Shown here: piece after piece, positions 1 to 64,000 of the stretch
Layout: each line of letters opens with the position of its first letter
How positions within the stretch are numbered: position 1 is the stretch's first letter
DNA from: Brevibacillus agri
GTDB taxonomy: Bacteria > Bacillota > Bacilli > Brevibacillales > Brevibacillaceae
Length of the DNA stretch: 64,000 nucleotides
Direction: 5' to 3'
Assembly: GCF_004117055.1 (NCBI RefSeq)
Contig: NZ_CP026363.1
Span: 602,001-666,000, forward strand
Program-made: the position numbers and the translations under genes
Notes under the pieces: model-generated
The model's input: only the letters and a program-made list of their open reading frames with translations
Told to the model about the DNA's origin: nothing
Database searches by the model: none

Positions 1-49
1 TTTTAAGGATTCATCTATCACCGTTCCGTATGGATAAAGGGCTATATTT

Positions 50-123
50 CCTCGTAAATCCTCCAGTTACCCTCTTAAGTCCACCACCTGTCCGCTTACC
101 TTCTACACCTGTCCTCGTAAATC
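50..123. repeat. Pair of short direct repeats
   Basis: The 11-bp word CCTCGTAAATC occurs at 50-60 and 113-123, each followed by a similar CYTCCA-type tail, exactly 63 bp apart (six helical turns). It lies just upstream of a gene that might encode a replication initiator, so an iteron role is conceivable, but two copies are too few to claim an origin. Confidence 0.35.
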
Positions 124-294
124 TTCCACTTGTGAAAGGTAATGCAATCAGTGGGGAATCAGGACGTGGAGATATTGGGAGGAAGGTAGGCTTCCGTAAG
201 AATACAGGGAAATGCCTAGCCTAACTTTATAAGATATATTGCCAGATTGTTTGATTTTTTCATTATCATCGAAAACAGTATCGGAGTGCATAAT

Positions 295-1269
295 ATGGAA
301 ATTATATCCTCAAGCATGCCAAGAGGGCATCTAGCTTTTCATCTCTTGAGTGAGCGAGCATTGGATGCCATGAATCTATGCGGCAATCGGGGCAGGCTTT
401 CTAAAGGAAATTTGCCAGCAGAACGAGTATACCAATCCAGTAATAAAGAGGAGATAAGGTTACAACTGCCTTTTATAGACGGAAAGTACGAAGAAATTAC
501 GCAAAATGATCTAGACGTTTTACGGGCGATCACGATCCATTATGCAGAGATAAAGGAAATACATTGCCCATTTGCCACACCAGACCCCACGGAGTGGGTC
601 GATGAATCATTATCAGGTGCCCAGTTAAAAATAGTAGATTCCTCAGACATTTTTGACTTATGGCATGATGGAAAAGCCATTGCGATAGGCATTACTCCAG
701 AACAAATACGGAAGCGGCTTGGCAACGTGACAAATAAACAGCTTCCTACACCTACCATTACCCGTTCCCTACAACGCCTTTCACAGATGAGAGTGGAGGG
801 AATCTATAAGGTACGATCTGAAAAGGGAACACTTGATGTTCCGATCAATGGAACGCTGCTTCATTTTGAGATAGGAACAGGGGGTAACCATAGTATCGTG
901 TACAATATCTATTTTGCGACTCAATGGGGGCGACTCTATTTAAACAATGTCCAGTGGGGAAACCTCATCCGAATATATACACCAGATTATCTTACTCTTT
1001 CTAATGGGGCCAAGAATCTGTTCATGACAGTCATGGTATTTCCTAATCCCGTTTTCATTCGTAGGGAAGATACACTACTTTCCATGCTGGGAATTAAGAT
1101 TGGAAAAAATCGTAATAGAGCAGTACAAAATCTGGTTAGGTATGCAGACGAACTGGAACAACTTCAGATGATAACTTGGCAATGTAAGAACGGAACCTAC
1201 ACCATTGAGCGTTTGATCGACCCTGCCATTGTACCAGGAACAGAAGCAAAAGAAGATCAAGACTGGTAA
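295..1269 (+). CDS. Hypothetical protein, possible replication-initiator-like
   Basis: I do not recognise this 324-aa protein with certainty. I start it at ATG 295 because GGAG lies about 10 bases upstream; a longer reading from 247 adds a hydrophobic tail without a ribosome site. There is no signal peptide or membrane segment. The central part (about residues 130-180) has the alternating helix pattern of a winged helix, and the C-terminal part (about 230-290) reads as a second helical DNA-binding-like module, a layout seen in plasmid and element replication initiators. The pair of direct repeats upstream fits that idea weakly. It is followed 15 bp later by a 35-aa gene in the same operon. 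Function is inferred only. Confidence 0.55.
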   Translation: MEIISSSMPRGHLAFHLLSERALDAMNLCGNRGRLSKGNLPAERVYQSSNKEEIRLQLPFIDGKYEEITQNDLDVLRAITIHYAEIKEIHCPFATPDPTEWVDESLSGAQLKIVDSSDIFDLWHDGKAIAIGITPEQIRKRLGNVTNKQLPTPTITRSLQRLSQMRVEGIYKVRSEKGTLDVPINGTLLHFEIGTGGNHSIVYNIYFATQWGRLYLNNVQWGNLIRIYTPDYLTLSNGAKNLFMTVMVFPNPVFIRREDTLLSMLGIKIGKNRNRAVQNLVRYADELEQLQMITWQCKNGTYTIERLIDPAIVPGTEAKEDQDW

Positions 1270-1284
1270 GGAGTGAGCCAAGCC

Positions 1285-1392
1285 ATGACAGAATGGGATG
1301 AAAAAGAACAATATCTGCTGTTTATTAAGCTCCTAGCTGATTTGATACAAGAAGAGGTAGATAAGAGAAATACCGAACAGATTGCCAGCTAA
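1285..1392 (+). CDS. Small hypothetical protein (35 aa)
   Basis: A 35-codon frame starting MTEWDEKEQY and ending in TAA just before a strong terminator. AAGGAG at 1268-1273 gives a good ribosome site. The peptide is acidic and predicted helical. Its tight spacing behind the 324-aa gene and ahead of the hairpin suggests a real downstream partner in the same transcript. No function can be assigned. Confidence 0.5.
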   Translation: MTEWDEKEQYLLFIKLLADLIQEEVDKRNTEQIAS

Positions 1393-1434
1393 GCAAAAAG
1401 GGAACCAACTCAAGATGAGCGGTTCCCTTTTTGC
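1393..1434. terminator. Bidirectional rho-independent terminator
   Basis: A perfect 14-bp stem (GCAAAAAGGGAACC at 1393-1406 pairing with 1421-1434) with a 14-nt loop. A/T runs on both arms let it work for the plus-strand operon to the left and the minus-strand gene to the right. Confidence 0.9.
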
Positions 1435-1454
1435 TTTATCTTCTGTCTAATGAT

Positions 1455-2561
1455 CTACATTCCGTTGTTGTATCTGACCAGTTGTTCTTCATTGCCGTTG
1501 TCATACTTGGCTAGAACTAAGCCAATATGCGGGGCATAGTATTTGGTTACGGTTGCTTTTCCATCTTTATCAGAAAGCTCTTCCGTCACTTCTATGCAAT
1601 TTTTGAATGTTCCGGCAGGTGTTGTCACTTCTTGGTCAACTGCAGTAATTTCTCCTGTAATCTTACTGTTTTCGCCCTGATCACTGACCCAGTTAGATTC
1701 CGATGTGGTCAATAGAATATGTTCCGTAGAATCTGTACGGTCTAAAAGAGTATTGTAAGACTGAACTTGCATAATCGTGTTTGAGCTAACCGAATACACT
1801 GTTTCCAATAGAGAAGTAGGTGTAAGGGATGGGTTATTGTCTGTTATGGTGACCTTTTTTGTGACAGAAAATTGGTTTCCAGCTACCCCATTATTCATGG
1901 CGTGAGTAACTTCCAGCGAATTCATGATGACTTTCCCATCTTTATCGTACATATTGTAGCTACGCTCTGACATATGTTTAGTTGGGAAATATTCGGTCAG
2001 GTTGATAGCTTCGATTTCTGCTTTACTCGGAGTACCAGAACCAATCAGTAGCCCATAAAGTAAAAATGGTAAGATGGCTGCCGCCACGCCTTTCCAGCTA
2101 GTTCCACCAGCGTCTTTGATTTTGTTTAGCAGAGTAGATGGGTCATTTTGCTGGCTCTTAATGGCAGTGATTTTTTTCTGTGCATGGTTATAGTACATGG
2201 TATTGCCCAAAAATCCACAAAAGACAGCTAAAGCGGCAGTAGCAGATATGGGACTGTGAAAGAGAAACCGTTCGGCAATGATATAAAAGACAGCAAGAAT
2301 GAGGACTTGGAGGTACATTTTTCTGTACCCCATCCAATAAATGTTCCCAATAAATGCTGCCCAGTTCCAACTTGCACGATTGCCGCTTGTTTTCTTCCAC
2401 TTTGACAAGTAGTAATCAGCGTTATGCCCGATAAACAGACGAAGCTCTGTATCCAGAGTGGCAGTCTGTTGGTATGCTAAAGGTGAAGATTCTTGGGTAA
2501 CCGCCAATGGAATATCTATTTCTTCTCTATTATCCATATCGTTTCGGTTTGTGTTTTCCAT
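1455..2561 (-). CDS. DUF2628-family membrane protein
   Basis: A 368-aa protein. The region around residues 40-110 has the SWNWAAF/WMGYRKMY signature typical of DUF2628 proteins, followed by two closely spaced hydrophobic helices (about 85-125) and another near 160-180. The remaining roughly 190 residues are hydrophilic, beta-rich and probably extracytoplasmic. GGGGGA lies about 9 bases before ATG 2561. A 51-aa gene ends 18 bp upstream and also begins with MENT, suggesting a small operon. Family function is unknown; a sensor or envelope role is only a guess. Confidence 0.75.
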   Translation of the reverse strand: MENTNRNDMDNREEIDIPLAVTQESSPLAYQQTATLDTELRLFIGHNADYYLSKWKKTSGNRASWNWAAFIGNIYWMGYRKMYLQVLILAVFYIIAERFLFHSPISATAALAVFCGFLGNTMYYNHAQKKITAIKSQQNDPSTLLNKIKDAGGTSWKGVAAAILPFLLYGLLIGSGTPSKAEIEAINLTEYFPTKHMSERSYNMYDKDGKVIMNSLEVTHAMNNGVAGNQFSVTKKVTITDNNPSLTPTSLLETVYSVSSNTIMQVQSYNTLLDRTDSTEHILLTTSESNWVSDQGENSKITGEITAVDQEVTTPAGTFKNCIEVTEELSDKDGKATVTKYYAPHIGLVLAKYDNGNEEQLVRYNNGM

Positions 2562-2579
2562 ATTTAGGAATCCCCCGTA

Positions 2580-2735
2580 TCATTCATTATTAGAATCGTC
2601 TATTAGCTGAGCATCTAATTTTATCGAATCTACTTCAAAACCCCTAGCAAACCACTCAGGTAAGAACTTCTCGGTGCATTCGACTTTTGCCCCGTTTTCT
2701 TTATTTACCATGACATAGATTTTTGTGTTTTCCAT
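2580..2735 (-). CDS. Small hypothetical protein (51 aa)
   Basis: Starts MENTKIYVMVNKENG with AAGGGATGA as ribosome site and ends 18 bp before the DUF2628 gene, presumably in one transcript. The sequence is soluble, mixed alpha/beta, with one cysteine (residue 20). The first residues resemble the start of the downstream protein, which may reflect duplication of the translation-initiation region. No known family recognised. Confidence 0.55.
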   Translation of the reverse strand: MENTKIYVMVNKENGAKVECTEKFLPEWFARGFEVDSIKLDAQLIDDSNNE

Positions 2736-2878
2736 GTTCGCTCATCCCTTCTAAATTGGAAAAAGTAGTATAAAACTAATATACAATACTCATGAGTACA
2801 ATTAAAGATCTGTGTTTTGACTTCCTGTTACTGTTTTGCATTGTCCCGCTTCTCTAGTCTGATAGAGAGGTGGTTGCG

Positions 2879-3241
2879 GTGTCGGCATTTCTAAAGTCAG
2901 TGGGTGAACGGATTCGTTCTATACGAAAAGCGCAAGACTTAACACAGGAAGCCCTTGCAGAAAAAGCTGGTCTCCATTACTCCTACATTGGCGGTGTGGA
3001 GCGGGGAGATCGGAATATCTCGCTTGAAACACTGGAAAAGATTATTGATGCACTGGGAGTATTGCCGGTTGAAATATTCCTGTTCGATTATGCTGATACT
3101 GAACAGGAGCAAATTGATAAGAAACAGGTATTGGAAGCTCTCAATTCATTGTTGATTGGACGCAATCTTCAAGAAGTTAAGCTGGTTCATCGGCTCACAA
3201 AAGACATACTGGCAACTATTGACGAACAGAAAAACCTATGA
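2879..3241 (+). CDS. XRE/SinR-type transcriptional regulator
   Basis: A 120-aa DNA-binding protein. Residues about 5-65 form a classic Cro/CI helix-turn-helix with the LTQEALAEKAGLH and YIGGVERGDRNIS segments usual in SinR-like repressors, followed by a short helical C-terminus that probably dimerises. I choose GTG 2879 rather than GTG 2870 because GAGAGG at 2865-2870 then sits 8 bases upstream. It stands alone, divergent from the minus-strand 51-aa gene, as expected for a local repressor of an accessory region. Its targets are not visible. Confidence 0.85.
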   Translation: MSAFLKSVGERIRSIRKAQDLTQEALAEKAGLHYSYIGGVERGDRNISLETLEKIIDALGVLPVEIFLFDYADTEQEQIDKKQVLEALNSLLIGRNLQEVKLVHRLTKDILATIDEQKNL

Positions 3242-3262
3242 ATTATAGAAGTGACACGATTA

Positions 3263-3290
3263 GCCCCATTCCTCAAGCAGAGGATGGGGC
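3263..3290. terminator. Hairpin between convergent genes
   Basis: GCCCCATTCCTC pairs with GAGGATGGGGC (one bulged T) around a 5-nt loop, between the regulator gene and the 3' end of the coiled-coil gene. The T run is weak, so termination strength is uncertain. Confidence 0.5.
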
Positions 3291-3557
3291 ATTGCTATTA
3301 TTGGCGTACTTCAGCCTATGAGCGAGGGTGTTCTTCTCCAGTTTCACATGAAGAAGCTGGAGTTGGGCTTGTTGGTTCTTGTGGTGAATGTCGGTCAGTA
3401 CGTCTTTGAGCGTTTCAAGGTGCAGATTGCTGGCATTCGTGTAGGCGTAAGTGAGCGTGGATTCGATCATCTGGTTGTAGGTTTCAATTTGTGCTACCAG
3501 GTGATCTTCTTCGTCAATAAGATGCTCATAGCGTTCGGAAGCTTTTTGGGTGTTCAT
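3273..3557 (-). CDS. Small coiled-coil protein
   Basis: A 94-aa protein, strongly helical with heptad-like spacing of Leu/Ile and many Glu, Gln and His, so probably a coiled coil over residues 10-85. AAAAGGGGATGAATTGAA precedes ATG 3557 on the minus strand, a convincing ribosome site. There is no signal peptide. It lies convergent to the XRE regulator and divergent from the retron region. I know no function. Confidence 0.6.
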   Translation of the reverse strand: MNTQKASERYEHLIDEEDHLVAQIETYNQMIESTLTYAYTNASNLHLETLKDVLTDIHHKNQQAQLQLLHVKLEKNTLAHRLKYANNSNAPSSA

Positions 3558-3785
3558 TTCAATTCATCCCCTTTTTGCTGATGAAGCGGGGAAATCCCGC
3601 TTTTTTGGCATTTTTTCAGCAGGGGAGCGGGAAGTAAAGAGGGGGAGATAATTTTATAGCAAGATAAAACCTGGCGCTTTGTTTACATTTTGGTAATGTA
3701 ATGAGAAGTAATGAATTGCACAGGTTATAGAGATATTAGGTAAGAGCATAGTCAATTAAATATCATGTCTTGTTATTTGAATATA

Positions 3786-3808
3786 AATTTTCGCAAATAG
3801 CGAAAATT
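3786..3808. promoter_or_regulatory. Palindromic operator candidate ahead of retron
   Basis: AATTTTCGC (3786-3794) and GCGAAAATT (3800-3808) form a perfect 9-bp inverted repeat with a 5-bp spacer. TTTACA at 3812-3817 right after it could be a -35 box. The position, about 40 bp before the structured leader, suits an operator bound by the cassette's own XRE protein (inference). Confidence 0.45.
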
Positions 3809-3848
3809 CTATTTACAAATAGGTTTATACATAGTACTCTATAAATGC

Positions 3849-4091
3849 AGCGAAACGTTGATAGACTGATAGAGTCAACGGGTCATCTCCCATCGGATGG
3901 AGTGTACTGTACACTCGAGGAATACTGTAGAGGTATTCTACATTTTAGGGGCCGCATGTGGTTCGACCACCGTCATGCAGCGCCGCAACGTGCGCCGGGA
4001 GAGGCGCACGTTCAGAAATAAGTTAGGTAGGTGCCCAGCATGCACCATCTTCTTCTCGGGAGGGAACTAAGCCCAAAATCCTCTTAGTTCC
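3849..4091 (+). ncRNA. Probable retron msr-msd non-coding RNA region
   Basis: Between the operator-like palindrome and the first small gene lies about 250 bp dense in hairpins and without a credible gene: CGTTGA/TCAACG (3856-3880), GAGTGTA/TACACTC (3900-3916), GAATAC/GTATTC (3920-3938), a GCAT+GTGGT stem (3954-3978), a 10-bp AACGTGCGCC stem (3987-4012), GGTGC/GCACC (4030-4046) and GGAACTAAG/CTTAGTTCC (4063-4091). Retron RTs copy a structured RNA encoded upstream, and an AGC that could hold the branching guanosine occurs at 3849. I could not find a long a1/a2 pairing, so exact ends are unknown. Confidence 0.6.
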
Positions 4092-4106
4092 AGAAGGAGA
4101 ATATTT

Positions 4107-4289
4107 ATGAACAAAAAATTGCTGTCCTTGCTGGGCATCCCAACAGTATCCAGAAATTCCAGAAAAGCTCAGAAAAAAAGTAGTGTGCAATTGAAACGGA
4201 AAATCTTTCAATTCTCGTTTAAAAGTCTAGAGGTTCTATCCCTCATACTAAGAATTGCGCACATTATTTTTGAGTTTCTAAAAAAGTAA
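4107..4289 (+). CDS. Small basic hydrophobic peptide of the retron cassette
   Basis: A 60-aa peptide with AGAAGGAG 8 bases before ATG 4107. The first half is strongly basic (about ten Lys/Arg); residues 38-57 are hydrophobic and helical (LEVLSLILRIAHIIFEFL) ending in two lysines, as in small membrane-active peptides. It lies between the structured RNA and the XRE gene. In tripartite retrons the third component is usually the effector, so this peptide is a candidate toxin; that role is inference. It could also be a leader peptide. Confidence 0.6.
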   Translation: MNKKLLSLLGIPTVSRNSRKAQKKSSVQLKRKIFQFSFKSLEVLSLILRIAHIIFEFLKK

Positions 4290-4306
4290 TTAGGATGCTG
4301 TGGCAT

Positions 4307-4341
4307 GGGAAACCTACCTAATTTTAATTTTCCCCTTTTTT
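4307..4341 (+). terminator. Attenuator-like hairpin between peptide and XRE genes
   Basis: GGGAAA (4307-4312) pairs with TTTCCC (4329-4334), followed by C and a run of six T. The stem is short and the loop long, so it would be leaky. The loop holds CCTACCTAA, complementary to TTAGGTAGG at 4023-4031 in the leader. Confidence 0.35.
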
Positions 4342-4367
4342 ATTGGTTCGAAAGGATGATTGTAATG

Positions 4368-4685
4368 ATAGGTGATGTGCTAAAAAAAACTCGTGCGATC
4401 TATGGTTACAAAGCAACTGAGATGAGTTCTAAACTTGGGATTTCCAGTAGTTACCTATCGGAGATAGAAAATAATAAAAAGCAGCCGTCATTAGAACTAC
4501 TTCAAAGATACTCGGAAATTTTAGGTATCAGGCTGTCATCATTAATATTACTTTCTGAAAATTTAGAAAACGCAACTAAGCGAAATAAGAGCCAGGAATT
4601 TATTAAAAAAATGATGCTTGGGTTAATTAATTCAATGTCAAAAGATGAGGGTGCTTTTGATGAGTTTGAAGAAGAAAAGGTATGA
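4368..4685 (+). CDS. XRE-family regulator of the retron cassette
   Basis: A 105-aa protein with a helix-turn-helix over residues 3-60 (SSKLGISSSYLSEIENNKK core) and an acidic tail. ATG 4368 is preferred because AAAGGATG precedes it by about 9 bases; upstream methionines lack this. Its end overlaps the RT start by 26 bp, showing translational coupling. An HTH partner directly before the RT matches what is described for type VI-like retrons, recalled from the retron classification and not checked. It may repress the cassette or be the protein that senses the msDNA. Confidence 0.8.
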   Translation: MGDVLKKTRAIYGYKATEMSSKLGISSSYLSEIENNKKQPSLELLQRYSEILGIRLSSLILLSENLENATKRNKSQEFIKKMMLGLINSMSKDEGAFDEFEEEKV

Positions 4686-5619
4686 TCTTAATCAATGCGC
4701 TTTATATAAATGTAGAGGTAAAGGTCGTTTAGCATACCTTCTTCACATGAACAAAGAAGAATTTGATAACCTTGAAAAATTGATAGAGTATTACTCATTT
4801 ACTACAGATAAGAATGATGGAGATAAAAGACTAATAACCGCTCCTAGAAATAACTTAAAAAAGATTCAAAAACGAATATTAAAATTAATTACATTTGTCA
4901 AGAGACCCGAATGGCTTATTTCGGGTGAACGTGGAAAAAATTATATTGACAACGGGAAATTTCATCAGCAATCACATTATCTTTTAACAATGGATATTAA
5001 GAAGTTCTACGAAAATTGTAAGAGAGAATTTGTGTATAGATTCTTTCGATATACAATGTGTATGTCTGGTGATATTGCGGAAATTTTAACTAATATAGTT
5101 ACACTCGAGCAAAAAATACCAACAGGATGTCCGACTAGTCAATTGATAGCGTATTATGCATATCAAGAGATGTTTGAGAATATTAAAAAAATTGCTAACA
5201 AATATAATTGTGTTTTTACATTGTACGTTGATGATATGACTTTTTCTAGTAAAAGGCCATTTAATCCTGACAAACTTAGAAATGAAATTGATATTGAACT
5301 GAGAAAATATGGGCATAGGCCGAAATATAGTAAAGTTCAATATTATTCAAGAAATAGCAATAAGCTTGTTACTGGCGTTGTTATTTCTAAAGATCATAAT
5401 CTTTTGGTAGCAAACAAATTACAGAAGAAGATATACGATAATGCCATGAAGTTGAAGAAAGTAAATGGTAATAAAAAAGAAGCTAAGATTGCGTATCAAC
5501 TAGAAAGTGATCTTCGTTCATTAAAAGGACAATTACAGGCTGCAAGGAATGTGAAAAAGGGAATATTCCCAGAGATAAACCGCTTGGTAGAAAACAGTAT
5601 GATTAATTTATCGAAATAG
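4660..5619 (+). CDS. Retron-type reverse transcriptase
   Basis: A 319-aa RT, the usual retron length. Catalytic aspartates are D112 (TMDIKKFY) and the YVDD box at 189-192. Two retron hallmarks are present: an NAxxH-like motif as NGKFH at 98-102 and VTG at 237-239. The PTGCPTS segment near 160 is the usual primer/dNTP motif. The lysine-rich C-terminus should bind its own RNA. ATG 4660 is chosen because GAGGG lies 8-9 bases upstream. The enzyme would make msDNA from the RNA encoded at about 3.85-4.09 kb, as part of an anti-phage cassette. Strong AT richness and position in an island suggest acquisition by transfer. Confidence 0.93.
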   Translation: MSLKKKRYDLNQCALYKCRGKGRLAYLLHMNKEEFDNLEKLIEYYSFTTDKNDGDKRLITAPRNNLKKIQKRILKLITFVKRPEWLISGERGKNYIDNGKFHQQSHYLLTMDIKKFYENCKREFVYRFFRYTMCMSGDIAEILTNIVTLEQKIPTGCPTSQLIAYYAYQEMFENIKKIANKYNCVFTLYVDDMTFSSKRPFNPDKLRNEIDIELRKYGHRPKYSKVQYYSRNSNKLVTGVVISKDHNLLVANKLQKKIYDNAMKLKKVNGNKKEAKIAYQLESDLRSLKGQLQAARNVKKGIFPEINRLVENSMINLSK

Positions 5620-5904
5620 TATACATATTGAGCATGCAAAAGGCCGACGCAAAGTGGAACCGAATAATGGGACTTAACTGACCAAAGTGTATTTCATTAT
5701 AATTTATACATGGAGAATTATTAAAATCTGCGAATCTTGCTGAAAAAGGAATATGGACCACATCTTTGTTTGAAAAGGTAAGAGGTAATAAATAGTGGTT
5801 AGCTATACATGTATAAGAAGTGTAAGTTTGAGGAGGGAAGCATCAGACCTCCTCTTTTAGTATTTTTCAGATGTGGGTGGTCAAAATTGGGAGGAAAAAA
5901 TTTA
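5620..5904. other. Intergenic stretch with possible gene tail and terminator
   Basis: No complete gene. A frame at about 5710-5793 without a start reads GELLKSANLAEKGIW and onward to TAG, which looks like the C-terminal end of a lost gene. A hairpin at 5830-5858 closes the region. Confidence 0.3.
5830..5858. terminator. Rho-independent terminator
   Basis: GAGGAGG pairs with CCTCCTC (5848-5854) and is followed by TTTTAGTATTTTT. It can end transcripts from the retron side and, less well, from the minus-strand gene. Confidence 0.6.
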
Positions 5905-6579
5905 CTAGTCAACCGTATTACGAAGCTTTGAAATCATTTCTTGTTCTAATTCGTACTGCTCAGTAAAATGTTGAAGCCATAAATATCCGATTCCGATAGA
6001 CACTAGAATAGGAGTGATACTTTCAAATATATTCCCAACAAGCAATGGAGAGAGTGTACCGGAAATTGCGGCGTATAAACTTACTCTAGCCTTCACTTGT
6101 TTAACTGTAGCTGTTCCATTTAACAGATGATACATAAACCAGAGGACAGTATTGACACCGCATAACGCTAATATAAGTTTTAGATCAAGACCATTTCCAT
6201 GTACGCCTGATAATAAAATAGGCGTGTAAATAATGAGTGAAACATAAATCGCGAAGTAACTGATACAGAATAAATACGATCTATGACTGAAAACTTTTAT
6301 AATCTCAACAGGAATTTTATTGGGGCCAATTATAAATTTGGGTAGCCATACAGGACTAAATTTAAACATTCCAAGTATAAGAACTGTAATCCAGATAGTT
6401 GATAGAGTAGAGGCAGCCATTTTATCTGGAATTATTAGTGATTTGTTCATAGGAACTATTATGGCAGCAGAGCCAAACATAACATATACTCCTCGTAGAA
6501 AACCAAAATAACTTGGGGTGAAAATCCAGTTATAAAAGCTCTCTAAAAACGAAAAAAAACATCTAAAAAAATATAACAA
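5905..6579 (-). CDS. Multi-pass membrane protein of unknown function
   Basis: A 224-aa protein with about five to six hydrophobic helices (roughly residues 20-45, 55-80, 100-125, 132-152, 168-185, 185-205) and a short charged C-terminus. The start is a TTG at 6579 with GGAGGG 6 bases upstream; no ATG fits better. AT-rich codon use matches the neighbouring retron genes and not the core genes to the right. It is transcribed toward the retron. No family recognised; a membrane effector of a defence module is possible but unsupported. Confidence 0.6.
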   Translation of the reverse strand: MLYFFRCFFSFLESFYNWIFTPSYFGFLRGVYVMFGSAAIIVPMNKSLIIPDKMAASTLSTIWITVLILGMFKFSPVWLPKFIIGPNKIPVEIIKVFSHRSYLFCISYFAIYVSLIIYTPILLSGVHGNGLDLKLILALCGVNTVLWFMYHLLNGTATVKQVKARVSLYAAISGTLSPLLVGNIFESITPILVSIGIGYLWLQHFTEQYELEQEMISKLRNTVD

Positions 6580-6659
6580 TAGTATCCCTCCATGAATAAA
6601 AGAATGCTATATGTTACGAAATTAGAAGAGTTTGGTTTCGTTGCAGATTTTCAAAACTC

Positions 6660-6940
6660 GGTGAGCTGTGAACGCTCACCAAAATGTTGACCACTTTGCT
6701 CATCATAAAGTTACCCACCTGACAGTTTGAGCACACGTCATCATTTTCACACCTAATTGCAAATGTTTTTACTGAGCCAAGGATCGTCAAGGGCTTGCGT
6801 AGCAAGGGGTTTACCCTTTATCCTTGACGATCCTTGGTGCAGGAAATAAAATGCTACTTTGTGTGAAAAAAAGCATCGTAGGTGGTCAACTCGAAGATGA
6901 GCGTTTGCTCCAAAAATGGTCAACTTTTTGATTAGCATTC
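6660..6940. mobile_element. Palindromic IS21-like remnant (solo ends, no transposase)
   Basis: Left part contains TTGACCAC, a CTCATCA segment and AAGTTACCCACCT; the reverse complement of 6880-6930 carries the same order (AAGTTGACCA, CTCATCTTCGA, GTTGACCACCT). Repeated TTGACCA blocks in inverted orientation are typical of IS21-family ends. Between them are TTTCACAC/GTGTGAAA and a perfect 16-bp stem (6777-6792 with 6822-6837). No transposase genes istA or istB remain, so this is a MITE-like derivative. Confidence 0.55.
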
Positions 6941-6963
6941 ACAGTGAGCCGTATCACAAATAG
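6940..6963 (+). repeat. Module-junction repeat A (reads HSEPYHK-stop)
   Basis: First of four same-orientation copies. Codons CAC AGT GAG CCG TAT CAC AAA TAG. It abuts the right end of the IS21-like remnant and precedes the 86-aa gene. Downstream it shares TAGTG-TAAA-CA-AA with copy C. Confidence 0.65.
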
Positions 6964-7054
6964 TGGTAAACCAGAAAATAGAATTTGTTGTTGATAAATT
7001 CTACATTGAAAAGTTGCTAGAATAATGCCTACCATTTATCAGGAGGGAGTTACT

Positions 7055-7315
7055 ATGATTGAGGTGGTTTGGGGTAGAATAAAAGATTGTGAAGGTCAAG
7101 TATTCCGGCAACTTAGAGGCGGAGAATTTTTTTATCAGGTCAAAGGTAATGTTATTGAGTTGAGCAGAACTAACCGTTCAGTATCAAAAAGCACCTTTCA
7201 AGAAGCACTAAAATATGTTCCACTTGAAAATACTGTGCCAGTACAAAATCTCCAGGCTCCGTCGTATTTGTTTGCAATTTTAATGGACAATAGGATTAGA
7301 AAGGGTGATTGGTAG
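7055..7315 (+). CDS. Small defence-island protein (86 aa)
   Basis: Start MIEVVWGRIKDCEGQ at ATG 7055 with AGGAGGGAG 5-9 bases upstream; the earlier ATG 7025 lacks a site. The body contains the pattern GQVF...GGEFFY.V.GN.I..SRTNRS..KS.F..AL..VPL, and ends PSYLFAILMDNRIRKGDW. I believe proteins of this pattern occur near restriction genes, from memory only. It follows junction repeat A and was separated from the type III/Hachiman genes by the IS256 insertion. The trailing RIR and tryptophans suggest nucleic-acid contact, which is inference. Confidence 0.65.
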   Translation: MIEVVWGRIKDCEGQVFRQLRGGEFFYQVKGNVIELSRTNRSVSKSTFQEALKYVPLENTVPVQNLQAPSYLFAILMDNRIRKGDW

Positions 7316-7422
7316 ACTTTATTAACCAATTTGTAGTTTTCCCAAAGTATAACATCATTGAAAAGTAGCCTGTCCAATCTCCTACGAAATTGTTGGGAAC
7401 CCTGTAGTTTTTTGATATTCTT

Positions 7423-8876
7423 GGGACTGTAAAATATTTTGTGTAAACTCTCATTCCACATTCCATTACAATGAAACAAAGTGAGGTTGAGAGAACACAT
7501 GGGACTCATTCCAAAAGACCAGCTGCGCCAACTTATCAAAGAACACAACTTGCAAACCATGGAGGATGTTCAAAAAGCCCTGAAGGATATTTTTGCAGAA
7601 ACACTGCAAGAAATGTTGGAGGCCGAATTGGATACCGAATTGGGCTATGCCAAGCATGACAGCAAGCAGAAGCAGACGAAAAACAGTCGGAACGGCTATA
7701 GCAAAAAAACGGTTACGTCTGAGTATGGGGAGTTGGATCTCACGATTCCCCGTGATCGTCTTGGAGAATTTGAACCTGCGATTGTCAAGAAACACCAGAG
7801 ACATGTAACGGGTATTGAAGATCAAATCGTCTCTATGTACGCCAAAGGCATGAGCACACGGGATATTCAGGATCATTTGCACAATCTGTATGGACTTGAG
7901 GTATCCCCGACCCTTATCTCCAACGTAACAGCTAAACTGTTACCTCTTATCAAGGAATGGCAAAATCGCCCGCTGCAAAGCGTGTATTCCGTTGTTTTCA
8001 TGGATGCCATTCATTTTAAGGTAAAACAGGACGGGCAAATTATCAGCAAAGCCGCCTATATGGTCATTGGCATTGATTTGGAAGGCTATAAGGACGTTCT
8101 TGGCATCTGGATCGGAGAAAACGAGTCAGCCAAGTTCTGGCTACATGTGTTGACGGATCTGAAAAATCGTGGCGTTTAGGACATTTTGATTATCTGTGTA
8201 GACAATTTAAAAGGCTTCAGCGAAGCCATTGCAGCCAGCTATCCGCAAACGGAGGTTCAAAAATGTATCATCCACCAGATCCGCAATTCCATCAAATATG
8301 TGTCGTACAAGGATTTGAAGAAGATTACTACGGCCTTGCGTCCGATCTATACGGCCCCAACGGAAGAGGCGGCTCTCCTGGAATTGGATCAATTTGAGGA
8401 GACCTGGGGAAAACAGTATCCCCTGATTGTCCGGTCGTGGCGGAGTAACTGGGATGAACTGGCGACCTTTTTCAAGTACTCCCCTGAGTTGCGCAAGCTC
8501 ATCTATACAACGAATATGATCGAAAGCTACCATCGACAACTCCGGAAGGTGACAAAGGGAAAAAGTATCTTTCCGACGGATGAATCGCTACTCAAAATGC
8601 TATATTTGGCGACGATGGATGTCATTCGGAAGTGGACAGGGCGGGTCCAAAATTGGGGGCAAATCCTTCTCCAGTTGACTGTACATTTCCCAGAACGGGT
8701 ACAGATTCGATGAAGGGCTTTACATGGAGGGGCGGGCATGATAGGCTACTTTGCCTTGCGATGGTGTGAACTTCTCCATCGCCCAATCGCAAGAACTCAT
8801 GCCCGCCAGTGGCTCCATGTCAAGCCCGACATATGAAGCATCGTTTTCACGTTTACACAAAAATCTTGACAGACTC
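7423..8876 (+). mobile_element. IS256-family insertion sequence
   Basis: The ends are imperfect inverted repeats (left GACTGTAAAATATTTTGTGT, right complement GTCTGTCAAGATTTTTGTGT). A 9-bp target duplication ATATTCTTG is visible at 7414-7422 and 8877-8885, so both boundaries are exact. Length 1454 bp, normal for the family, with one transposase gene. Confidence 0.9.
7499..8713 (+). pseudogene. IS256 transposase with in-frame amber codon
   Basis: A Mutator/IS256-type DDE transposase of about 404 codons, starting MGLIPKDQLRQLIKEHN. Conserved parts are present on both sides of the break: VFMDAIHFK with the first catalytic Asp, IGIDLEGYKDVLGIW, then DILIICVDNLKGF (second Asp) and the C-terminal TTNMIESYHRQLRKVTKGK segment with the Glu. 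TAG at 8177-8179 replaces what should be Glu (NRGV-E-DIL) in the same frame, so a single base change inactivated it. The intact ends could still be mobilised by another copy. Confidence 0.9.
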
Positions 8877-9123
8877 ATATTCTTGAATTCCTGATAAGCT
8901 GTTTCCTTTGTTCACCAACTGGAATAGCATTTTACCTGTTTCTATAATGAAACACTAATATTTATATAGATTAATCAGTTTGATCCCATCAGGGGGAATA
9001 GGAAATTGCTTTTGTGTGAGCCCACCTGTGGGCGTAACCGCTCGCAGGTGAACTCATGCAGGTTTATTGGGTGTTTTTTGGATATCTTTCTGCCGTTTTT
9101 CCTAGTATATGGTATCCGTATGC

Positions 9124-9816
9124 TTAGATAGTATGACGTACTATTTCCTTTAACTCTTTTGCTACCTTTTCTTTGACCACTCCACTATCGATTACCTTGT
9201 CTTTATTTGTACGGTGTACTTTTTTTAAATAATCCTTGTGTTTGTTTTTATGAGTAAACGGAATAAAAAGATTACTTATAAAAAAGAGGACAATGCTTTT
9301 TATTTCCTCTATAGTTTTAGCAGGGATCTTCATTTTATATGTAGAGTTATCATCATGAATGACTAGGCTTGAATCTCTCTGAAGGGCTTTGTAGTCGTAA
9401 TCAAATTGATAAAATTTATGGGTATAGAGATGCTCGTCTCGGATGTTGTTTCGTAGAGGATTTCTTTCATTAAAGATTTTGCGATTGTTCAGGAGATTTT
9501 GGTTAATGCCCCCTCGGATAAATTCCCAATTCTTCTTAATGGAAGTGGTTTCTGTAACATATTCTAGATAACTATAGTACTCTATACCGAATTTCCGAAG
9601 GTTCATTACATTGACGACTTTCTCCATTAAGAGCCGAAATTGCTGTAGTGGAAAATATTCATACCCAACCCGGTAGTCTAGACAGTTTTTGTATTCATAC
9701 GCGATTCGCTTCATTGTTTCTTTAATTCGTGTTTCAATGTCATTTTTGGGACTAAGATTCTGAATAGCCTTCCACAAGATACGATCCAATTTTGTTCTTT
9801 TACCCATATTGTTCAT
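9124..9816 (-). CDS. Unknown protein, second gene of minus-strand module
   Basis: A 230-aa soluble protein rich in Lys, Asn and Tyr, with no signal peptide and one short hydrophobic stretch (IVLFFISNLFIPF near 185-197). Its start codon overlaps the stop of the preceding winged-helix gene (ATGA at 9813-9816), so both are translated as a coupled pair. Two stretches of aromatic and basic residues (about 50-60, 120-140) could bind nucleic acid. I recognise no family. The pair sits head-to-head with the type III restriction genes and may be a separate small module. Confidence 0.65.
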   Translation of the reverse strand: MNNMGKRTKLDRILWKAIQNLSPKNDIETRIKETMKRIAYEYKNCLDYRVGYEYFPLQQFRLLMEKVVNVMNLRKFGIEYYSYLEYVTETTSIKKNWEFIRGGINQNLLNNRKIFNERNPLRNNIRDEHLYTHKFYQFDYDYKALQRDSSLVIHDDNSTYKMKIPAKTIEEIKSIVLFFISNLFIPFTHKNKHKDYLKKVHRTNKDKVIDSGVVKEKVAKELKEIVRHTI

Positions 9817-10172
9817 CTCCTTATTTGATCAATCAATCGAGGTAGCCACCTAAAGCGATATCCCTTCTCAAAATTTTCGGTAACCCCTTCCTCAAGAATA
9901 CCCAAGGAAATCAAACTAGCGAAAGATTTAGAGACTACTGATTTTTCCAAAAATAGATCTACACAGACTTGTTTCTGTGTAATTCGTACAAATTCCACAT
10001 CATCCAGTTCCGTCAAGAGGTACAGGATCAGACGGAAATCCTTTTTATTTAACCTATCGTCTTCAGCCAGCTCCAACAGAAAGGATTTATTGATTTTTAC
10101 AGTCCTTGTTTTTTGTTCAATTTTAGCCAATGAGCGCCATCCCTTCAATGAAATTGGTTGCAAAAATAGCAA
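9813..10172 (-). CDS. Winged-helix protein, first gene of minus-strand module
   Basis: About 119 aa. Residues roughly 35-95 show a winged-helix pattern (FRLILYLLTEL, ITQKQVCVDLFLEKSVVSKS, LISLGILEEG) similar in layout to RepL/MarR-type domains. The start at TTG 10172 is uncertain because no clear ribosome site precedes it. It is coupled by ATGA to the 230-aa gene. It could be a regulator of the pair or an initiator of a small replicon; neither can be proved here. Confidence 0.55.
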   Translation of the reverse strand: MLFLQPISLKGWRSLAKIEQKTRTVKINKSFLLELAEDDRLNKKDFRLILYLLTELDDVEFVRITQKQVCVDLFLEKSVVSKSFASLISLGILEEGVTENFEKGYRFRWLPRLIDQIRR

Positions 10173-10446
10173 CTTAAAATGACAAGTAAAAATTGAGACT
10201 GGAGACGATTTTACCTTAGAATGATCCGCTTGTCAACTCAACAAATTCCTAATAAGCCCAAAGCGAGTTCCAATTCTGTACTTGCAAACTTTACTGTTAA
10301 CAAGAAACAGTATTTTTTCCCATGGAATAATCCTCCAATTGGAGGATTTTCACGTATTCTGTCGAATTATTACCCCATCTACAGTGGATTGCTTACTTCT
10401 ATTTCAATAAGCGGAATTGTTGCTTCTTCGACTATTAACCACTAGA

Positions 10447-10553
10447 AAAACGGTCGAAGTGTTCCGAGCCGACTGGCCCGAATACGGTTTTCGGAGTATT
10501 GCACAACAGAGGGTATTCCCGAAGAAATAATGGCACGGTTGGAACGTGCTTAA
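10447..10553 (+). pseudogene. Frameshifted C-terminal gene remnant before mod
   Basis: One frame reads KTVEVFRADWPEYGF and the continuing sequence reads EYCTTEGIPEEIMARLERA-stop in another frame, so the break is near 10490. The composition looks like real protein rather than noise. It ends 31 bp before the mod start and could be the tail of a gene that once led the operon. Identity unknown. Confidence 0.4.
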
Positions 10554-10584
10554 ATATTGAAGTAATCCAAAAGGAGCACGCTTG

Positions 10585-12222
10585 ATGAGTATCAACATTT
10601 CAAAGCAAAAACGTGACGAGTTGACAACCAAGATAGAGGCAATTCGTTCATTTCTATTGAAGGCCTCGCAAGACGAGAATAAGGAGAGTCTTTTGACGTT
10701 CCTTGGGCAGATCGAAAAAGAGGTCAAGGGCAAAAAATATGGCTTGGTATTTGAAGAGCATCGGGAAACGATTGACGAAGTGCTAGATTCTCATATTCCT
10801 ATACTATCTGAAGAACCAAGTCTGTTTATTGAAAATGGCGGGGATATTAATTTTCTGTTAGAAGGTGATAATCTGGCGGCGCTACGGTTGCTGGAAAAGA
10901 CCTATCGCAGAAAGATTGATCTAATTTATATTGATCCGCCATATAACACCGGAAATAAGGATTTTATCTATGATGATTCTTTCGTGGATAAGACAGATAG
11001 TTATATTCATAGCAAATGGCTTTCATTTATGGAACGTCGTTTGAAGATTGCAAAGAACTTGCTTTCTGAGAATGGATCGATTTTTATTTCAATTGACGAG
11101 CATGAGTATGCCAACCTCAGGCTCTTGTGCAATCAAATTATGGGGGAAGAAAGACATGTCGCTACTATAGCATGGCAAAAAAGATATTCGCGCGAAAACC
11201 GTGAAGCGATCGGTGATTCACATGAATATATTGTGATTTACGCATATGATGTTGATAAATTCAAAGAGTTTCGGAATAGATTACCACTAACAGATAAACA
11301 AAAGAAACTATATAAAAATCCAGACAATGATCCACGTGGCCCATGGCAGTCAGTTTCATTACTAGCACAGGGATATAGGACGAATCAAATGTATAAAATA
11401 ATCGCTCCTAATGGTACTGAACATTATCCACCTCAAGGTCGGTGCTGGAGCACAATTGAAAGCGAATTTCTAAAGGCTTTTAACGACGATCGTATATATT
11501 TTGGATCAGATGGAAATGGTGTACCTCGCAGAAAGCAGTTTTTATACGAAGCGAAGGGGCTTGTCCCGTGGAGTTGGTGGCCACATGAAGAAGTAGGACA
11601 TACAGATGAAGCAAAAAAAGAAACAGGGATAATCCTTGACAATATGACAGCATTTTCAACGCCTAAACCTATTCGCTTAATAGATCGTATTATTACTATT
11701 GCTTCTGGCCCAAACAGTATCATATTGGACTTTTTTGCAGGCAGCGGTACTACTGGTCATGCCGTGTTGGCACACAATGCAGTGCAAGAAAAAAGCAAAC
11801 GCAAATTTATCCTTTGCACTAACAATGAAAATGGAATTTGTCGCAAGGTCACATATGAACGAATCAAGCGTGTAATTGCCAATGAAGGATACAGAGCCAG
11901 CTTGAAGTACTATAAGATTGATTACGTATCAATTAACGAACGAATGTACTACGAGTATGCAGATGAACTTCTGCTTCATATTCGTGAATTGGTGGAACTA
12001 GAGAATGGCGTTAACTTCACGCGTAATGCCGAGCTTGCCATTGTGTTGACGGATGATGAGATGGATGAGTTTGTCGAAAACACGGACGCATTCGAGAAAT
12101 GCGTCCGACTCTATAAAGGTCATGACGTTCTGCTCTCCGGAAAACAAGAAGAGATACTCAAAGAACGGGGCGTGGAGATTATCACGATCCCCAATTACTT
12201 CTACAAGGAACTGGAGGGCTAA
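10585..12222 (+). CDS. mod: Type III restriction-modification methyltransferase (Mod)
   Basis: A 545-aa N6-adenine DNA methyltransferase of the beta class. The catalytic DPPY is at 117-120 (YIDPPYNTG) and the AdoMet-binding FFAGSGTTG motif follows at 383-391, the order that defines beta enzymes. ATG 10585 has AGGAG about 10 bases upstream. Mod recognises and methylates one strand of a short site and is also needed by Res for cleavage. The variable region between the two motifs (about 190-330) should set specificity. Res begins 3 bp after the stop. It is shorter than many Mods (about 600-650 aa) but no motif is missing. Confidence 0.9.
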   Translation: MSINISKQKRDELTTKIEAIRSFLLKASQDENKESLLTFLGQIEKEVKGKKYGLVFEEHRETIDEVLDSHIPILSEEPSLFIENGGDINFLLEGDNLAALRLLEKTYRRKIDLIYIDPPYNTGNKDFIYDDSFVDKTDSYIHSKWLSFMERRLKIAKNLLSENGSIFISIDEHEYANLRLLCNQIMGEERHVATIAWQKRYSRENREAIGDSHEYIVIYAYDVDKFKEFRNRLPLTDKQKKLYKNPDNDPRGPWQSVSLLAQGYRTNQMYKIIAPNGTEHYPPQGRCWSTIESEFLKAFNDDRIYFGSDGNGVPRRKQFLYEAKGLVPWSWWPHEEVGHTDEAKKETGIILDNMTAFSTPKPIRLIDRIITIASGPNSIILDFFAGSGTTGHAVLAHNAVQEKSKRKFILCTNNENGICRKVTYERIKRVIANEGYRASLKYYKIDYVSINERMYYEYADELLLHIRELVELENGVNFTRNAELAIVLTDDEMDEFVENTDAFEKCVRLYKGHDVLLSGKQEEILKERGVEIITIPNYFYKELEG

Positions 12223-12225
12223 AAG

Positions 12226-14445
12226 ATGAGTATACCAGCAGATTTTCAACTGAAGGCAATCGCTGACCTTATGGACGCTATGAAGGGCGATAAACGTGAG
12301 ATCATCTTAAAAAGCTGCACTGGTAGCGGCAAGACTATCATTCTCACATTTTTTATGGATGAGTACTTGAAGTGTTTTGATAAGACTGTCTTCATCTGGC
12401 TTACTCCAGGAAAGGGAGATCTTGAAGTTCAGAGCAAGCGAAAGATGGATAAATATATTCATGGAGCTCAGACGAAGACCCTCGTCGATATCATGACGAC
12501 TGGCTTTGAAGCAAACGACGTTTGCTTCATCAATTGGGAAACACTCAATAAGAAAAGCAACAACGCCCTGAAAGACGGCGAACGTACAAACTTTCTTGAA
12601 CATATCGAAAAGGCATTTAACGACGACTTGTCGTTCAAAATCATTGTCGATGAAAGCCATGAGGGAGATACGATTAAGGGCAAGGAAATCATTGAATATT
12701 TTCAGACAGATAAAATTATCCGTGCCTCTGCTACCCCAAAAAATTATACCGACGCGACATGGATTATTGTCCCGGAAGCCGAGGTTATCGCTGCTGAATT
12801 GATAAAGAAAGTCCTAATCATAAATGAGGGTGTGAAGCAGGGAGATGAAGTTGTAGACCAGATTGATTATCTGCTAACTAAGGCTCTTGAAAAGCAGCGG
12901 AAGCTATATTCTTCGTTTGCTTCCCATGGCGCGAACGTTAACCCTCTTATTGTCGTGCAATTGCCGAATAAAAACGATGTTCTTTTGGATGGCGTGGAGA
13001 GATGGTTTGCCTCTAAAGAGATAACCTACGAAAACGGACTTCTTGCTGTTCGCCTTGCCGAACGTCATGAGAATACCGCAGGCATCGAAGAACCGACAGC
13101 TAAGCCCGTCGCTATCATTATTAAACAGGCAATCGCTACTGGCTGGGATTGCCCGAGGGCACATATCCTTGTTAAGCTCCGCGACCATATGAGCGAGACT
13201 TTCGAGATTCAGACGATTGGGCGGATCCGGCGTATGCCGGAGGGGAAGCATTATGATGAACCGCTTCTCGACAGTTGTTACCTGTATACCATGGATGAAA
13301 AGTTTACCGAAAGCGTTAAGATGAGTCTTGGAAAGGGTGCGCTGGAGGCAGCTAACTTGCATCTAAAGGAATCTCTTAAGTCAGTTAAACTGGTCTGCGA
13401 ACAGGTGTCTGGAATTGCGTTTTCACGTGATCAGCGTCAAATACTCCAGACAATATATGCGTACTTCAAAAAACACTATAATATCGATACAAGAACTATC
13501 GAGAACAAAAAGCGCCTAGAGGCTAACGATTTTCTCATTTCAAATTATGTGCGCCAATATGTGACCGAAGAAAATAAGATTATTGCAGCCGGTGATAGAA
13601 GCAGCTACAAAGACCTTAAAATGACGTATATTCAGGCTCCTATTAATACAACCATTCATGGTAGGGAATATCATCATATTGTAGGGGAAATCTCCCTGCG
13701 CGTCGGCTTGAAATACGAAGATCTAAACGCGATCTTCCGTCGTTTGTTCGTTAGGACTGCTGGGAAGAAGCCAAATATCAATCAAATTCTCCTGCTAGAG
13801 AACCGAGAGCTTTACGCATTTGTGCTTAATAACCGCGAATTGCTCAAAAACGCTGTAAGAAATGCGGCATCTGAACTAGGTGATCAACTGCACCTTGAAT
13901 TTAATGCATTGTCAGATAAAACAACGAAAAAAGACTTCTGGTTACCTCGTGAATGTCTGTTCACCTATGACGCAACTGAAAAATCACAGAGGGTGTTATT
14001 AAAAAGCGTGTATGAAGGCTATTTGTCATCCGCCGCACCACGGTCATCCTCTGAAAAGAAATTTGAGAAATATTGTGAATCGGCGGCAAGCGTTCAGTGG
14101 GTTTATAAGAACGGCGATAAGGGAGCAGAATATTTATCCATTGTTTATGAAGATGCCTACGGCAAAGCTCGGGTGTTTTTCCCTGATTACGTTGTTTGCG
14201 TCAATGGAGAGATTTGGATTATCGAAACAAAGGGCGGATTTGATAAGTATGGCAACAGCGAAGATATCGACAAGTTCTCACCGCGCAAATTTGCTGTTCT
14301 CAAAGCATACATCGATAAGTACAACCTGAAGGGTGGCTTCGTTCGCGAGGATAAAAAAAGTGATGAGCTTTGTATCTGTATGGAGGAATACAGCGATGAT
14401 GTGTCAAGTGCGTCCTGGTCGCTCCTGAGAGATATTATAAGTTAG
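12226..14445 (+). CDS. res: Type III restriction enzyme (Res), helicase-nuclease
   Basis: A 739-aa superfamily 2 translocase fused to a nuclease. Walker A is G33SGKT37, Walker B is D142ESH, motif III is SATPK near 165, and ATGWDCPRAHILVKLRD plus GRIRR mark motifs V and VI. The C-terminal nuclease signature is PD at 653-654 followed by ETK at 667-669, a PD-(D/E)xK site. It partners Mod, uses ATP to communicate along DNA and cuts unmodified DNA. It is short compared with EcoP1I Res (about 970 aa). The HamA-like gene starts 11 bp after its stop, suggesting a single transcript. Confidence 0.88.
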   Translation: MSIPADFQLKAIADLMDAMKGDKREIILKSCTGSGKTIILTFFMDEYLKCFDKTVFIWLTPGKGDLEVQSKRKMDKYIHGAQTKTLVDIMTTGFEANDVCFINWETLNKKSNNALKDGERTNFLEHIEKAFNDDLSFKIIVDESHEGDTIKGKEIIEYFQTDKIIRASATPKNYTDATWIIVPEAEVIAAELIKKVLIINEGVKQGDEVVDQIDYLLTKALEKQRKLYSSFASHGANVNPLIVVQLPNKNDVLLDGVERWFASKEITYENGLLAVRLAERHENTAGIEEPTAKPVAIIIKQAIATGWDCPRAHILVKLRDHMSETFEIQTIGRIRRMPEGKHYDEPLLDSCYLYTMDEKFTESVKMSLGKGALEAANLHLKESLKSVKLVCEQVSGIAFSRDQRQILQTIYAYFKKHYNIDTRTIENKKRLEANDFLISNYVRQYVTEENKIIAAGDRSSYKDLKMTYIQAPINTTIHGREYHHIVGEISLRVGLKYEDLNAIFRRLFVRTAGKKPNINQILLLENRELYAFVLNNRELLKNAVRNAASELGDQLHLEFNALSDKTTKKDFWLPRECLFTYDATEKSQRVLLKSVYEGYLSSAAPRSSSEKKFEKYCESAASVQWVYKNGDKGAEYLSIVYEDAYGKARVFFPDYVVCVNGEIWIIETKGGFDKYGNSEDIDKFSPRKFAVLKAYIDKYNLKGGFVREDKKSDELCICMEEYSDDVSSASWSLLRDIIS

Positions 14446-14456
14446 GGGGCATAGCG

Positions 14457-15146
14457 GTGAAGGTTATTGAATGCAAACCCATACAACATACAGGTACCTG
14501 CAGTATTACCTTCATACGTATTGATCCAGAAAATCTGCAAGATACGCTTTCTGCAATCATTAAGGCCTTGATGGATTTATCGTGGCTCAGCCGTTTCGAT
14601 CAGGACTATATGAAAGACAGCTTTAGTCTGCGAGCCAACGAAACAATTGCCGACATACGGAAAAAAATTGCTGATTCTTCAGATGACAAAGTAACCAAAG
14701 AAGCAGGAGAATATGTGGTATCTGAGTTAGCTAGAGAATCCCTAATAAGTAAGATGAACTATCTAGATATTCCCCTTGCCGAGTTGCTCGGTATGAAAGT
14801 CTCGGGCAATCCCGGATTTGATTTTCACAGTCAGAATAACTGTACGCACACAGTCATTTTCGGAGAAGCAAAATATAATTCTCGGCAGAGTGCATACGAT
14901 TCAGCAATCAAGCAAGTATATCAGTTTATAACGGATAAAAAAGACATTAAGCAAATCGTAGACTTACATCCTTTCTGTACCCAAGAAGCTCTAACCAGAG
15001 CGAACAGCGGGTTTAAAGGCTTTGCAATTGCGTTTTCAGCAAAATCCACATCAAGCGATACCTTAATAGCCAACATTTTAGAGCATACCAATTTCGGGGA
15101 GGTATCAAGGCACGAGGAGATAGTAATAGTGGCGGTGAATATATGA
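14457..15146 (+). CDS. hamA: HamA-like nuclease (DUF1837), Hachiman component
   Basis: A 229-aa protein with a PD-(D/E)xK-like core: GFD122FH followed by FGE137AK139Y, the pattern of the DUF1837/HamA family. The GTG start at 14457 has TAGGGGG about 8 bases upstream. It overlaps the helicase gene by 4 bp (ATGA), the usual arrangement of Hachiman. In characterised Hachiman systems HamA is a DNase held inactive by HamB and released on sensing abnormal DNA. Here it is also joined to Res upstream by only 11 bp. Identification rests on motif and partner, so moderately sure. Confidence 0.8.
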   Translation: MKVIECKPIQHTGTCSITFIRIDPENLQDTLSAIIKALMDLSWLSRFDQDYMKDSFSLRANETIADIRKKIADSSDDKVTKEAGEYVVSELARESLISKMNYLDIPLAELLGMKVSGNPGFDFHSQNNCTHTVIFGEAKYNSRQSAYDSAIKQVYQFITDKKDIKQIVDLHPFCTQEALTRANSGFKGFAIAFSAKSTSSDTLIANILEHTNFGEVSRHEEIVIVAVNI

Positions 15147-17506
15147 TGGCTACAGAATCGAAAAACCGGATAGCTGAGATTCGAGATGGGGAAAATCTGG
15201 GTGAGCATTTTGCTTATGCAAGGGAACGTCTCTTCAAAGAGGGTTCCGTCAATATTTCCGTGCTTGAGATCCTCTCTTACTTGAAACTGTTTCAGCCGAG
15301 TTTCTTTGCAGAGCATGAGGATGATGTTGTTGAGATGATGGGCTTGTTTTTCAAAAAGCCAAAAGTTGAATCATTTATAAGTCTCATTTTTTCTGATTAT
15401 GGAAAATACATACAAGCAGAGTTCGGTGAAGAATATACGCCCGTACAGGCGGATATCCTGAAGAAAATTCGCAAGATGCAGACGTTCAGTTTCTCTGCTC
15501 CAACAAGTACGGGGAAATCATTCGTGTTCCGTAGTTTGATAAAAGATGCCGATTATGACGTTGCTGTCGTTGTACCGTCACGAGCCTTGATAAATGAGTA
15601 TTATGACAGAGTTCATGATATTATCGATGACAAGGCAGTTAACATACTTACCTTCGTCGACATCATAAACATAAAACACGCCAAGAGAAATGTGTTCATC
15701 CTCACGCCCGAACGCGCAAGAGAGTTGTTCAAGCTAAAAGACAAGCTCAACATCGGGCTTGTTTTGTTTGACGAAGCCCAGCTGAGTGACGAAGAATCTG
15801 TGCGCGGACTTTATTTTGACAGTATCGTGAGACGTGTTCAGAAAGCGTTTCCATTTGCGAAATGTATTTTTGCCCATCCGTTTATAGCCAATCCCGAAGC
15901 CCAGCTTAAGAAAAATCATGTTGACATTGATGAAAATGCCGCAGCCTTGCAGTACGAGCAGAAAAATGTTGGACAGATATTTTACACTCATGATACCTCT
16001 ACTGGAGAGTTCCATCACTTCGGCATCGACAAGAACGTGATGGGAGATAGGAAAATAAAGGCTCGGTTCGACCCAATCGAGAAAGCAATTAAGGATGGCG
16101 GGAGTATACTTATTTATGTTCCAAAACAGCATATTTATAACGAACAGGTGTATTCAGGATTTAAAAAGTACATTGACCTATGTCAGCCAATCTCTGATCC
16201 AGCGGCACTTGAGTTAGTTGAAAAAATGCGGGAATATGTTGGAGCATCAAATGGCAAGAACGAAAATTATATTTCAAAAACGCTCGAATACCTGAAGCGT
16301 GGCATCGTAGTGCATCATGGCTCCATCCCTCTCCGAGCTAGACTCATATTAGAACATTTCACTCAACAAGGATTTTGCCGCATTTGCTTTGCGACATCTA
16401 CGTTGGAGCAAGGGATTAACATGCCTTTCGATGTTGTATATCTCGACCGGTTTGAAAGAAGCAAGCCTCTTTCAGTTAAAAATCTTATCGGAAGAGCCGG
16501 TCGGTCAACGCCGAATGATGTATTTGATTTTGGAGCAGCTATAGTCAAAAAAAATAATATGAGCCCTTTTCGCTTCGTGATAACAAAGTCGGAGAATATT
16601 TCTGAAAAATCACATTTGGATAAAGAAAATGAGGGATTAGACCCAAAATATGAGGAGTTCAAGGAAGCAATAAAAACTGACCAGTTTAATGATGAGTATA
16701 ACTTGACGAACAATGATGTGGAAAAACTGGCAAGCGATGATATTACAGAAATAATTCCAACTTTACTTGATATCATGTTCAACGAGGATGGCTCTTTAAT
16801 CTACCCGAGGTGGGACAATGAAGAAATCAACGACAGAAAGGCTATGTACCAGGATTTCTATTCGTTATACCAAATGTATTTAGGCAGGGAGTTAACTGCC
16901 GCAGAAAAAAGCATTCTGAACCAAGCAATAAAAATCATGCTCTGGAGAGTTTACAAGAAAACGTTTAGTCTTATCTGCCAATATCGATATGACTATGCTT
17001 CAAGGAAGAAAGACAGAGATGCGCTGGACAGGCAGGGAAATGATGAGGAGAAAAGCAAACTAAAGTCCCAGTTTCTTCGCGAATATGCCGACATACCTGA
17101 TATGAAACTTCATAACTACTCGTTATTTGGTGGTACACCCGCCGAAAAGGTGGATTACGACCGAATAATCTATGATACTTATGATTATTTGGATAAACTG
17201 ATTGGTTTTAAGCTAGCAGATATTTTTTATGCTATTTTCCATCAATATTATGAATTGTCAAAAGACCCTCGAGCTTTACGGTTGGCAAAATATATCCGCT
17301 ATGGTACGGATGTCGAGCGTGAAATCTGGATGCTTAGATATGGTTTAACATTTGAGGATATCGAATGGGCGGCACCTTGTATAGAGTCGATTGATGAACA
17401 AGAAATTGTCTTTAATGAAAAATATGACGAATTAACCGAAGACCAACTCGCTGTGCTGGAAAGGTTTCATTATTCAACAGATAATAAAGGACAACCTGAA
17501 TCCTAA
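15143..17506 (+). CDS. hamB: HamB-like DEAD/DEAH helicase, Hachiman component
   Basis: A 787-aa superfamily 2 helicase. Walker A is STGKS with K125, Walker B is D210EAQ, and the second RecA domain shows HHGSIPL, ATSTLEQGINMPFD and LIGRAGRS motifs (about 390-455), as in Ski2-like/HamB helicases. The N-terminal 100 residues are helical, and a long helical C-terminus follows. ATG 15143 overlaps the HamA stop. It is the last gene of the four-gene run, closed by a terminator at 17627. Expected role: loading on or translocating along DNA and controlling HamA. Confidence 0.85.
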   Translation: MMATESKNRIAEIRDGENLGEHFAYARERLFKEGSVNISVLEILSYLKLFQPSFFAEHEDDVVEMMGLFFKKPKVESFISLIFSDYGKYIQAEFGEEYTPVQADILKKIRKMQTFSFSAPTSTGKSFVFRSLIKDADYDVAVVVPSRALINEYYDRVHDIIDDKAVNILTFVDIINIKHAKRNVFILTPERARELFKLKDKLNIGLVLFDEAQLSDEESVRGLYFDSIVRRVQKAFPFAKCIFAHPFIANPEAQLKKNHVDIDENAAALQYEQKNVGQIFYTHDTSTGEFHHFGIDKNVMGDRKIKARFDPIEKAIKDGGSILIYVPKQHIYNEQVYSGFKKYIDLCQPISDPAALELVEKMREYVGASNGKNENYISKTLEYLKRGIVVHHGSIPLRARLILEHFTQQGFCRICFATSTLEQGINMPFDVVYLDRFERSKPLSVKNLIGRAGRSTPNDVFDFGAAIVKKNNMSPFRFVITKSENISEKSHLDKENEGLDPKYEEFKEAIKTDQFNDEYNLTNNDVEKLASDDITEIIPTLLDIMFNEDGSLIYPRWDNEEINDRKAMYQDFYSLYQMYLGRELTAAEKSILNQAIKIMLWRVYKKTFSLICQYRYDYASRKKDRDALDRQGNDEEKSKLKSQFLREYADIPDMKLHNYSLFGGTPAEKVDYDRIIYDTYDYLDKLIGFKLADIFYAIFHQYYELSKDPRALRLAKYIRYGTDVEREIWMLRYGLTFEDIEWAAPCIESIDEQEIVFNEKYDELTEDQLAVLERFHYSTDNKGQPES

Positions 17507-17626
17507 TCATGTCATGGATGAAACTGTTTTTTCTACTCCAACTTTGTAGTAAAACCTCTCATGCGAGAGGGCGCATCGTTGGCAGAGATGAGGTTAGGGG
17601 TTGGACTCTTCTGTCTCCACCACGAG

Positions 17627-17656
17627 AAACCCGACATCATGAGTCGGGTTTTTGTT
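17627..17656 (+). terminator. Rho-independent terminator after hamB
   Basis: AAACCCGAC (17627-17635) pairs with GTCGGGTTT (17643-17651), 7-nt loop, then a T-rich run. It ends the Mod-Res-HamA-HamB transcript about 120 bp after the last stop. Confidence 0.8.
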
Positions 17657-17862
17657 TGTTTGTAGACAGGAGATATGGGGACTCGTTGTGCTGAAAAATT
17701 TGTAGACAAAATGACTACAAGACCGTTGCCACAAGTCATGCACATAAGCTGTAACATCAAGTAACTTGTTGACTTGGGAGGGACTTACAATGGTTGTTAC
17801 AACAAAGAGAGGGAATTTTCGGAATCTCCTCTTTATCTAGGTTAACTTCCCGTAACGTACAA

Positions 17863-17886
17863 TGCGGTGAGCCATATCATAAATGA
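17863..17886 (+). repeat. Module-junction repeat B (reads CGEPYHK-stop)
   Basis: Codons TGC GGT GAG CCA TAT CAT AAA TGA, followed by CGCATATTTTT. It lies between the Hachiman terminator and the Wadjet genes and matches copy D closely on both sides of the core. Confidence 0.7.
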
Positions 17887-17936
17887 CGCATATTTTTCCG
17901 AGTACTCTATAGTAAGAATAGTAATATGTGAGATTT

Positions 17937-17965
17937 GGACCCAAAATTGCCGAGGGTCTTTTTTT
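17937..17965 (+). terminator. Weak terminator-like hairpin
   Basis: GGACCC with GGGTC around an 11-nt loop, then seven T. It lies just after junction repeat B and could insulate the Wadjet genes from upstream reading. The rest of 17507-18042 holds no gene I can support. Confidence 0.4.
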
Positions 17966-18042
17966 ATTAAGGTGTAAAACTGACAGTATGTTCCTAGGAC
18001 AAAAGGTGAAGAATGATAGAGTAGAAATCATAGAGGAGTCTT

Positions 18043-19101
18043 ATGATGAAATCTATCATTCGAGATTTTATCGGCGGTCTGACGACAAAACGCTTTTCCG
18101 TCGTTGAAACGGAAAAATACGTCAAAGGAGTAATGGGGGAGCGCTACTACGAATTGGGAGGGTACTCCGTCTTCCACGCCGCTATGACAGAACTCATTGC
18201 GGAGCACCACGTTAAGCCTGTCGGGAAAGCAATGTTTGGATTTCCGTCTCTTCACGCAAAGTACGCAGTCATTCCTCGCACCGAGGCACCAGAGAAAAGC
18301 GAATTCTACGCCTTGCATTGGGCCCTATCCCTTAAGTCATATTACCACAATGCTGCTCTCTGGGAACAGGATCGGCGTTACATTCATGCTATATCAGCAT
18401 TTTTGCACGATCGGTCTCTCCATCCTACCGTGATCACGGCAAATGAGCGGTCTCTAAAACTCTTTCATGACGAAAAATGGCTTGTCCAAAAAGGAAAGCC
18501 TGTACTGCAACGGCTCGGCATCACGCTTTCAGACCTGCACTGCGAGGAAACCAATGAACCCTTCTTCTACTTGTCGTGGGACCCAACACCAAAAAATGCG
18601 TTGATTGTCGAAAACAAAGACACGTTCCACACCTGCAAAGGATGGATCGGGGAACACCGCGCGCTGTTCGGTATTCCTTTCGAAGCGGTGATCTATGGGG
18701 AAGGGGATAAGATTCACCGCAGTTTTGCATTTGCACGGGAAGTGTGGCCGTCCTGTACCGATGACATCGTCTTTTACTATATCGGCGACCTCGATCCAAA
18801 AGGCATCTGGATCTACGATAAATTAGCGAGCGAATACCCGTTTCTCCTTCGGCCGTTTGTGCCGATGTATCAAAAGATGCTGGAGATGCGTGAAGCGGTG
18901 CCGAATGAATCATCCCGTCGGCTCGCGAAGCCGCCCGTAAAAGCGCCTTTGCTTCAGTACTTGAGCACTGACGAACGATCGGCAATTGAACGGTTGTTCT
19001 CTCAGGGGCTTCGAATTCCCCAAGAAGCCATTTCAAAGGAGGAGCTGATTACATGGCACTGCAAGCATCCAACGTATTTCAAGGATACGCGCAGCGAGTG
19101 A
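18043..19101 (+). CDS. jetD: Wadjet JetD, Toprim nuclease subunit
   Basis: A 352-aa DUF2220-like protein. Its C-terminal half is a Toprim fold: IVE190NKDTF gives the catalytic glutamate and YYIGD249LD251PKG the DxD pair. The N-terminal half contains winged-helix-like segments for DNA binding. GAGGAGT lies 7 bases before ATG 18043. In Wadjet, JetD nicks or cuts small circular DNA extruded by the JetABC motor. Its stop lies 49 bp inside jetA, so the two are coupled. JetD comes first here, unlike the A-B-C-D order of the best-studied type. Confidence 0.88.
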   Translation: MMKSIIRDFIGGLTTKRFSVVETEKYVKGVMGERYYELGGYSVFHAAMTELIAEHHVKPVGKAMFGFPSLHAKYAVIPRTEAPEKSEFYALHWALSLKSYYHNAALWEQDRRYIHAISAFLHDRSLHPTVITANERSLKLFHDEKWLVQKGKPVLQRLGITLSDLHCEETNEPFFYLSWDPTPKNALIVENKDTFHTCKGWIGEHRALFGIPFEAVIYGEGDKIHRSFAFAREVWPSCTDDIVFYYIGDLDPKGIWIYDKLASEYPFLLRPFVPMYQKMLEMREAVPNESSRRLAKPPVKAPLLQYLSTDERSAIERLFSQGLRIPQEAISKEELITWHCKHPTYFKDTRSE

Positions 19102-20621
19102 AAAACATGGCGCCTTTTCAGGTGTTGTTCGCCCTTGAAAAGCGCTCTTGTCTCCATATGAGAGGGTTTGATGTTGCTCTTGGGATTATCTTGTACCTGC
19201 TCGAGAATATGCTCACCTACGGGAAGAAAAATACGTACGACGATATTGTGAAATTCTTCCATGAACAGTGGGCGGACCAGAATCTTTCCTACAAAGAGGT
19301 GTACGACGCGATCGTCGACCTCATCTATAATCATCTCCGGAATCAAGGCAGAAAGTTGGAATTTACATATTTCAATTTTGAGACATTGCAGGAAGAGACA
19401 GTCTATTGGGACCTGCTTGAAACAGAAAAACCAAGTTTTGAACAATTGAAAGAAAAGAAAATGCGGCTTGTGCTGTCTAATGCCTGCATCGACATGCTGT
19501 TTAAGACGAAAGAAATGTTCATTGAATACCAAATTTCGATTACCCAGTTGTTCCTGCGGCAGCAGATTCAAAAAGGCGTGTTTGACGGTGCGCTCCGAAC
19601 GATCGATGAGCTGAATTTGTCCATCCGAACGAAGCTCGGAGAAATGGAACATCTTGAGTGGGACATGCGTCGTGATGTGCTCGATTTTTCACGTAAGGCG
19701 CTCTGGGAAAAACAGCTGCAAAAAAACGCCGAGCAATTTGCAAGGGAAAAAGAAGTATTCGCGGATCTGATGAAAATCTCGAAAGATTCGATTCGTCGGC
19801 ATGAAAATGACAATTTGTCCGATCGGGAGCGCATGACGCTGCAAAAAGCGTACGAAGTGCAGCGCCGTCTCCACGCCTCGACTACAAAACACGATTCCTT
19901 GTTTGAAATGCAGCAGCGTCTTCAATTCCTGTTAACCGAACTCATTACCGAGCGGGTGTTTAGTGTGTTTTCAACAACCCTGAACATCGAACAGGAATTG
20001 CTTGCACCCCTCACCGAAAAGCCCGAACGCTTTGCTAAGGCCCGAGAATTTCTGCTACCGCTGTTTCATCCGAAGGTGCCGCGCTGGCTGATGGCCAACC
20101 AGTTTTACGGACCGCAGAAAAAACAGAAACGAAAAGAGCACATAAAGGAGACGCTGGAATTGCTTGATCCCGAAATGGTGGAAGAAATCGAGCGAAGGGA
20201 GAAGGAGGAGCGTGAGGCACGAAGGGAGCTGTACGCAAGGTTCTTCCGCTTCTTATTCTTCATTCTCCTTCAACAGGGGCGATGTTCCTACTCAGAACTG
20301 CTTCACCGCGCGGACCCCGAACTTGCCGACAATATGCAACAACCTTCGTTCATCTCCTTCCTTCTGTTTTTATTTCAGGAAAAGGAAGTGCTTTTGGGGC
20401 TGGATGACAGCATCGTTGCAAGCCTTCCGCTATACTACCGCGGCATCTCTGATGCCTTGACGTACGATATGGAGCAGGCGTTTCGATCCTTTGAAATGGT
20501 ACCCATAGGAGAAAAAACGGTTCGCCTTCCAAACGGGATTGAAGTTGCGGAGTTTGAATTTTGCACCATTGAGCGCGAACCTCAATACAACACATGGCAT
20601 GGAGAGGAGGTGGATTTATGA
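19053..20621 (+). CDS. jetA: Wadjet JetA, kleisin-like (MukF-like) subunit
   Basis: A 522-aa, largely helical protein. The N-terminal winged-helix region (about 1-100) and long central helices (about 200-300) fit the kleisin role of JetA, which bridges the SMC heads. A charged helix lies around 355-395. ATG 19053 is preceded by GGAGGAG and lies within the end of jetD. JetB starts on its stop codon. The call depends heavily on neighbours, because kleisins diverge strongly, but the cluster leaves little doubt. Confidence 0.82.
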   Translation: MALQASNVFQGYAQRVKNMAPFQVLFALEKRSCLHMRGFDVALGIILYLLENMLTYGKKNTYDDIVKFFHEQWADQNLSYKEVYDAIVDLIYNHLRNQGRKLEFTYFNFETLQEETVYWDLLETEKPSFEQLKEKKMRLVLSNACIDMLFKTKEMFIEYQISITQLFLRQQIQKGVFDGALRTIDELNLSIRTKLGEMEHLEWDMRRDVLDFSRKALWEKQLQKNAEQFAREKEVFADLMKISKDSIRRHENDNLSDRERMTLQKAYEVQRRLHASTTKHDSLFEMQQRLQFLLTELITERVFSVFSTTLNIEQELLAPLTEKPERFAKAREFLLPLFHPKVPRWLMANQFYGPQKKQKRKEHIKETLELLDPEMVEEIERREKEEREARRELYARFFRFLFFILLQQGRCSYSELLHRADPELADNMQQPSFISFLLFLFQEKEVLLGLDDSIVASLPLYYRGISDALTYDMEQAFRSFEMVPIGEKTVRLPNGIEVAEFEFCTIEREPQYNTWHGEEVDL

Positions 20622-21337
20622 GCCAATATAGCAGGGACGCACTCGAAAAAGCATGCCTTGTGCTAAAAAGGGCCATGTTGCAGGGCCGTGTCGGGATCGG
20701 CGAAGCGGAGTTTCGCATGTATCAAGAAACCGACGTAAAAGAGGTCATTCTCGACGTGTTTCAGCCTGTGTTCCGCGTGCATGTATTTCAAGAAGATGAG
20801 GTGCTGTACGTCGTACCCTCCGACGCACAGTCCCTCATCTACAAAAGTGATCAGGTTCGCCGAGAAGCCATGAAATTACGGGATCAAGACGAACTGCATC
20901 TAGCGGATTTTTGCGCCATGGTGCTTGGTTCCGTATTCTACAATTCTTCAGCTCATAGCAGGCCGACACGTGCGGTCATCGGCCTAAGCGAATGGTTCCA
21001 TGAGGTGGACCGTAACATCGAAAAATGGACGCAGGAGTACCTCACAGGACGCAAAGAGGAGCTTGAGGCCCAGGAACTGCAGACGGAAATCAACATTACG
21101 GGAATCGTCGAAAAATGGCACCGCATGCGGTTGAAAGAAGGCGCAGAAACTTATCGGGCGAGCCGCAGCGAGAAAATCTCTTTCCTTAAAAAAGTCGCGC
21201 AGCATCTGCAGGAGGAAGGTTTGGTGCAGTTTTATGACGAACGCGAACTGGCTCCAACCGAAAAGTGGTCCGCCATCATGAGCAAACATTACGGCATGCT
21301 GGAGCGGAAAGAATACATCACCAATCTTCTCGCGTAA
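20618..21337 (+). CDS. jetB: Wadjet JetB, MukE-like subunit
   Basis: A 239-aa protein. I start at ATG 20618, with GGAGAGGAGG upstream and a 4-bp ATGA overlap with jetA; the earlier ATG at 20594 would place the site inside the coding part. The sequence is helix-rich with winged-helix character at both ends, as expected for a MukE/KITE-like subunit that binds the kleisin. JetC begins 13 bp later. Family similarity is weak by eye and the assignment rests on position. Confidence 0.8.
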   Translation: MSQYSRDALEKACLVLKRAMLQGRVGIGEAEFRMYQETDVKEVILDVFQPVFRVHVFQEDEVLYVVPSDAQSLIYKSDQVRREAMKLRDQDELHLADFCAMVLGSVFYNSSAHSRPTRAVIGLSEWFHEVDRNIEKWTQEYLTGRKEELEAQELQTEINITGIVEKWHRMRLKEGAETYRASRSEKISFLKKVAQHLQEEGLVQFYDERELAPTEKWSAIMSKHYGMLERKEYITNLLA

Positions 21338-21350
21338 AGGAGGAAAAGAG

Positions 21351-24300
21351 ATGCCATCCATGCACCGGGTTCGTCTGGCAAATATTAAGCTCGAAAACGG
21401 CACGAGGGTCATACCCGATCAAACTTACGTTTTTTTAGCACTTCACGCGCTCTACATTCTGGAGAACGGAGGCGGCAAAACGAGCTGGATCCAATCCGTC
21501 CTGCAAACAGTGCTTCCGAACGTCATGCTCGGATCCCGCCATTACAAAGATGTGGTGCAGACGAAAAGCACGGGGCATATTGCGGTTGAATGGAGGATCG
21601 ACGGGGTTTTGGAGCGGTACGTGTGTACAGGGTTCTGTTTTTATAACAGCGTGGATTCGAAGCACGAGCTTCAATATTTTAACTATGTCTACGAGTATGG
21701 TCCTCGGGACAACTTTAATATCTCATCCCTTCCGTTTGTTTCGGAGCATCGGAGTGTGATGGGATTTCATGAGTTGCGGCGGTTCCTTAAAAACCAGACC
21801 GAGTGGCAGGTGTATCTCCCCGAAAATAACGGAGATTATGCCATCCATCTTGGAAAGTACGGGATCCACTCCCAGGAGTGGAAAAGCATCCAAGAGGTAA
21901 ACGGCCGCGAGTCTTCCATGGACAAATACTTTGAAAATGCAAAATCTGTGGAAATGCTTATGGAACGCCTCATCGTTCCGACGCTGGAGGATGCTATCTA
22001 TGCAACGGAGGAAGCAAAAAAAAGCCTCATTCAAAGCTTTGGGGTGTTCCAAAAAAATCTGATGGAAATCCCACAGATCAAGAACAATCTCGAAGAAGCG
22101 GAGAAAATTGAGACTCATGCCAAGCGTTTGCTTGCTGAGCTCGAAACTCTGCACCTCTATGCGGCCGCGTACCAAGGCGCTGTGGACCGCAAGCAGCGAT
22201 GGCTTACCGCTGTGTCGAAGGCAAAGGAGGACGTTGCAAACCTACTTGAGAAACTGGAGCACGATCTCGCCTCCAATCAAAGCGAGTCCATGGAATTGGA
22301 GCGCCTGCAGCATGCACAGCAGATCCAGATGGAACATGGGAAAACTGAGTCTCTCCAGCGCGATATGGAATCAGCAAAGGAACGCCTCCGCCAGCAAGAG
22401 CAGAATTTGCAGGCAGCCGAAGATGCGTATCGGTTTGCCCGAGGCAATCTTTACTTTCAGGCATACCAGAAGGCGCAAGGCGATTACCGGGGTGCCGAGG
22501 TCCAAATGCAGGCCCGCAAAGCAGAACATGATGAGCAGCTGGAGATGTATCTCAGAAAAAAGACGCAGTTCGAGCAAGCAATCGCAAGGGAACTTCGCGG
22601 TACCCAGTCCCAATCGGATGAGGTGGAGGCTTCCATCCAGGAAAACAAGGAATGCCAGCGGGAAAACGCCCTGCAACGGCAAAAGCTTTCGGTGGAGCAG
22701 GCTAGGCTAGATGCTGTGCGGGAGGAGCTCGAAACCTGGGTGGAAGAAACGGAAGCGGAGCGCGAGAGGCTGCTACCGATCATCGGGCCCAAATTGAGTT
22801 TCGACCCCAAAGGCGTGGAAATGGAATTCAAAACAAACTATCGGGACCGTGAGGCGTCATTTGAGCAGCATAGGCTCGATCTCGACGAAGCTGAAAGCCG
22901 CGGTCGGCAAATCGCCAAAGAGGAAAGAGAAACTTTGGCACTGCTGCAGACGGCGGAAGAATCGCGTAAGGACGTGGTCCGAAAGCAAGAGGCATTTGAA
23001 CACCTCTCGGGCCTCACCTCTTCCGCGATTGACCCGTGGTTCCGTGTACATACTTCGCTGTATGACCAGGAAACGTCCATTACGCTTCGGCTGAAAGGCG
23101 CAGAGGAAAAAGCCAGCGCACGCGTACAACAAACGCGCAATGCCGTCGACACGCTGCGGAGACAAATTGCCCGTTATACCAATCGGGACCATATCATTAC
23201 TTCCGATGAACTGATGTCCGTCCACGACTATCTCGAAGAGAGAGGGGTATCTGCAGAGTACGGCGTCAAATATGTCAAAGCGCAGGATGAACGGTTCCGC
23301 GATCAGTACCCGCATCTCACTCGGCTGCTGCCGTTCGGTCTGCTCATTCGGGAAGAAGAGTGGGGGAGAGTGCAGCAGCTCATGCATCGAGCCCCTGCGC
23401 CTCTTAAGGAACTGCCGACTTGGTTCTTCCTTTTAGAACGTCTCGGGTCAGATGTGCCGTTTGGCGATGAGGGGGCGTTTGTGCGGGTCACATCGTCGTT
23501 TTCCATATTTCAGCCACATGAGGTGCTCTCCCTCGTTGAAGAAGAGGTCATTCGCCAGAAGGTTCTTCAACTGGAATCTCAGCTTCAAACGGAAGAAGCA
23601 GCAGATGCCGAAGCCAAGGCTGACCTTGCCGCGGTTCAACGGGCATTGTTTACATGGAACAATTTTCTTTCCCGATATCCAACACGCCCTGACTTTGAAT
23701 CCGAACTGGCGGGTTTTAATGCTGCAATCGCTGCGCACAATGTTGTGCTTCAAGAAATCAAAGAAAAAGCGCAGGCGTGCTTATCGTGCCAAAATGACCT
23801 CCGAGCAAAAATGGAACAGTGGTTACACGACAAAGGAAGCCTCATGACCCTCGTCCGCGATGTAGAGCATTATGCGGCACGCGCAGCGCTTTGGCCCGAG
23901 AAAGAGACACGGCTTACTGAAGCCCTCATTCGTTTGGAAGAAATTACTGAACAGCTCCCTCTTCTCACGGATGCATTTGCACAACTGGAGCGAGCGGAGA
24001 AACTATTGAGCGAGCGTCGGGACCAACTGATCCAAAGTAAGGCTATGCTTCAAAGCAAGAAAGAGCAGTATGAGCTTGGCACGAGCGACGACCTCTGCTT
24101 TGTGCCCCTGCCGACCGCAGAAAGTGAATATGTAGCAATTCGTGCGGAAATACAGCAAATCGGTCTGGGCATCACGGAGCTTCAAAAAAACATGGACAAA
24201 GCAAAGGCAGATATGGAATCCGCCCAGCAGCAGATCGAGTTTCTGAAATATACCATAATGGACATGGAGGCGCACCATGAGCACACCACGCCATTGATGG

Positions 24301-25697
24301 TGCAGGAGCGGGAGCAGGAGGTGGAGGAGTCTCGATACCGTAAAGAACAAGCTTCAACGGTGTATATTCGGCACGAAACTGAGCACAACCGTCAGTCAGA
24401 GCAGGAAGCCGTTCTTACCAAAAAATTTACAGGCACATACGGAGTCGATCCGCTTGCCGTCGAAACACCGAGCGTGACTGAACTAAAGGCGCGCATGCTC
24501 CTGAATACCCAGCAGCGAGAAAAAGCAGAGGTGGAGCAGAAGAAGCAGAACGACCTGTGGCACGAGCTCGACAAAATCGTGGACGGGTACGACACCGTAA
24601 TGGCGCAGATCAAAGACCGAGGGATTGCACCAATGGTGGAAGAAGAGCGCCTTACGTTCGGACCTACATGGACATTCCAGCATAAACGGTTGAAAGACGA
24701 TGAGTCTCTTGCGGAACGGGAAAAACGAAATGCAGAGTGGAAGGTTGAAAGCGTGTACGACGCCTTCCGCAAAGATCTGCAGTCTTCCGCGAATGCGTAT
24801 GTCTCCCAAATGCTTCGGCAGATTGATACCCTAACCGCTACGCCCAAGCGTTACGATTTTCTGTATGTGAACGCACGGTTTCAAGAAAGTTTTGAGGCGG
24901 TGGAAGCATACCGAAGAAAGTATGAATTGGATTTGGAGCAGCGCGCCAAAGATCGGGAAGAGATGATCTTCCGTTTCCATACTCGCGTCAAAGAAATGTA
25001 TGACGCCATTATGGAAATTCCAAAGCGCTCCCGTATTGATTGGAACGGCAAGCGGGTGCGTGTCGTGGAAATCGTATACCCGTGGCGGGAGGACACGATC
25101 GTGTGGGAAAAGCTGAAATTCCACCTGGACGCACTACTTCAGGATCTCTCCGCCATGAAAAAGCAGGGAGAGACGGAACAAAAGATGGAGGCCTACATCC
25201 ACGCCCAGCTTAGGACGTCGGTGCTCCTGTCGGTGGTATCTTCGTTTTCCACTTGTGAATTCAAAGTGGCGAAACCGCTCAACGACGAAAATATTGTCCA
25301 GCCGATTTCTCACCACTCTTGGGAAAACGTGCATGTATGGAGCGGAGGACAAAAATATTTTGGGTATATGGCCGTATTTGTTTCACTCTTGTCAGCGGTC
25401 CGCATGAAACTGACGGGGAGCGATCAATCCTGGAAAGTGATTGTGGCGGATAACCCCTTCGGCTCTGCGTCCTCGCATCATATCTTGGAGCCGCTCCTTG
25501 CCGTGTGTAATGCAAACCATGTTCAACTAGTGTGCCTCACGGCAATACGGGATGAAGGGATTGTCTCCCACTTCGACATTGTCTACAGCAACCGCTACTT
25601 TCACACAGGAAGTGTCGAGATCATGCAGAGCAAGTTGGAGAACAAATCACCTTCGGCTCTTCGCTCAATCCATGTTAACTTTTCAGCCAGCTCGTAA
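21351..25697 (+). CDS. jetC: Wadjet JetC, SMC/MukB-like ATPase
   Basis: A 1448-aa SMC-type motor. The N-terminal head holds Walker A at G40GGKT44 (LENGGGKTS). Two very long coiled-coil arms (about 220-620 and 760-1160) flank a central hinge-like part. The C-terminal head carries the signature WSGGQKY at 1330-1336 and Walker B VADNPFG with D1367. AGGAGG precedes ATG 21351. It would bind ATP, dimerise, extrude plasmid loops and present them to JetD. The gene is full-length and shows no breaks, so the whole cluster appears intact. Confidence 0.93.
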   Translation: MPSMHRVRLANIKLENGTRVIPDQTYVFLALHALYILENGGGKTSWIQSVLQTVLPNVMLGSRHYKDVVQTKSTGHIAVEWRIDGVLERYVCTGFCFYNSVDSKHELQYFNYVYEYGPRDNFNISSLPFVSEHRSVMGFHELRRFLKNQTEWQVYLPENNGDYAIHLGKYGIHSQEWKSIQEVNGRESSMDKYFENAKSVEMLMERLIVPTLEDAIYATEEAKKSLIQSFGVFQKNLMEIPQIKNNLEEAEKIETHAKRLLAELETLHLYAAAYQGAVDRKQRWLTAVSKAKEDVANLLEKLEHDLASNQSESMELERLQHAQQIQMEHGKTESLQRDMESAKERLRQQEQNLQAAEDAYRFARGNLYFQAYQKAQGDYRGAEVQMQARKAEHDEQLEMYLRKKTQFEQAIARELRGTQSQSDEVEASIQENKECQRENALQRQKLSVEQARLDAVREELETWVEETEAERERLLPIIGPKLSFDPKGVEMEFKTNYRDREASFEQHRLDLDEAESRGRQIAKEERETLALLQTAEESRKDVVRKQEAFEHLSGLTSSAIDPWFRVHTSLYDQETSITLRLKGAEEKASARVQQTRNAVDTLRRQIARYTNRDHIITSDELMSVHDYLEERGVSAEYGVKYVKAQDERFRDQYPHLTRLLPFGLLIREEEWGRVQQLMHRAPAPLKELPTWFFLLERLGSDVPFGDEGAFVRVTSSFSIFQPHEVLSLVEEEVIRQKVLQLESQLQTEEAADAEAKADLAAVQRALFTWNNFLSRYPTRPDFESELAGFNAAIAAHNVVLQEIKEKAQACLSCQNDLRAKMEQWLHDKGSLMTLVRDVEHYAARAALWPEKETRLTEALIRLEEITEQLPLLTDAFAQLERAEKLLSERRDQLIQSKAMLQSKKEQYELGTSDDLCFVPLPTAESEYVAIRAEIQQIGLGITELQKNMDKAKADMESAQQQIEFLKYTIMDMEAHHEHTTPLMVQEREQEVEESRYRKEQASTVYIRHETEHNRQSEQEAVLTKKFTGTYGVDPLAVETPSVTELKARMLLNTQQREKAEVEQKKQNDLWHELDKIVDGYDTVMAQIKDRGIAPMVEEERLTFGPTWTFQHKRLKDDESLAEREKRNAEWKVESVYDAFRKDLQSSANAYVSQMLRQIDTLTATPKRYDFLYVNARFQESFEAVEAYRRKYELDLEQRAKDREEMIFRFHTRVKEMYDAIMEIPKRSRIDWNGKRVRVVEIVYPWREDTIVWEKLKFHLDALLQDLSAMKKQGETEQKMEAYIHAQLRTSVLLSVVSSFSTCEFKVAKPLNDENIVQPISHHSWENVHVWSGGQKYFGYMAVFVSLLSAVRMKLTGSDQSWKVIVADNPFGSASSHHILEPLLAVCNANHVQLVCLTAIRDEGIVSHFDIVYSNRYFHTGSVEIMQSKLENKSPSALRSIHVNFSASS

Positions 25698-25741
25698 AAG
25701 TGCAACGGCAAAAGCCGATGTATCAGATTACAGATAAACTC

Positions 25742-26278
25742 CTTTTGGCATGGCAGCTCTCGAAAGCTCAGCACGTCGCGGAGCGCAATGGTTGGACACG
25801 GTTCGTTTCCATGGAAAATAGACTTAACTTACTCTATCGGGAAGAAGAAAGGGGAATGCTCCCGCCTTTGCAAAGATGAGGGAGTTGGCGGCACTCCGTA
25901 TTGCCTTTGGCTGCTGGCCGGTTAACCTGAGATTGGAATGAGCAGACCTTGTAATTCGAGAATGACCAGGTAGCAAAGGGGTTGTTTTCAAGAACGGAAG
26001 AAGCTGATCGCAAAGTTACGGAAATTGCCGCTAACCGAGGCCTTCCACGTGCAAAAATCGCACTTGCGTGGCTGTTGCAAAAAGAAGAAGTCACAGCACC
26101 GATTATCGTGTTGACCGAGATCATCCATCTCGAAGATGTGGTTTCGGCGCGGACGGTTAAATTGACACCTGAAGAAATCACGAGTTTAGAAGAACTTTAT
26201 GTACCGCATCAACTGGTAGGGAACACAATAAACACAACTGCTCTTCGGACGGACACTCTTAAGATGTTCGTTGAATGA
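25742..26278 (+). pseudogene. Aldo/keto reductase remnant (C-terminal half)
   Basis: Directly after jetC, broken frames read LAWQLSKAQHVAERNGWTRF and VSMENRLNLLYREEERGMLP, then CKDEGVG in another frame, and from about 25982 a clean frame with ADRKVTEIAANRGLPRAKIA and LAWLLQKEEVTAPI. This is the order seen in Tas/YajO-like aldo/keto reductases. The N-terminal half with the catalytic Tyr is absent and at least two frameshifts occur. It is probably leftover chromosomal or earlier island DNA at the edge of the Wadjet module. Confidence 0.75.
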
Positions 26279-26388
26279 TGTAGTTGTTTCTCTTAATGGC
26301 TAAAGGGAAATGTTAGTTGAACAAAGCGATCTCAAATGATATGGGCCATCCCGCAAGGGTTGGCCCTAAAACTTGCCGTTACCGACAG

Positions 26389-26412
26389 TGTGGAGAACCA
26401 TACCACAAATAG
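26389..26412 (+). repeat. Module-junction repeat C (reads CGEPYHK-stop)
   Basis: Codons TGT GGA GAA CCA TAC CAC AAA TAG, followed by TGTTAAAGCAAAAGG. The upstream codons of the same frame read CRYRQ. It lies between the aldo/keto reductase remnant and the kinase fragment, and its downstream side resembles copy A. Confidence 0.65.
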
Positions 26413-26503
26413 TGTTAAAGCAAAAGGTTGAACTAGAGGTAACTGGAGATATATTAGGAGATTTCGATTAAAATTATCATGAACAAAAAATCACGCTACT
26501 TTT

Positions 26504-26544
26504 GAACTCAACACAATCGAATTATCTTCGATATTGTTGAGTTC
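26504..26544. other. Inverted repeat ahead of kinase fragment
   Basis: GAACTCAACACAATCGA faces TCGATATTGTTGAGTTC around a 7-nt loop: two stems of 10 and 5 bp with a small internal mismatch. No T run follows. It may be an operator or a transcript hairpin for the kinase gene about 145 bp further on. The rest of 26279-26689 has no gene I can support. Confidence 0.4.
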
Positions 26545-26689
26545 TTCAATTTAATCGCCTTCCTTTGATTAACAAATCTAATAATATCAAGGAATTATAC
26601 TCGATAGGACTTAGGACTGTTAACTATGGCAGAAAAAGTAGTATACTGGGACTATATTGGAAACCATTTACTTTTGGGGAGGAAGGTCC

Positions 26690-27061
26690 TTGCGAGCACC
26701 TGATTTAACAGCAGACGAAGTTAAAGACATTTGTCCTGAGTGTGATAATATTGAGTTTTTGGGTAAAGGTGGGCAAAAGGCCGTATTCTCCTGCCTAATT
26801 GATGGAGGCAGATACGCAATAAAATTTCTGGATTTAACAAATGTTCAAAGCGATCAGGGACCACAAGACTTGTTAGGTCTAGACTCACAGTTAACGGTCT
26901 CCCCAATGGAGGATATTAGGGAAGACGTATTGGCAAGGGCTAAACGTGAAATTGATATTATGGACCGTTGTGAGACACCAACCTTAGTTAAGTTAGGTCC
27001 AATTGGAATGACATTTGTTGATTATAATAAGACAGATTGTAATATCAAGTGCGACACCTAG
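26690..27061 (+). pseudogene. Serine/threonine protein kinase fragment, cut by IS30
   Basis: About 123 residues remain. EFLGKGGQKAVFSCL is a glycine-rich loop and YAIKFLDL gives the ATP-anchoring lysine, so this is the N-lobe of a Hanks-type kinase. I start at TTG 26690 because GGGGAGG lies about 7 bases upstream. The frame ends at 27061, just where the IS30-family element begins, and no HRD or DFG motif follows after the IS elements, so the catalytic lobe is lost. Kinases of this kind occur in several anti-phage systems; which one is not decidable from this stub. Confidence 0.75.
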
Positions 27062-27063
27062 AT

Positions 27064-28105
27064 AAAAAAACGGCCCATGATTGATTCGTGTAAAATGAAG
27101 TCACGACAACACCATTTACACAGGAGAATCAATCATGAGTTATACACATCTTAGCATAACAGAGCGTAGTGAGCTAGCACTCCTTCATCGTTTGGGTTGG
27201 TCTGCCCGCGCCATTGCCAGAGAACTCAAACGGCATCATGCTACCATTGCCCGTGAGTTAAAACGGGGTTGTAAGGCAGGGGAATATCAGGCAGAAGCCG
27301 CGCATGAGGTTTACGAGAAACGTCGCGAACGGTCTGTTCCCAGAGGCAAGCGGACTCCTGAACGTGAGCATTACATTGCCAGTAAGCTGGCGCAGACCTG
27401 GTCTCCCGAGCAGATTGCCGGACGGATGAGTCAGGAATGCCCCGAACAGAAAGTGTCGTTTAAAACGATGTATCGCTGGCTGTATCAGGGCTTTTTGGTT
27501 AAAGGAGATACCACCGTTTTACGCCACAAAGGGAAACGCCGGAGACCAATCGAAACACGTGGTCGTTTCAACGTAGGAAAGTCCATTCGGCAGCGACCCA
27601 AGGAAGTACGAAAGCGTGAGAGCTTTGGTCATTGGGAACGGGATACGGTTGTTTCCAGCCGTGGAAAAAGTAAGGCGTGTGTCGCGACGTTCGCTGAGCG
27701 CAAGACACGCTTTTACCTTGCCGTAAAGATGCCTGATCGTACCTCGGCTTCCATGGAAAAGGCCTTTGGTTTCGTTGCTGAATCGTTACCGAAAGGATCG
27801 TTTCAAACAGCTACCGTTGACCGTGGCAAAGAGTTTGCCTGTTACGAACGGCTGGAGTCAGCACATGGCGTAAACATTTACTTTGCCGATCCCTACTCTT
27901 CCTGGCAAAGGGGCACGAACGAGAACGCAAATGGCCTTCTGCGAGAATTTTTTCCCAAAGGCAAGGATTTTGCCGAAGTCTCCGAGGAGGAACTGATTCA
28001 GGCCTTGGAGCTCATTAACAATCGGCCAAGAAAATGTCTGGGTTGGAAGACCGCTTACGAATCATTCATGGAAGCTCTGTCGCACTTGTCTTGACAATTC
28101 GTCGA
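27064..28105 (+). mobile_element. IS30-family insertion sequence (ends approximate)
   Basis: Contains one complete IS30 transposase and lies against the broken kinase gene. The leader shows GTGTAAAATG and CATTTACAC flanking a short segment. I could not fix the terminal repeats or the target duplication, so the ends are good to perhaps 20 bp. Confidence 0.7.
27135..28094 (+). CDS. IS30-family transposase
   Basis: 319 aa, intact. The N-terminal HTH (LSITERSELALLHRLGWSAR, then IARELKRHHATIARELKRG) is typical of IS30. The DDE core has WERDTVV (first D), TVDRGKEFACYE (second D) and SWQRGTNENANGLLREFFPKG (E), the usual IS30 signature. AGGAGAATCAATC precedes ATG 27135. It is followed by a hairpin AAGAAAGCAA/TTGCTTTCTT with T run at 28108-28136. 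Confidence 0.95.
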   Translation: MSYTHLSITERSELALLHRLGWSARAIARELKRHHATIARELKRGCKAGEYQAEAAHEVYEKRRERSVPRGKRTPEREHYIASKLAQTWSPEQIAGRMSQECPEQKVSFKTMYRWLYQGFLVKGDTTVLRHKGKRRRPIETRGRFNVGKSIRQRPKEVRKRESFGHWERDTVVSSRGKSKACVATFAERKTRFYLAVKMPDRTSASMEKAFGFVAESLPKGSFQTATVDRGKEFACYERLESAHGVNIYFADPYSSWQRGTNENANGLLREFFPKGKDFAEVSEEELIQALELINNRPRKCLGWKTAYESFMEALSHLS

Positions 28106-28107
28106 TT

Positions 28108-28136
28108 AAGAAAGCAATCAGTGGTTGCTTTCTTTT
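28108..28136 (+). terminator. Rho-independent terminator after IS30 transposase
   Basis: AAGAAAGCAA pairs with TTGCTTTCTT around a 7-nt loop and is followed by TTTT. It lies between the IS30 gene and the next IS element. Confidence 0.75.
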
Positions 28137-28142
28137 TTATGT

Positions 28143-29619
28143 GAGCCTTTTGCAAAATTAGGTTTTCGTTTAAAAAATGAAGTTTAATGGTACGTAAAGT
28201 GGGAAATGCCACTTTTATAAGGTAAAGCCTAAAAGCAAGATGGGCATTCGGACAGAATTTTGCGATGCTGCTTTTTTCAAAAGAGTGCTTAGGCCGTTTT
28301 TTTGGATGGCTTGGCTTTCTTTCCTGCCAGAGCAGACACCAATAATACGATAGCATTCAAATACACATACGTTTTCACTTTTTGAATGCCACCGACATGT
28401 AGATCATTCGCTGTCAGGTTTTCCTTTAAACGGGCATTGCATCGCTCTACACTCGTCCGTTTGTGATACATCTTCTTCCAATTCTTTGTGTCCCGATGTG
28501 GCAAAGAAAATCTGCGGAGATCATCGTGGACGTTCACTTTTACGACCATTCCGTAGTTGGAGGAAGAGCACCAAGCTGAGCCGTGTGGGCACTCTACTTT
28601 TCCCATCACATGCGGGCAACGAAATTTGAGATGGGTTCCGTCAGCACCTGCGTACACCATTTCAAATCCCATGCTGCATCGAGGCGTTCCGTTTGACGTA
28701 TAACCAGCAGGTGGCTCTTTCTCGTTTCGGAGGTTTAGAGGAATGATAGCCTGTGCCTTGTATTGATGAGCGATTTCGTAGTTCTTGAGATGATCGTATC
28801 CACCATCCATCACGTAATTCTTACACACTTCCTTGGCTTGGTTGTTCACTTGTGCCAGGAGAGGAGGAGCCATGTCTCCATCGTTGACGTGAGCAGGAGT
28901 GACTTCTAAAGCAACAGGCAATTCGCTGTCCGCGTCTACTGCCAGATGAATTTTGTAACCGAACCACGTGATTTTATTGCCAAAGGAGTCGAACTTGGCT
29001 CCCCAGGTGGCGTTTCCTGTTCCTTGGCAGCGAGATTTCGGTTGCTTTTTTTCATACGCATCAATCGCCGTGCTGTCGATGGCAATGGTCGTTCCTGTAA
29101 TGATTCCCTCTTCACGGCATTGCATGACGAGGTCGTAAAACAGCTTCTCGGCAACGCTTTTCTGGACAATTTGAGCAAATACGCGACTAAACGTTGCAAT
29201 GGATGGAACGGGTCGATCAATGGGAAACCCACACTGGTAACGAAAGCGTAAATCACTTGTGAGTCTCAGATGAAGAGCAGTAAATTGCGAAATTCCTTCG
29301 AAAGGAGCCGCCAACAAAGACCGTAAAATCGCTTCGCGGCTGTGTCCCGTTGCCCCTTGGGGCGTAATGCTTCTCAATTCTTTGGCGTACGGGCGTAAGT
29401 CCAGAACCGAAAAAAATAAGGGCAGACGTTCTTTCGATTCAAGTTTTTGCAGTTCCTCAAAGGAAAAAAGTGATGGCTGGAGAATATACAAGTGACTTCA
29501 CCTTCCTCGAAAAGTTTTCGTGTGTGGTTGCTTGAAAACTTCTCCTTCTTGGGGTGAAGTCCTTTTTTATGCTTTTCAAGTGCTTGATACGAAAGGGCTC
29601 AGAAATCTGCAAAAGGCTC
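28143..29619 (-). mobile_element. IS1182/IS5-like insertion sequence
   Basis: GAGCCTTTTGCA at 28143 and its inverse TGCAAAAGGCTC ending at 29619 are perfect 12-bp terminal repeats. A 4-bp duplication ATGT flanks them (28139-28142 and 29620-29623). Length 1477 bp with one transposase gene on the minus strand. Confidence 0.85.
28289..29491 (-). CDS. IS1182/IS5-like DDE transposase
   Basis: 400 aa, intact. The N-terminal DUF772-type region (PSIATFSRVFAQI) is followed by a DDE core: TIAIDSTAIDAYEKK (first D), YVMDGGYDHLKN (second D) and KRTSVERCNARLKENL (E). The WFGYKIHLAVDAD segment is typical of IS5/IS1182 groups. The ends and gene agree in orientation. It sits between the IS30 element and the recombinase gene. 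Confidence 0.92.
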   Translation of the reverse strand: MYILQPSLFSFEELQKLESKERLPLFFSVLDLRPYAKELRSITPQGATGHSREAILRSLLAAPFEGISQFTALHLRLTSDLRFRYQCGFPIDRPVPSIATFSRVFAQIVQKSVAEKLFYDLVMQCREEGIITGTTIAIDSTAIDAYEKKQPKSRCQGTGNATWGAKFDSFGNKITWFGYKIHLAVDADSELPVALEVTPAHVNDGDMAPPLLAQVNNQAKEVCKNYVMDGGYDHLKNYEIAHQYKAQAIIPLNLRNEKEPPAGYTSNGTPRCSMGFEMVYAGADGTHLKFRCPHVMGKVECPHGSAWCSSSNYGMVVKVNVHDDLRRFSLPHRDTKNWKKMYHKRTSVERCNARLKENLTANDLHVGGIQKVKTYVYLNAIVLLVSALAGKKAKPSKKTA

Positions 29620-29829
29620 ATGTGTAAAATGCAATTTACAAAAATCTCAAAAAATATTGTTGTGGCTTATCAAAAATGTTATTTCATACTTATTTCGTCT
29701 TTTGATATTCATGTTATATTACATCTACAAACTAAGGAGACTCAATAAAACTTCAATATAGTTTATCAACATTCCCTCGACAAAGTAGTGCACTCCTTGT
29801 TTAAAAAAACACGAGGGGGAGTAGATAGT

Positions 29830-29946
29830 ATGGAAAAAAATCATTCAGTAGTTCAACTTACAATTGAGGAAATTAAGAAGCAAGAATTAATAAAATTGTT
29901 GGCAGAACTCATTAAACAATATGCACAACAAAAACAAAATAAATAA
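29830..29946 (+). CDS. Small protein upstream of recombinase (38 aa)
   Basis: MEKNHSVVQLTIEEIKKQEL and onward to TAA at 29944. GAGGGGGAG precedes ATG 29830. It ends 39 bp before the recombinase start and is probably co-transcribed with it. A short helical, Lys/Gln-rich peptide; function unknown. The flank 29624-29829 holds the promoter region and nothing else I can name. Confidence 0.55.
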   Translation: MEKNHSVVQLTIEEIKKQELIKLLAELIKQYAQQKQNK

Positions 29947-30571
29947 ATCTATTTACGAGGTGGCTCATTTAGGAGGGGATTGAATATGAGGTATGCAGTA
30001 ATTTATGTCAGGGTTTCTACAGAAGAGCAAACAAAAGGCTTTTCTCTTGACGGACAAATTAATGAGGTTCGCAGATATCTTGAACGGAAAGGTTACACTG
30101 TATATGAGATTTATATAGATGATGGTTATTCTGGAAAAGATTTTGAACGTCCAGCAGTGCAAAAAATGTTCAGAGACATGCAACAAGGTAAATTTGAGGC
30201 AATCGCAGTTTGGAAAGTGGATAGATTATCTCGTTCTAACAACGATGTTTTGACATTAATCAATCACCATCTAAAGCCTAATGATCTAAAGTTATTAGTC
30301 AGTACGTGTGATATTGATAGTTCTACAACGAACGGATACATGTTTATTTCTTTACTGTCAACATTCGCTGAATACGAAAGAGCCCAGATTATTGATCGAG
30401 TCAATAATGGAATGCAAAAAAGAGCTGAAAATGGAAAATGGAATGGGGGAATAATACTAGGATATGATATCGTGGAAAAACAGTTAGTTATTAACACAGC
30501 TGAAAGTCAAATTGTTCAAAAAATATTTGATCTAAGGGCCGAAGGGAAAGGTTATAAATTTATTGCCCATT

Positions 30572-32015
30572 CATTAGCGTTGCATAAAAAATGAATCCAT
30601 CTATTGTCAAATTATTCTGAATGACATTTTCAACTTCACAACCAAAAACGAGAACAGCCAAGCAAAAGGTAGCCACTATCCATTTGGTAGTTTTATACAT
30701 TTATTACAACATCGACAACAACAAACAACACTTACTTCCTTTTCTGTCGCCCTCTGGATGTTCGTTTGGATTGGTAATCCATTCTGCCTATCCATTGTTC
30801 AAAGGTCTGCCAGAGAAACACTTTGAGCCATCTACTGATTTGCAGCAGACTGTGCTGACTGTTTCTTTCCAGCTTTACAAGAAGCAACAAGCAGTAAGCA
30901 ATGAGAGCGAGAAAAACTTGATTCCAGACCGCATTTTCACTTGTTCCATAGAACGTCTTGATCTTTGCGTGTTGTTTCATCCATTTGAAAAACAGTTCTA
31001 TTTGCCAGCGCCAACGGTAGATGTCGCTCAATTCTTCTGCTTCTAAGTCGAACCGATTGGTGATGATTCGAATACGATTTCCTTTCGAATCATGCGTTTC
31101 AATCAGTCGTAACACATTATCCACCCGTTTTTGTGGCGTTCCAAGAAGGATCATGGAGTCGGATAAAACGGAGCTTTCTGGTGGTACTTTGAAAGTATAC
31201 AAATGACGAGTTTCCGCGTTATCCTTGAGACGTGAAGCAAAAAAGATGCCCTGATCGGTATACTCATCGAACTTTTCATAATCCACGTACCCTCGATCAA
31301 AGACGTACATGGCTCCGATCTCATCAATCAGCGACTCCATTTGGGTGCGGTCATTGGATTTGGCACAAGTTAGGGAAATCTTTTCAGGATAGACATCCTC
31401 CTGGCTTGCGAAAACGAGACGAAGATGAATTTTGATTCCTGCCTTTGTTTCGCGAAAGGTTGCCCACTTATACTTTTGCAAACATAATCCAATTGTAGTG
31501 GAATCAATGATCTTTATGTGTTTTCGAAGAGAGCAGGCTTTTCCGGAAACGCGTTGAATTTGCTGGACAAGGTCGACAAAAACTTCTTCAAGCAAAGCAG
31601 GTTCTACCCGATTGTTTTTTCGACTAAGCTGTGCGGGGCTGATCGATGACAGTCCTAATTCTTGCTGAAATTTCTTTGATAGAACATCGTCAGCAATGGC
31701 TCGAAGCCCTTCGCGTTGCTGAAGTTGGGCATGTAAAAATAGGAGAAGATACGCTTTTGTCGTCAGCTTCTTCACGTACTTGTCTTGATCCGTTTCGTCA
31801 ATTCGTTGTTGAAGTTTCATAATATTGATGGGTGCAACCCATTTACCAAATGAAGAAAATAGGGTATTCTTGTCCATGAGCTATCCTTTGCGTTGGATTT
31901 GGACAGGAACTACCTGACCTTTCCAGTGTAAAGGATTTTTTTGTTCCCTAGACAACCAAATACCAAAGATTATGTGTATTTTGAATGATGGGAAAAGATT
32001 AATGCAACGCTAGTG
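30572..32015 (-). mobile_element. IS4-family insertion sequence inside recombinase gene
   Basis: Terminal repeats CATTAGCGTTGCAT (left) and, inverted, CACTAGCGTTGCAT (right) match at 13 of 14 positions. The 9-bp target duplication TTGCCCATT is at 30563-30571 and 32016-32024. Length 1444 bp. Boundaries are therefore exact. Confidence 0.95.
30732..31877 (-). CDS. IS4-family transposase
   Basis: 381 aa, apparently intact. DDE motif parts: KIIDSTTIGLC (first D), MYVFDRGYVDYEKFDEY (second D) and the YREK-type region YRWRWQIELFFKWMKQH (E), which defines IS4. ATG 31877 begins MDKNTLFSSFGKWVAPIN. Intact gene, ends and target duplication suggest a fairly recent insertion. Confidence 0.95.
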   Translation of the reverse strand: MDKNTLFSSFGKWVAPINIMKLQQRIDETDQDKYVKKLTTKAYLLLFLHAQLQQREGLRAIADDVLSKKFQQELGLSSISPAQLSRKNNRVEPALLEEVFVDLVQQIQRVSGKACSLRKHIKIIDSTTIGLCLQKYKWATFRETKAGIKIHLRLVFASQEDVYPEKISLTCAKSNDRTQMESLIDEIGAMYVFDRGYVDYEKFDEYTDQGIFFASRLKDNAETRHLYTFKVPPESSVLSDSMILLGTPQKRVDNVLRLIETHDSKGNRIRIITNRFDLEAEELSDIYRWRWQIELFFKWMKQHAKIKTFYGTSENAVWNQVFLALIAYCLLLLVKLERNSQHSLLQISRWLKVFLWQTFEQWIGRMDYQSKRTSRGRQKRK

Positions 32016-32981
32016 TTGCCCATTACTTAAATAATAGTGGGATGAAAACAAAAAAAGGTAATCACTTCAGCATTAATACCGTTAAAACAATTTTGGAGAA
32101 TGCAACATACACTGGGCAGATAGAATGGGGAAAACATCGGGAATGGGAACGAAAGCGCAGAAAGGGAAGACAAGAAGAATACTGCATTGTCAAGGGTGAA
32201 CACCAACCAATAATTACGATGGAACTTTGGAATCAAGTTCAAAATATAAATGCAGAACAGAATAGGAATAATATTACATATAGCAATTTTAAAGGTGATT
32301 TTATCTTAGCGGGAATATTAAAATGTCCTTCCTGTGGTGCAGGGACTGTAATGACTAAAGCCAAAAAGAGGAATAAAGAAGGCTATCATCTTTATTACAT
32401 GTGCCAAAATTATCACTCAAAGGGGATAACCGCTTGTAGTTCCAATCTGATAAAGAAGGAACTAATAGAAGAAAAGGTTCTTGCGGGCATACAGGGATTA
32501 CTTACAAATCCTCAAATCGTAGAAAATATTTGCATAGCATTGAATACAGAAAAAAATGAAGGTATTGAGGATCTGCAAGTGCACTTATCTATAGCAAAAA
32601 CAGAATTAAGAAAAGTAGAAAAGTTGAAACGGGATACTGAGGGATATTATCTGAATGGGGATTTGGACGTTCGGGTTTATAATACAACAATGATTAGTGC
32701 ATTGGAAAACGAAGAAAGAATAAGAAGTCAAATTGAACAAATCCAAAAGTCTATTTCCACTCATACTTCAGTTTTTCAGATTAGTCGTGAGTTTATTATA
32801 GAGGCTCTAAAGGACTTTAATAATCTATCTGAGACTGCTGATAATGAAATGAAGCGTGCGTTGTTACGATCACTTATTAAAAGCATTGAGGTTGAATCAA
32901 ATCGAAAGGATATCAAAAGTATCGTCTTCTGGTTCACGGAAGACGATACTTTTACGAAATTTGTTTTACCAGAGAATGAGT

Positions 32982-33005
32982 TGCGGTGAGCCTTATCATA
33001 AGTGA
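32982..33005 (+). repeat. Module-junction repeat D (reads CGEPYHK-stop), at recombinase end
   Basis: Codons TGC GGT GAG CCT TAT CAT AAG TGA in a frame different from the recombinase, whose own stop (TGA 32987-32989) lies inside. Followed by CGGCAAGTTTTT. Close match to copy B. The gap 32990-33189 has no further gene. Confidence 0.7.
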
Positions 33006-33189
33006 CGGCAAGTTTTTGAGTTTCGAGCACTCAGGAGCCATTCTAACAAATTACGAGAGTGTACCTTGGGTTTTCCAAAACTGACCATTAACGTAAAGCG
33101 CTGAAAAAATGAATTAGAGATGAGATTTAAATGGACCCATTCACCAAACGGGGCATGGTATATTTATGTATGTGGGGAGGAGTCAAAAC

Positions 33190-34572
33190 ATGATTGGATT
33201 TAATACCGTACTTCCACTTTCAACGGATACATCGGTTGAACACTTTCTTAATATTTGCCGGGTATGGCAACAACGGAGTCCACATACAACGATGATTTTT
33301 GACGACCAGCCTATTCAGAATGGTCTGAAGTATGAGAGCGATCAGGAAATAATGGAGTTCGTCCATGTGACGGGAAGTGAAGGCGTGCACTGTGGTGTGC
33401 GGCATATCCGAAAAGACGAAGACGGCGAATGGCGAACCGATGTCGTTGGGTATAAAACGGCGGTTGATTTCAAGGTAGCGATTGTTTCGTCACGTTCACA
33501 TTTCAACGTGACGACCTATACTGAGCTCCCGTTTACCCCATACATCGTAAGTCTGCTCATTCGGGAGACGGGCCCGATGTTTGACGACGGCATCCGCATC
33601 GAAGCGGGGCCCAAAGAGGTCACGGAAGAAAACGTCGCCGAGCTCGCTGCGTTGATCAACTGCCAGAAAAGCAATGCAATGCCAGTCATTTACGTCAGCA
33701 AGCCGTTTTCCGGCGGTGCGTATCTGACGGACCCTCGAAGGCTGGCATTGAAACTGGCCGGACTGGCGCATGTATATTTCGAGACGGATACGAAGGTATC
33801 AACGATGCTGAAGGCATTGACGGATGGAAAAAATGCGTACAATGGCTCAATCGGTATCTATTGGCAAGACCGTAATTTCAGAAGATTTGTGTTGAACGAC
33901 ACAGACGAAAACATCAATCAAAAAATCCAAAATTACGTAAAAACAGTGTTGAATACGCGGAAAACGGCTGACGAATACCGCTGGTCCTACGTTCAACACT
34001 TGCAATATCAACGGGCGATCGAGCGGTACCGCGAAGGCGAAGCCGAAAACAACGGGATGATCGAGTACGCTTTGCAGGAAAACGAGGAGCTGCGGGAACA
34101 GGTCAGGAGCCTAGAGGCAGAAAACTATTATTTGAAGGGAATACAGCAGATGCTGTATTCAAATGAGTTGGACGAGCAGAGACCGTTGATTTTCAAAGGC
34201 GCCGAAGTGGAACTATTCGCCAACGAGCAGGCGGAACTTATTCTCGACATCATTGAGGAGAAGCTCAGGAGCGGAAGCTGTTCAGTACGCATCCGAAATA
34301 TGTTGGAATCCATTCTGGAAGCCAACGAGCGAACGAACAACAAGAAAACGTTTATCGATCAGGTGAAAGCCGTGCTGACGGAGTCTGGCGGCTTGTCGAG
34401 TCAGGGAAAAAGGGAACTAATTAAACTCGGGTTTGAGTTGACTGATGATGGAAAACACTACAAGCTTAAGATTAAGGGTGAAGATCGCTATTCGCATTCT
34501 ATTGCCAAGACACCAAGTGACGTCCGCTCCGGAGAAAATAACTTCGCACAGTTCAAGAATCGGTTTTTTTAA
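33190..34572 (+). CDS. Unknown multi-domain protein after junction D
   Basis: A 460-aa protein that I cannot name. I start at ATG 33190 (MIGFNTVLPLSTDT) with GGGGAGGAG upstream, not at 33166. About residues 100-230 form an alpha/beta unit with PVIYVSKPF, DPRRLALKLAGLAHVYFETD and GSIGIYW. A coiled coil spans about 275-335, and the C-terminus (about 400-460) ends with GKHYKLKIKGEDRYSHSIAK and a TPSD-R-G-N pattern, possibly a small nucleic-acid-binding fold like HicA-type domains. It stands alone after junction repeat D and before an IS3 element, in the place where other modules carry defence genes. Confidence 0.7.
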   Translation: MIGFNTVLPLSTDTSVEHFLNICRVWQQRSPHTTMIFDDQPIQNGLKYESDQEIMEFVHVTGSEGVHCGVRHIRKDEDGEWRTDVVGYKTAVDFKVAIVSSRSHFNVTTYTELPFTPYIVSLLIRETGPMFDDGIRIEAGPKEVTEENVAELAALINCQKSNAMPVIYVSKPFSGGAYLTDPRRLALKLAGLAHVYFETDTKVSTMLKALTDGKNAYNGSIGIYWQDRNFRRFVLNDTDENINQKIQNYVKTVLNTRKTADEYRWSYVQHLQYQRAIERYREGEAENNGMIEYALQENEELREQVRSLEAENYYLKGIQQMLYSNELDEQRPLIFKGAEVELFANEQAELILDIIEEKLRSGSCSVRIRNMLESILEANERTNNKKTFIDQVKAVLTESGGLSSQGKRELIKLGFELTDDGKHYKLKIKGEDRYSHSIAKTPSDVRSGENNFAQFKNRFF

Positions 34573-34775
34573 TGAGTTTTCTATCATAATTTTTCCTGAG
34601 AGAGCAAGCTGCTCCCATACGAATCAAATATTAATCCTCTCAAATCGTTTTTTAAGGAAAGGATTCGTATTTCCTGATACCATAAGCTTATTTACCTCGC
34701 ACAACCGTTTTTTGCGAAAACTCCCAGACCCTTTCTTGTAAGCTTACGCAAAAGTAAAAGCTGGAGGCATATTAG

Positions 34776-34802
34776 TTAAGGGCACCCCAAAAGGTGCCCT
34801 AA
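34776..34802. terminator. Hairpin after the unknown 460-aa gene
   Basis: TTAAGGGCACC pairs with GGTGCCCTAA around CCAAAA. There is no clear T run, so it may be a weak terminator or an element-end structure. The rest of 34573-34823 has no gene I can support. Confidence 0.4.
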
Positions 34803-34890
34803 TAACTTGTGGATCGGCTACACTGAATTGGACAATTCTCTTAAGGTCTAGTAGATTGAAATCAAATCGACAAGGAACGGAGAGAATGTC

Positions 34891-35175
34891 ATGCAGAAAC
34901 GTGAGCGTCGGTCATTTACAGACGAGTTCAAGCAGCAGATGGTTCAACTTTACGAGAATGGGAAACCGCGGGCAGATATTTTGAGAGAATATGATCTGAG
35001 TGCATCTGCGTTTGACCGTTGGGTCAAACAGAGTAGAACAACAGGTTCTTTCAAAGAAAAGGACAACCGGACAGAGGAACAGAATGAACTCCTTGCGCTA
35101 CGTAAGGAAATTCAACGATTGAAAATGGAGAACGATATTTTAAAGCAAGCAGCGCTGATCTTCGGACGAAAATAA
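34891..35175 (+). CDS. IS3-family OrfA
   Basis: 94 aa. An N-terminal HTH (RRSFTDEFKQQMVQLYENGK) and a leucine-zipper-like tail (LRKEIQRLKMENDILKQAAL), as usual for IS3 OrfA. The stop is 2 bp before the orfB start and orfB lies in the -1 frame, so a programmed -1 frameshift to make OrfAB is possible, though orfB also has its own GTG. Confidence 0.92.
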   Translation: MQKRERRSFTDEFKQQMVQLYENGKPRADILREYDLSASAFDRWVKQSRTTGSFKEKDNRTEEQNELLALRKEIQRLKMENDILKQAALIFGRK

Positions 35176-35177
35176 CA

Positions 35178-36014
35178 GTGATCCAGCAAAACGCTCATAA
35201 GTATCCCATATCGGCCATGTGCAAGATTCTTCAGGTCAATAGGAGTACCTACTACTACGAGAGTAATGAGCAATCATCTGTCAATGATGAAGTGGAACAA
35301 GCAATTATCCGTATTTTTGAAGAGAATCAGCGCGTGTATGGAGCAAGGAAGATCAAAGCAAAACTTCAAGAAGAGGGAATGACGGTTTCCAGACGGCGCA
35401 TTGGACGTCTGATGAAGAAAAACGGCCTGGTCTCGGTCTACACAGTGGCGCAGTATAAACCGCATATGTCGTCATGTAACGAATCGCCGATCCAGAACGA
35501 ACTGAATCGCGAGTTTGCGAAAGAAGCACCATTGGAAGCCGTTGTGAGTGACTTGACATACGTTCGGGTCGCAAATAAATGGCACTATATTTGCTTGCTC
35601 GTAGACTTGTTTAACCGGGGGATCATTGGCTATAGCTGTGGAAAATACAAAGATGCTGCTCTCGTCTACCAGGCTTTTGCAAGCGTAAAGGGAGACTTGC
35701 GTCAGATCCAGCTCTTTCATACGGATCGTGGTAGTGAATTTAAAAATCAGACGATTGATGAAGTCATCCACACGTTCGAAATCAAACGTTCCCTGAGCAT
35801 GAAAGGCTGTCCCTATGACAATGCAGTTGCTGAAGCTACCTTTAAGCTAATCAAAGCAGAGTTCGTAAAGAATCGGCAGTTTGAGTCGTTGACACAGTTG
35901 AAGCTAGAATTAGAAAAATACGTCAAGTGGTTTAACGAAACAAGAATTCACTCGACATTGGGGTATCTGAGTCCACTCGTTTACAAACAGAAGGCACTTA
36001 AGAAATCCGTCTAG
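35178..36014 (+). CDS. IS3-family OrfB transposase
   Basis: 278 aa. The HTH_21-type N-terminus (YGARKIKAKLQEEGMTVSRRR) is followed by the integrase core: VVSDLTYVRV (first D), LFHTDRGSEFKN (second D) and GCPYDNAVAEATFKLIKAEF (E). It ends with the usual WFNETRIHSTLGYLSP segment. Apparently intact. GTG start at 35178. Confidence 0.95.
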   Translation: MIQQNAHKYPISAMCKILQVNRSTYYYESNEQSSVNDEVEQAIIRIFEENQRVYGARKIKAKLQEEGMTVSRRRIGRLMKKNGLVSVYTVAQYKPHMSSCNESPIQNELNREFAKEAPLEAVVSDLTYVRVANKWHYICLLVDLFNRGIIGYSCGKYKDAALVYQAFASVKGDLRQIQLFHTDRGSEFKNQTIDEVIHTFEIKRSLSMKGCPYDNAVAEATFKLIKAEFVKNRQFESLTQLKLELEKYVKWFNETRIHSTLGYLSPLVYKQKALKKSV

Positions 36015-36040
36015 TTTGGTGTTGACAGTCCACATTTCAG

Positions 36041-36939
36041 AGGATACAAGCGATTTCATTTTGCTTGTTCCTGAAAAATACCGTAACAAGGAAAAAGAAA
36101 TTTTGGATTACTTTACGAAAGTAAGAAAGAATCTTGTTGAGGTAGATGAGAACCGGTTTCAGGTGGAAGTTCCGGATCGTGTAAGAAATCAACGGCTGTC
36201 TATCATCTGGACAGCAAATAACCAGAAAATATTTAGCTTCAATCCAGAAGTGTTTCCATTAGAAAACAATATGATTGTAGATCCGATTATTCGCGTCGTT
36301 ACTGAGAAAAACAGCCTTGTTGCAGACAAAGCCAACATGATGAGCGGAGGGGGGGGCCGCGATCCGTTAAAGGTGAAATTGATAAACAGAGACAGTGAAC
36401 GGACGTTCGAGTTGCTCGAACCTGAACTGAAAAGGCTGAAGCTCGACGATAACCTGACAAATCTGATATCAGTCGACCAATATGTTCTGAGTCAGATATA
36501 TGAATTGAAAAATACAAGGACCCAGCTTACATTCATCAGTCTCGGACTGTTAGCCGGATTGCTGGTGCTTGTCGTACAAAATCTGAGCGTGTTTTTTAGC
36601 AAATTTCAACGAAGATTTATCGTGCGCAGATTATTCGGTACCGGTTTTTTCAAAACGTACCAGGAATATATGTGGTTGCTGTCGGTGACATGGGCGATCC
36701 AGATCGGCGCCTGCCTATTGGTAAACAGTGGTTTTGCATCCAGTTTGCTTCAAATGGCCGGAAGTGTATCTATGGTAGCGTCATCCGTCAACGAAGCAGT
36801 CGGATCATCTAGCGATCGTCTGCTTGCAATAGGCGGCGGGGTGCTCGCTATTGAATTTGTAGCGTCTGTTCTCGCACTGTTTGTTATCGAGCGGAAAAAT
36901 AAAGGAAAAGTACTAAAAGGAGGTGGGGGAGCAGCATGA
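36041..36939 (+). pseudogene. Bacteriocin-associated membrane protein, 5' end lost to IS3
   Basis: The reading frame enters from the IS3 right end and runs about 300 codons to a 4-bp ATGA overlap with the ABC ATPase gene. Hydrophobic helices lie near the middle (FISLGLLAGLLVLVVQNLSV), then about two more before the end (LLAIGGGVLAIEFVASVLAL). The layout and partner match DUF1430 permeases of lactococcin-972-type export systems, which are usually around 650-700 aa, so roughly half is missing. No bacteriocin structural gene is present in the window. Confidence 0.7.
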
Positions 36940-37577
36940 AAACGGTATGTGAACTGGTTGATGTCAGCAAACGCTATCAAGATCACACGGTTCTTGAACA
37001 AATCAATTTGAAAGTATATGAAGGAGATATGCTCGCTATTACGGGTAAAAGCGGCTCTGGCAAGACGACTGTTCTCAATATTATGGGATTGCTTGAAGAT
37101 CCGAGTAGTGGCACAGTGAAACTGTTTGATAAGCAGCGTCCGCGGATTGGATCGGCTCAGGCAAACAAACTGCTTAGAACAAGAATTGCTTATCTCTTCC
37201 AGAACTTCGCATTGATTGATGATGCAACCGTTGACTATAACCTTGAGGTCCCGCTGCTTTATTCGGGAAAAACAAGAGCGGAAAAGCAAAAATTAAAAAA
37301 AGAGGCACTGGAGAAAGTGGGGCTGGATATCTCACTCAAGCAAAAAACATACGGTTTGTCGGGCGGGGAGCAACAACGGGTGGCAATTGCGAGGATATTG
37401 TTAAAGCCATGCGACCTCATCCTTGCCGACGAACCGACAGGATCATTGGACGTCGACAACCGCAATGAAATTGTGAAGCTTCTGAAGGAACTGAATCATA
37501 AAGGCAAAACGATTATTATCGTCACTCATGATGAGTACGTTGCGGGAGAATGTGGCAGAATGATTACACTGTCATGA
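36936..37577 (+). CDS. Bacteriocin-export ABC transporter ATPase
   Basis: 213 aa, full-length. Walker A G37KSGSGKT44, Q-loop LFQNF, signature [14 protein letters not shown], Walker B LILADEPTGSLD, and H-loop VTHDE. This is the MacB/LolD-like group that pairs with large permeases in lactococcin 972 export. The start overlaps the truncated permease stop. With the permease broken, the transporter is probably non-functional. GC-poor codon use resembles the island. Confidence 0.88.
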   Translation: MKTVCELVDVSKRYQDHTVLEQINLKVYEGDMLAITGKSGSGKTTVLNIMGLLEDPSSGTVKLFDKQRPRIGSAQANKLLRTRIAYLFQNFALIDDATVDYNLEVPLLYSGKTRAEKQKLKKEALEKVGLDISLKQKTYGLSGGEQQRVAIARILLKPCDLILADEPTGSLDVDNRNEIVKLLKELNHKGKTIIIVTHDEYVAGECGRMITLS

Positions 37578-38076
37578 GGAAGAGGTTGCCCGATCCAATT
37601 CTCAGGCAGTCATATAATACCCCGTTTTAGGAAAACATAAAGAAAAATGTCCCGCGAAGACCAATGAGCAGTGTGGCAAAACGTATCAGTGGTGGCACAA
37701 AAAGCGACGATTGCAATATACTGACTGATGAAGAAATAAAGACCTCGTAACAAATCCGCTATAAACCAAAGCGACATCCGTGCAGCAACCGGGTAAAAGC
37801 TTTGGTTTTTGTCTATCCATGAGTTTTTTTACACAAATTGCCAACACATTCCCTATAAAAAGTATATCATTCCGACACTTTACGGGCCTTTTAATAGCAT
37901 ATAACTATCAATATATAGCAAATATTTTATTCTAAAGATAAAAGTGATACACTATATAACAGGTTGTAATTATTCCAGAAAAGGTGTGTACTAGGTAGCA
38001 CCCTGACTTGCAACGGGGCCAGATCAGGAGCCGCCTGCATCTTTTCTCCAAATACCAGCGAGTTAGGACGGTAAAC
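37578..38076. other. Island-to-core boundary, non-coding
   Basis: About 500 bp with no gene I can support. It holds the terminator at 37763-37812 and, near 38002-38028, a small CCTGA/TCAGG hairpin in what should be the mqo leader. To the right, gene order and composition look like core chromosome. Confidence 0.5.
37763..37812 (+). terminator. Rho-independent terminator
   Basis: AAACCAAAGC (37763-37772) pairs with GCTTTGGTTT (37799-37808), followed by a T run. It marks the right end of the island transcripts. Confidence 0.7.
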
Positions 38077-39579
38077 ATGAGTAACAGACAAATGCAAACA
38101 GACGTTATCTTAATTGGTGCCGGCATCATGAGTGCGACTCTAGGGTCACTGCTGAAAGAATTAGTACCAGACTGGAAAATTACAGTATTCGAAAAGCTCT
38201 CCAGAGCGGGAGAGGAAAGCTCTAATGAATGGAACAATGCCGGAACGGGGCATGCTGCACTCTGTGAGCTGAACTACACAACAGAAAAGAAAGACGGAAC
38301 GATCGACATCAGCAAGGCAATCAAGATCAACGAGCAGTTCCAGGTTTCCATGCAGTTTTGGTCTTATCTCGTAAAAAGCAAGCTGATTAGCAATCCGCAA
38401 GATTTTATCATGCCTTTGCCGCACATGAGCTTGGTGCAAGGGGAGAAAAATGTCTCTTTCTTGAGGAAACGTTTCGAAGCGATGTCCAAGAATCCTCTGT
38501 TCCAGGGCATGGAGTTTTCGGATGACCCGGAAAAACTGAAGGAATGGATTCCGCTCGTGATGGAGGGTCGTTCCTCGGATGAGCCGATCGCAGCCACAAA
38601 GATCGACTCCGGAACGGATGTGAACTTTGGGGCTTTGACGCGGATGTTGTTTGACCACCTGAAGACGAAAAACGTTGAAGTAAACTATGAGCATAGCGTT
38701 GATGATATTAAACGTACCAGCGACGGCTCTTGGGAATTGAAGGTGAAAAATCTCAAGAACGGCATCGTCCAACGCCATAAGGCGAAGTTCGTCTTTATCG
38801 GCGGCGGTGGCGGAAGCCTGCATTTGCTGCAAAAATCCGGTATTCCGGAAGGGAAGCGCATTGGCGGATTCCCGGTAAGCGGTATCTTTATGGTCTGTAA
38901 AAACCAGGATATCGTGGAGCAGCATCATGCAAAAGTTTACGGAAAAGCCAAGGTTGGCGCTCCGCCAATGTCTGTTCCGCATCTGGACACACGCTACATC
39001 GACGGCAAGAAATCGTTGCTGTTCGGGCCTTTTGCCGGGTTCTCGCCGAAGTTCCTGAAAACCGGCTCCATGTTCGATTTGATTACTTCTGTCAAACCGA
39101 ACAACGTGCTGACAATGCTGGCAGCAGGCGCGAAAGAAATGTCGTTGACGAAGTACCTGATCCAGCAAGTCATGCTGTCCAAAGAGCAGCGCATGGAAGA
39201 GCTGCGCGAGTTTATCCCGAACGCGAAGAGCGAGGATTGGGATTTGGTCGTGGCCGGCCAGCGCGTGCAGGTTATCAAAGACACCGAGGCAGGCGGAAAA
39301 GGAACACTGCAGTTCGGTACCGAAGTCATTACGGCGTCGGACGGCTCGATTGCAGCGTTGCTGGGTGCTTCTCCGGGAGCTTCCACTGCCGTGTCCGTCA
39401 TGCTTGAGGTCATTAAAAAATGCTTCCCGCAGCATATTAACGAGTGGGAAGTCAAAATCAAAGAAATGATTCCTTCTTATGGCGTGTCATTGATGGACAA
39501 TCCAGAGTTGTTGCATGAAATTCACTCTTACACAGCACAGGCGCTGGGGCTGGACAGGAAAGTAGCTGTCGCCCGGTAG
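38077..39579 (+). CDS. mqo: Malate:quinone oxidoreductase
   Basis: A 500-aa membrane-associated FAD enzyme oxidising malate to oxaloacetate with quinone as acceptor, bypassing NAD-dependent malate dehydrogenase. The N-terminal Rossmann motif is [15 protein letters not shown], and [32 protein letters not shown] and [14 protein letters not shown] are conserved Mqo segments. ATG 38077 is chosen with AGGACGG upstream; the earlier in-frame ATG at 38008 lies in the leader. A strong terminator follows 30 bp after the stop, so it is monocistronic. Confidence 0.96.
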
Positions 39580-39607
39580 CCAGCCAGTAATCAATATACG
39601 AGCGAAG

Positions 39608-39649
39608 CGGCCTTTTCCCTGCGATTTGTAGGGGGAAGGCCGTTTTTTT
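39608..39649 (+). terminator. Rho-independent terminator after mqo
   Basis: CGGCCTTTTCCCT pairs with AGGGGGAAGGCCG (G-U pairs included), 10-nt loop, then seven T. Confidence 0.9.
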
Positions 39650-39757
39650 CAGCTTGTCTTTGGCGCCGATTAGAAAAAGCGGTAGATCAGCCTCGAAGAA
39701 TTTTTGCAAAGATAGCATGGCGTGCAGTCAAAAACGCAGGGAGAGAGGAGGCGTTAC

Positions 39758-40170
39758 ATGGTAATAGATCAAGACTTAACCATCCATGAACTAAAATCGT
39801 TTCTGCAAAGCGGCGAAAGACACTTCAGAAGAGTTTGCGTGGAGACGGGAGCCTTGTGAAACGCTGACTTGCAAAACGCGTGTTTTCGGGGCAATGCCGT
39901 ATGTGGCGTAGACATGCACGGCGCCAATATCCAAGGGGTGGAGTCATGGGGGACAATATTTTTCTTTTGACCAACGGCAGTGATGAAACAAGCGTCCACC
40001 AGAAGCAACTGACAGAAAGCCCGTTGTGGAAAACGATTCCGGCCGTCCAGCAAGGCCGCGTCTACACGCTGGACAGCAAATTCAACTTCGACGACCCGAT
40101 TACGTTGGACATGCTGCTGGATGAAATCGTTCAGATCATGGCCGGTGCGGGGAAGGCTGACAAGAAATAA
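39758..40170 (+). pseudogene. Btr-like regulator/binding-protein remnants
   Basis: Two surviving pieces. MVIDQDLTIHELKSFLQSGE starts at 39758 behind a perfect GAGAGAGGAGG site and stops at 39859. From about 39946 a second frame reads DNIFLLTNGSDETSVHQ, SPLWKTIPAVQQGRVYTLDS and TLDMLLDEIVQIM, which is the C-terminal end of a siderophore-binding-protein fold, as found in Btr-like AraC regulators or FeuA-like lipoproteins. Everything between is deleted. It lies 440 bp before an intact Btr-like gene. Confidence 0.6.
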
Positions 40171-40188
40171 AGCAAACGACAACCGAAG

Positions 40189-40245
40189 AAGCTGCTCATG
40201 CCACGGGGACGGATCGACGCCCGGTTGTGCGAGCGGCTTTTTTGT
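40189..40245 (+). terminator. Probable terminator
   Basis: AAGCTGCTC (40189-40197) pairs with GAGCGGCTT (40231-40239), with an extra AACCG/CGGTT pairing, followed by six T. It probably belonged to the gene now decayed upstream. Confidence 0.5.
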
Positions 40246-40283
40246 GTGGAACAGATCGCCCGGCAAATCGAAAGGGGATTGGC

Positions 40284-40394
40284 ATGACGAAAACAATCGT
40301 TGAAAAGCTGCGTTTGCACACGTACAAAAAAGCAGCGGTTTTGCATCAGCCGGAGGGCGCAGACTACTTGGCGTCGCAGTCCCTTTTTCTGTGA
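40284..40394 (+). pseudogene. Truncated small-protein gene (N-terminal stub)
   Basis: 36 residues starting MTKTIVEKLRLHTYKKAAVL and LHQPEGADYL, then a stop. From memory this resembles the N-terminus of a conserved Bacillales protein of about 140 aa that starts with MTKTIVEKL and has NQPEGADYF. AAAGGGGA precedes the ATG. The remainder is missing. Confidence 0.5.
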
Positions 40395-40540
40395 TAGATA
40401 AGCCCCTGGTATTTTTCATAAAAAGGAGACAGGCACTTGCGGCCAACGAAGCTCATCCCTGCTTTGCCTGCTTTATTGCGACACGTCTGAAGCGATTCGG
40501 AAGATTGCCGTCCCAAAGCAGCTATCCTGTGCTACAATTA

Positions 40541-40555
40541 TGAAAATGATTATCA
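40541..40555. promoter_or_regulatory. Fur box upstream of Btr-like gene
   Basis: TGAAAATGATTATCA matches the Fur consensus TGATAATGATTATCA at 13 or more of 15 positions and lies about 50 bp before the start codon. It predicts repression when iron is plentiful. Confidence 0.8.
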
Positions 40556-40607
40556 ATATCACATTCGCATAAACATCATTGTTGAAAAGTGCAGGAGGTG
40601 GCTGTGC

Positions 40608-41798
40608 ATGTTCAGTAATGAGCGGAACCATAGCGAAGCAGGAAGCACGGATGCGCCGCACATGTCGTTGGATGAAGTGCGTGAGTACATAGCCAGCCGT
40701 TTTGCGGAGCAGATGTCGATCCAGAGCTTGGCGCAGTTGGCGGGGCTTAGTCCCAATTATTTTGGTGAGGCGTTCAAAAAAGCGTACGGACAGAGCGTGA
40801 TGGACTATTTGACGGAGCTGCGCATCGGCCACGCCAAGCAGCTTTTGCGCGATTCCGATTTGTATATGCGCGAAATCGCGCGCAAGGTCGGCTACCACGA
40901 TGAGTTTTACTTCAGCAGAAAGTTTAAAAAAGTAGTCGGGGTTTCGCCTTCTGCATACAGCAGGGACACGAGAAAGCGGGTAGCCGTCACTTCGGCGGCT
41001 GCCATCGGCAATCTGCTCGTGCTGGGGGTCGTTCCGGTTGCCGCACCGCTTGATCCGAAGTGGAGCCCGTATTACCACTACTACTATCAAGAGCAGATCA
41101 AGGTCCATCTGAGCTCGCCAGAAGCCGACCTGGACGAAGAAAGTCTCCGGAAGCTGATGTCGGCCAAGCCGGACGTGCTGATTTTGCACCATGAACACGA
41201 TCCGATGGTTCGAAAGCAACTGCTCAGCTCCGGGATCGAATGCGTCGAAATCGGAGCGGCGGATTGGCGGGAGCAACTTCGGCAAACGGCCGAAGTCGTA
41301 GACAGGCAATCCGTGTGTGAACAATGGATAGCAGACTATGAGACGAGGGCGGCGGAGGCGAGGGAGAGCGTGAGCCAGGCAGTCGGGGCGGATGTATTCA
41401 TCACGCTTCGCATATCGGGCGAGCAAATCTACCTCTACAGCAACAGAGGGATTCGCGACATGCTTTACGGGGACCTGGCGCTTGCGACGATCCCGGAGCT
41501 AAAGCAGTTGTCCAACAAAGAGATTACGCTCGACCAGTTGGCGCAGTTCAATCCTGACAGGCTGCTGCTGTTGATTTGTCCGAACGCAAGCACCAGAAGG
41601 TACTGGCTGTCTTTGCAGTACCACACGCAATGGCGGGGGCTGAATGCGGTCAAGAACGGGCAGATGTACGTCATTCCTTCCAACCCGTGGTTCGAATATT
41701 CCGCTCTGGCAATGAACCGGATGCTGGAAGAGGCTATCTTGATGCTAACAGGGAAAAATCCAGCCCCTTCACCTGTTCCAGTCCATGGAGTCACGTAG
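40608..41798 (+). CDS. Btr-like AraC activator with siderophore-binding domain
   Basis: 396 aa. The N-terminal AraC/XylS domain (about 20-120) contains two HTHs: MSIQSLAQLAGLSPNYFGEA and YMREIARKVGYHDEFYFSRK. The remaining 270 residues form a periplasmic-binding-protein-like domain without a signal peptide, so it acts in the cytoplasm as a siderophore sensor, as for Bacillus Btr. In Btr the order is also HTH then binding domain. AGGAGG precedes ATG 40608, and a Fur box lies upstream. Expected target: the adjacent lipoprotein gene and possibly other uptake genes. Confidence 0.85.
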   Translation: MFSNERNHSEAGSTDAPHMSLDEVREYIASRFAEQMSIQSLAQLAGLSPNYFGEAFKKAYGQSVMDYLTELRIGHAKQLLRDSDLYMREIARKVGYHDEFYFSRKFKKVVGVSPSAYSRDTRKRVAVTSAAAIGNLLVLGVVPVAAPLDPKWSPYYHYYYQEQIKVHLSSPEADLDEESLRKLMSAKPDVLILHHEHDPMVRKQLLSSGIECVEIGAADWREQLRQTAEVVDRQSVCEQWIADYETRAAEARESVSQAVGADVFITLRISGEQIYLYSNRGIRDMLYGDLALATIPELKQLSNKEITLDQLAQFNPDRLLLLICPNASTRRYWLSLQYHTQWRGLNAVKNGQMYVIPSNPWFEYSALAMNRMLEEAILMLTGKNPAPSPVPVHGVT

Positions 41799-41823
41799 CG
41801 GATTGCTTTATAATTCCTTCATG

Positions 41824-41838
41824 TGAGAATCGTTATCA
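41824..41838. promoter_or_regulatory. Fur box upstream of siderophore-binding lipoprotein
   Basis: TGAGAATCGTTATCA is a near-perfect Fur-type palindrome, placed immediately before the GGAGGGGGAG ribosome site of the lipoprotein gene. Confidence 0.85.
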
Positions 41839-41859
41839 CTTGGAGGGGGAGCTTTTTTG

Positions 41860-42888
41860 ATGATAAACGCGGGAAACAAAGGACGGGGACGCATTCGCCA
41901 ACCGTTGGCCCTGCTGTCAGCCTTGTTGCTTGTATCCGGACTGCTGGCTGCATGCGGGACGAATGCGGATGCACCCGAGGCGCAGGCGAGCAAACAGGAG
42001 ACAGCGGTACAGAACAATGCGGCAGACGCGGAAAAGAGCAAGGCTGAGCAGGCGAGCATCTACCCGCTGACGGTCAAAGACGAGCTTGGGCATGAGGTGA
42101 CGATTCCAGCGAAGCCGACCAAAGTTTTTGCTCCGGTCATGGAGGATTCTTTGCTCACGCTGGGTATCAAGCCTGTACGGCAATGGTCGAACGGCGTAAG
42201 CCCGCAGGAATATTTGCAAGATCAGCTCGGCAGCGTGCCGCAGATCAGTTTTGCGGGCGGACAGCCTTCTTTTGAAGCGATTTTGGAATCGCAGCCGGAC
42301 CTGATTATTTTGCACAATGCGTATGCAGCGGAGAACGGCGTGTACGAGCAATATGCCAAAATCGCGCCTACGTATGTGTTCAAGAGTGCATCCACCGATT
42401 TGAACAGCTCGATTCGCGAACTAGGCAAATTGCTGGGGGAGGAAGACAGGGCAGCGCAAGCGATCAAAGACTACGCCGACAAGGTCACAAACGCAAAAGC
42501 CAAGCTGGAAGGAATCACAAAAGGGAAAAAAGCTGCAATCATCCGCTTTAATGCCAAAGGCATGTTTTTCATGAATAGCGACTATTTCAGCGGCTATGTG
42601 CTCGCGCATGAGCTGGGCTTCGAGCCAAGCAGCCTGGTGAAAGGCGGCGCTTTTGAAGTGTCCCTGGAAATTTTGCCTGAGCTGGATGCCGATTATATTT
42701 TCCTCGTGAACGACGGCAATCAGGGAGATCGCTTTGTAAAAGAGTTGAAGGAAAGCGAAGTGTGGAAAAACGTTCCGGCAGTGAAAAACGGTCGCGTCTT
42801 CGAGACGTCCAATGATTACTGGCTGAGTGGCGGGTTTATTGCCCAAAGCAAAGTGATGGACGATGTAGTGAGGTTCCTGCAGCCATGA
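41860..42888 (+). CDS. Iron-siderophore ABC transporter binding lipoprotein
   Basis: 342 aa. A lipoprotein signal peptide (hydrophobic 15-30) ends in the lipobox LLAAC with C32 as lipidation site. The mature part has the FepB/FhuD-like class III fold: PTKVFAPVMEDSLLTLGIKP, SQPDLIILHN and NVPAVKNGRVFE. ATG 41860 is chosen because GGAGGGGGAG ends 8 bases upstream. A Fur box sits at the promoter. It captures ferric siderophore outside and passes it to a permease not encoded here. The downstream esterase overlaps by 4 bp. Confidence 0.92.
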   Translation: MINAGNKGRGRIRQPLALLSALLLVSGLLAACGTNADAPEAQASKQETAVQNNAADAEKSKAEQASIYPLTVKDELGHEVTIPAKPTKVFAPVMEDSLLTLGIKPVRQWSNGVSPQEYLQDQLGSVPQISFAGGQPSFEAILESQPDLIILHNAYAAENGVYEQYAKIAPTYVFKSASTDLNSSIRELGKLLGEEDRAAQAIKDYADKVTNAKAKLEGITKGKKAAIIRFNAKGMFFMNSDYFSGYVLAHELGFEPSSLVKGGAFEVSLEILPELDADYIFLVNDGNQGDRFVKELKESEVWKNVPAVKNGRVFETSNDYWLSGGFIAQSKVMDDVVRFLQP

Positions 42889-43700
42889 ACAAAATGACAG
42901 AAAGACCTCATATCGCGGAGCGTTGCTTTGAGTACGAGATGACGTCGAGCAGGCAACTCGACTACCGGATTTTGATTGCCACGCCAAAAGACGAGCCGCC
43001 GCCGAGCGGTTACGCAGTCGTCTACGCGTTGGACGGAGATGCGCTGTTTCAGACGCTCGCAGAGGCGGTCAAGCTGCAGACGCGCAAGCCGAAGGGCTTC
43101 GACCCGATCTTGGTGATCGGCATTGGCTATCCGTCCAAGGAGCCGTTTGACATGGAGCGGCGTTGCCGCGACTTTACGATGCAGGCCAGCGAAGGAGCGC
43201 TTCCGAAACGGCCTGACGGTTCACCGTGGCCGCCGCATGGCGAAGCAGACGACTTCCTCGATTTTCTGGAAACAGAATTGATGCCAGCCATCGCCAAGGA
43301 GTGGCCGATTGATCCGGCCAGACAGGCGATTGTCGGACATTCCCTCGGTGGACTGTTTACGCTGCACGCCTTGTTCACCAGACCGCATCTGTTTACGCAT
43401 TATGCGGCGGGCAGCCCTTCCGTCTGGTGGGCCGACAACGAGGTGCTCAAGGAAATGGAGCAGTTCAAAGCGGGCTGGCAGCGCGAGGAACAGCGTCATC
43501 TGCTGCTGACGATCGGGGCAGATGAGCTGGAGGATATGCTCGAAGGCGCGGAAGAGGTCGCCCGGGGGTTGAGTCCGCTCACAGAGCAGGGGCTTCATCT
43601 GGAATGGATCAAGTTCGCCGGAGAAGATCATGTGACTGTTTTGCCCGCCATGCTCAGCCGCCTGCCGCGGTTTTTGTGGTCCGGAAAAGAAAACACATAA
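42885..43700 (+). CDS. Siderophore esterase-like alpha/beta hydrolase
   Basis: 271 aa, no signal peptide, so cytoplasmic. The nucleophile elbow is GHS153LGG, and EDHVTVLP near the end supplies the histidine; this matches the IroE/BesA esterase family (Esterase_D), which hydrolyses trilactone siderophores such as bacillibactin to release iron. The start overlaps the lipoprotein stop (ATGA). Co-expression under Fur with the binding protein supports the role. Exact siderophore unknown. Confidence 0.85.
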   Translation: MNKMTERPHIAERCFEYEMTSSRQLDYRILIATPKDEPPPSGYAVVYALDGDALFQTLAEAVKLQTRKPKGFDPILVIGIGYPSKEPFDMERRCRDFTMQASEGALPKRPDGSPWPPHGEADDFLDFLETELMPAIAKEWPIDPARQAIVGHSLGGLFTLHALFTRPHLFTHYAAGSPSVWWADNEVLKEMEQFKAGWQREEQRHLLLTIGADELEDMLEGAEEVARGLSPLTEQGLHLEWIKFAGEDHVTVLPAMLSRLPRFLWSGKENT

Positions 43701-43712
43701 CGCGAATCAGTA

Positions 43713-43752
43713 GTTCGGCTGTCAGCAGAAAATGACAGCCGAACCTTTTTTT
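43713..43752 (+). terminator. Rho-independent terminator after esterase
   Basis: GTTCGGCTGTCA pairs perfectly (12 bp) with TGACAGCCGAAC around an 8-nt loop, then CTTTTTTT. Confidence 0.95.
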
Positions 43753-43870
43753 ATTGCATGACAGCAACCGTCTATGATAATTTTTGTAAAGTCTATCGTA
43801 CAGACGAATCATCCAGGTGGGCGTGCGTCGGGAGCCAACGCGCGTCCATGACCATCGAACGAGGTGCAGC

Positions 43871-44904
43871 ATGTCGGCATACTTGATCCCGATTCAAACC
43901 GCATTTATCGCTTTTTTCCTGCTCGAATTTGTGCTTGTAATCCCGTGGCTGATCTACAGCTACCGAAGTACGGCTATGTGAGCCTGTGGGCTTCTGTCGT
44001 GGCCTACTCGTTTATGTACTATATGTTGTCCGCGTTGTTTCTTGTGCTTTTGCCGCTCCCGGAGACGCGGGATACGTGCGCGCACCAGTCAGCGGATACG
44101 GTGTACTATTCGCTTGTGCCCTTTTCCTTTGTCAGCGATACGCTTGCGGCCAGCTCAATCGTCTGGTCCAATCCGACCACGTACATGCAGGTTTTTCAGC
44201 AGAGCGCCTTTTGGCAAGCAACCTTCAACTTTCTCCTGCTGCTCCCTTTTGGCGTCTATTTGCGCTATTTTTGGCAAGAAAAACGGCACTGGAAGCGAGC
44301 GCTTGCTTTCGGCTTTGCCCTGTCCCTGTTTTACGAGGTCACGCAGGTCACCGGAATTTACGGCATCTACAATTGTCCGTATCGCATCTTTGACGTGGAC
44401 GATTTGATGCTGAACAGCAGCGGAGCGCTGTTTGGCTACTGGATTGGCCCGATTATCCTCGCCCTGTTTCCATCGAAAAAAACGCTGCTGGCGAAAACGG
44501 CCAAAATCCGGCAAAGCGAGCGGGTTCCGCCACTGTCGCAGTTGCTGGCGGTGTGGGTCGATTATTTTGCGATTCAGGCAGTCTTGTTTGTCACGATTGG
44601 CTTTTTTACGGCAAATGAACTGATTGAGATGCTCTGCACCACTGTGGGCTTTTTGCTTGTCTACTTTGCGCTTCCGCTCCAGTGCGGCGGCAAAACGATA
44701 GGGACGAACCTGCTGCGCTTCAAGCTTGCCGATCCGCAGGGAGAGACGCCTTCGCGGAAAGCTTTGCTCTTTTGCGCATTTTCGCTATCGGTGAACAAGC
44801 CCGGCTTGATAAATGGGGAGCGGTCAGGCATACTCTCACATAAAAAGGTTGGGCAGTTGAGGAGGCTAAGCCGAGATGTCTGCAAAAAAGGTGTTAATCA
44901 TTGA
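43871..44904 (+). pseudogene. VanZ-RDD membrane protein, frameshifted and 3'-truncated
   Basis: ATG 43871 opens MSAYLIPIQTAFIAFF and continues to RSTAM-stop at 43981. One base missing in CCGAAGTACGG (near 43968) would join it to the second frame, YGYVSLWASVVAYSFMYY and onward, giving a VanZ domain (DVDDLMLNSSGALFGYW is the conserved end) and then an RDD domain (YFAIQAVLFVTIGFF). The RDD domain breaks off at about 44810 and the frame runs into the next gene's leader. Both lesions suggest decay, though the first could be a sequencing error. Confidence 0.75.
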
Positions 44905-45622
44905 CGACGAAGAAGATATTTTGAGGCTCATTAAAACGGTACTGCAAAAAGAAGGCATCGAACACGTCTATACGTCTGCGACGGCCAAAGACGGCCTCGC
45001 TCAATTTCAGGAAAAGAAGCCGGATCTCGTGCTGCTGGACATCATGCTGCCCGATGGGGAAGGCTATGACGTATGCAAACAAATGAGAAGCATCTCGAAG
45101 GTGCCGATTTTGTTCATTTCGGCGAAAACAGAGGAAATTGACAAAATTCTCGGCTTTGCCATCGGCGGTGACGACTATATTACAAAGCCGTTCAGCCCGA
45201 AAGAGCTTGCCTACCGCGTCAAGGCGCAGTTGAGGCGAGCAGACTATGCCGCAGCAGAGTCTGTGGAGGAAGCAGACCCTGTGCTAAAGGCAGGCCCCAT
45301 CGAGTTGAATCCGCAAAAAGCAGAGCTGTTAAAGAACGGCGTTGCCATTGAGTTAAAGCCGAAAGAGCTTGGGCTGATGAAGGTGTTTCTGGAAAACGTC
45401 AACAAAGTGATTAGCAAGGAAAAGCTGTATGACACGGTCTGGGGCGAGGATTTTATCGGAATCGACAACACCGTCATGGTGCACATTCGCAGGCTGCGGG
45501 AAAAAATCGAGGACCAGCCGAAGTATTTGATTACGATGAAAGGCTTGGGGTACATTCACGCTGACACCAGAAGGAAAAGATGCGCTGCAAAAAAAGAACG
45601 CGTGGATTCAGATTCTCGATGA
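44876..45622 (+). CDS. OmpR-family response regulator with altered C-terminus
   Basis: Receiver domain about 4-118 with phosphoacceptor D55 (LLDIMLPDGEG), D10/D11 acidic pair and K105 region (ITKPFSP). The winged-helix output domain is at about 135-232, ending YLITMKGLGYI. The last 17 residues (HADTRRKRCAAKKERV and onward) are in the wrong frame relative to the kinase remnant that starts at the same place, so a deletion removed the natural stop. Receiver and DNA-binding domains are complete; it might still work, but its kinase is broken. Confidence 0.85.
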   Translation: MSAKKVLIIDDEEDILRLIKTVLQKEGIEHVYTSATAKDGLAQFQEKKPDLVLLDIMLPDGEGYDVCKQMRSISKVPILFISAKTEEIDKILGFAIGGDDYITKPFSPKELAYRVKAQLRRADYAAAESVEEADPVLKAGPIELNPQKAELLKNGVAIELKPKELGLMKVFLENVNKVISKEKLYDTVWGEDFIGIDNTVMVHIRRLREKIEDQPKYLITMKGLGYIHADTRRKRCAAKKERVDSDSR

Positions 45623-46445
45623 AAACGGCAACGAAGTGTGGGGCTATCGGGTGCCCGCAGGCGTGATGAAGCATTATACGCCAGCAGACATGATTCAAAT
45701 GTACAAGTACCAGGAAGTGAATGGCGATACGACCGTGTTCGTAGGGGAAAAGGCGAGCGCAGACAGGCGCTACAGCTACTTCATCGGAATGGAAAACCCG
45801 AATCTCAGTCGGTACGTGATTTTTTACGACAACCAGGTCATCCTGCACTCGGAAATGCTGCGCGACCCGGACTATCATTTTACGCTGGACGAAATCAGGG
45901 AGTATGCAGCGATTATCGAGAAAAAGTCAGTGTACATCAAAGAGGTCATCGAAGACCTGAACTTGACGACGCGGCTGAGGAACAAAGAGCTGTCGCTGCA
46001 GCGGAAGACGGTCAACATGGTCACGCTCTTGCGCAGCATCGTGATTGACATCCTCAACGACCCGAAGTACGCCAACCGCCACATCGAATTTGCGTTCAGC
46101 GAAGAGTACATCCCCGTAGAGGCAGATGAAATCTTGATGTGGCGGGCGATCAACAACCTGATCTACAACGCGCTCGTCCACAACGATGACGGGGTAAAGA
46201 TTACGGTGAGCGTTGAAAAGAAAGAACGCGTGCGCATTACGATTGCGGACGATGGAAAAGGGATTAAAAAAGAAGAGCTGAACCGGATTTTTGACCGTTA
46301 CTACCGGGGGACGAACACGGGCGATGCGCATAAAGGCTCCGGGCTGGGCATGGCGATTGCTCACGATATCATCAAGGCGCATTAGGGAGAGATCGTCATC
46401 AACAGCGAGGAAGGACGCGGAACTGTAGTAGAGATTACTTTATAG
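45554..46445 (+). pseudogene. Sensor histidine kinase remnant
   Basis: Enters without a start: TFTLTPEGKDALQKKNAWIQ and NGNEVWGYRVPAGV belong to the extracytoplasmic sensor. Transmembrane segments are missing, and the H-box with the phosphorylated His is absent between LHSEMLRD and EIREYAAIIEKK. The ATPase part is recognisable (NNLIYNALVHN, DDGKGI, GSGLGMAIAHDIIKAH), then TAG at 46383-46385 interrupts before GEIVINSEEGRGT. At least three lesions, so it is non-functional. It was the partner of the response regulator upstream. Confidence 0.88.
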
Positions 46446-46846
46446 ATAATCATGTAGGGAAGCGGGACACCTGTGCAGGGTGTCTTTTTTATGCGGGTTT
46501 GTGGGAGGTTTGGATCACAGAAATTTATTTTATCTATCACATATTTTTTATTTTATATAAGTCTGAATATATTGATTTACCAACTGTTTTTCTAGTGAAT
46601 ATAATTGTTATTATCAGAAAAACATATTACAATAAACAAGTGTTTCTGGAGTAAAGCACGCTAAAAGGGGGAGAAGAATAATCTTACCAACTATTAGGAA
46701 TGCTTTATTAGAAGCACGACATGATGCAGGAGAACGTTTTTTATCAAGTAAAAATGATCGCCTGCTCATGATGTGTACGATTAGGTAGTACTCTACAGCT
46801 TTTTCGCAAATACAGCTAGCCAAAGCAGAGAGGAAGAAGAACCGAA
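46446..46846. other. Long leader region of permease gene with hairpin
   Basis: About 400 bp without a gene I can support. CATGATGCAGG (46720-46730) pairs with CCTGCTCATG (46761-46770) with one bulged base, about 80 bp before the permease start. I see no T-box or known riboswitch core. A regulatory leader is possible. Confidence 0.4.
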
Positions 46847-48232
46847 GTGGAAAAGAAAGAGTTAAAAAGGGGTCTGGAAACGCGCCACATTCAAATGATC
46901 GCATTGGGCGGTACAATTGGCGTAGGGCTCTTTATGGGTTCGGCAAGCACGATTCAATGGACGGGTCCATCCGTAATGCTTGCTTATGCAATTGTAGGAA
47001 TTTTTATATTTTTTATCATGCGCGCCATGGGGGAAATGCTGTATGTAGAGCCGAGCACCGGGTCGTTCGCGACGTTTGGCTACAAGTACATTCATCCCTT
47101 GGCTGGTTACTTGACGGCCTGGAGCAACTGGTTCCAGTGGGTCGTCGTGGGGATGGCGGAGATTATCGCCGTCGGGACGTACATGAAGTACTGGTTCCCG
47201 GATTTGCCGGCCTGGATTCCCGGGATTATTGCCATGCTGATTCTCGGGGCAGCGAACTTGTTCTCCGTTAAATCGTTTGGTGAATTTGAGTTTTGGTTCG
47301 CTATGATTAAAATTGTTACGATCGTCTTGATGATTATCGCCGGATTTGGCCTGATTTTCTTCGGAATCGGCAACGGCGGCAACGCAATCGGATTGTCGAA
47401 CCTGTGGGAACACGGCGGCTTTTTTGCTGGCGGCTGGACAGGCTTTTTCTTCGCTTTATCATTGGTAATCGGGGCTTATCAAGGGGTCGAGCTGATCGGG
47501 ATTACGGCTGGTGAGGCAAAAGATCCAAAGAAAACGTTGACGAGCGCGATCCAAAGCATCATCTGGCGTATTCTCATTTTCTACATCGGTGCAATCTTTG
47601 TTATTGTAACCGTTTACCCATGGGATCAACTGCAGTCGATTGGCAGCCCGTTCGTGGCGACGTTTGCGAAAATCGGGATTACGGCAGCGGCTGGACTGAT
47701 TAACTTTGTCGTTATCACCGCAGCGATGTCCGGCTGTAATAGTGGTATTTACAGTGCGGGTCGCATGCTTTATACGCTCGGTATGAACGGACAGGCTCCG
47801 AAAATTTTCACCAAGCTGTCCCATAACGGCGTGCCGCTTCTGGGGACGATCGGCGTGCTGATCGGCTTGGGCGTCGGCGTGATTTTGAGCTATATCGCGC
47901 CGGAAAATCTGTTTGTGTATGTGTACAGCGCAAGCGTGCTGCCTGGAATGGTTCCGTGGTTCGTCATTCTAATCAGCCAAATCCGCTTCCGCAAGCAAAG
48001 AGCGGCAGAGCTGCGCGATCATCCGTTCAAAATGCCGCTTGCTCCACTGACCAACTACGTCACGATTGCCTTTTTGCTGATGGTACTGGTCGGAATGTGG
48101 ATTAACGATGAAACACGCATCTCGCTGATTGCCGGGATTGTGTTCCTGGGCATCATGACGATCAGCTTTTACGCTTTTGGCATTGGCAAGGCGGTTCCGC
48201 TCGATGAGCAGGACGGGAACGCCAAGCGGTAA
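46847..48232 (+). CDS. Amino acid permease (APC family)
   Basis: 461 aa with 12 predicted membrane helices. The N-terminus [20 protein letters not shown] is the substrate-binding signature of the amino acid transporter (AAT) group that includes ProY, AnsP and YtnA. GTG 46847 is preceded by GAGGAAGAAG. It should import an amino acid with protons at the membrane; substrate cannot be told from sequence by eye. A terminator follows 20 bp after the stop, and it has its own leader, so it is a single-gene unit. Confidence 0.92.
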
Positions 48233-48250
48233 TAATCGTTTGGGCAACAG

Positions 48251-48284
48251 ATAGGGACATTGGCGACGATGTCCCTATTTTTTT
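48251..48284 (+). terminator. Rho-independent terminator after permease
   Basis: ATAGGGACAT pairs with the ATGTCCCTAT arm (with an internal loop GGCGACG) and is followed by a T run. Confidence 0.85.
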
Positions 48285-48499
48285 GTGCAGATAAAAATTA
48301 TCCAGTATCAGGGCAACTAACCTTCGAGGTTCGCCAATGGCTTGGCGCAGCCAAGTTTTCTAATCTGTGCGGGAAAAAGAGGCGGTGCAGTTGCAGGGTT
48401 GAAATTTAAGTTCGAGAATCTTAAAATAAAGATATTATTTGGTGAGAAGCTACGTGTGTCACTGGAAGAAAAATGCGAAACAGTAAGGGGGCTTTTTGC

Positions 48500-49549
48500 G
48501 TGGAAATAGGGGTAAGCACCTTTGTCGAAACGACGCCGGACCCACAAACCGGCGAGGTTATCAGCCATGCGCAGCGTTTGCGGGAAGTGGTCGAGGAAAT
48601 TGTGCTGGCGGATCAGGTAGGGCTTGATGTGTTTGGCGTTGGCGAGCATCACCGGAAAGACTTTGCTGCGTCTTCTCCCGCGATGGTGCTTGCGGCGGCT
48701 GCGCCACAGACCAAGCGGATTCGACTGACGAGCGCGGTGACGGTGCTGTCTTCGGCTGACCCGGTTCGTGTATTCCAGGACTTTGCGACACTCGATGCGC
48801 TCTCGAACGGACGCGCAGAAATCATGGCCGGGAGAGGGTCTTTTATCGAATCATTTCCTTTGTTCGGCTATGATTTGAACGATTACGATGAGTTGTTCGA
48901 AGAAAAGCTGGAGCTGCTGCTGAAAATCCGCGCGTCGGAAAAGGTGACCTGGAGCGGCAAGCATCGGCCTGCCATCCAAAATCTCGGGATTTATCCGCGG
49001 CCTGTCCAGGACCCGCTGCCCGTCTGGATCGGCAGTGGCGGCAACACGCAATCGGCCATTCGGGCCGGACTGCTGGGGCTTCCGCTCGTTCTCGCCATCA
49101 TTGGCGGCCGCCCAGTGCAGTTTGCGCCGCTGGTCGAGCTGTACAGGCGCGCAGCGATCAAAGGCGGTCACGATCCGCGCAAGCTGCAGGTGGCTTCCCA
49201 CTCGCACGGCTTCATCGATTGGGATACGGAGACGGCAGCCGACAAATTTTTCCCGTCTACCCAGCAAGTCATGAACGTCCTGGGACGGGAGCGCGGCTGG
49301 GGGCACTACGACCGCTCGAGCTTTGACGCGGCCAGAAGCTTTGAAGGCGCGCTGTACGTAGGCGACCCGGAAACCGTAGCGGCGAAGATCATTCACCTGC
49401 GCAAACAGGTCGGGATCACCCGGTTCATGCTGCACGTTCCTGTAGGCACGATGCCGCACGATCAGGTCATGCAGGCGATTCGGCTCTTGGGCACCGAGGT
49501 GGCGCCGCGCGTGCGCGAAGAAGTGGCAAAGTGGGAAGCGGCAGAGTGA
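48500..49549 (+). CDS. Luciferase-like flavin monooxygenase (LLM class)
   Basis: 349 aa. The N-terminus VEIGVSTFVETTPDPQTGEV, then ADQVGLDVFGVGEHHRKDFA and IRLTSAVTVLSSADPVRVFQ, are typical of LLM-class oxidoreductases using FMNH2. GRGSFIESFPLFGYDLNDYD and PVWIGSGGNTQSAIRA complete the TIM-barrel pattern. GTG 48500 is preferred, with AAGGGGG about 9 bases upstream; the ATG at 48473 lies before that site. Substrate unknown. Single gene, terminated downstream. Confidence 0.9.
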   Translation: MEIGVSTFVETTPDPQTGEVISHAQRLREVVEEIVLADQVGLDVFGVGEHHRKDFAASSPAMVLAAAAPQTKRIRLTSAVTVLSSADPVRVFQDFATLDALSNGRAEIMAGRGSFIESFPLFGYDLNDYDELFEEKLELLLKIRASEKVTWSGKHRPAIQNLGIYPRPVQDPLPVWIGSGGNTQSAIRAGLLGLPLVLAIIGGRPVQFAPLVELYRRAAIKGGHDPRKLQVASHSHGFIDWDTETAADKFFPSTQQVMNVLGRERGWGHYDRSSFDAARSFEGALYVGDPETVAAKIIHLRKQVGITRFMLHVPVGTMPHDQVMQAIRLLGTEVAPRVREEVAKWEAAE

Positions 49550-49618
49550 ACCAGCCGTCGGCAGCGTGGTCTGCTCTGTCTGGGGAGTCCTCGTGACGAG
49601 CAAAAAGGCAGATTGTAT

Positions 49619-49652
49619 GAGGTGGAAGCAGTCAGATGCTCCACCTTTTTTT
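49619..49652 (+). terminator. Rho-independent terminator
   Basis: AGGTGGA-GCA faces TGC-TCCACCT with a 6-nt loop and one bulged A, followed by seven T. Confidence 0.85.
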
Positions 49653-49733
49653 ATTTGGATAGTACGAGACGTAACGTACGGCAGGAACGTCTACCTTGTA
49701 ACCAATCATCAAAGCAAATAAGGTGGGCTTCCT

Positions 49734-50279
49734 ATGAAAAAAGTGGTCGTCACGTGCTTTTGCATGCTTTTCGCAGCTTTTGTCAGCAGTTGCGCCCCGG
49801 AGGAAACTGTACAGGAGAACGCCTTGCCAGCGCCGAAAGAAGCTCCGGCCGCGGCTGATGCCGGTGCTGCGTTGAATCAGACGATAGACATCTCCGCAAA
49901 CCAGAACAAAATCGCCAGCTATATGGTGGAGGAATGCAAAAAGGCGTTCTCGCCCTACTATGAGCTGCTGGCGTTTACTTTGTCCGACTACGAGGAAAAA
50001 ACCGTCGATGGAAAAGTGGAAGCCATTTTCGGGTATCAGGTGAAATATAAAAACTTCGAAAAAGACCCGGACACCGTAGACTACATCAAGGCGGCAAAAG
50101 CCAAAGGCGACCCGCGATATCAGCAGTTGCACGACGAGTATTTGCAGCCCAAAGAAATGAACTTTCATTTGAAGGCGGTAATCGAACATAACGGCTCTGT
50201 CACGCTTTACACCAATGTAAAACCAAAAGGGATACAGTGGGAAAAAGTCGTCATGTCTGACTTTGTACTGAAAAAATAG
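49734..50279 (+). CDS. Hypothetical lipoprotein
   Basis: 181 aa. A short signal peptide with lipobox FVSSC and lipidation at C20, then a low-complexity Ala/Pro/Glu linker (21-48) and a folded domain of about 130 residues with alternating beta strands. It would be anchored on the outer face of the membrane. No family recognised. Own start at ATG 49734 with AAGGTGGG upstream; no obvious operon partner. Confidence 0.75.
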   Translation: MKKVVVTCFCMLFAAFVSSCAPEETVQENALPAPKEAPAAADAGAALNQTIDISANQNKIASYMVEECKKAFSPYYELLAFTLSDYEEKTVDGKVEAIFGYQVKYKNFEKDPDTVDYIKAAKAKGDPRYQQLHDEYLQPKEMNFHLKAVIEHNGSVTLYTNVKPKGIQWEKVVMSDFVLKK

Positions 50280-50416
50280 GCGAATAGGCACGTTTTCCAG
50301 AATCGGATGAATTAACGGTTTCAAAGAACTGGAAAGTAGGGTATATTCCTAGGTGGGCAATAATACCTATTTCATTAGTTGGATCACCCATTACAAGCAT
50401 TCGGGGAGGCAGCATT

Positions 50417-52114
50417 TTGAAGACGACGTTATTTGCGCAGGAGACTCCTTTACATAAAGTCTTTTCCGATGATTACTTGTTTACGATTCCTTCCGTTCAG
50501 CGTCCGTACTCATGGACGACCAACGAAGCGGGAGAACTGCTGGATGATTTGCTCGACTTTATCGAACATTACGGGATTACGGAAAAAAATATTGGCGATG
50601 TAGAGGAGCCTTATTTTCTCGGCAGCATTGTGCTGGTCAAGAAAGACGGCCCTCATGCAGAAGTGTTGGACGGCCAGCAGCGGCTTACGACATTGACGAT
50701 TTTGCTTGCGGTATTGCGGGATTATTTGGGCGACGACTACGCTGCCGAGATTGATGACATGATCGTGCAAAGAGGGAGCAAGATTCGAAACATTGCCGAT
50801 ACGTACCGTCTCTGTCTGCGCAATCGCGACAGCGACTTTTTCAAAGTGAGCATTCAGGAGCGGGGCGCTACGCAAAAGCTGAATGCAGATACGCCCGTGA
50901 AAACGGACAGTCAAAAGGCGATTCGGGACAACGCCCTGTACTTTTTGGAGCGGCTCAACGAATTGGATCCGCAGACGGTCAAGACGCTGCCTGGCGTGAT
51001 CGCAACGCTTTGCTATATTGTCGTGGTGTCGACTCCCAATTTTGATTCGGCTTTCCGCATTTTTACCGTGCTGAATGATCGCGGGCTGGATCTGATGACG
51101 AGCGATATTTTCAAAGCGCAGGTCATTGGCGATATCCCGAAACATGAGCAGGACCACTACACAAGCAAGTGGGAAGACGTCGAGGTTTCTCTCGGCAGGG
51201 ACCGTTTCAACAAGCTGTTCGATCACATGAGGATGATTATCCAGAAGCGAAAAGGCAGCGCGAATTACAAAGACGAGTACAACGAGATTTTTTCCACGAT
51301 CAGCGGCAGCCGGTTTATTGATGAATACTTGATCCCGTATGGGGAGATTTATTTAAAGCTGGTAAACTACAATTCATTTTTCAGCCAGCAGCCACAGCTT
51401 ATCAAGATTTTGAGCTTGTTGAACCGGATTGACAACAACGACTGGATTCCGCCTGCCATGTACTACATGCGTCATCACAACCAAAAGGTAGAAGATTTTC
51501 TCTACCGCCTGGAGGTGCTGGCTGGTACGAGCATGATTTTGCGGAAAAACTTCAACTGGCGCATGTCGCGGTACTCGCAAATTTTGCGAGAGATGGATAA
51601 AGGCGTCGACATGTTTTCCGACGAGTCGGCTCTTGAGGTGACGGAAGAGGATAAGCAGGAAGTCATTCGCATGCTGAACGGAGATGTGTACACGGATCTC
51701 AAGGATACGGCGAAGCGCTATTTGCTTTTGCGCCTGGACTCGCTTTTGACGGCAGGGCAGCCTTACTACGACTATTCGGTTATTACCGTCGAGCACGTCT
51801 TGCCGCAAACGCCCAAACCGAACAGCGACTGGTTGCAGCATTTCCCCAATCCTTCCGAGTACGTTCATAAACTGGGCAATCTCGTGTTGCTGACACGGGC
51901 CAAAAATGCGCAGGCCAAAAACTATGATTTTCAAAAGAAGAAAGCCTCCTATTTTCAAACGAGCAACGGGATCAGCTCATTTGCGCTCACGACTCAAGTG
52001 ATTCAGGAGAAAGAGTGGACGCCGGATGTTTTGAAAAAGAGACAAAAGAAGCTGATCGACTTGCTCAAAAACGCCTGGAACCTGCACGCGAAAAGCACGA
52101 CGACGAGACCTTGA
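50417..52114 (+). CDS. GmrSD-type (DUF262 + DUF1524) type IV restriction-like protein
   Basis: 565 aa, single chain. The N-terminal DUF262 domain has FTIPSVQRPYSWT and the DGQQRLTTLT nucleotide-binding motif (D85). The C-terminal DUF1524 domain has the HNH-like TVEH460VLPQTP and HKLGNLVLLTRAKN. GmrSD enzymes cut DNA with modified cytosines using NTP; fused single-chain forms are common. The start is TTG 50417 with GGGGAGG 7-8 bases upstream. It lies outside the main island among core genes and has no methylase beside it, as expected for type IV. Confidence 0.88.
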   Translation: MKTTLFAQETPLHKVFSDDYLFTIPSVQRPYSWTTNEAGELLDDLLDFIEHYGITEKNIGDVEEPYFLGSIVLVKKDGPHAEVLDGQQRLTTLTILLAVLRDYLGDDYAAEIDDMIVQRGSKIRNIADTYRLCLRNRDSDFFKVSIQERGATQKLNADTPVKTDSQKAIRDNALYFLERLNELDPQTVKTLPGVIATLCYIVVVSTPNFDSAFRIFTVLNDRGLDLMTSDIFKAQVIGDIPKHEQDHYTSKWEDVEVSLGRDRFNKLFDHMRMIIQKRKGSANYKDEYNEIFSTISGSRFIDEYLIPYGEIYLKLVNYNSFFSQQPQLIKILSLLNRIDNNDWIPPAMYYMRHHNQKVEDFLYRLEVLAGTSMILRKNFNWRMSRYSQILREMDKGVDMFSDESALEVTEEDKQEVIRMLNGDVYTDLKDTAKRYLLLRLDSLLTAGQPYYDYSVITVEHVLPQTPKPNSDWLQHFPNPSEYVHKLGNLVLLTRAKNAQAKNYDFQKKKASYFQTSNGISSFALTTQVIQEKEWTPDVLKKRQKKLIDLLKNAWNLHAKSTTTRP

Positions 52115-52276
52115 CACATGGACGCCTTCGGTAAGTTCGAAGGACTGCCGTTTTTGCCGGATGGCAGAAAACTTCGCTGCCTTGACGGGCGCGTGGTGGA
52201 GAGGCCGGGCGTTTACGCGGACGTCCCGTGTGTGTTTGCTGCTGGCGCATGAGTTATGTGGAAAAAGGAGAAGTGG

Positions 52277-52316
52277 GACGATGGCTGCTGGTAGAGCAGG
52301 GGCCATCGTCTTTTTT
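52277..52316 (+). terminator. Rho-independent terminator
   Basis: GACGATGGC (52277-52285) pairs with GCCATCGTC (52302-52310), then six T. It lies about 160 bp after the GmrSD-like gene. The stretch 52115-52447 otherwise holds a smaller inverted repeat near 52128 (CTTCG) and the acoR leader, no gene. Confidence 0.75.
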
Positions 52317-52447
52317 GGTTGTTCGTGTGAATGCGGACGGTGATTTTGGAGAGCAGCCGTCAAAAACAGACAGACCTTGAAACTTCTGAACATTCGGGAT
52401 AATCTTGAGGGAAAGGATTGATTCGTAAAGCGGAGGGTGGTTGATGC

Positions 52448-54358
52448 ATGTTCGAGGAAAGCGTTTCGTTGCGGATGTGGAAACGTTTTGTTCAAGAAGG
52501 TGTAATTGACTCAGCACGAATCAACAAACGGATTACAGAGTCGTGGCATCGCTGCAAAAGAAATCGGGTAAATCCGTACGCAGGAACGGGACAGGTTGTG
52601 TTGGCAGGAGACGCTTTGAAAAGGCAGCAGGAGAGCAGCCGGCTTTTGCTGGAGCTTGCCTTGCCGCAGATCGACCGACTGTCGCCTTTTATTCACGATG
52701 TGGGAATGATTGCGCTCGTGATTGATCCCGAGGGCTATGTGTTGAGCATGCGCGGCGAAAAACGGGCACTTTTGGATGCGAACGCGATCAATTTCGTCGA
52801 GGGCGTGCGCTGGACGGAGGAAGAGGTAGGGACCAATGCCATCGGAACGGCGCTCATGGCAAAGGAAGCGATCATGGTCAACGGGACGGAGCATTATTCT
52901 GTTGCCTCTCATCGCTGGAGCTGTTTTGCCGCGCCGATTCGCGACGAAGCAGGCGGCCTGCTCGGGGTCATTGACGTATCCAGCCCGCTGGAGCGCAGCC
53001 ATCCCCAGACGATGGCGACCGTTATGACATTGGCGTACTCCATCGAGCAGGCGTGGATGAAGCAGCGGCAGCAGGACGAGCTGGAATTGCTGCAGCGCTC
53101 CGTGCTTTTGGCGGACGAACCGGAACGGCATCTGATCGTCTACAACCAGGAAGAGCGGGTGGTGTACGCGAGTGCGGGCATACGCAAACAAATTGCTGGC
53201 TGGTCAGGACGGACGCGGCGCGAGCTGGCCGAATACGGGCTGATGGAGGTCAGGCAAGCCCCGGTGTTCTCCGGGCGCCATAACGGCTTGATCGGCTGGA
53301 TTGTCGAGCTGACTCCCAGCAGCACGCGGGCTCCGCGCATTTTTCTCAGCGGCAGCCCCGCGTTTCAGTTCAAAGGCGAGAAGGGAACAAGCGCGGCTTT
53401 TGCCCGTGTGCTGCGGGAGCTGGAGCGAATTGCGCCAACGGACGGCAATGTCGTGATTTACGGCGAGAGCGGCACGGGAAAAGAGCTGGCGGCGCAAGCG
53501 ATTCACGACAACAGCCCGCGCCGGGAAGGGCCGTTTGTCGCGGTCAACTGCGGGGCGATCCCGCGCGAGCTGATGGAAAGCGAGCTGTTTGGCTACGTCG
53601 AGGGAGCCTTCACGGGGGCGCGCCGCCGCGGGTACAAGGGCAAGCTGGCGCAGGCCAACGGGGGAACGCTGTTTCTCGACGAGATCGGGGAAATTCCGGC
53701 GGCGATGCAGGTAGCTTTGCTGCGAGTCCTCCAGGAGCGAAAAGTCACGCCGATCGGGAGTGCGGAAGAACAATCGCTGGATATTCGCGTCATCGCGGCT
53801 ACGCACCGCAATTTGCGCCAGCAGGTGAGCGAAGGCACGTTTCGCGAGGACTTGTACTATCGGCTGCACGTGCTGCCCGTCTCGCTGCCGCCGCTTCGTT
53901 CGCGCAAGGAGGACATTCCGCTGCTCATTCGGCATTATTGCCGCAAAAACGGCTACGACGAGCTGGAGTTGCCGGACGTTTTGCAAAAGGAGCTGCTAGC
54001 CTACGACTGGCCGGGAAACATTCGCGAGCTGTACAACGTGGTGGAGCGTCTCAGGGTGATTCCCAGAGAAGATTGGAAGCGTTTTCTTACCGGCTTGACC
54101 AAGCCCGATCTGAACCACGATTTTTCCGTCTCCGTGTATCCGGACCAGCCAAGTACAGATTTGCGCCTCGGCGCAGGTCACGCGGCAAACGAGCCAGCTT
54201 TTTACGAACCGGACTCCTTGCGCTATCGCGAGAAGCTGGAACGGCAAACGATCGTCCAGGCGCTGGAAAAGAGCGGCGGCAGCGCGTCTGTGGCGGCCGA
54301 GCTGCTGGGCATTCCGCGCAGCACTTTTTACCGCAAGCTGAAAAAGTATCGGCTCTGA
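52448..54358 (+). CDS. acoR: Sigma-54-dependent activator of acetoin catabolism
   Basis: 636 aa. An N-terminal GAF-like sensor region (about 70-200, with GVRWTEEEVGTNAIGTAL) is followed by a second sensor segment, then the AAA+ domain: Walker A G339ESGTGKE, and the sigma-54 contact loop G386AFTGA391, Walker B GGTLFLDEIGE. The C-terminus is a Fis-type HTH (GSASVAAELLGIPRSTFYRK). It would bind the upstream site near 55.3 kb when acetoin is present and open the SigL promoter at 55.42 kb. Located upstream of the operon instead of downstream as in B. subtilis. Confidence 0.93.
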   Translation: MFEESVSLRMWKRFVQEGVIDSARINKRITESWHRCKRNRVNPYAGTGQVVLAGDALKRQQESSRLLLELALPQIDRLSPFIHDVGMIALVIDPEGYVLSMRGEKRALLDANAINFVEGVRWTEEEVGTNAIGTALMAKEAIMVNGTEHYSVASHRWSCFAAPIRDEAGGLLGVIDVSSPLERSHPQTMATVMTLAYSIEQAWMKQRQQDELELLQRSVLLADEPERHLIVYNQEERVVYASAGIRKQIAGWSGRTRRELAEYGLMEVRQAPVFSGRHNGLIGWIVELTPSSTRAPRIFLSGSPAFQFKGEKGTSAAFARVLRELERIAPTDGNVVIYGESGTGKELAAQAIHDNSPRREGPFVAVNCGAIPRELMESELFGYVEGAFTGARRRGYKGKLAQANGGTLFLDEIGEIPAAMQVALLRVLQERKVTPIGSAEEQSLDIRVIAATHRNLRQQVSEGTFREDLYYRLHVLPVSLPPLRSRKEDIPLLIRHYCRKNGYDELELPDVLQKELLAYDWPGNIRELYNVVERLRVIPREDWKRFLTGLTKPDLNHDFSVSVYPDQPSTDLRLGAGHAANEPAFYEPDSLRYREKLERQTIVQALEKSGGSASVAAELLGIPRSTFYRKLKKYRL

Positions 54359-54395
54359 GCCTCTGACGACGAAAACAACAGGGAGGAACGCACGT

Positions 54396-55229
54396 ATGCA
54401 ACCGACATGGCGACAAACGACGCTGCAACTGCTCGACACGACCTCCCGGATACATACGGGGGACGTGCTTGTCCCGTTTGGCATCGACGAAGCGTACGCC
54501 CGCCTGTGTGCAAAAGATGCGGCAATCGCGCCGCTGGTTCACCTCTGGCGGCACGAAAAGGCAGTGGTGCTCGGCTCGCGGGACGCCAAGCTGCCACAGG
54601 CGGCGGAGGCTGTTCGCGAGCTGGAGGCAAAAGGATATCGCACGGCTGTCCGCCAATCGGGGGGCGCGGCCGTTCCGCTCGCTCCGGGCGTGGTCAATCT
54701 GTCGCTGGTGATGCCTGTCGGAGCTGCCGACTTGAATCCCGAGCCGTTTTTCGCGCAAATGGTCGAGCTGATTCGCGCAGCGTTGGGCGACGATGGAGAG
54801 CGCATGAACAGCGGCGAGGTCGTAGGTTCCTATTGTCCAGGGACGTACGATCTTGCCATCGACGGCTATAAATTTTGCGGGATTGCCCAGCGGCGTTTGA
54901 CACGCGCCGTTGCTGTGCAGGCGTTCATCAATGCAGAGGGCTGCGGGCGTGCGTACGGTGAGGTCGTCCAGTCCTTTTACGAGACGGCTGCCCAAGGAGC
55001 CTGTGTCGAGCAGTATCCGCAGGTGCAGCCTGAACGGATGGCAAGCCTGTCCGAGCTGGGCGTGCCGGGTGGAGCCGAATGGTTGGCCGCGCGAATACGC
55101 AAGGTGTTGCACGCACAGGCAGCATCTTCGTTTTCGGTGCTGGATGTCTGTCCGCCATGGCTTGCCCGGGAGGCGGAGAGCGCGCTCCATATGCTGCAAG
55201 GAAGACAGCGTCACCTGGTCGGTTCTTAA
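54396..55229 (+). CDS. lipL: Octanoyl-[GcvH]:protein N-octanoyltransferase-like (LipL)
   Basis: 277 aa of the biotin/lipoate ligase fold. AVRQSGGAAVPLAPGVVNLS is the family's substrate loop, and GSYC147PGTYDLAIDGYKFC contains the cysteine used by LipL as acyl acceptor, distinguishing it from LplA ligases, which keep a lysine and ATP use. It would transfer octanoyl groups to E2 lipoyl domains. Here it lies between acoR and acoA, so it probably serves AcoC. AGGGAGG precedes ATG 54396; a hairpin ends it at its own stop codon. Confidence 0.85.
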   Translation: MQPTWRQTTLQLLDTTSRIHTGDVLVPFGIDEAYARLCAKDAAIAPLVHLWRHEKAVVLGSRDAKLPQAAEAVRELEAKGYRTAVRQSGGAAVPLAPGVVNLSLVMPVGAADLNPEPFFAQMVELIRAALGDDGERMNSGEVVGSYCPGTYDLAIDGYKFCGIAQRRLTRAVAVQAFINAEGCGRAYGEVVQSFYETAAQGACVEQYPQVQPERMASLSELGVPGGAEWLAARIRKVLHAQAASSFSVLDVCPPWLAREAESALHMLQGRQRHLVGS

Positions 55230-55245
55230 AGAACCGGCCTTTTTT
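55217..55245 (+). terminator. Terminator overlapping lipL stop
   Basis: GGTCGGTTCTT pairs with AAGAACCGGCC (one G-U pair), almost no loop, then six T. It separates lipL from the SigL-driven operon. Confidence 0.75.
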
Positions 55246-55308
55246 ATTTTCTGCCATCGACCAAGCCGGACAGAGGCAGGTGCGGCCCAGTGAGAATGTG
55301 AGAAAAAA

Positions 55309-55363
55309 TGGGACAAAATGGGACGCCCGTCTCAGTTTGTCTCACCTGCGAGGGACATGTCCC
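55309..55363. promoter_or_regulatory. Candidate AcoR upstream activating sequence
   Basis: TGGGACAAAATGGGAC (55309-55324) and the inverse of TGAGACAAACTGAGAC (55329-55344) form a large palindrome in which each arm holds two TGRGAC half sites 10 bp apart. A further perfect palindrome GGGACATGTCCC lies at 55352-55363. The set is 60-110 bp upstream of the -24 element, the normal distance for an enhancer of sigma-54 promoters. Confidence 0.75.
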
Positions 55364-55420
55364 GGCAAAACGAGGCGGAAACATGGCGCAAATACGCGTT
55401 TTTGTCGGACAGGCCCAGGC

Positions 55421-55436
55421 TGGCACAAGGATTGCA
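55421..55436 (+). promoter_or_regulatory. Sigma-54 (SigL) -24/-12 promoter of acoABCL
   Basis: TGGCAC at 55421-55426, five bases, then TTGCA at 55432-55436: an exact match to TGGCAC-N5-TTGCW. The acoA start is 66 bp downstream. Confidence 0.93.
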
Positions 55437-55502
55437 CATAGAAAAGGGCAAGAGCGATCGACCGGTCGTTCCAGACAAGTCACGATGGAGGAGGCGTATC
55501 TG

Positions 55503-56495
55503 ATGAAAGTAATCCAGGCGGAAGAACAGGTGCTGTCCCGTGAGCAGGCGAAATGGATGTACCGCAAAATGCTGGAGATCCGCAAATTCGAGGACGCGGT
55601 TCACGTGTTGTTCGGACAGGGCAAGCTGCCAGGCTTTGTTCACTTGTATGCGGGAGAAGAGGCGATTGCGGTTGGGCTGGGCGTACATCTGAACCAGCAG
55701 GACAGCATTACCAGCACGCACCGTGGTCACGGCCACTGCATTGCCAAAGAGTGCGACTTGAATGGAATGATGGCGGAGATTTACGGCAAGGCGACAGGGC
55801 TGTGCAAAGGCAAGGGCGGCTCGATGCACATCGCGGACCTGGACAAAGGGATGCTGGGGGCAAACGGCATCGTCGGAGGCGGATTCCCGCTGGCGTGTGG
55901 CTCGGCGTTGACAGCCAAGCTGAAAAAGACCAGTGCGGTCAGCGTATGTTTCTTTGGGGATGGCGCAAACAACCAGGGAACTTTCCACGAAGGCTTGAAT
56001 CTGGCGGCGATCTGGAAGCTGCCTGTCGTGTTTGTGGCAGAAAACAACGGGTACGGAGAGGCGACGCCGTTTACATACGCCTCGAGCTGCACTCATATCG
56101 CCGATCGTGCAAGCGGTTACAATATGCCGGGCGTGCGAGTGGATGGCAAAGACGTACTCGCTGTTTACCGGGCGGCGGAGGAAGCAGTAGCCCGTGCGCG
56201 GCGCGGCGAAGGCCCTACCCTGATTGAATGTGTGACTTACCGCAACTACGGGCATTTCGAAGGGGATGCGCAAAAATACAAAAAAGAGAGCGACAAGCAG
56301 GAGCACTTGAACGAAAAAGATGCGATTGCGACGTTCCGCAATCATTTGACTGCATCGCAAACGCTCGCTGACGCGGAGCTGACAGAGATCGAGCAGTCGG
56401 TGGAAGCGGCGATTCAGGAGGCAATCCGCTTTGCCGAGGAAAGCCCGTATCCGAACGCCGAAGAGCTGCTGACAGACGTGTACGTGTCGTACTAA
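55503..56495 (+). CDS. acoA: Acetoin dehydrogenase E1 alpha (TPP-dependent)
   Basis: 330 aa. The thiamine diphosphate motif starts at G152DG154 (FFGDGANNQGTFHEG) and continues to VFVAENNGY. STHRGHGHCIAKE holds the catalytic-loop histidines of E1 alpha. ATG 55503 is chosen, with GGAGGAGG 9 bases upstream; the longer frame starting before the promoter is impossible. With AcoB it cleaves acetoin, giving acetaldehyde and a hydroxyethyl-TPP that is passed to AcoC. First gene after the SigL promoter. The acetoin rather than pyruvate substrate is inferred from AcoR and operon layout. Confidence 0.95.
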   Translation: MKVIQAEEQVLSREQAKWMYRKMLEIRKFEDAVHVLFGQGKLPGFVHLYAGEEAIAVGLGVHLNQQDSITSTHRGHGHCIAKECDLNGMMAEIYGKATGLCKGKGGSMHIADLDKGMLGANGIVGGGFPLACGSALTAKLKKTSAVSVCFFGDGANNQGTFHEGLNLAAIWKLPVVFVAENNGYGEATPFTYASSCTHIADRASGYNMPGVRVDGKDVLAVYRAAEEAVARARRGEGPTLIECVTYRNYGHFEGDAQKYKKESDKQEHLNEKDAIATFRNHLTASQTLADAELTEIEQSVEAAIQEAIRFAEESPYPNAEELLTDVYVSY

Positions 56496-56513
56496 GAGAG
56501 GAGGATGGAGAAC

Positions 56514-57551
56514 ATGACGAGAAAAATCAGCTTTTCTGCCGCTGTAAACGAAGCGATGAAGCTGGCGATGAGAGCCGACGAGAACGTGATTTTGCTGGGC
56601 GAGGACGTGGCTGGCGGCGCGCAGGTGGACCATTTGCAGGACGATGAAGCGTGGGGCGGCGTGCTTGGCGTGACCAAAGGGCTTGTGCAGGAGTTCGGCC
56701 GCGAGCGCGTGCTGGATACGCCGATTACCGAAGCGGGCTACATCGGGGCGGCCATGGCGGCTGCGGCAACAGGGATGAGGCCGATTGCCGAGCTGATGTT
56801 CAACGATTTTATCGGAAGCTGCCTTGACATGGTGATGAATCAGGGGGCGAAATTCCGCTACATGTTTGGCGGCAAGGCGCAGGTTCCGATCACGATTCGC
56901 ACGATGCACGGCGCCGGATTCCGGGCGGCAGCGCAGCACTCGCAGAGCCTGTACGCCATGTTCACGCACATCCCGGGCATCAAGGTAGTCGTGCCGTCCA
57001 CGCCGTATGAGGCAAAAGGCTTGCTGCTCGCCGCCATCGAGGACAACGACCCGGTCATTTTCTTCGAGGACAAAACGCTGTATAACACCACAGGAGAAGT
57101 TCCGGAAGGCTACTACACGATCCCGCTCGGCGTAGCGGACATCAAGCGCGTGGGCAGCGACCTGACGATTGTCGCCATCGGCAAGCAGGTACAGACAGCG
57201 CTTGCGGCAGCCGACCAGTTGGCGAAGAAGGGAATCGAGGTCGAGGTAGTCGATCCGCGCACGCTGTCGCCGCTGGATGAGGATACGATTTTGGCTTCCG
57301 TCGCGAAGACGAATCGCCTGATCGTGATCGACGAGGCGAACCCGCGCTGCAGCATCGCCACCGATATCGCAGCGCTTGTGGCCGATAAAGGCTTCGACAC
57401 GTTGGATGCGCCGATCAAACGGATCACAGCGCCGCATACCCCTGTTCCGTTTTCTCCGGTGCTGGAGGATCTGTATCTGCCATCGCCGCAAAAGGTCATT
57501 CAGGTCGTGTCGGAAATGATCGGAGACGCTTCGATTACCGCCGTTTCCTGA
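56514..57551 (+). CDS. acoB: Acetoin dehydrogenase E1 beta
   Basis: 345 aa. The N-terminal part has NVILLGEDVAGGAQVDHLQD, with the glutamate that activates TPP, then RVLDTPITEAGYIGAAMAAA; the C-terminal transketolase-like domain has VVDPRTLSPLDEDTIL. ATG 56514 gives a spacing of 9 to GAGAGGAGG; the ATG at 56505 touches that site and is unlikely. Forms the alpha2-beta2 E1 with AcoA. It is 18 bp behind acoA. Confidence 0.95.
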   Translation: MTRKISFSAAVNEAMKLAMRADENVILLGEDVAGGAQVDHLQDDEAWGGVLGVTKGLVQEFGRERVLDTPITEAGYIGAAMAAAATGMRPIAELMFNDFIGSCLDMVMNQGAKFRYMFGGKAQVPITIRTMHGAGFRAAAQHSQSLYAMFTHIPGIKVVVPSTPYEAKGLLLAAIEDNDPVIFFEDKTLYNTTGEVPEGYYTIPLGVADIKRVGSDLTIVAIGKQVQTALAAADQLAKKGIEVEVVDPRTLSPLDEDTILASVAKTNRLIVIDEANPRCSIATDIAALVADKGFDTLDAPIKRITAPHTPVPFSPVLEDLYLPSPQKVIQVVSEMIGDASITAVS

Positions 57552-57561
57552 TCGACTGGGC

Positions 57562-57603
57562 AGCACCCGGCTGTCGGCAACGAGCAATGCCGGGTGCTTT
57601 TTC
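57562..57603 (+). terminator. Hairpin between acoB and acoC
   Basis: AGCACCCGGC pairs perfectly with GCCGGGTGCT (10 bp), 18-nt loop, then TTTTTC. It looks like an intrinsic terminator inside the operon and may lower acoCL expression or stabilise the acoAB transcript. Confidence 0.75.
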
Positions 57604-57648
57604 GGCTGAAAACAAGCGCGTAGGCAAGGCAGGAGAGGAGAGAGCAAA

Positions 57649-58965
57649 ATGGCAGAAAATATCATTATGCCCAAGCTGGGAATGGCAATGGTGGAAGGTA
57701 CGGTTATCGCCTGGAAGAAGCGCGAGGGAGAGGCGGTAAAAAAAGGCGAGGGCATCGTCGACATCAGCTCGGAAAAAATTGAAATGGAAGTAGAGGCCGC
57801 TGCAGACGGCGTGCTGTTGAAAATCGAGGTTCCCGAGGGTGGCGTGGTCCCCTACGGCACCGTGCTTGGAGTGATCGGACAGCCAGGGGAACTGGCAGGG
57901 ACGGCCTCTGTCGCCGCGTCGGCAAAAGCGACTGCCGAGTCGGTCGCTGCGCTGGCGGCTTCGGATGAGCAGCGGACAAAAGCAGGAGCGCCAGCGGCAA
58001 CAACTGCAACTGCCGTACTGGATCGTCCGCGGGATGGGATCAAAATCTCGCCTGTAGCGCGCAAGATGGCAGAAGAAGCGGGCATTGACTACACAAAGCT
58101 GACGGGCACAGGGCCGCAGGGCAGAATCACCAAAGAAGACGTGGAGCGCTTCATTAAGGCTGGCGGGGAAAAAGAGACGAATGCGGCGGCACAAGTTGCT
58201 GGCGTGCAAACGAGCGTTGCACCTGTCGCGGGCAGCAGCGACCATGCGGCGGCGGCCGTGAACACAACCGAAAAGCAGCCTGAGCGCATTCTTGTCTCCG
58301 GCATGCGCAAAGTCATTGCCGAGCGGATGTACCAGAGCCTGCAGCAAAGCGCCCAACTGACGATCACGATGCAGGCGGACATTACCGAGCTTTTGCAACT
58401 GAAGGAAAAGCTCTCGCCAGAAATGGAGCGCCGCTACCAGCTCAAGCTGTCCGTTACCGATTTGATTGCCAGGGCGGTCGTTCTGTCGCTTTTGCGGCAC
58501 AAGCAGATGAACAGCGCGTATGTGGAAGACCGGATCGAGCTGTACGAAGAGGTTCATCTCGGAATAGCCGTCGCGCTGGAAAAAGGTCTGGTCGTCCCCG
58601 TCATTCGCCAGGCCGAGCAGCAGACGCTTGCCGAGCTGTCCAGCCAACTGAAATCCGTCAGCGCACGGGCAAGACAAAATCAGCTTGCGCCGGAAGAAAT
58701 GAAAGGCTCTACCTTTACGATCACCAACCTGGGCAGCTATGGCGTAGACACCTTTACACCTGTGCTGAATCCGCCGGAAGCCGGGATATTGGGCGTAGGC
58801 GCGGCGAAGGACACGCCTGTATTTGTCGGCGACGAGCTGCAACGCCGCAGCATATTGCCGCTCTCCCTGACATTTGACCATCGGGTGCTCGACGGCGCTC
58901 CGGCTGCGGCGTTTTTGGCGACAGTCCGGTCTTACCTGGAAGAACCGCACAGCCTGCTGGTCTAG
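57649..58965 (+). CDS. acoC: Acetoin dehydrogenase E2, dihydrolipoamide acetyltransferase
   Basis: 438 aa in three parts: a lipoyl domain (1-80) with lipoylated K43 (SSEKIEME), an Ala-rich linker, a peripheral-subunit-binding domain (about 120-160, ISPVARKMAEEAGIDYTKL), a second linker, and the catalytic acetyltransferase domain (about 205-438) with FDHRVLDGAPAAAFL, whose His and Asp are active-site residues. It transfers acetyl from TPP to CoA. AGGAGAGGAG precedes ATG 57649. The lipoyl arm is probably supplied by the LipL-like protein. Confidence 0.95.
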   Translation: MAENIIMPKLGMAMVEGTVIAWKKREGEAVKKGEGIVDISSEKIEMEVEAAADGVLLKIEVPEGGVVPYGTVLGVIGQPGELAGTASVAASAKATAESVAALAASDEQRTKAGAPAATTATAVLDRPRDGIKISPVARKMAEEAGIDYTKLTGTGPQGRITKEDVERFIKAGGEKETNAAAQVAGVQTSVAPVAGSSDHAAAAVNTTEKQPERILVSGMRKVIAERMYQSLQQSAQLTITMQADITELLQLKEKLSPEMERRYQLKLSVTDLIARAVVLSLLRHKQMNSAYVEDRIELYEEVHLGIAVALEKGLVVPVIRQAEQQTLAELSSQLKSVSARARQNQLAPEEMKGSTFTITNLGSYGVDTFTPVLNPPEAGILGVGAAKDTPVFVGDELQRRSILPLSLTFDHRVLDGAPAAAFLATVRSYLEEPHSLLV

Positions 58966-58977
58966 GGAGGGAAGGGC

Positions 58978-60357
58978 ATGTACGATATCGCGATTATCGG
59001 CGGAGGACCAGCGGGCTACGTGGCGGCAATTACGGCGGCGCGTGCCGGAAAGCAGGTTGTGCTGATCGAACAAAAGGAGCTGGGCGGCACCTGCCTGAAC
59101 GAAGGTTGCATGCCGACCAAAGCGCTGCTGGAGTGCGCGGACACGTATCAGCACGTCTTGCATGCAGGACGCTTCGGCATCGAAAGCCCTGTGGACCAGA
59201 CGCGAGTCCAATGGGAGAAAGTGCACGCCTACAAGCAGGGCATCGTTCAAAAGTTGACTGGCGGCGTGCAGTACTTGATGAAGCGCAATCAGGTGCAGGT
59301 CATGCGAGGACGCGCGACGTTTCAAAACGAGCGCTCTTTGCGGGTAGAAACGGCAGACGGCACGAGCAGCGTAGAGGCAGAGAAATTTATTGTAGCGACC
59401 GGGGCGGAGCCAATCGCCCTTCCTTTTGCTCCATTCGACGGGGAGTGGATTTTGAACAGCAGTCACTGCCTGTCATTGGAAAAGGCTCCGCCCGTGCTGC
59501 TCATCGTGGGCGGGGGAGTGATCGGCTGCGAATTTGCTTCCGTTTACAGCAGAATGGGCAGCCAGGTCGTCATGGTGGAGCTGGCGGAGCAACTATTGCC
59601 GGGAGAAGACGCTGACATCGCGGCATTTCTGGAGCGCAGCTTGAAGCAGGAGGGCGTGCAGTTGCATCTGGGGAGCAGCGTGGAAGCACTGGATCGCACG
59701 GGCAGGCTGGCGCGCATCCGTACTCCGGAGGGGGTAAAGGAACTCAAGGCAGATGCCGTCCTGGTAGCGATCGGAAGAAAGCCGCGTCTGGACGGACTTT
59801 CGCTCGATCGAGCCGGGGTAAAAGCGACAGCGCGCGGGATCGAGGTAAACGAGCGCTTGCAGACGAGCCAGCCGCATATTTATGCCGCAGGTGATGCGCG
59901 CGGAACGATTCAGCTTGCCCACGTAGCTTTTCACGAAGGCGAGACTGCTGCTCGCAACGCATGCGGCGAGGAAGCCATGCTCAACCTGCGCGCTGTGCCT
60001 CGTTGCATTTATACATCGCCGGAGGTGGCTTCCGTCGGATTGACGGAGCGTCAGGCCAGAGAGCAATACGCAGGGCTGCTCGTCGGCGAGTTTTCTTTTT
60101 CGGCCAACGGCAAGGCGATGATTTTGCAGGAAGCCGCAGGCAAAGTAAAAGTGCTGGTGGAGCCGGCGTACCACGAGATCGTCGGCGTGACGTTGGTGGG
60201 GCCGCTGGCAACAGAGCTGATCGGGCAGGCGGCGCTTCTTTTGCATGCCGAAATGACGGCAGATGCCATGGAGAACTTTATCGCTCCGCATCCTACGCTT
60301 TCAGAGGCGCTGAACGAGGCCGTCCGCGGGGCATTGGGACATGCGATTCACGGATAG
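58978..60357 (+). CDS. acoL: Acetoin dehydrogenase E3, dihydrolipoamide dehydrogenase
   Basis: 459 aa FAD/NAD enzyme. GGGPAGYVAA binds FAD, the redox-active disulfide is C39/C44 (GTCLNEGCMPT), the NAD motif is VGGGVIGCEF, and the C-terminal HAEMTADAMENFIAPHPTLSE contains the active-site His-Glu. It reoxidises the dihydrolipoyl arm of AcoC to make NADH. AGGGAGGGAAGGGC precedes ATG 58978, 12 bp after acoC. Last gene of the operon, followed by a terminator. Confidence 0.95.
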   Translation: MYDIAIIGGGPAGYVAAITAARAGKQVVLIEQKELGGTCLNEGCMPTKALLECADTYQHVLHAGRFGIESPVDQTRVQWEKVHAYKQGIVQKLTGGVQYLMKRNQVQVMRGRATFQNERSLRVETADGTSSVEAEKFIVATGAEPIALPFAPFDGEWILNSSHCLSLEKAPPVLLIVGGGVIGCEFASVYSRMGSQVVMVELAEQLLPGEDADIAAFLERSLKQEGVQLHLGSSVEALDRTGRLARIRTPEGVKELKADAVLVAIGRKPRLDGLSLDRAGVKATARGIEVNERLQTSQPHIYAAGDARGTIQLAHVAFHEGETAARNACGEEAMLNLRAVPRCIYTSPEVASVGLTERQAREQYAGLLVGEFSFSANGKAMILQEAAGKVKVLVEPAYHEIVGVTLVGPLATELIGQAALLLHAEMTADAMENFIAPHPTLSEALNEAVRGALGHAIHG

Positions 60358-60400
60358 CGGAACAAAAGTCGATGACTGCAAGCGATGCAAAAATGTGAAA

Positions 60401-60443
60401 CAGATAGCCCTCCACCGAGCCAAGGGAGGGCTATCTGTTTTTT
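60401..60443. terminator. Rho-independent terminator after acoL
   Basis: CAGATAGCCCTCC pairs with GGAGGGCTATCTG, then six T. It ends acoABCL and lies between convergent operons. Confidence 0.92.
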
Positions 60444-60460
60444 ATCGAGAAGAAGCAGCG

Positions 60461-61456
60461 TCAGTTGGTCGTGCTTGGCAGCAAGATGGTAAACCTCACG
60501 CGTTTTCCCCTGTTTTCTGCGTGTACTTCTCCATTATGGAATTGGATGATTTTTTTCGTGATGAATAACCCAAGTCCGAATTTTCCGTTCATCCCTTTGT
60601 AAAAATGGTTGAACAACTGATCTAGCTGTTCAGCTTCGATCGGGGGACCGTCGTTTTCCAGGATGATTTCCACGAGTTCTTTTTCTTGGACGAGAACGCG
60701 GTTCACCGATATCCAGATAGAAGATTTGGCAAAGCGCATATTGTTTTCCAAAATGTTCTCCAGTGCTACCGTAAGCTCTTCCTCGTTTCCCCAGACAAAC
60801 ACAGTTTTCAACTGGTTGTGAATGACGATATTGTTTTGCACCAGTAAAAATCTCTCGATGAGATTGTGAACAATTGCTTGGACGTTCGTGGGCTTACATT
60901 CACTTTTTCTTTCTAATATATAGTCGAGACTGTTGAGGTACAGCAGTTTTTCTACCTTTTTTTCGAGATGCTTCGCTTCTTTAATAATGACAGCAACCGT
61001 CTCGTCAAAAGAGTCGTTCAAATAGATTCGATCCAAAAGCGCCTGGGAATAGCTGTGGATGACCATGATAGGTGTTTTCAAATCATGGGAAACGCTTTGT
61101 AAAAAAATTTCTTCCTCCATCTCCATTTTCTTGAGCGATTCTTGCATCATGTTAATAGAGGAAGCCAGTTTGCCGAATTCGTCTCCGCGATTTAGATCAA
61201 TCGGTTCTTCCCACTCCTTGTTTGCAATTTTGCGAACCTTCTTTTCCAAGTAGCGCAATGGCTCGGTAATTTTATTCGAGATAAACTTGGCTATGCAGAT
61301 GTTGATGATAGAGAGTATGACGAGAAGCCGAACGAGATTGATTAGGACATCGACCGAGACATATGTGACGAGTACAACCGTGATGATCCCCGTAATAAAA
61401 GTGAGAAAAGCGGTCATGATTACCCATATTTGGAGTCCAAACGGTTTGTCTCTCAT
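60461..61456 (-). CDS. CssS-like sensor kinase lacking the external sensor domain
   Basis: 331 aa. LQIWVIMTAFL at the N-terminus and LQSVSH124DLKTPIMVIHSY with the phosphorylated His resemble B. subtilis CssS (451 aa), as do the HAMP-like (ITEPLRYLEKKV) and ATPase parts (NILENNMRFA, NDGPPIE, FGLGLFITKKI). The two membrane helices (about 9-30 and 38-58) are separated by only a few residues, so the roughly 120-residue extracytoplasmic domain is missing. The start overlaps the regulator stop by 4 bp. CssS senses misfolded secreted protein; here sensing must differ. Confidence 0.85.
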   Translation of the reverse strand: MRDKPFGLQIWVIMTAFLTFITGIITVVLVTYVSVDVLINLVRLLVILSIINICIAKFISNKITEPLRYLEKKVRKIANKEWEEPIDLNRGDEFGKLASSINMMQESLKKMEMEEEIFLQSVSHDLKTPIMVIHSYSQALLDRIYLNDSFDETVAVIIKEAKHLEKKVEKLLYLNSLDYILERKSECKPTNVQAIVHNLIERFLLVQNNIVIHNQLKTVFVWGNEEELTVALENILENNMRFAKSSIWISVNRVLVQEKELVEIILENDGPPIEAEQLDQLFNHFYKGMNGKFGLGLFITKKIIQFHNGEVHAENRGKRVRFTILLPSTTN

Positions 61457-62130
61457 CCATTCACCAGCCTATACCTGTAACCGTAGCCATAGACAGTTTC
61501 TATGGACAGCTTTGGCATTTTTTTTCGTATGCGCCGCACAGTATCGTCGACTACACGATCAGAGCCATAATAGTTTTTGTCCCACAATCGTTCCAAAATT
61601 TGTTCCCGAGAGAACACACGATTTGGATGGTCAATGAAAAACAGCAATAGCTCAAACTCCTTGCTGGTCAGGGATATGGAAACACCTTCGTGATGAATGG
61701 TGTGGTTTTCGCGGTGAATGGTATAGTCGTTTATTTTGTTTATAGCGTGCCGATGAGGCTTTGTGCCGTTTTTGCGTTCCAGCAGCTTTTGCGTTTTCAA
61801 GATCAGTTCTCGCGGTAAAAATGGTTTGGAGATGTAGTCGTCGCAGCCTAGTTCCAGACCGACAACCCGGTCGATTTCCTGGTTTTTGGCAGAGATAAAG
61901 ATCACAGGAATATCCGGGTGGATTGCTTTGATCTCTTTGAATAAGGTGTATCCGGTCGTATCGGGCAGCATAATGTCCAAGATCCAGAGGTCAGGTGTCT
62001 CCCGGATTTTTTGCTGGGCACAGAAGCCGTCCAGAAATGCTTCCACGGTATAGCCTGCGTTTTCCAGATACTTCTGCAAGATGGAGTTTAAATCCTGATT
62101 ATCTTCAACTAAAAAGACGGTGTACGCCAT
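61453..62130 (-). CDS. cssR: CssR-like response regulator
   Basis: 225 aa OmpR-type regulator. Receiver with D52 (LWILDIMLPDTTGYTL) and SKPFLPREL, then a winged helix ending RVVDDTVRRIRKKMPKLSIE and VYGYGYRYR. The WILDIMLPDTxGYTL and KEIKA-x-xPDxPVIFISA runs agree closely, from memory, with Bacillus CssR, which controls htrA/htrB proteases upon secretion stress. I start at ATG 62130, with GAGGGGGAG 9 bases upstream, instead of TTG 62136. First gene of the two-gene operon. Confidence 0.85.
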   Translation of the reverse strand: MAYTVFLVEDNQDLNSILQKYLENAGYTVEAFLDGFCAQQKIRETPDLWILDIMLPDTTGYTLFKEIKAIHPDIPVIFISAKNQEIDRVVGLELGCDDYISKPFLPRELILKTQKLLERKNGTKPHRHAINKINDYTIHRENHTIHHEGVSISLTSKEFELLLFFIDHPNRVFSREQILERLWDKNYYGSDRVVDDTVRRIRKKMPKLSIETVYGYGYRYRLVNG

Positions 62131-62184
62131 CTGCAAAAACTCCCCCTCACGATGTAATACATACTATTATACCGGAATGGAGCA

Positions 62185-62214
62185 AACCTCTGAATTCAAG
62201 AGAATCCAGAGGTT
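62185..62214 (-). terminator. Hairpin after amino acid ABC operon
   Basis: AACCTCTG-ATTC pairs with GAAT-CAGAGGTT (12 bp with one mismatch). The T run on the minus strand is poor, so termination is likely but not certain. Confidence 0.4.
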
Positions 62215-62230
62215 GAAAAAGAGAAGCGAG

Positions 62231-62953
62231 CTACAGTACCTTGTTCAGGAACTCCCGTGTTCTTTCTTGTTGGGTGTGGAAAAACATCTGTTCAGGCGTG
62301 CCTTCTTCTACAACAATTCCTTGATCCATAAACAGGATTCGATCAGCTACCTCTTTGGCAAAACCCATTTCGTGTGTGACGATCACCATCGTCATTCCTT
62401 CCTGGGCCAAGTCTTTCATCACTTGCAAAACCTCCCCGACCATTTCGGGATCGAGTGCTGATGTAGGCTCATCAAACAGCATGATTTCCGGCTCCATAGC
62501 CAAAGCTCTTGCAATCGCCACCCTTTGCTGCTGACCGCCAGACAGATTTCGCGGGTAGACATCTGCTTTTTCTAGAAGACCTACTTTCGCAAGCAGGGCT
62601 TTTCCTTTTTCAACGGCAGATGCTGTACTGTATTTTTTGATCTTAATCAGGCCCAGCGTAATGTTTTCCAATGATGTTTTGTGTGGGAAGAGATTAAATT
62701 GCTGAAATACCATTCCGGCTTTTTGCCGAAGGGCGTTAATATTTGTTTGCTTATCCATAATGTTGATCCCGTCGATGATGATCTCACCGGCTGTAGGTTC
62801 TTCAAGAAGATTCATGCATCGGAGAAAAGTAGACTTGCCGGAGCCCGAGGGGCCGATGACACATACGACCTCTTTGCGTTTGATATGGGCGTTGATGTTC
62901 TTGAGTACATGGAGATTCCCGAATGATTTTGCCAACTGATTCACTTGAATCAT
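62231..62953 (-). CDS. Polar amino acid ABC transporter ATPase
   Basis: 240 aa. Walker A G34PSGSGKST, signature [19 protein letters not shown], Walker [17 protein letters not shown], and H-loop VTHEM. It belongs to the GlnQ/TcyC/ArtM group. ATG 62953 overlaps the permease stop (ATGA) and has GGAGG upstream. It powers uptake by the permease encoded just before. Substrate may be glutamine, arginine or cystine; not decidable here. Confidence 0.93.
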
Positions 62954-63606
62954 CGTGCCGCCAACCTCCTTTCCAGCCAATGGGAGAACCATGTGAGCAC
63001 ATAGATCAGAACCCAGTAAATGACGGCAACTGTACCTAAAAACTCGAAAGCTTTGAAGTTTACCGCATAAATTGTCTGAGCCGTGAATGTAAGCTCCGCA
63101 ATTCCGATGGTGGCAAGCAGTGACGTATCTTTAATGCTGATAATGAACTGGTTGACGATTGCGGGGATCATTCGCTTGATTGCTTGCGGCATGATAATGT
63201 ATGCCATTGTTTGGCCATGGGTAAAGCCGATGGCTCGGCCTGCCTCCATTTGGCCTTTGTCGATGGATTCTATGCCGGCGCGAAATATTTCTACCAAATA
63301 CGCCCCTGCATTAAGACTGAGAACGAAGATGCCGGCAGACACCGCATCGGTAGCTCGTCCAAACAGTAGTGGAAACACGCCGAAGTAAAAGAAAATAACT
63401 TGTACATACAGCGGGGTACCCCGAATGATGCTTACATAGACTTTCGCAATCATTTGTAGCGACTTTCGCTTCGATACACGCAAGAGGCCGAAGAAAAGTC
63501 CGAGAACAGTGGCAAAAAGCAAAGAAAGAAAAGCTACTTTTATCGTATTCTCAAGCCCTTTCAGCAAAAGGGGAGATGCGTCTGCAATCAGGTTTAATGT
63601 GTCCAT
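62950..63606 (-). CDS. Polar amino acid ABC transporter permease
   Basis: 218 aa, about five membrane helices. [19 protein letters not shown] is the HisM/GlnP-type start and [20 protein letters not shown] is the EAA loop contacting the ATPase. ATG 63606 is chosen with GGAAGCG upstream. Works as a homodimer in the membrane. It lies 45 bp after the binding-protein gene in the same operon. Confidence 0.92.
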
Positions 63607-63651
63607 GCTTCGCTTCCTTTCCTGAAAGAAATAAGGTGCAATCTGCACCCG

Positions 63652-64000
63652 TTAGTTTGAACCGAAGTATTTATCGTATAATTTTTGATACTCGCCGTTT
63701 TCTTTCATTTCTTTCAGGTGTTTGTTGAATTTTTCCAGAATGTCTTCTTTTCCTTTTGCAATGGCGATCCCGTATTCTTCACCTGTCAATTTGTCTCCAA
63801 CGATTTTCAAGTTGGTAGCTGTTCCGGATTTGATTTTATTGGCGACAAAAGGGAAGTCGTTAATCAGCACATCGGAGCCTCCCGCTTCCACGTCCATATA
63901 GAGTGTGGCTTCATCTTCCAAAATCTTTACTTTGGCGCCTTTTTCTTTGGCGAGCTCGTTTGCTTTTTCAAGTCCGGATGTTCCTTGTTTGGCGACGATT
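63652..64000 (-). CDS. Amino acid ABC transporter binding protein (partial)
   Basis: Only the C-terminal 115 codons lie in the window; the start is beyond 64000. VAKQGTSGLEKANELAKEKG, then DVLINDFPFVANKI and GEEYGIAIAKGKEDILEKFN followed by NGEYQKLYDKYFG, are typical of SBP_bac_3 proteins. First gene of the operon with the permease and ATPase. Probably a lipoprotein, but the signal peptide is outside. Confidence 0.93.
   Translation of the reverse strand, partial: IVAKQGTSGLEKANELAKEKGAKVKILEDEATLYMDVEAGGSDVLINDFPFVANKIKSGTATNLKIVGDKLTGEEYGIAIAKGKEDILEKFNKHLKEMKENGEYQKLYDKYFGSN

Follow-up and report, generated by a model that had tools for sequence, protein, structure and literature searches.

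Tandem att sites downstream of rlmH

The window analyzed here is a 64,000-nucleotide stretch of Brevibacillus agri DNA (contig NZ_CP026363.1, positions 602,001 to 666,000), and coordinates refer to it except where genome positions are given. The single genomic copy of rlmH lies at genome positions 591,703-592,173, 10 kb upstream of the window and on the same strand as an array of four short repeats, att A (6946-6963), att B (17869-17886), att C (26395-26412) and att D (32988-33005), all on the plus strand. Each repeat is a copy of the last six rlmH codons, which encode EPYHK and a stop codon. Att C, GAACCATACCACAAATAG, reads GAA CCA TAC CAC AAA TAG and att D, GAGCCTTATCATAAGTGA, reads GAG CCT TAT CAT AAG TGA in the rlmH frame. 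A fifth att site lies beyond the window, at the 3′ end of rlmH, and the differences from copy to copy are all synonymous in the RlmH frame. The initial annotation had located all four repeats correctly and had related them through shared flanks (TAGTG-TAAA-CA-AA and TGCGGTGAGCC); each flank alone is near chance, whereas the att sites read as GARCCNTAYCAYAARTRR are far from chance. Over the 74 kb reaching from rlmH to the window end there are five perfect att matches, all on the plus strand, and no plus-strand copies with one to three mismatches; the shuffle expectation per strand is 0.25 at two mismatches, 1.85 at three and none at zero or one. Genome-wide (5.37 Mb), two pattern searches added just a single site, at 352,373 on the minus strand. 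General repeat finders missed the sites because they are too short and too variable. A 277 bp MITE (6667-6943) separates the left part of att A. No tRNA, a candidate target, is present in the window, and the identity of the sites as rlmH ends rules out an interpretation of A-D as private repeats or target duplications.

The resulting array is an SCC-type (staphylococcal cassette chromosome-like) tandem in which the rlmH att is followed by A, B, C and D. As in SCC-type elements in the broad sense, insertion is at the 3′ end of rlmH with rlmH intact, and the array reaches D on the same strand. At least four units lie in series, rlmH-A, A-B, B-C and C-D, such that att A is the right end of rlmH-A and the left end of A-B, att C is the right end of B-C and the left end of C-D, and att D is the right end of C-D. 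It had been proposed that the repeats delimit two units, A-B and C-D, with Wadjet lying between them. C and D do bound a single recombinase unit, on its left and right respectively, but the sites are not private to two units, and Wadjet is itself the cargo of the bracketed unit B-C (Wadjet type III, JetD, JetA, JetB and JetC; 18043-25697, plus strand). Unit A-B carries a type III methyltransferase, a ResIII-type enzyme, a 229-aa protein and HamB, the Hachiman helicase (10582-17506, plus strand). Its ends match poorly (5/12, about chance), and A-B is therefore probably a hybrid or decayed unit. Overall, terminal repeats of neighboring sites pair at 6.26/12 as compared with 4.70 after shuffling (0 of 10,000 shuffles as good; n = 27 pairs). 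The flank after D (33006-33046, plus strand, beginning CGGCAAGTTTTTGAG) forms the left end of a different class of cassette. On its outer side the island is limited by mqo (38008-39579, plus strand), a conserved chromosomal neighbor downstream of rlmH throughout the genus. Since mqo, a single-copy gene in 26 of 26 congeners, mostly lies 6-60 kb downstream of rlmH, the rlmH-mqo interval is an insertion hotspot.

Unit C-D contains a disrupted Ccr-type recombinase

Unit C-D combines rlmH-codon direct repeats at both ends with terminal inverted repeats, as expected of an SCC-type element in the broad sense. The left terminal repeat (26413-26424, plus strand, TGTTAAAGCAAA, T class) matches the right terminal repeat (32960-32971, plus strand, TTTGTTTTACCA) at 10/12, the best agreement among all right ends compared. 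These inverted repeats sit 16 nt from the GA that starts the att repeat, and the right one doubles as recombinase codons V-L-P. The left end also holds an orphan tail coding sequence (26397-26471, plus strand), TIPQIVLKQKVELEVTGDILGDFD followed by a stop, in a frame that continues the recombinase in the joined form. The cargo ORF is truncated (26657-27061, plus strand), with 134 codons present and an IS30-like element interrupting it; its earlier designation as a kinase finds no support in Pfam, PADLOC or PDB. The IS30-type transposase inserted in the cargo (27135-28094, plus strand; HTH_38, rve) is followed by a second insertion sequence (28133-29629) with terminal repeats at 28133 and 29603 and a DDE_Tnp_1/DUF772 transposase (28289-29491, minus strand). 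C-D contains no helicase ORF, which sets it apart from the core operon of staphylococcal SCC proper, and no recognized phage genes.

The recombinase attributed to C-D is indeed a large serine recombinase, but it is not intact. The N-terminal part (29980-30571, plus strand) carries the YVRVSTEEQ catalytic motif and matches CcrB (4.8e-47), and the C-terminal part (32025-32989, plus strand) also matches CcrB (3.7e-38). Between them lies an IS4-like insertion (30572-32015) flanked by a 9-bp target duplication, TTGCCCATT, at 30563-30571 and 32016-32024. Because this insertion splits the recombinase, the window copy of the cassette is dead. The protein includes the domains PF00239 (Resolvase), PF07508 (Recombinase) and PF13408 (zinc-ribbon), and the best NCBIfam match of both halves is CcrB, followed by CcrC, which makes it Ccr-type in the broad SCC sense. 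The halves score 161 and 132 bits and intact relatives of the same clade 293-338, as compared with curated CcrA/CcrB/CcrC cut-offs of 700-900; with scores so far below the CcrB and CcrC cut-offs, the window recombinase is a distant relative of the staphylococcal enzymes. As first annotated, its stop codon (TGA, 32987-32989) lies inside D, which starts at 32988.

Homologous cassettes end at the same points

An intact homologous element with the same boundaries, which the initial annotation had named as a check, occurs in five other genomes (Paenibacillus, Fontibacillus, Lentibacillus, Paraliobacillus and G181), where the recombinase is intact, 42-51% identical, and the cassettes end at exactly these points. 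Homologous cassettes span 29841-39116 in Lentibacillus, 110037-126600 in Paraliobacillus, 67753-92328 in P. turicensis, 71483-95029 in F. phaseoli and 2531586-2544232 in G088, and a further one is present in G181. Two of the intact carriers, F. phaseoli CECT 8333 and L. populi CGMCC 1.15454, can be cultured. The left end is rlmH itself in the Lentibacillus, Paraliobacillus, P. turicensis and F. phaseoli cassettes, and at the right end att overlaps the ccr 3′ end in all six. The att sites of the closest recombinases are placed exactly as D is. In the recombinase tree, the window protein falls within a seven-row clade (100/99) that contains every tested ccr of the att-overlap kind. A scan of 99 genomes found strong recombinase homologues in the genus and family to be rlmH-linked; G071, within the recombinase clade, is not at rlmH, and the G088 cassette copy lies 150 kb from rlmH.

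Defense-type genes are present in 5/5 of the intact C-D-type cassettes examined. The relatives' cargo examined consists mostly of restriction-modification, Thoeris, SIR2 and replication genes, and the relatives encode Phage_CRI, Rep_trans or AEP-TOTE proteins where SCC has its core helicase. No circular form was seen, and no genome was found in which C joins D directly, a check proposed in the initial annotation; the nearest is G013, in which the flank class seen to the right of D directly follows the rlmH att, without C-D. G088 contains one tandem junction with joined ends. The joined-end pattern had no match in viral contigs, and a plasmid circle of the window recombinase was rejected, the best plasmid match being 32%.

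The att site overlaps the recombinase reading frame

By sequence comparison, overlap between att and the recombinase stop is conserved throughout the window recombinase clade. In the window this overlap is confined to the stop codon, whereas intact relatives carry att inside the reading frame, where its core provides the recombinase with a stop codon and, read in a different frame, encodes the EPYHK-stop of rlmH. In the rlmH-proximal class of SCC-like island, ccr runs into rlmH antisense. The opposite cassette end carries a conserved 19-30-codon tail that continues the recombinase frame once the ends are joined. Since the tail is fused to the recombinase solely in joined ends, integration should truncate the protein, and each chromosomal insertion appears to leave intact relatives with a shorter recombinase gene. 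In the window copy, the TGA at the crossover would block fusion of recombinase and tail.

Does this arrangement reflect coding, or do the overlap and the conserved tail simply follow from conservation of the att DNA? The 30 nt that follow GA, comprising the repeat and the terminal repeat, are constrained as recombinase-binding DNA, CATAA closes 5/30 tails, and the window ccr is closed by TGA, all of which would fit a by-product. However, beyond the terminal repeat the three codon positions of the ccr frame differ at 0.62/0.37/0.66, as compared with an even 0.72 farther inward, a stop is reached within 14 codons in 2/30 tails in the ccr frame as compared with 30/30 and 23/30 in the other frames, mean pairwise BLOSUM is 20.0 as compared with 3.5 and 1.2, and 21/25 open tails have a length of 19-30 codons. 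For these reasons a by-product without any coding arrangement is improbable. We hypothesize, tentatively and at somewhat short of even chances, that the joined-end att of this family falls within the recombinase gene, that the circular form specifies a long Ccr with its final 19-30 residues contributed by the opposite end, that integration at rlmH exchanges this half for host DNA whose CATAA core ends Ccr at RRTVS/RRTVP, and that this change may switch the enzyme from integrating to holding or excising with no separate factor.

Model for the C-D cassette

The best explanation overall, which we regard as highly probable, makes C-D an SCC-like cassette in decay, which belongs to a head-to-tail series of at least four such cassettes downstream of rlmH and would have been mobilized by its Ccr-type recombinase. 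An alternative hypothesis takes C-D for the integration unit of a prophage or phage remnant, served by a phage serine integrase, since the Resolvase, Recombinase and zinc-ribbon domains of the protein mark it as a large serine recombinase and it has relatives on two IMG/VR contigs. However, the best match among phage records is 27% identical as compared with 46-51% for chromosomal cassette relatives, no phage structural genes were recognized in C-D or in the relatives' cargo examined, and all sites copy the rlmH end, which together leave a phage origin very remote. A single large cassette with A as its left end and D as its right end, in which B and C are chance or secondary sites, would account for the sole recombinase within A-D lying at D, for a tail sequence in both A and C, and for a match between the A left and D right terminal repeats that is also 10/12. 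This reading is nonetheless unlikely: the att copies at B and C are both perfect, the one at C is followed directly by a T-class left end and a tail of its own, C-D is separable by end type, and later insertions would be needed anyway to place two att copies of other classes inside one unit.

In the SCC-like cassette model, a Ccr-type recombinase would have released C-D in circular form by a crossover that joins C to D. The circle, which in intact relatives is predicted to encode the longer recombinase, would have inserted either into the 3′ end of rlmH or into one of the copies of this end within the array. The crossover point is likely the GA that starts the repeat, because the terminal repeats lie 16 nt on either side. 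Each cassette brings its own copy of the last rlmH codons and insertion therefore leaves RlmH intact. The order of arrival would place the oldest cassettes on the D side and the youngest on the rlmH side.

The SCC cassette class includes the methicillin resistance cassette of MRSA. The island described here is thus a soil-type Bacillota defense island built by that class, with defense systems stacked cassette by cassette at rlmH, and the conserved split of the recombinase gene suggests a concrete answer to how such recombinases could control direction.

Comparison with known systems

SCC and SCCmec elements (CcrA/CcrB/CcrC) share with the window array the rlmH 3′ end as target, direct repeats of the last rlmH codons with a TATCATAA-type core, flanking inverted repeats, a Ccr-type large serine recombinase and tandem composite islands. 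C-D differs in its genus, in a single ccr that scores far below curated Ccr proteins, in its lack of the SCC core helicase, and in the distal position of ccr, whose 3′ end contains att; the cargo of the array is defense, with no mec. The Enterococcus cassette chromosome (ECC) shares the rlmH target, inverted repeats, variable cargo and extra att sites, its att being roughly 50 bp with TATCATAA, but it has a ccrAB pair and no tandem ECCs with several ccr were seen there (PMC6222049). SCC-like islands at rlmH are already known in diverse Bacillota, and the window array belongs to this broad kind, sharing its target, degenerate rlmH-end repeats, tandem composites and restriction-modification cargo (PMC10061031). 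Those islands are defined by PolA-SSB primases, whereas C-D relatives have G2P/Rep_trans initiators or an AEP primase, and the passages of that report consulted make no mention of att within ccr (PMC10061031).

No description of the split-recombinase arrangement was found in the open-access literature searched, and a review states that integration-disrupted recombinase genes are found only in archaea (PMC8371274). The archaeal suicidal integrases (SSV1, pTN3, pT26-2) likewise carry att inside the recombinase gene, such that integration disrupts it, and intact C-D relatives do have att in the recombinase frame. However, the archaeal enzymes are tyrosine recombinases whose gene is split into two inactive parts (PMC8371274), whereas the C-D relatives encode a bacterial serine recombinase for which the loss would be confined to a short C-terminal tail. 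In mycobacteriophage BPs, integration-dependent immunity also involves an att inside a gene, and the protein made from the integrated form is 33 residues shorter (PMC4557955); the att-bearing gene is the repressor there and the recombinase in C-D relatives.

Repeats derived from the rlmH 3' end

The repeats C (26395-26412) and D (32988-33005) proposed in the initial annotation are real, as are A (6946-6963) and B (17869-17886). The flank motifs cited for them occur by themselves at about the level of chance, but all four repeats conform to GAR CCN TAY CAY AAR TRR, which encodes EPYHK-stop, the C-terminus of RlmH. The genome (5.37 Mb in a single contig, of which the window is 602,001-666,000) has a sole rlmH at 591,703-592,173, 10 kb ahead of the window and on the strand of the array, and its product ends in RGEPYHK. 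Genome-wide, the att motif is found at the rlmH end and at A, B, C and D, all on the forward strand, with a single further site at 352,373 on the reverse strand; a mismatch-tolerant search of the 74 kb region gave no additional forward-strand site. Only synonymous differences separate the copies, a pattern that fits each having formerly ended a working rlmH. The rlmH 3' end is the insertion site of SCC and ECC cassettes, whose repeats have TATCATAA in common (PMC6222049); the window repeats are the SCC att site.

Both halves of the split window recombinase have CcrB as top match and CcrC second. Across 99 scanned relatives, the strong homologues found within the genus and family lay 115 bp to 28 kb downstream of rlmH, and weaker recombinases did not lie downstream of it. 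Most congeners carry one to four att sites serially after rlmH, and mqo, single copy in 26/26 congeners, is a common chromosomal neighbour mostly 6-60 kb past rlmH; in G036, of the same family, ~150 bp separate the rlmH end from the mqo start. The rlmH-mqo interval is thus an insertion hotspot across the genus.

Cassette ends and intact relatives

The left terminal repeat of the cassettes begins immediately past the att stop codon and the right one finishes 16 nt ahead of GAR. Neighbouring ends pair better than shuffled ends (6.26 versus 4.70 of 12; 0/10,000 shuffles), and the left end at C, TGTTAAAGCAAA, agrees with the reverse complement of the right end at D, TGGTAAAACAAA, at 10/12, the best among all right ends. 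Because the ends are symmetrical around the GA opening the att repeat, this GA would be the crossover dinucleotide. The right flank of D, CGGCAAGTTTTTGAG, is the left end of a different cassette class and stands directly after the rlmH att in genome G013. Shortly past D, between the array and mqo, lies a 468-aa ORF without family match (33166-34572).

Among 84,980 species genomes, the closest relatives of the window recombinase were those of Paenibacillus turicensis (46%), Fontibacillus phaseoli (45%), and Lentibacillus populi and Paraliobacillus (42%). Each of these four recombinase genes lies on the rlmH strand, 9-25 kb downstream, in a cassette that starts with TGGTAAA at rlmH and ends with TTTACCA-16 nt-att. 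The att at that end overlaps the recombinase 3' end, and the check suggested earlier, an intact homologous element with these boundaries, comes out positive; G088, G181, G105 and two IMG/VR contigs (L214, L215) have the same overlap. In the tree the window recombinase forms a group (100/93) with the P. turicensis and F. phaseoli proteins, within a clade of seven (100/99) that includes all att-overlapping recombinases of that orientation in the tree. One recombinase of this clade, in G071 (L068 ~5080-5235), seems to have a cupin (mannose-6-phosphate isomerase-like) gene as its insertion site instead of rlmH, and its 3' end still includes TTGCCA-16 nt-GA.

Defence-type genes occur in all five intact cassettes examined; among them are a type III system, type I modification and specificity genes, cytosine methyltransferases, Thoeris ThsA/ThsB and a SIR2 candidate. 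Each cassette also has a replication-type gene ahead of ccr (Phage_CRI, Rep_trans or AEP primase). In C-D-type cassettes the protein encoded ahead of ccr is a G2P/Rep_trans-like initiator or an AEP primase-HTH protein (L157 6047-7192, L158 12103-13251, L163 16591-17901, L159 16037-17467 and L161 16981-18417), at the position where SCC has a helicase/PolA-SSB primase; the cassettes are possibly replicative, with exchangeable replication modules.

A recombinase frame predicted to continue across the joined att site

The att core of the intact relatives serves two reading frames, RlmH EPYHK-stop and recombinase (R)RTVS-stop or RTVP-stop, and the recombinase stop is the TAA of CATAA. At the left ends of those cassettes CACAA replaces CATAA, and the recombinase frame stays open for 19-30 more codons with conserved SQIVVKQKIELTLD... 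CACAA is present in 25/30 distinct left ends of the T class, the type seen at C, versus 34/91 in other classes (Fisher 1.4e-5), and CATAA in 8/10 right ends versus 5/30 left ends (p=0.0006); the rows are related, and both p-values are indicative only. A better control is provided by the other two frames of the same DNA: within 14 codons, stops occur in 2/30 T-class left ends in the ccr frame versus 30/30 and 23/30 in the others. Past the terminal repeat, change is lowest at codon position 2 (0.37 versus 0.62 and 0.66) and flat at 0.72 further in. Such sequence patterns support a protein-coding tail at the left end.

When the ends of six cassettes were joined in silico, each gave a single open frame (e.g. 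...LPLNDMRRTVSQIVVKQKIELTLDLDLFNKFFNQSL). Together with the left-end tail, these frames predict that the circular form would yield a longer recombinase and that integration would shorten it. We hypothesize that the tail alters recombinase activity. The window recombinase stop TGA (32987-32989) falls within D, as had been claimed. This TGA, formed at the crossover, ends the reading frame, so the recombinase's own tail would stay unjoined; A and C both retain tail sequences.

In a large, mostly Bacillaceae class (L084, L086, L093-L095, L100, L102, L108-L113, L115, L119, L120, L131, L133, L140 and others), ccr adjoins rlmH convergently, and its frame runs into or through att, covering up to ~150 nt of antisense rlmH. 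The recombinase C-terminus may depend on integration state there too.

State of the array

The window recombinase is split by an IS4-like element (30572-32015, 9-bp duplication), and the C-D cargo is mostly replaced by an IS30-like element and a third IS. The 'kinase' once assigned to this unit is a 134-codon fragment without support. A 229-aa protein without family match (14457-15146), flanked by the type III enzyme and HamB, is by position a candidate HamA-like partner.

The unit between rlmH and A runs from genome 592,180 (L002 6180-18001) to window 6666 and holds a second, intact CcrB-like recombinase outside the window (genome 595,537-597,096) and, inside the window, a retron-type reverse transcriptase (4645-5619). 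Stretches of this unit share 94-98% identity with a Brevibacillus fulvus (G028) cassette, compared with 81% for rlmH, which points to recent horizontal transfer and fits an array growing at rlmH. A 277-bp MITE-like element (6667-6943; inverted ends ~27 bp, 6-bp target duplication GTGAGC) lies within att A and masks the real right end of the unit (CGTTGCAG-16 nt-GAGC).

The orphan sixth att copy at 352,373 (L004) lies 240 kb away from rlmH. On its left stands a CGTTGCAG-type cassette end, and 1.4 kb of sequence on its right matches the G013 region after the rlmH cassette at 99.9% identity, which suggests a displaced fragment of an rlmH-type cassette array.

Relation to known systems

Earlier work describes SCC-like islands at rlmH in many Bacillota, among them tandem composites and islands with restriction-modification cargo (PMC10061031), so the window array itself adds one more example, not a new type. 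The placement of att within the recombinase gene, with a conserved tail, is a variant for which no description was found in the open-access papers covered. A review of archaeal integrases considers recombinases that disrupt their own gene to be restricted to archaea (PMC8371274). The shortening proposed here for the recombinase is comparable to that of the repressor of mycobacteriophage BPs (PMC4557955).
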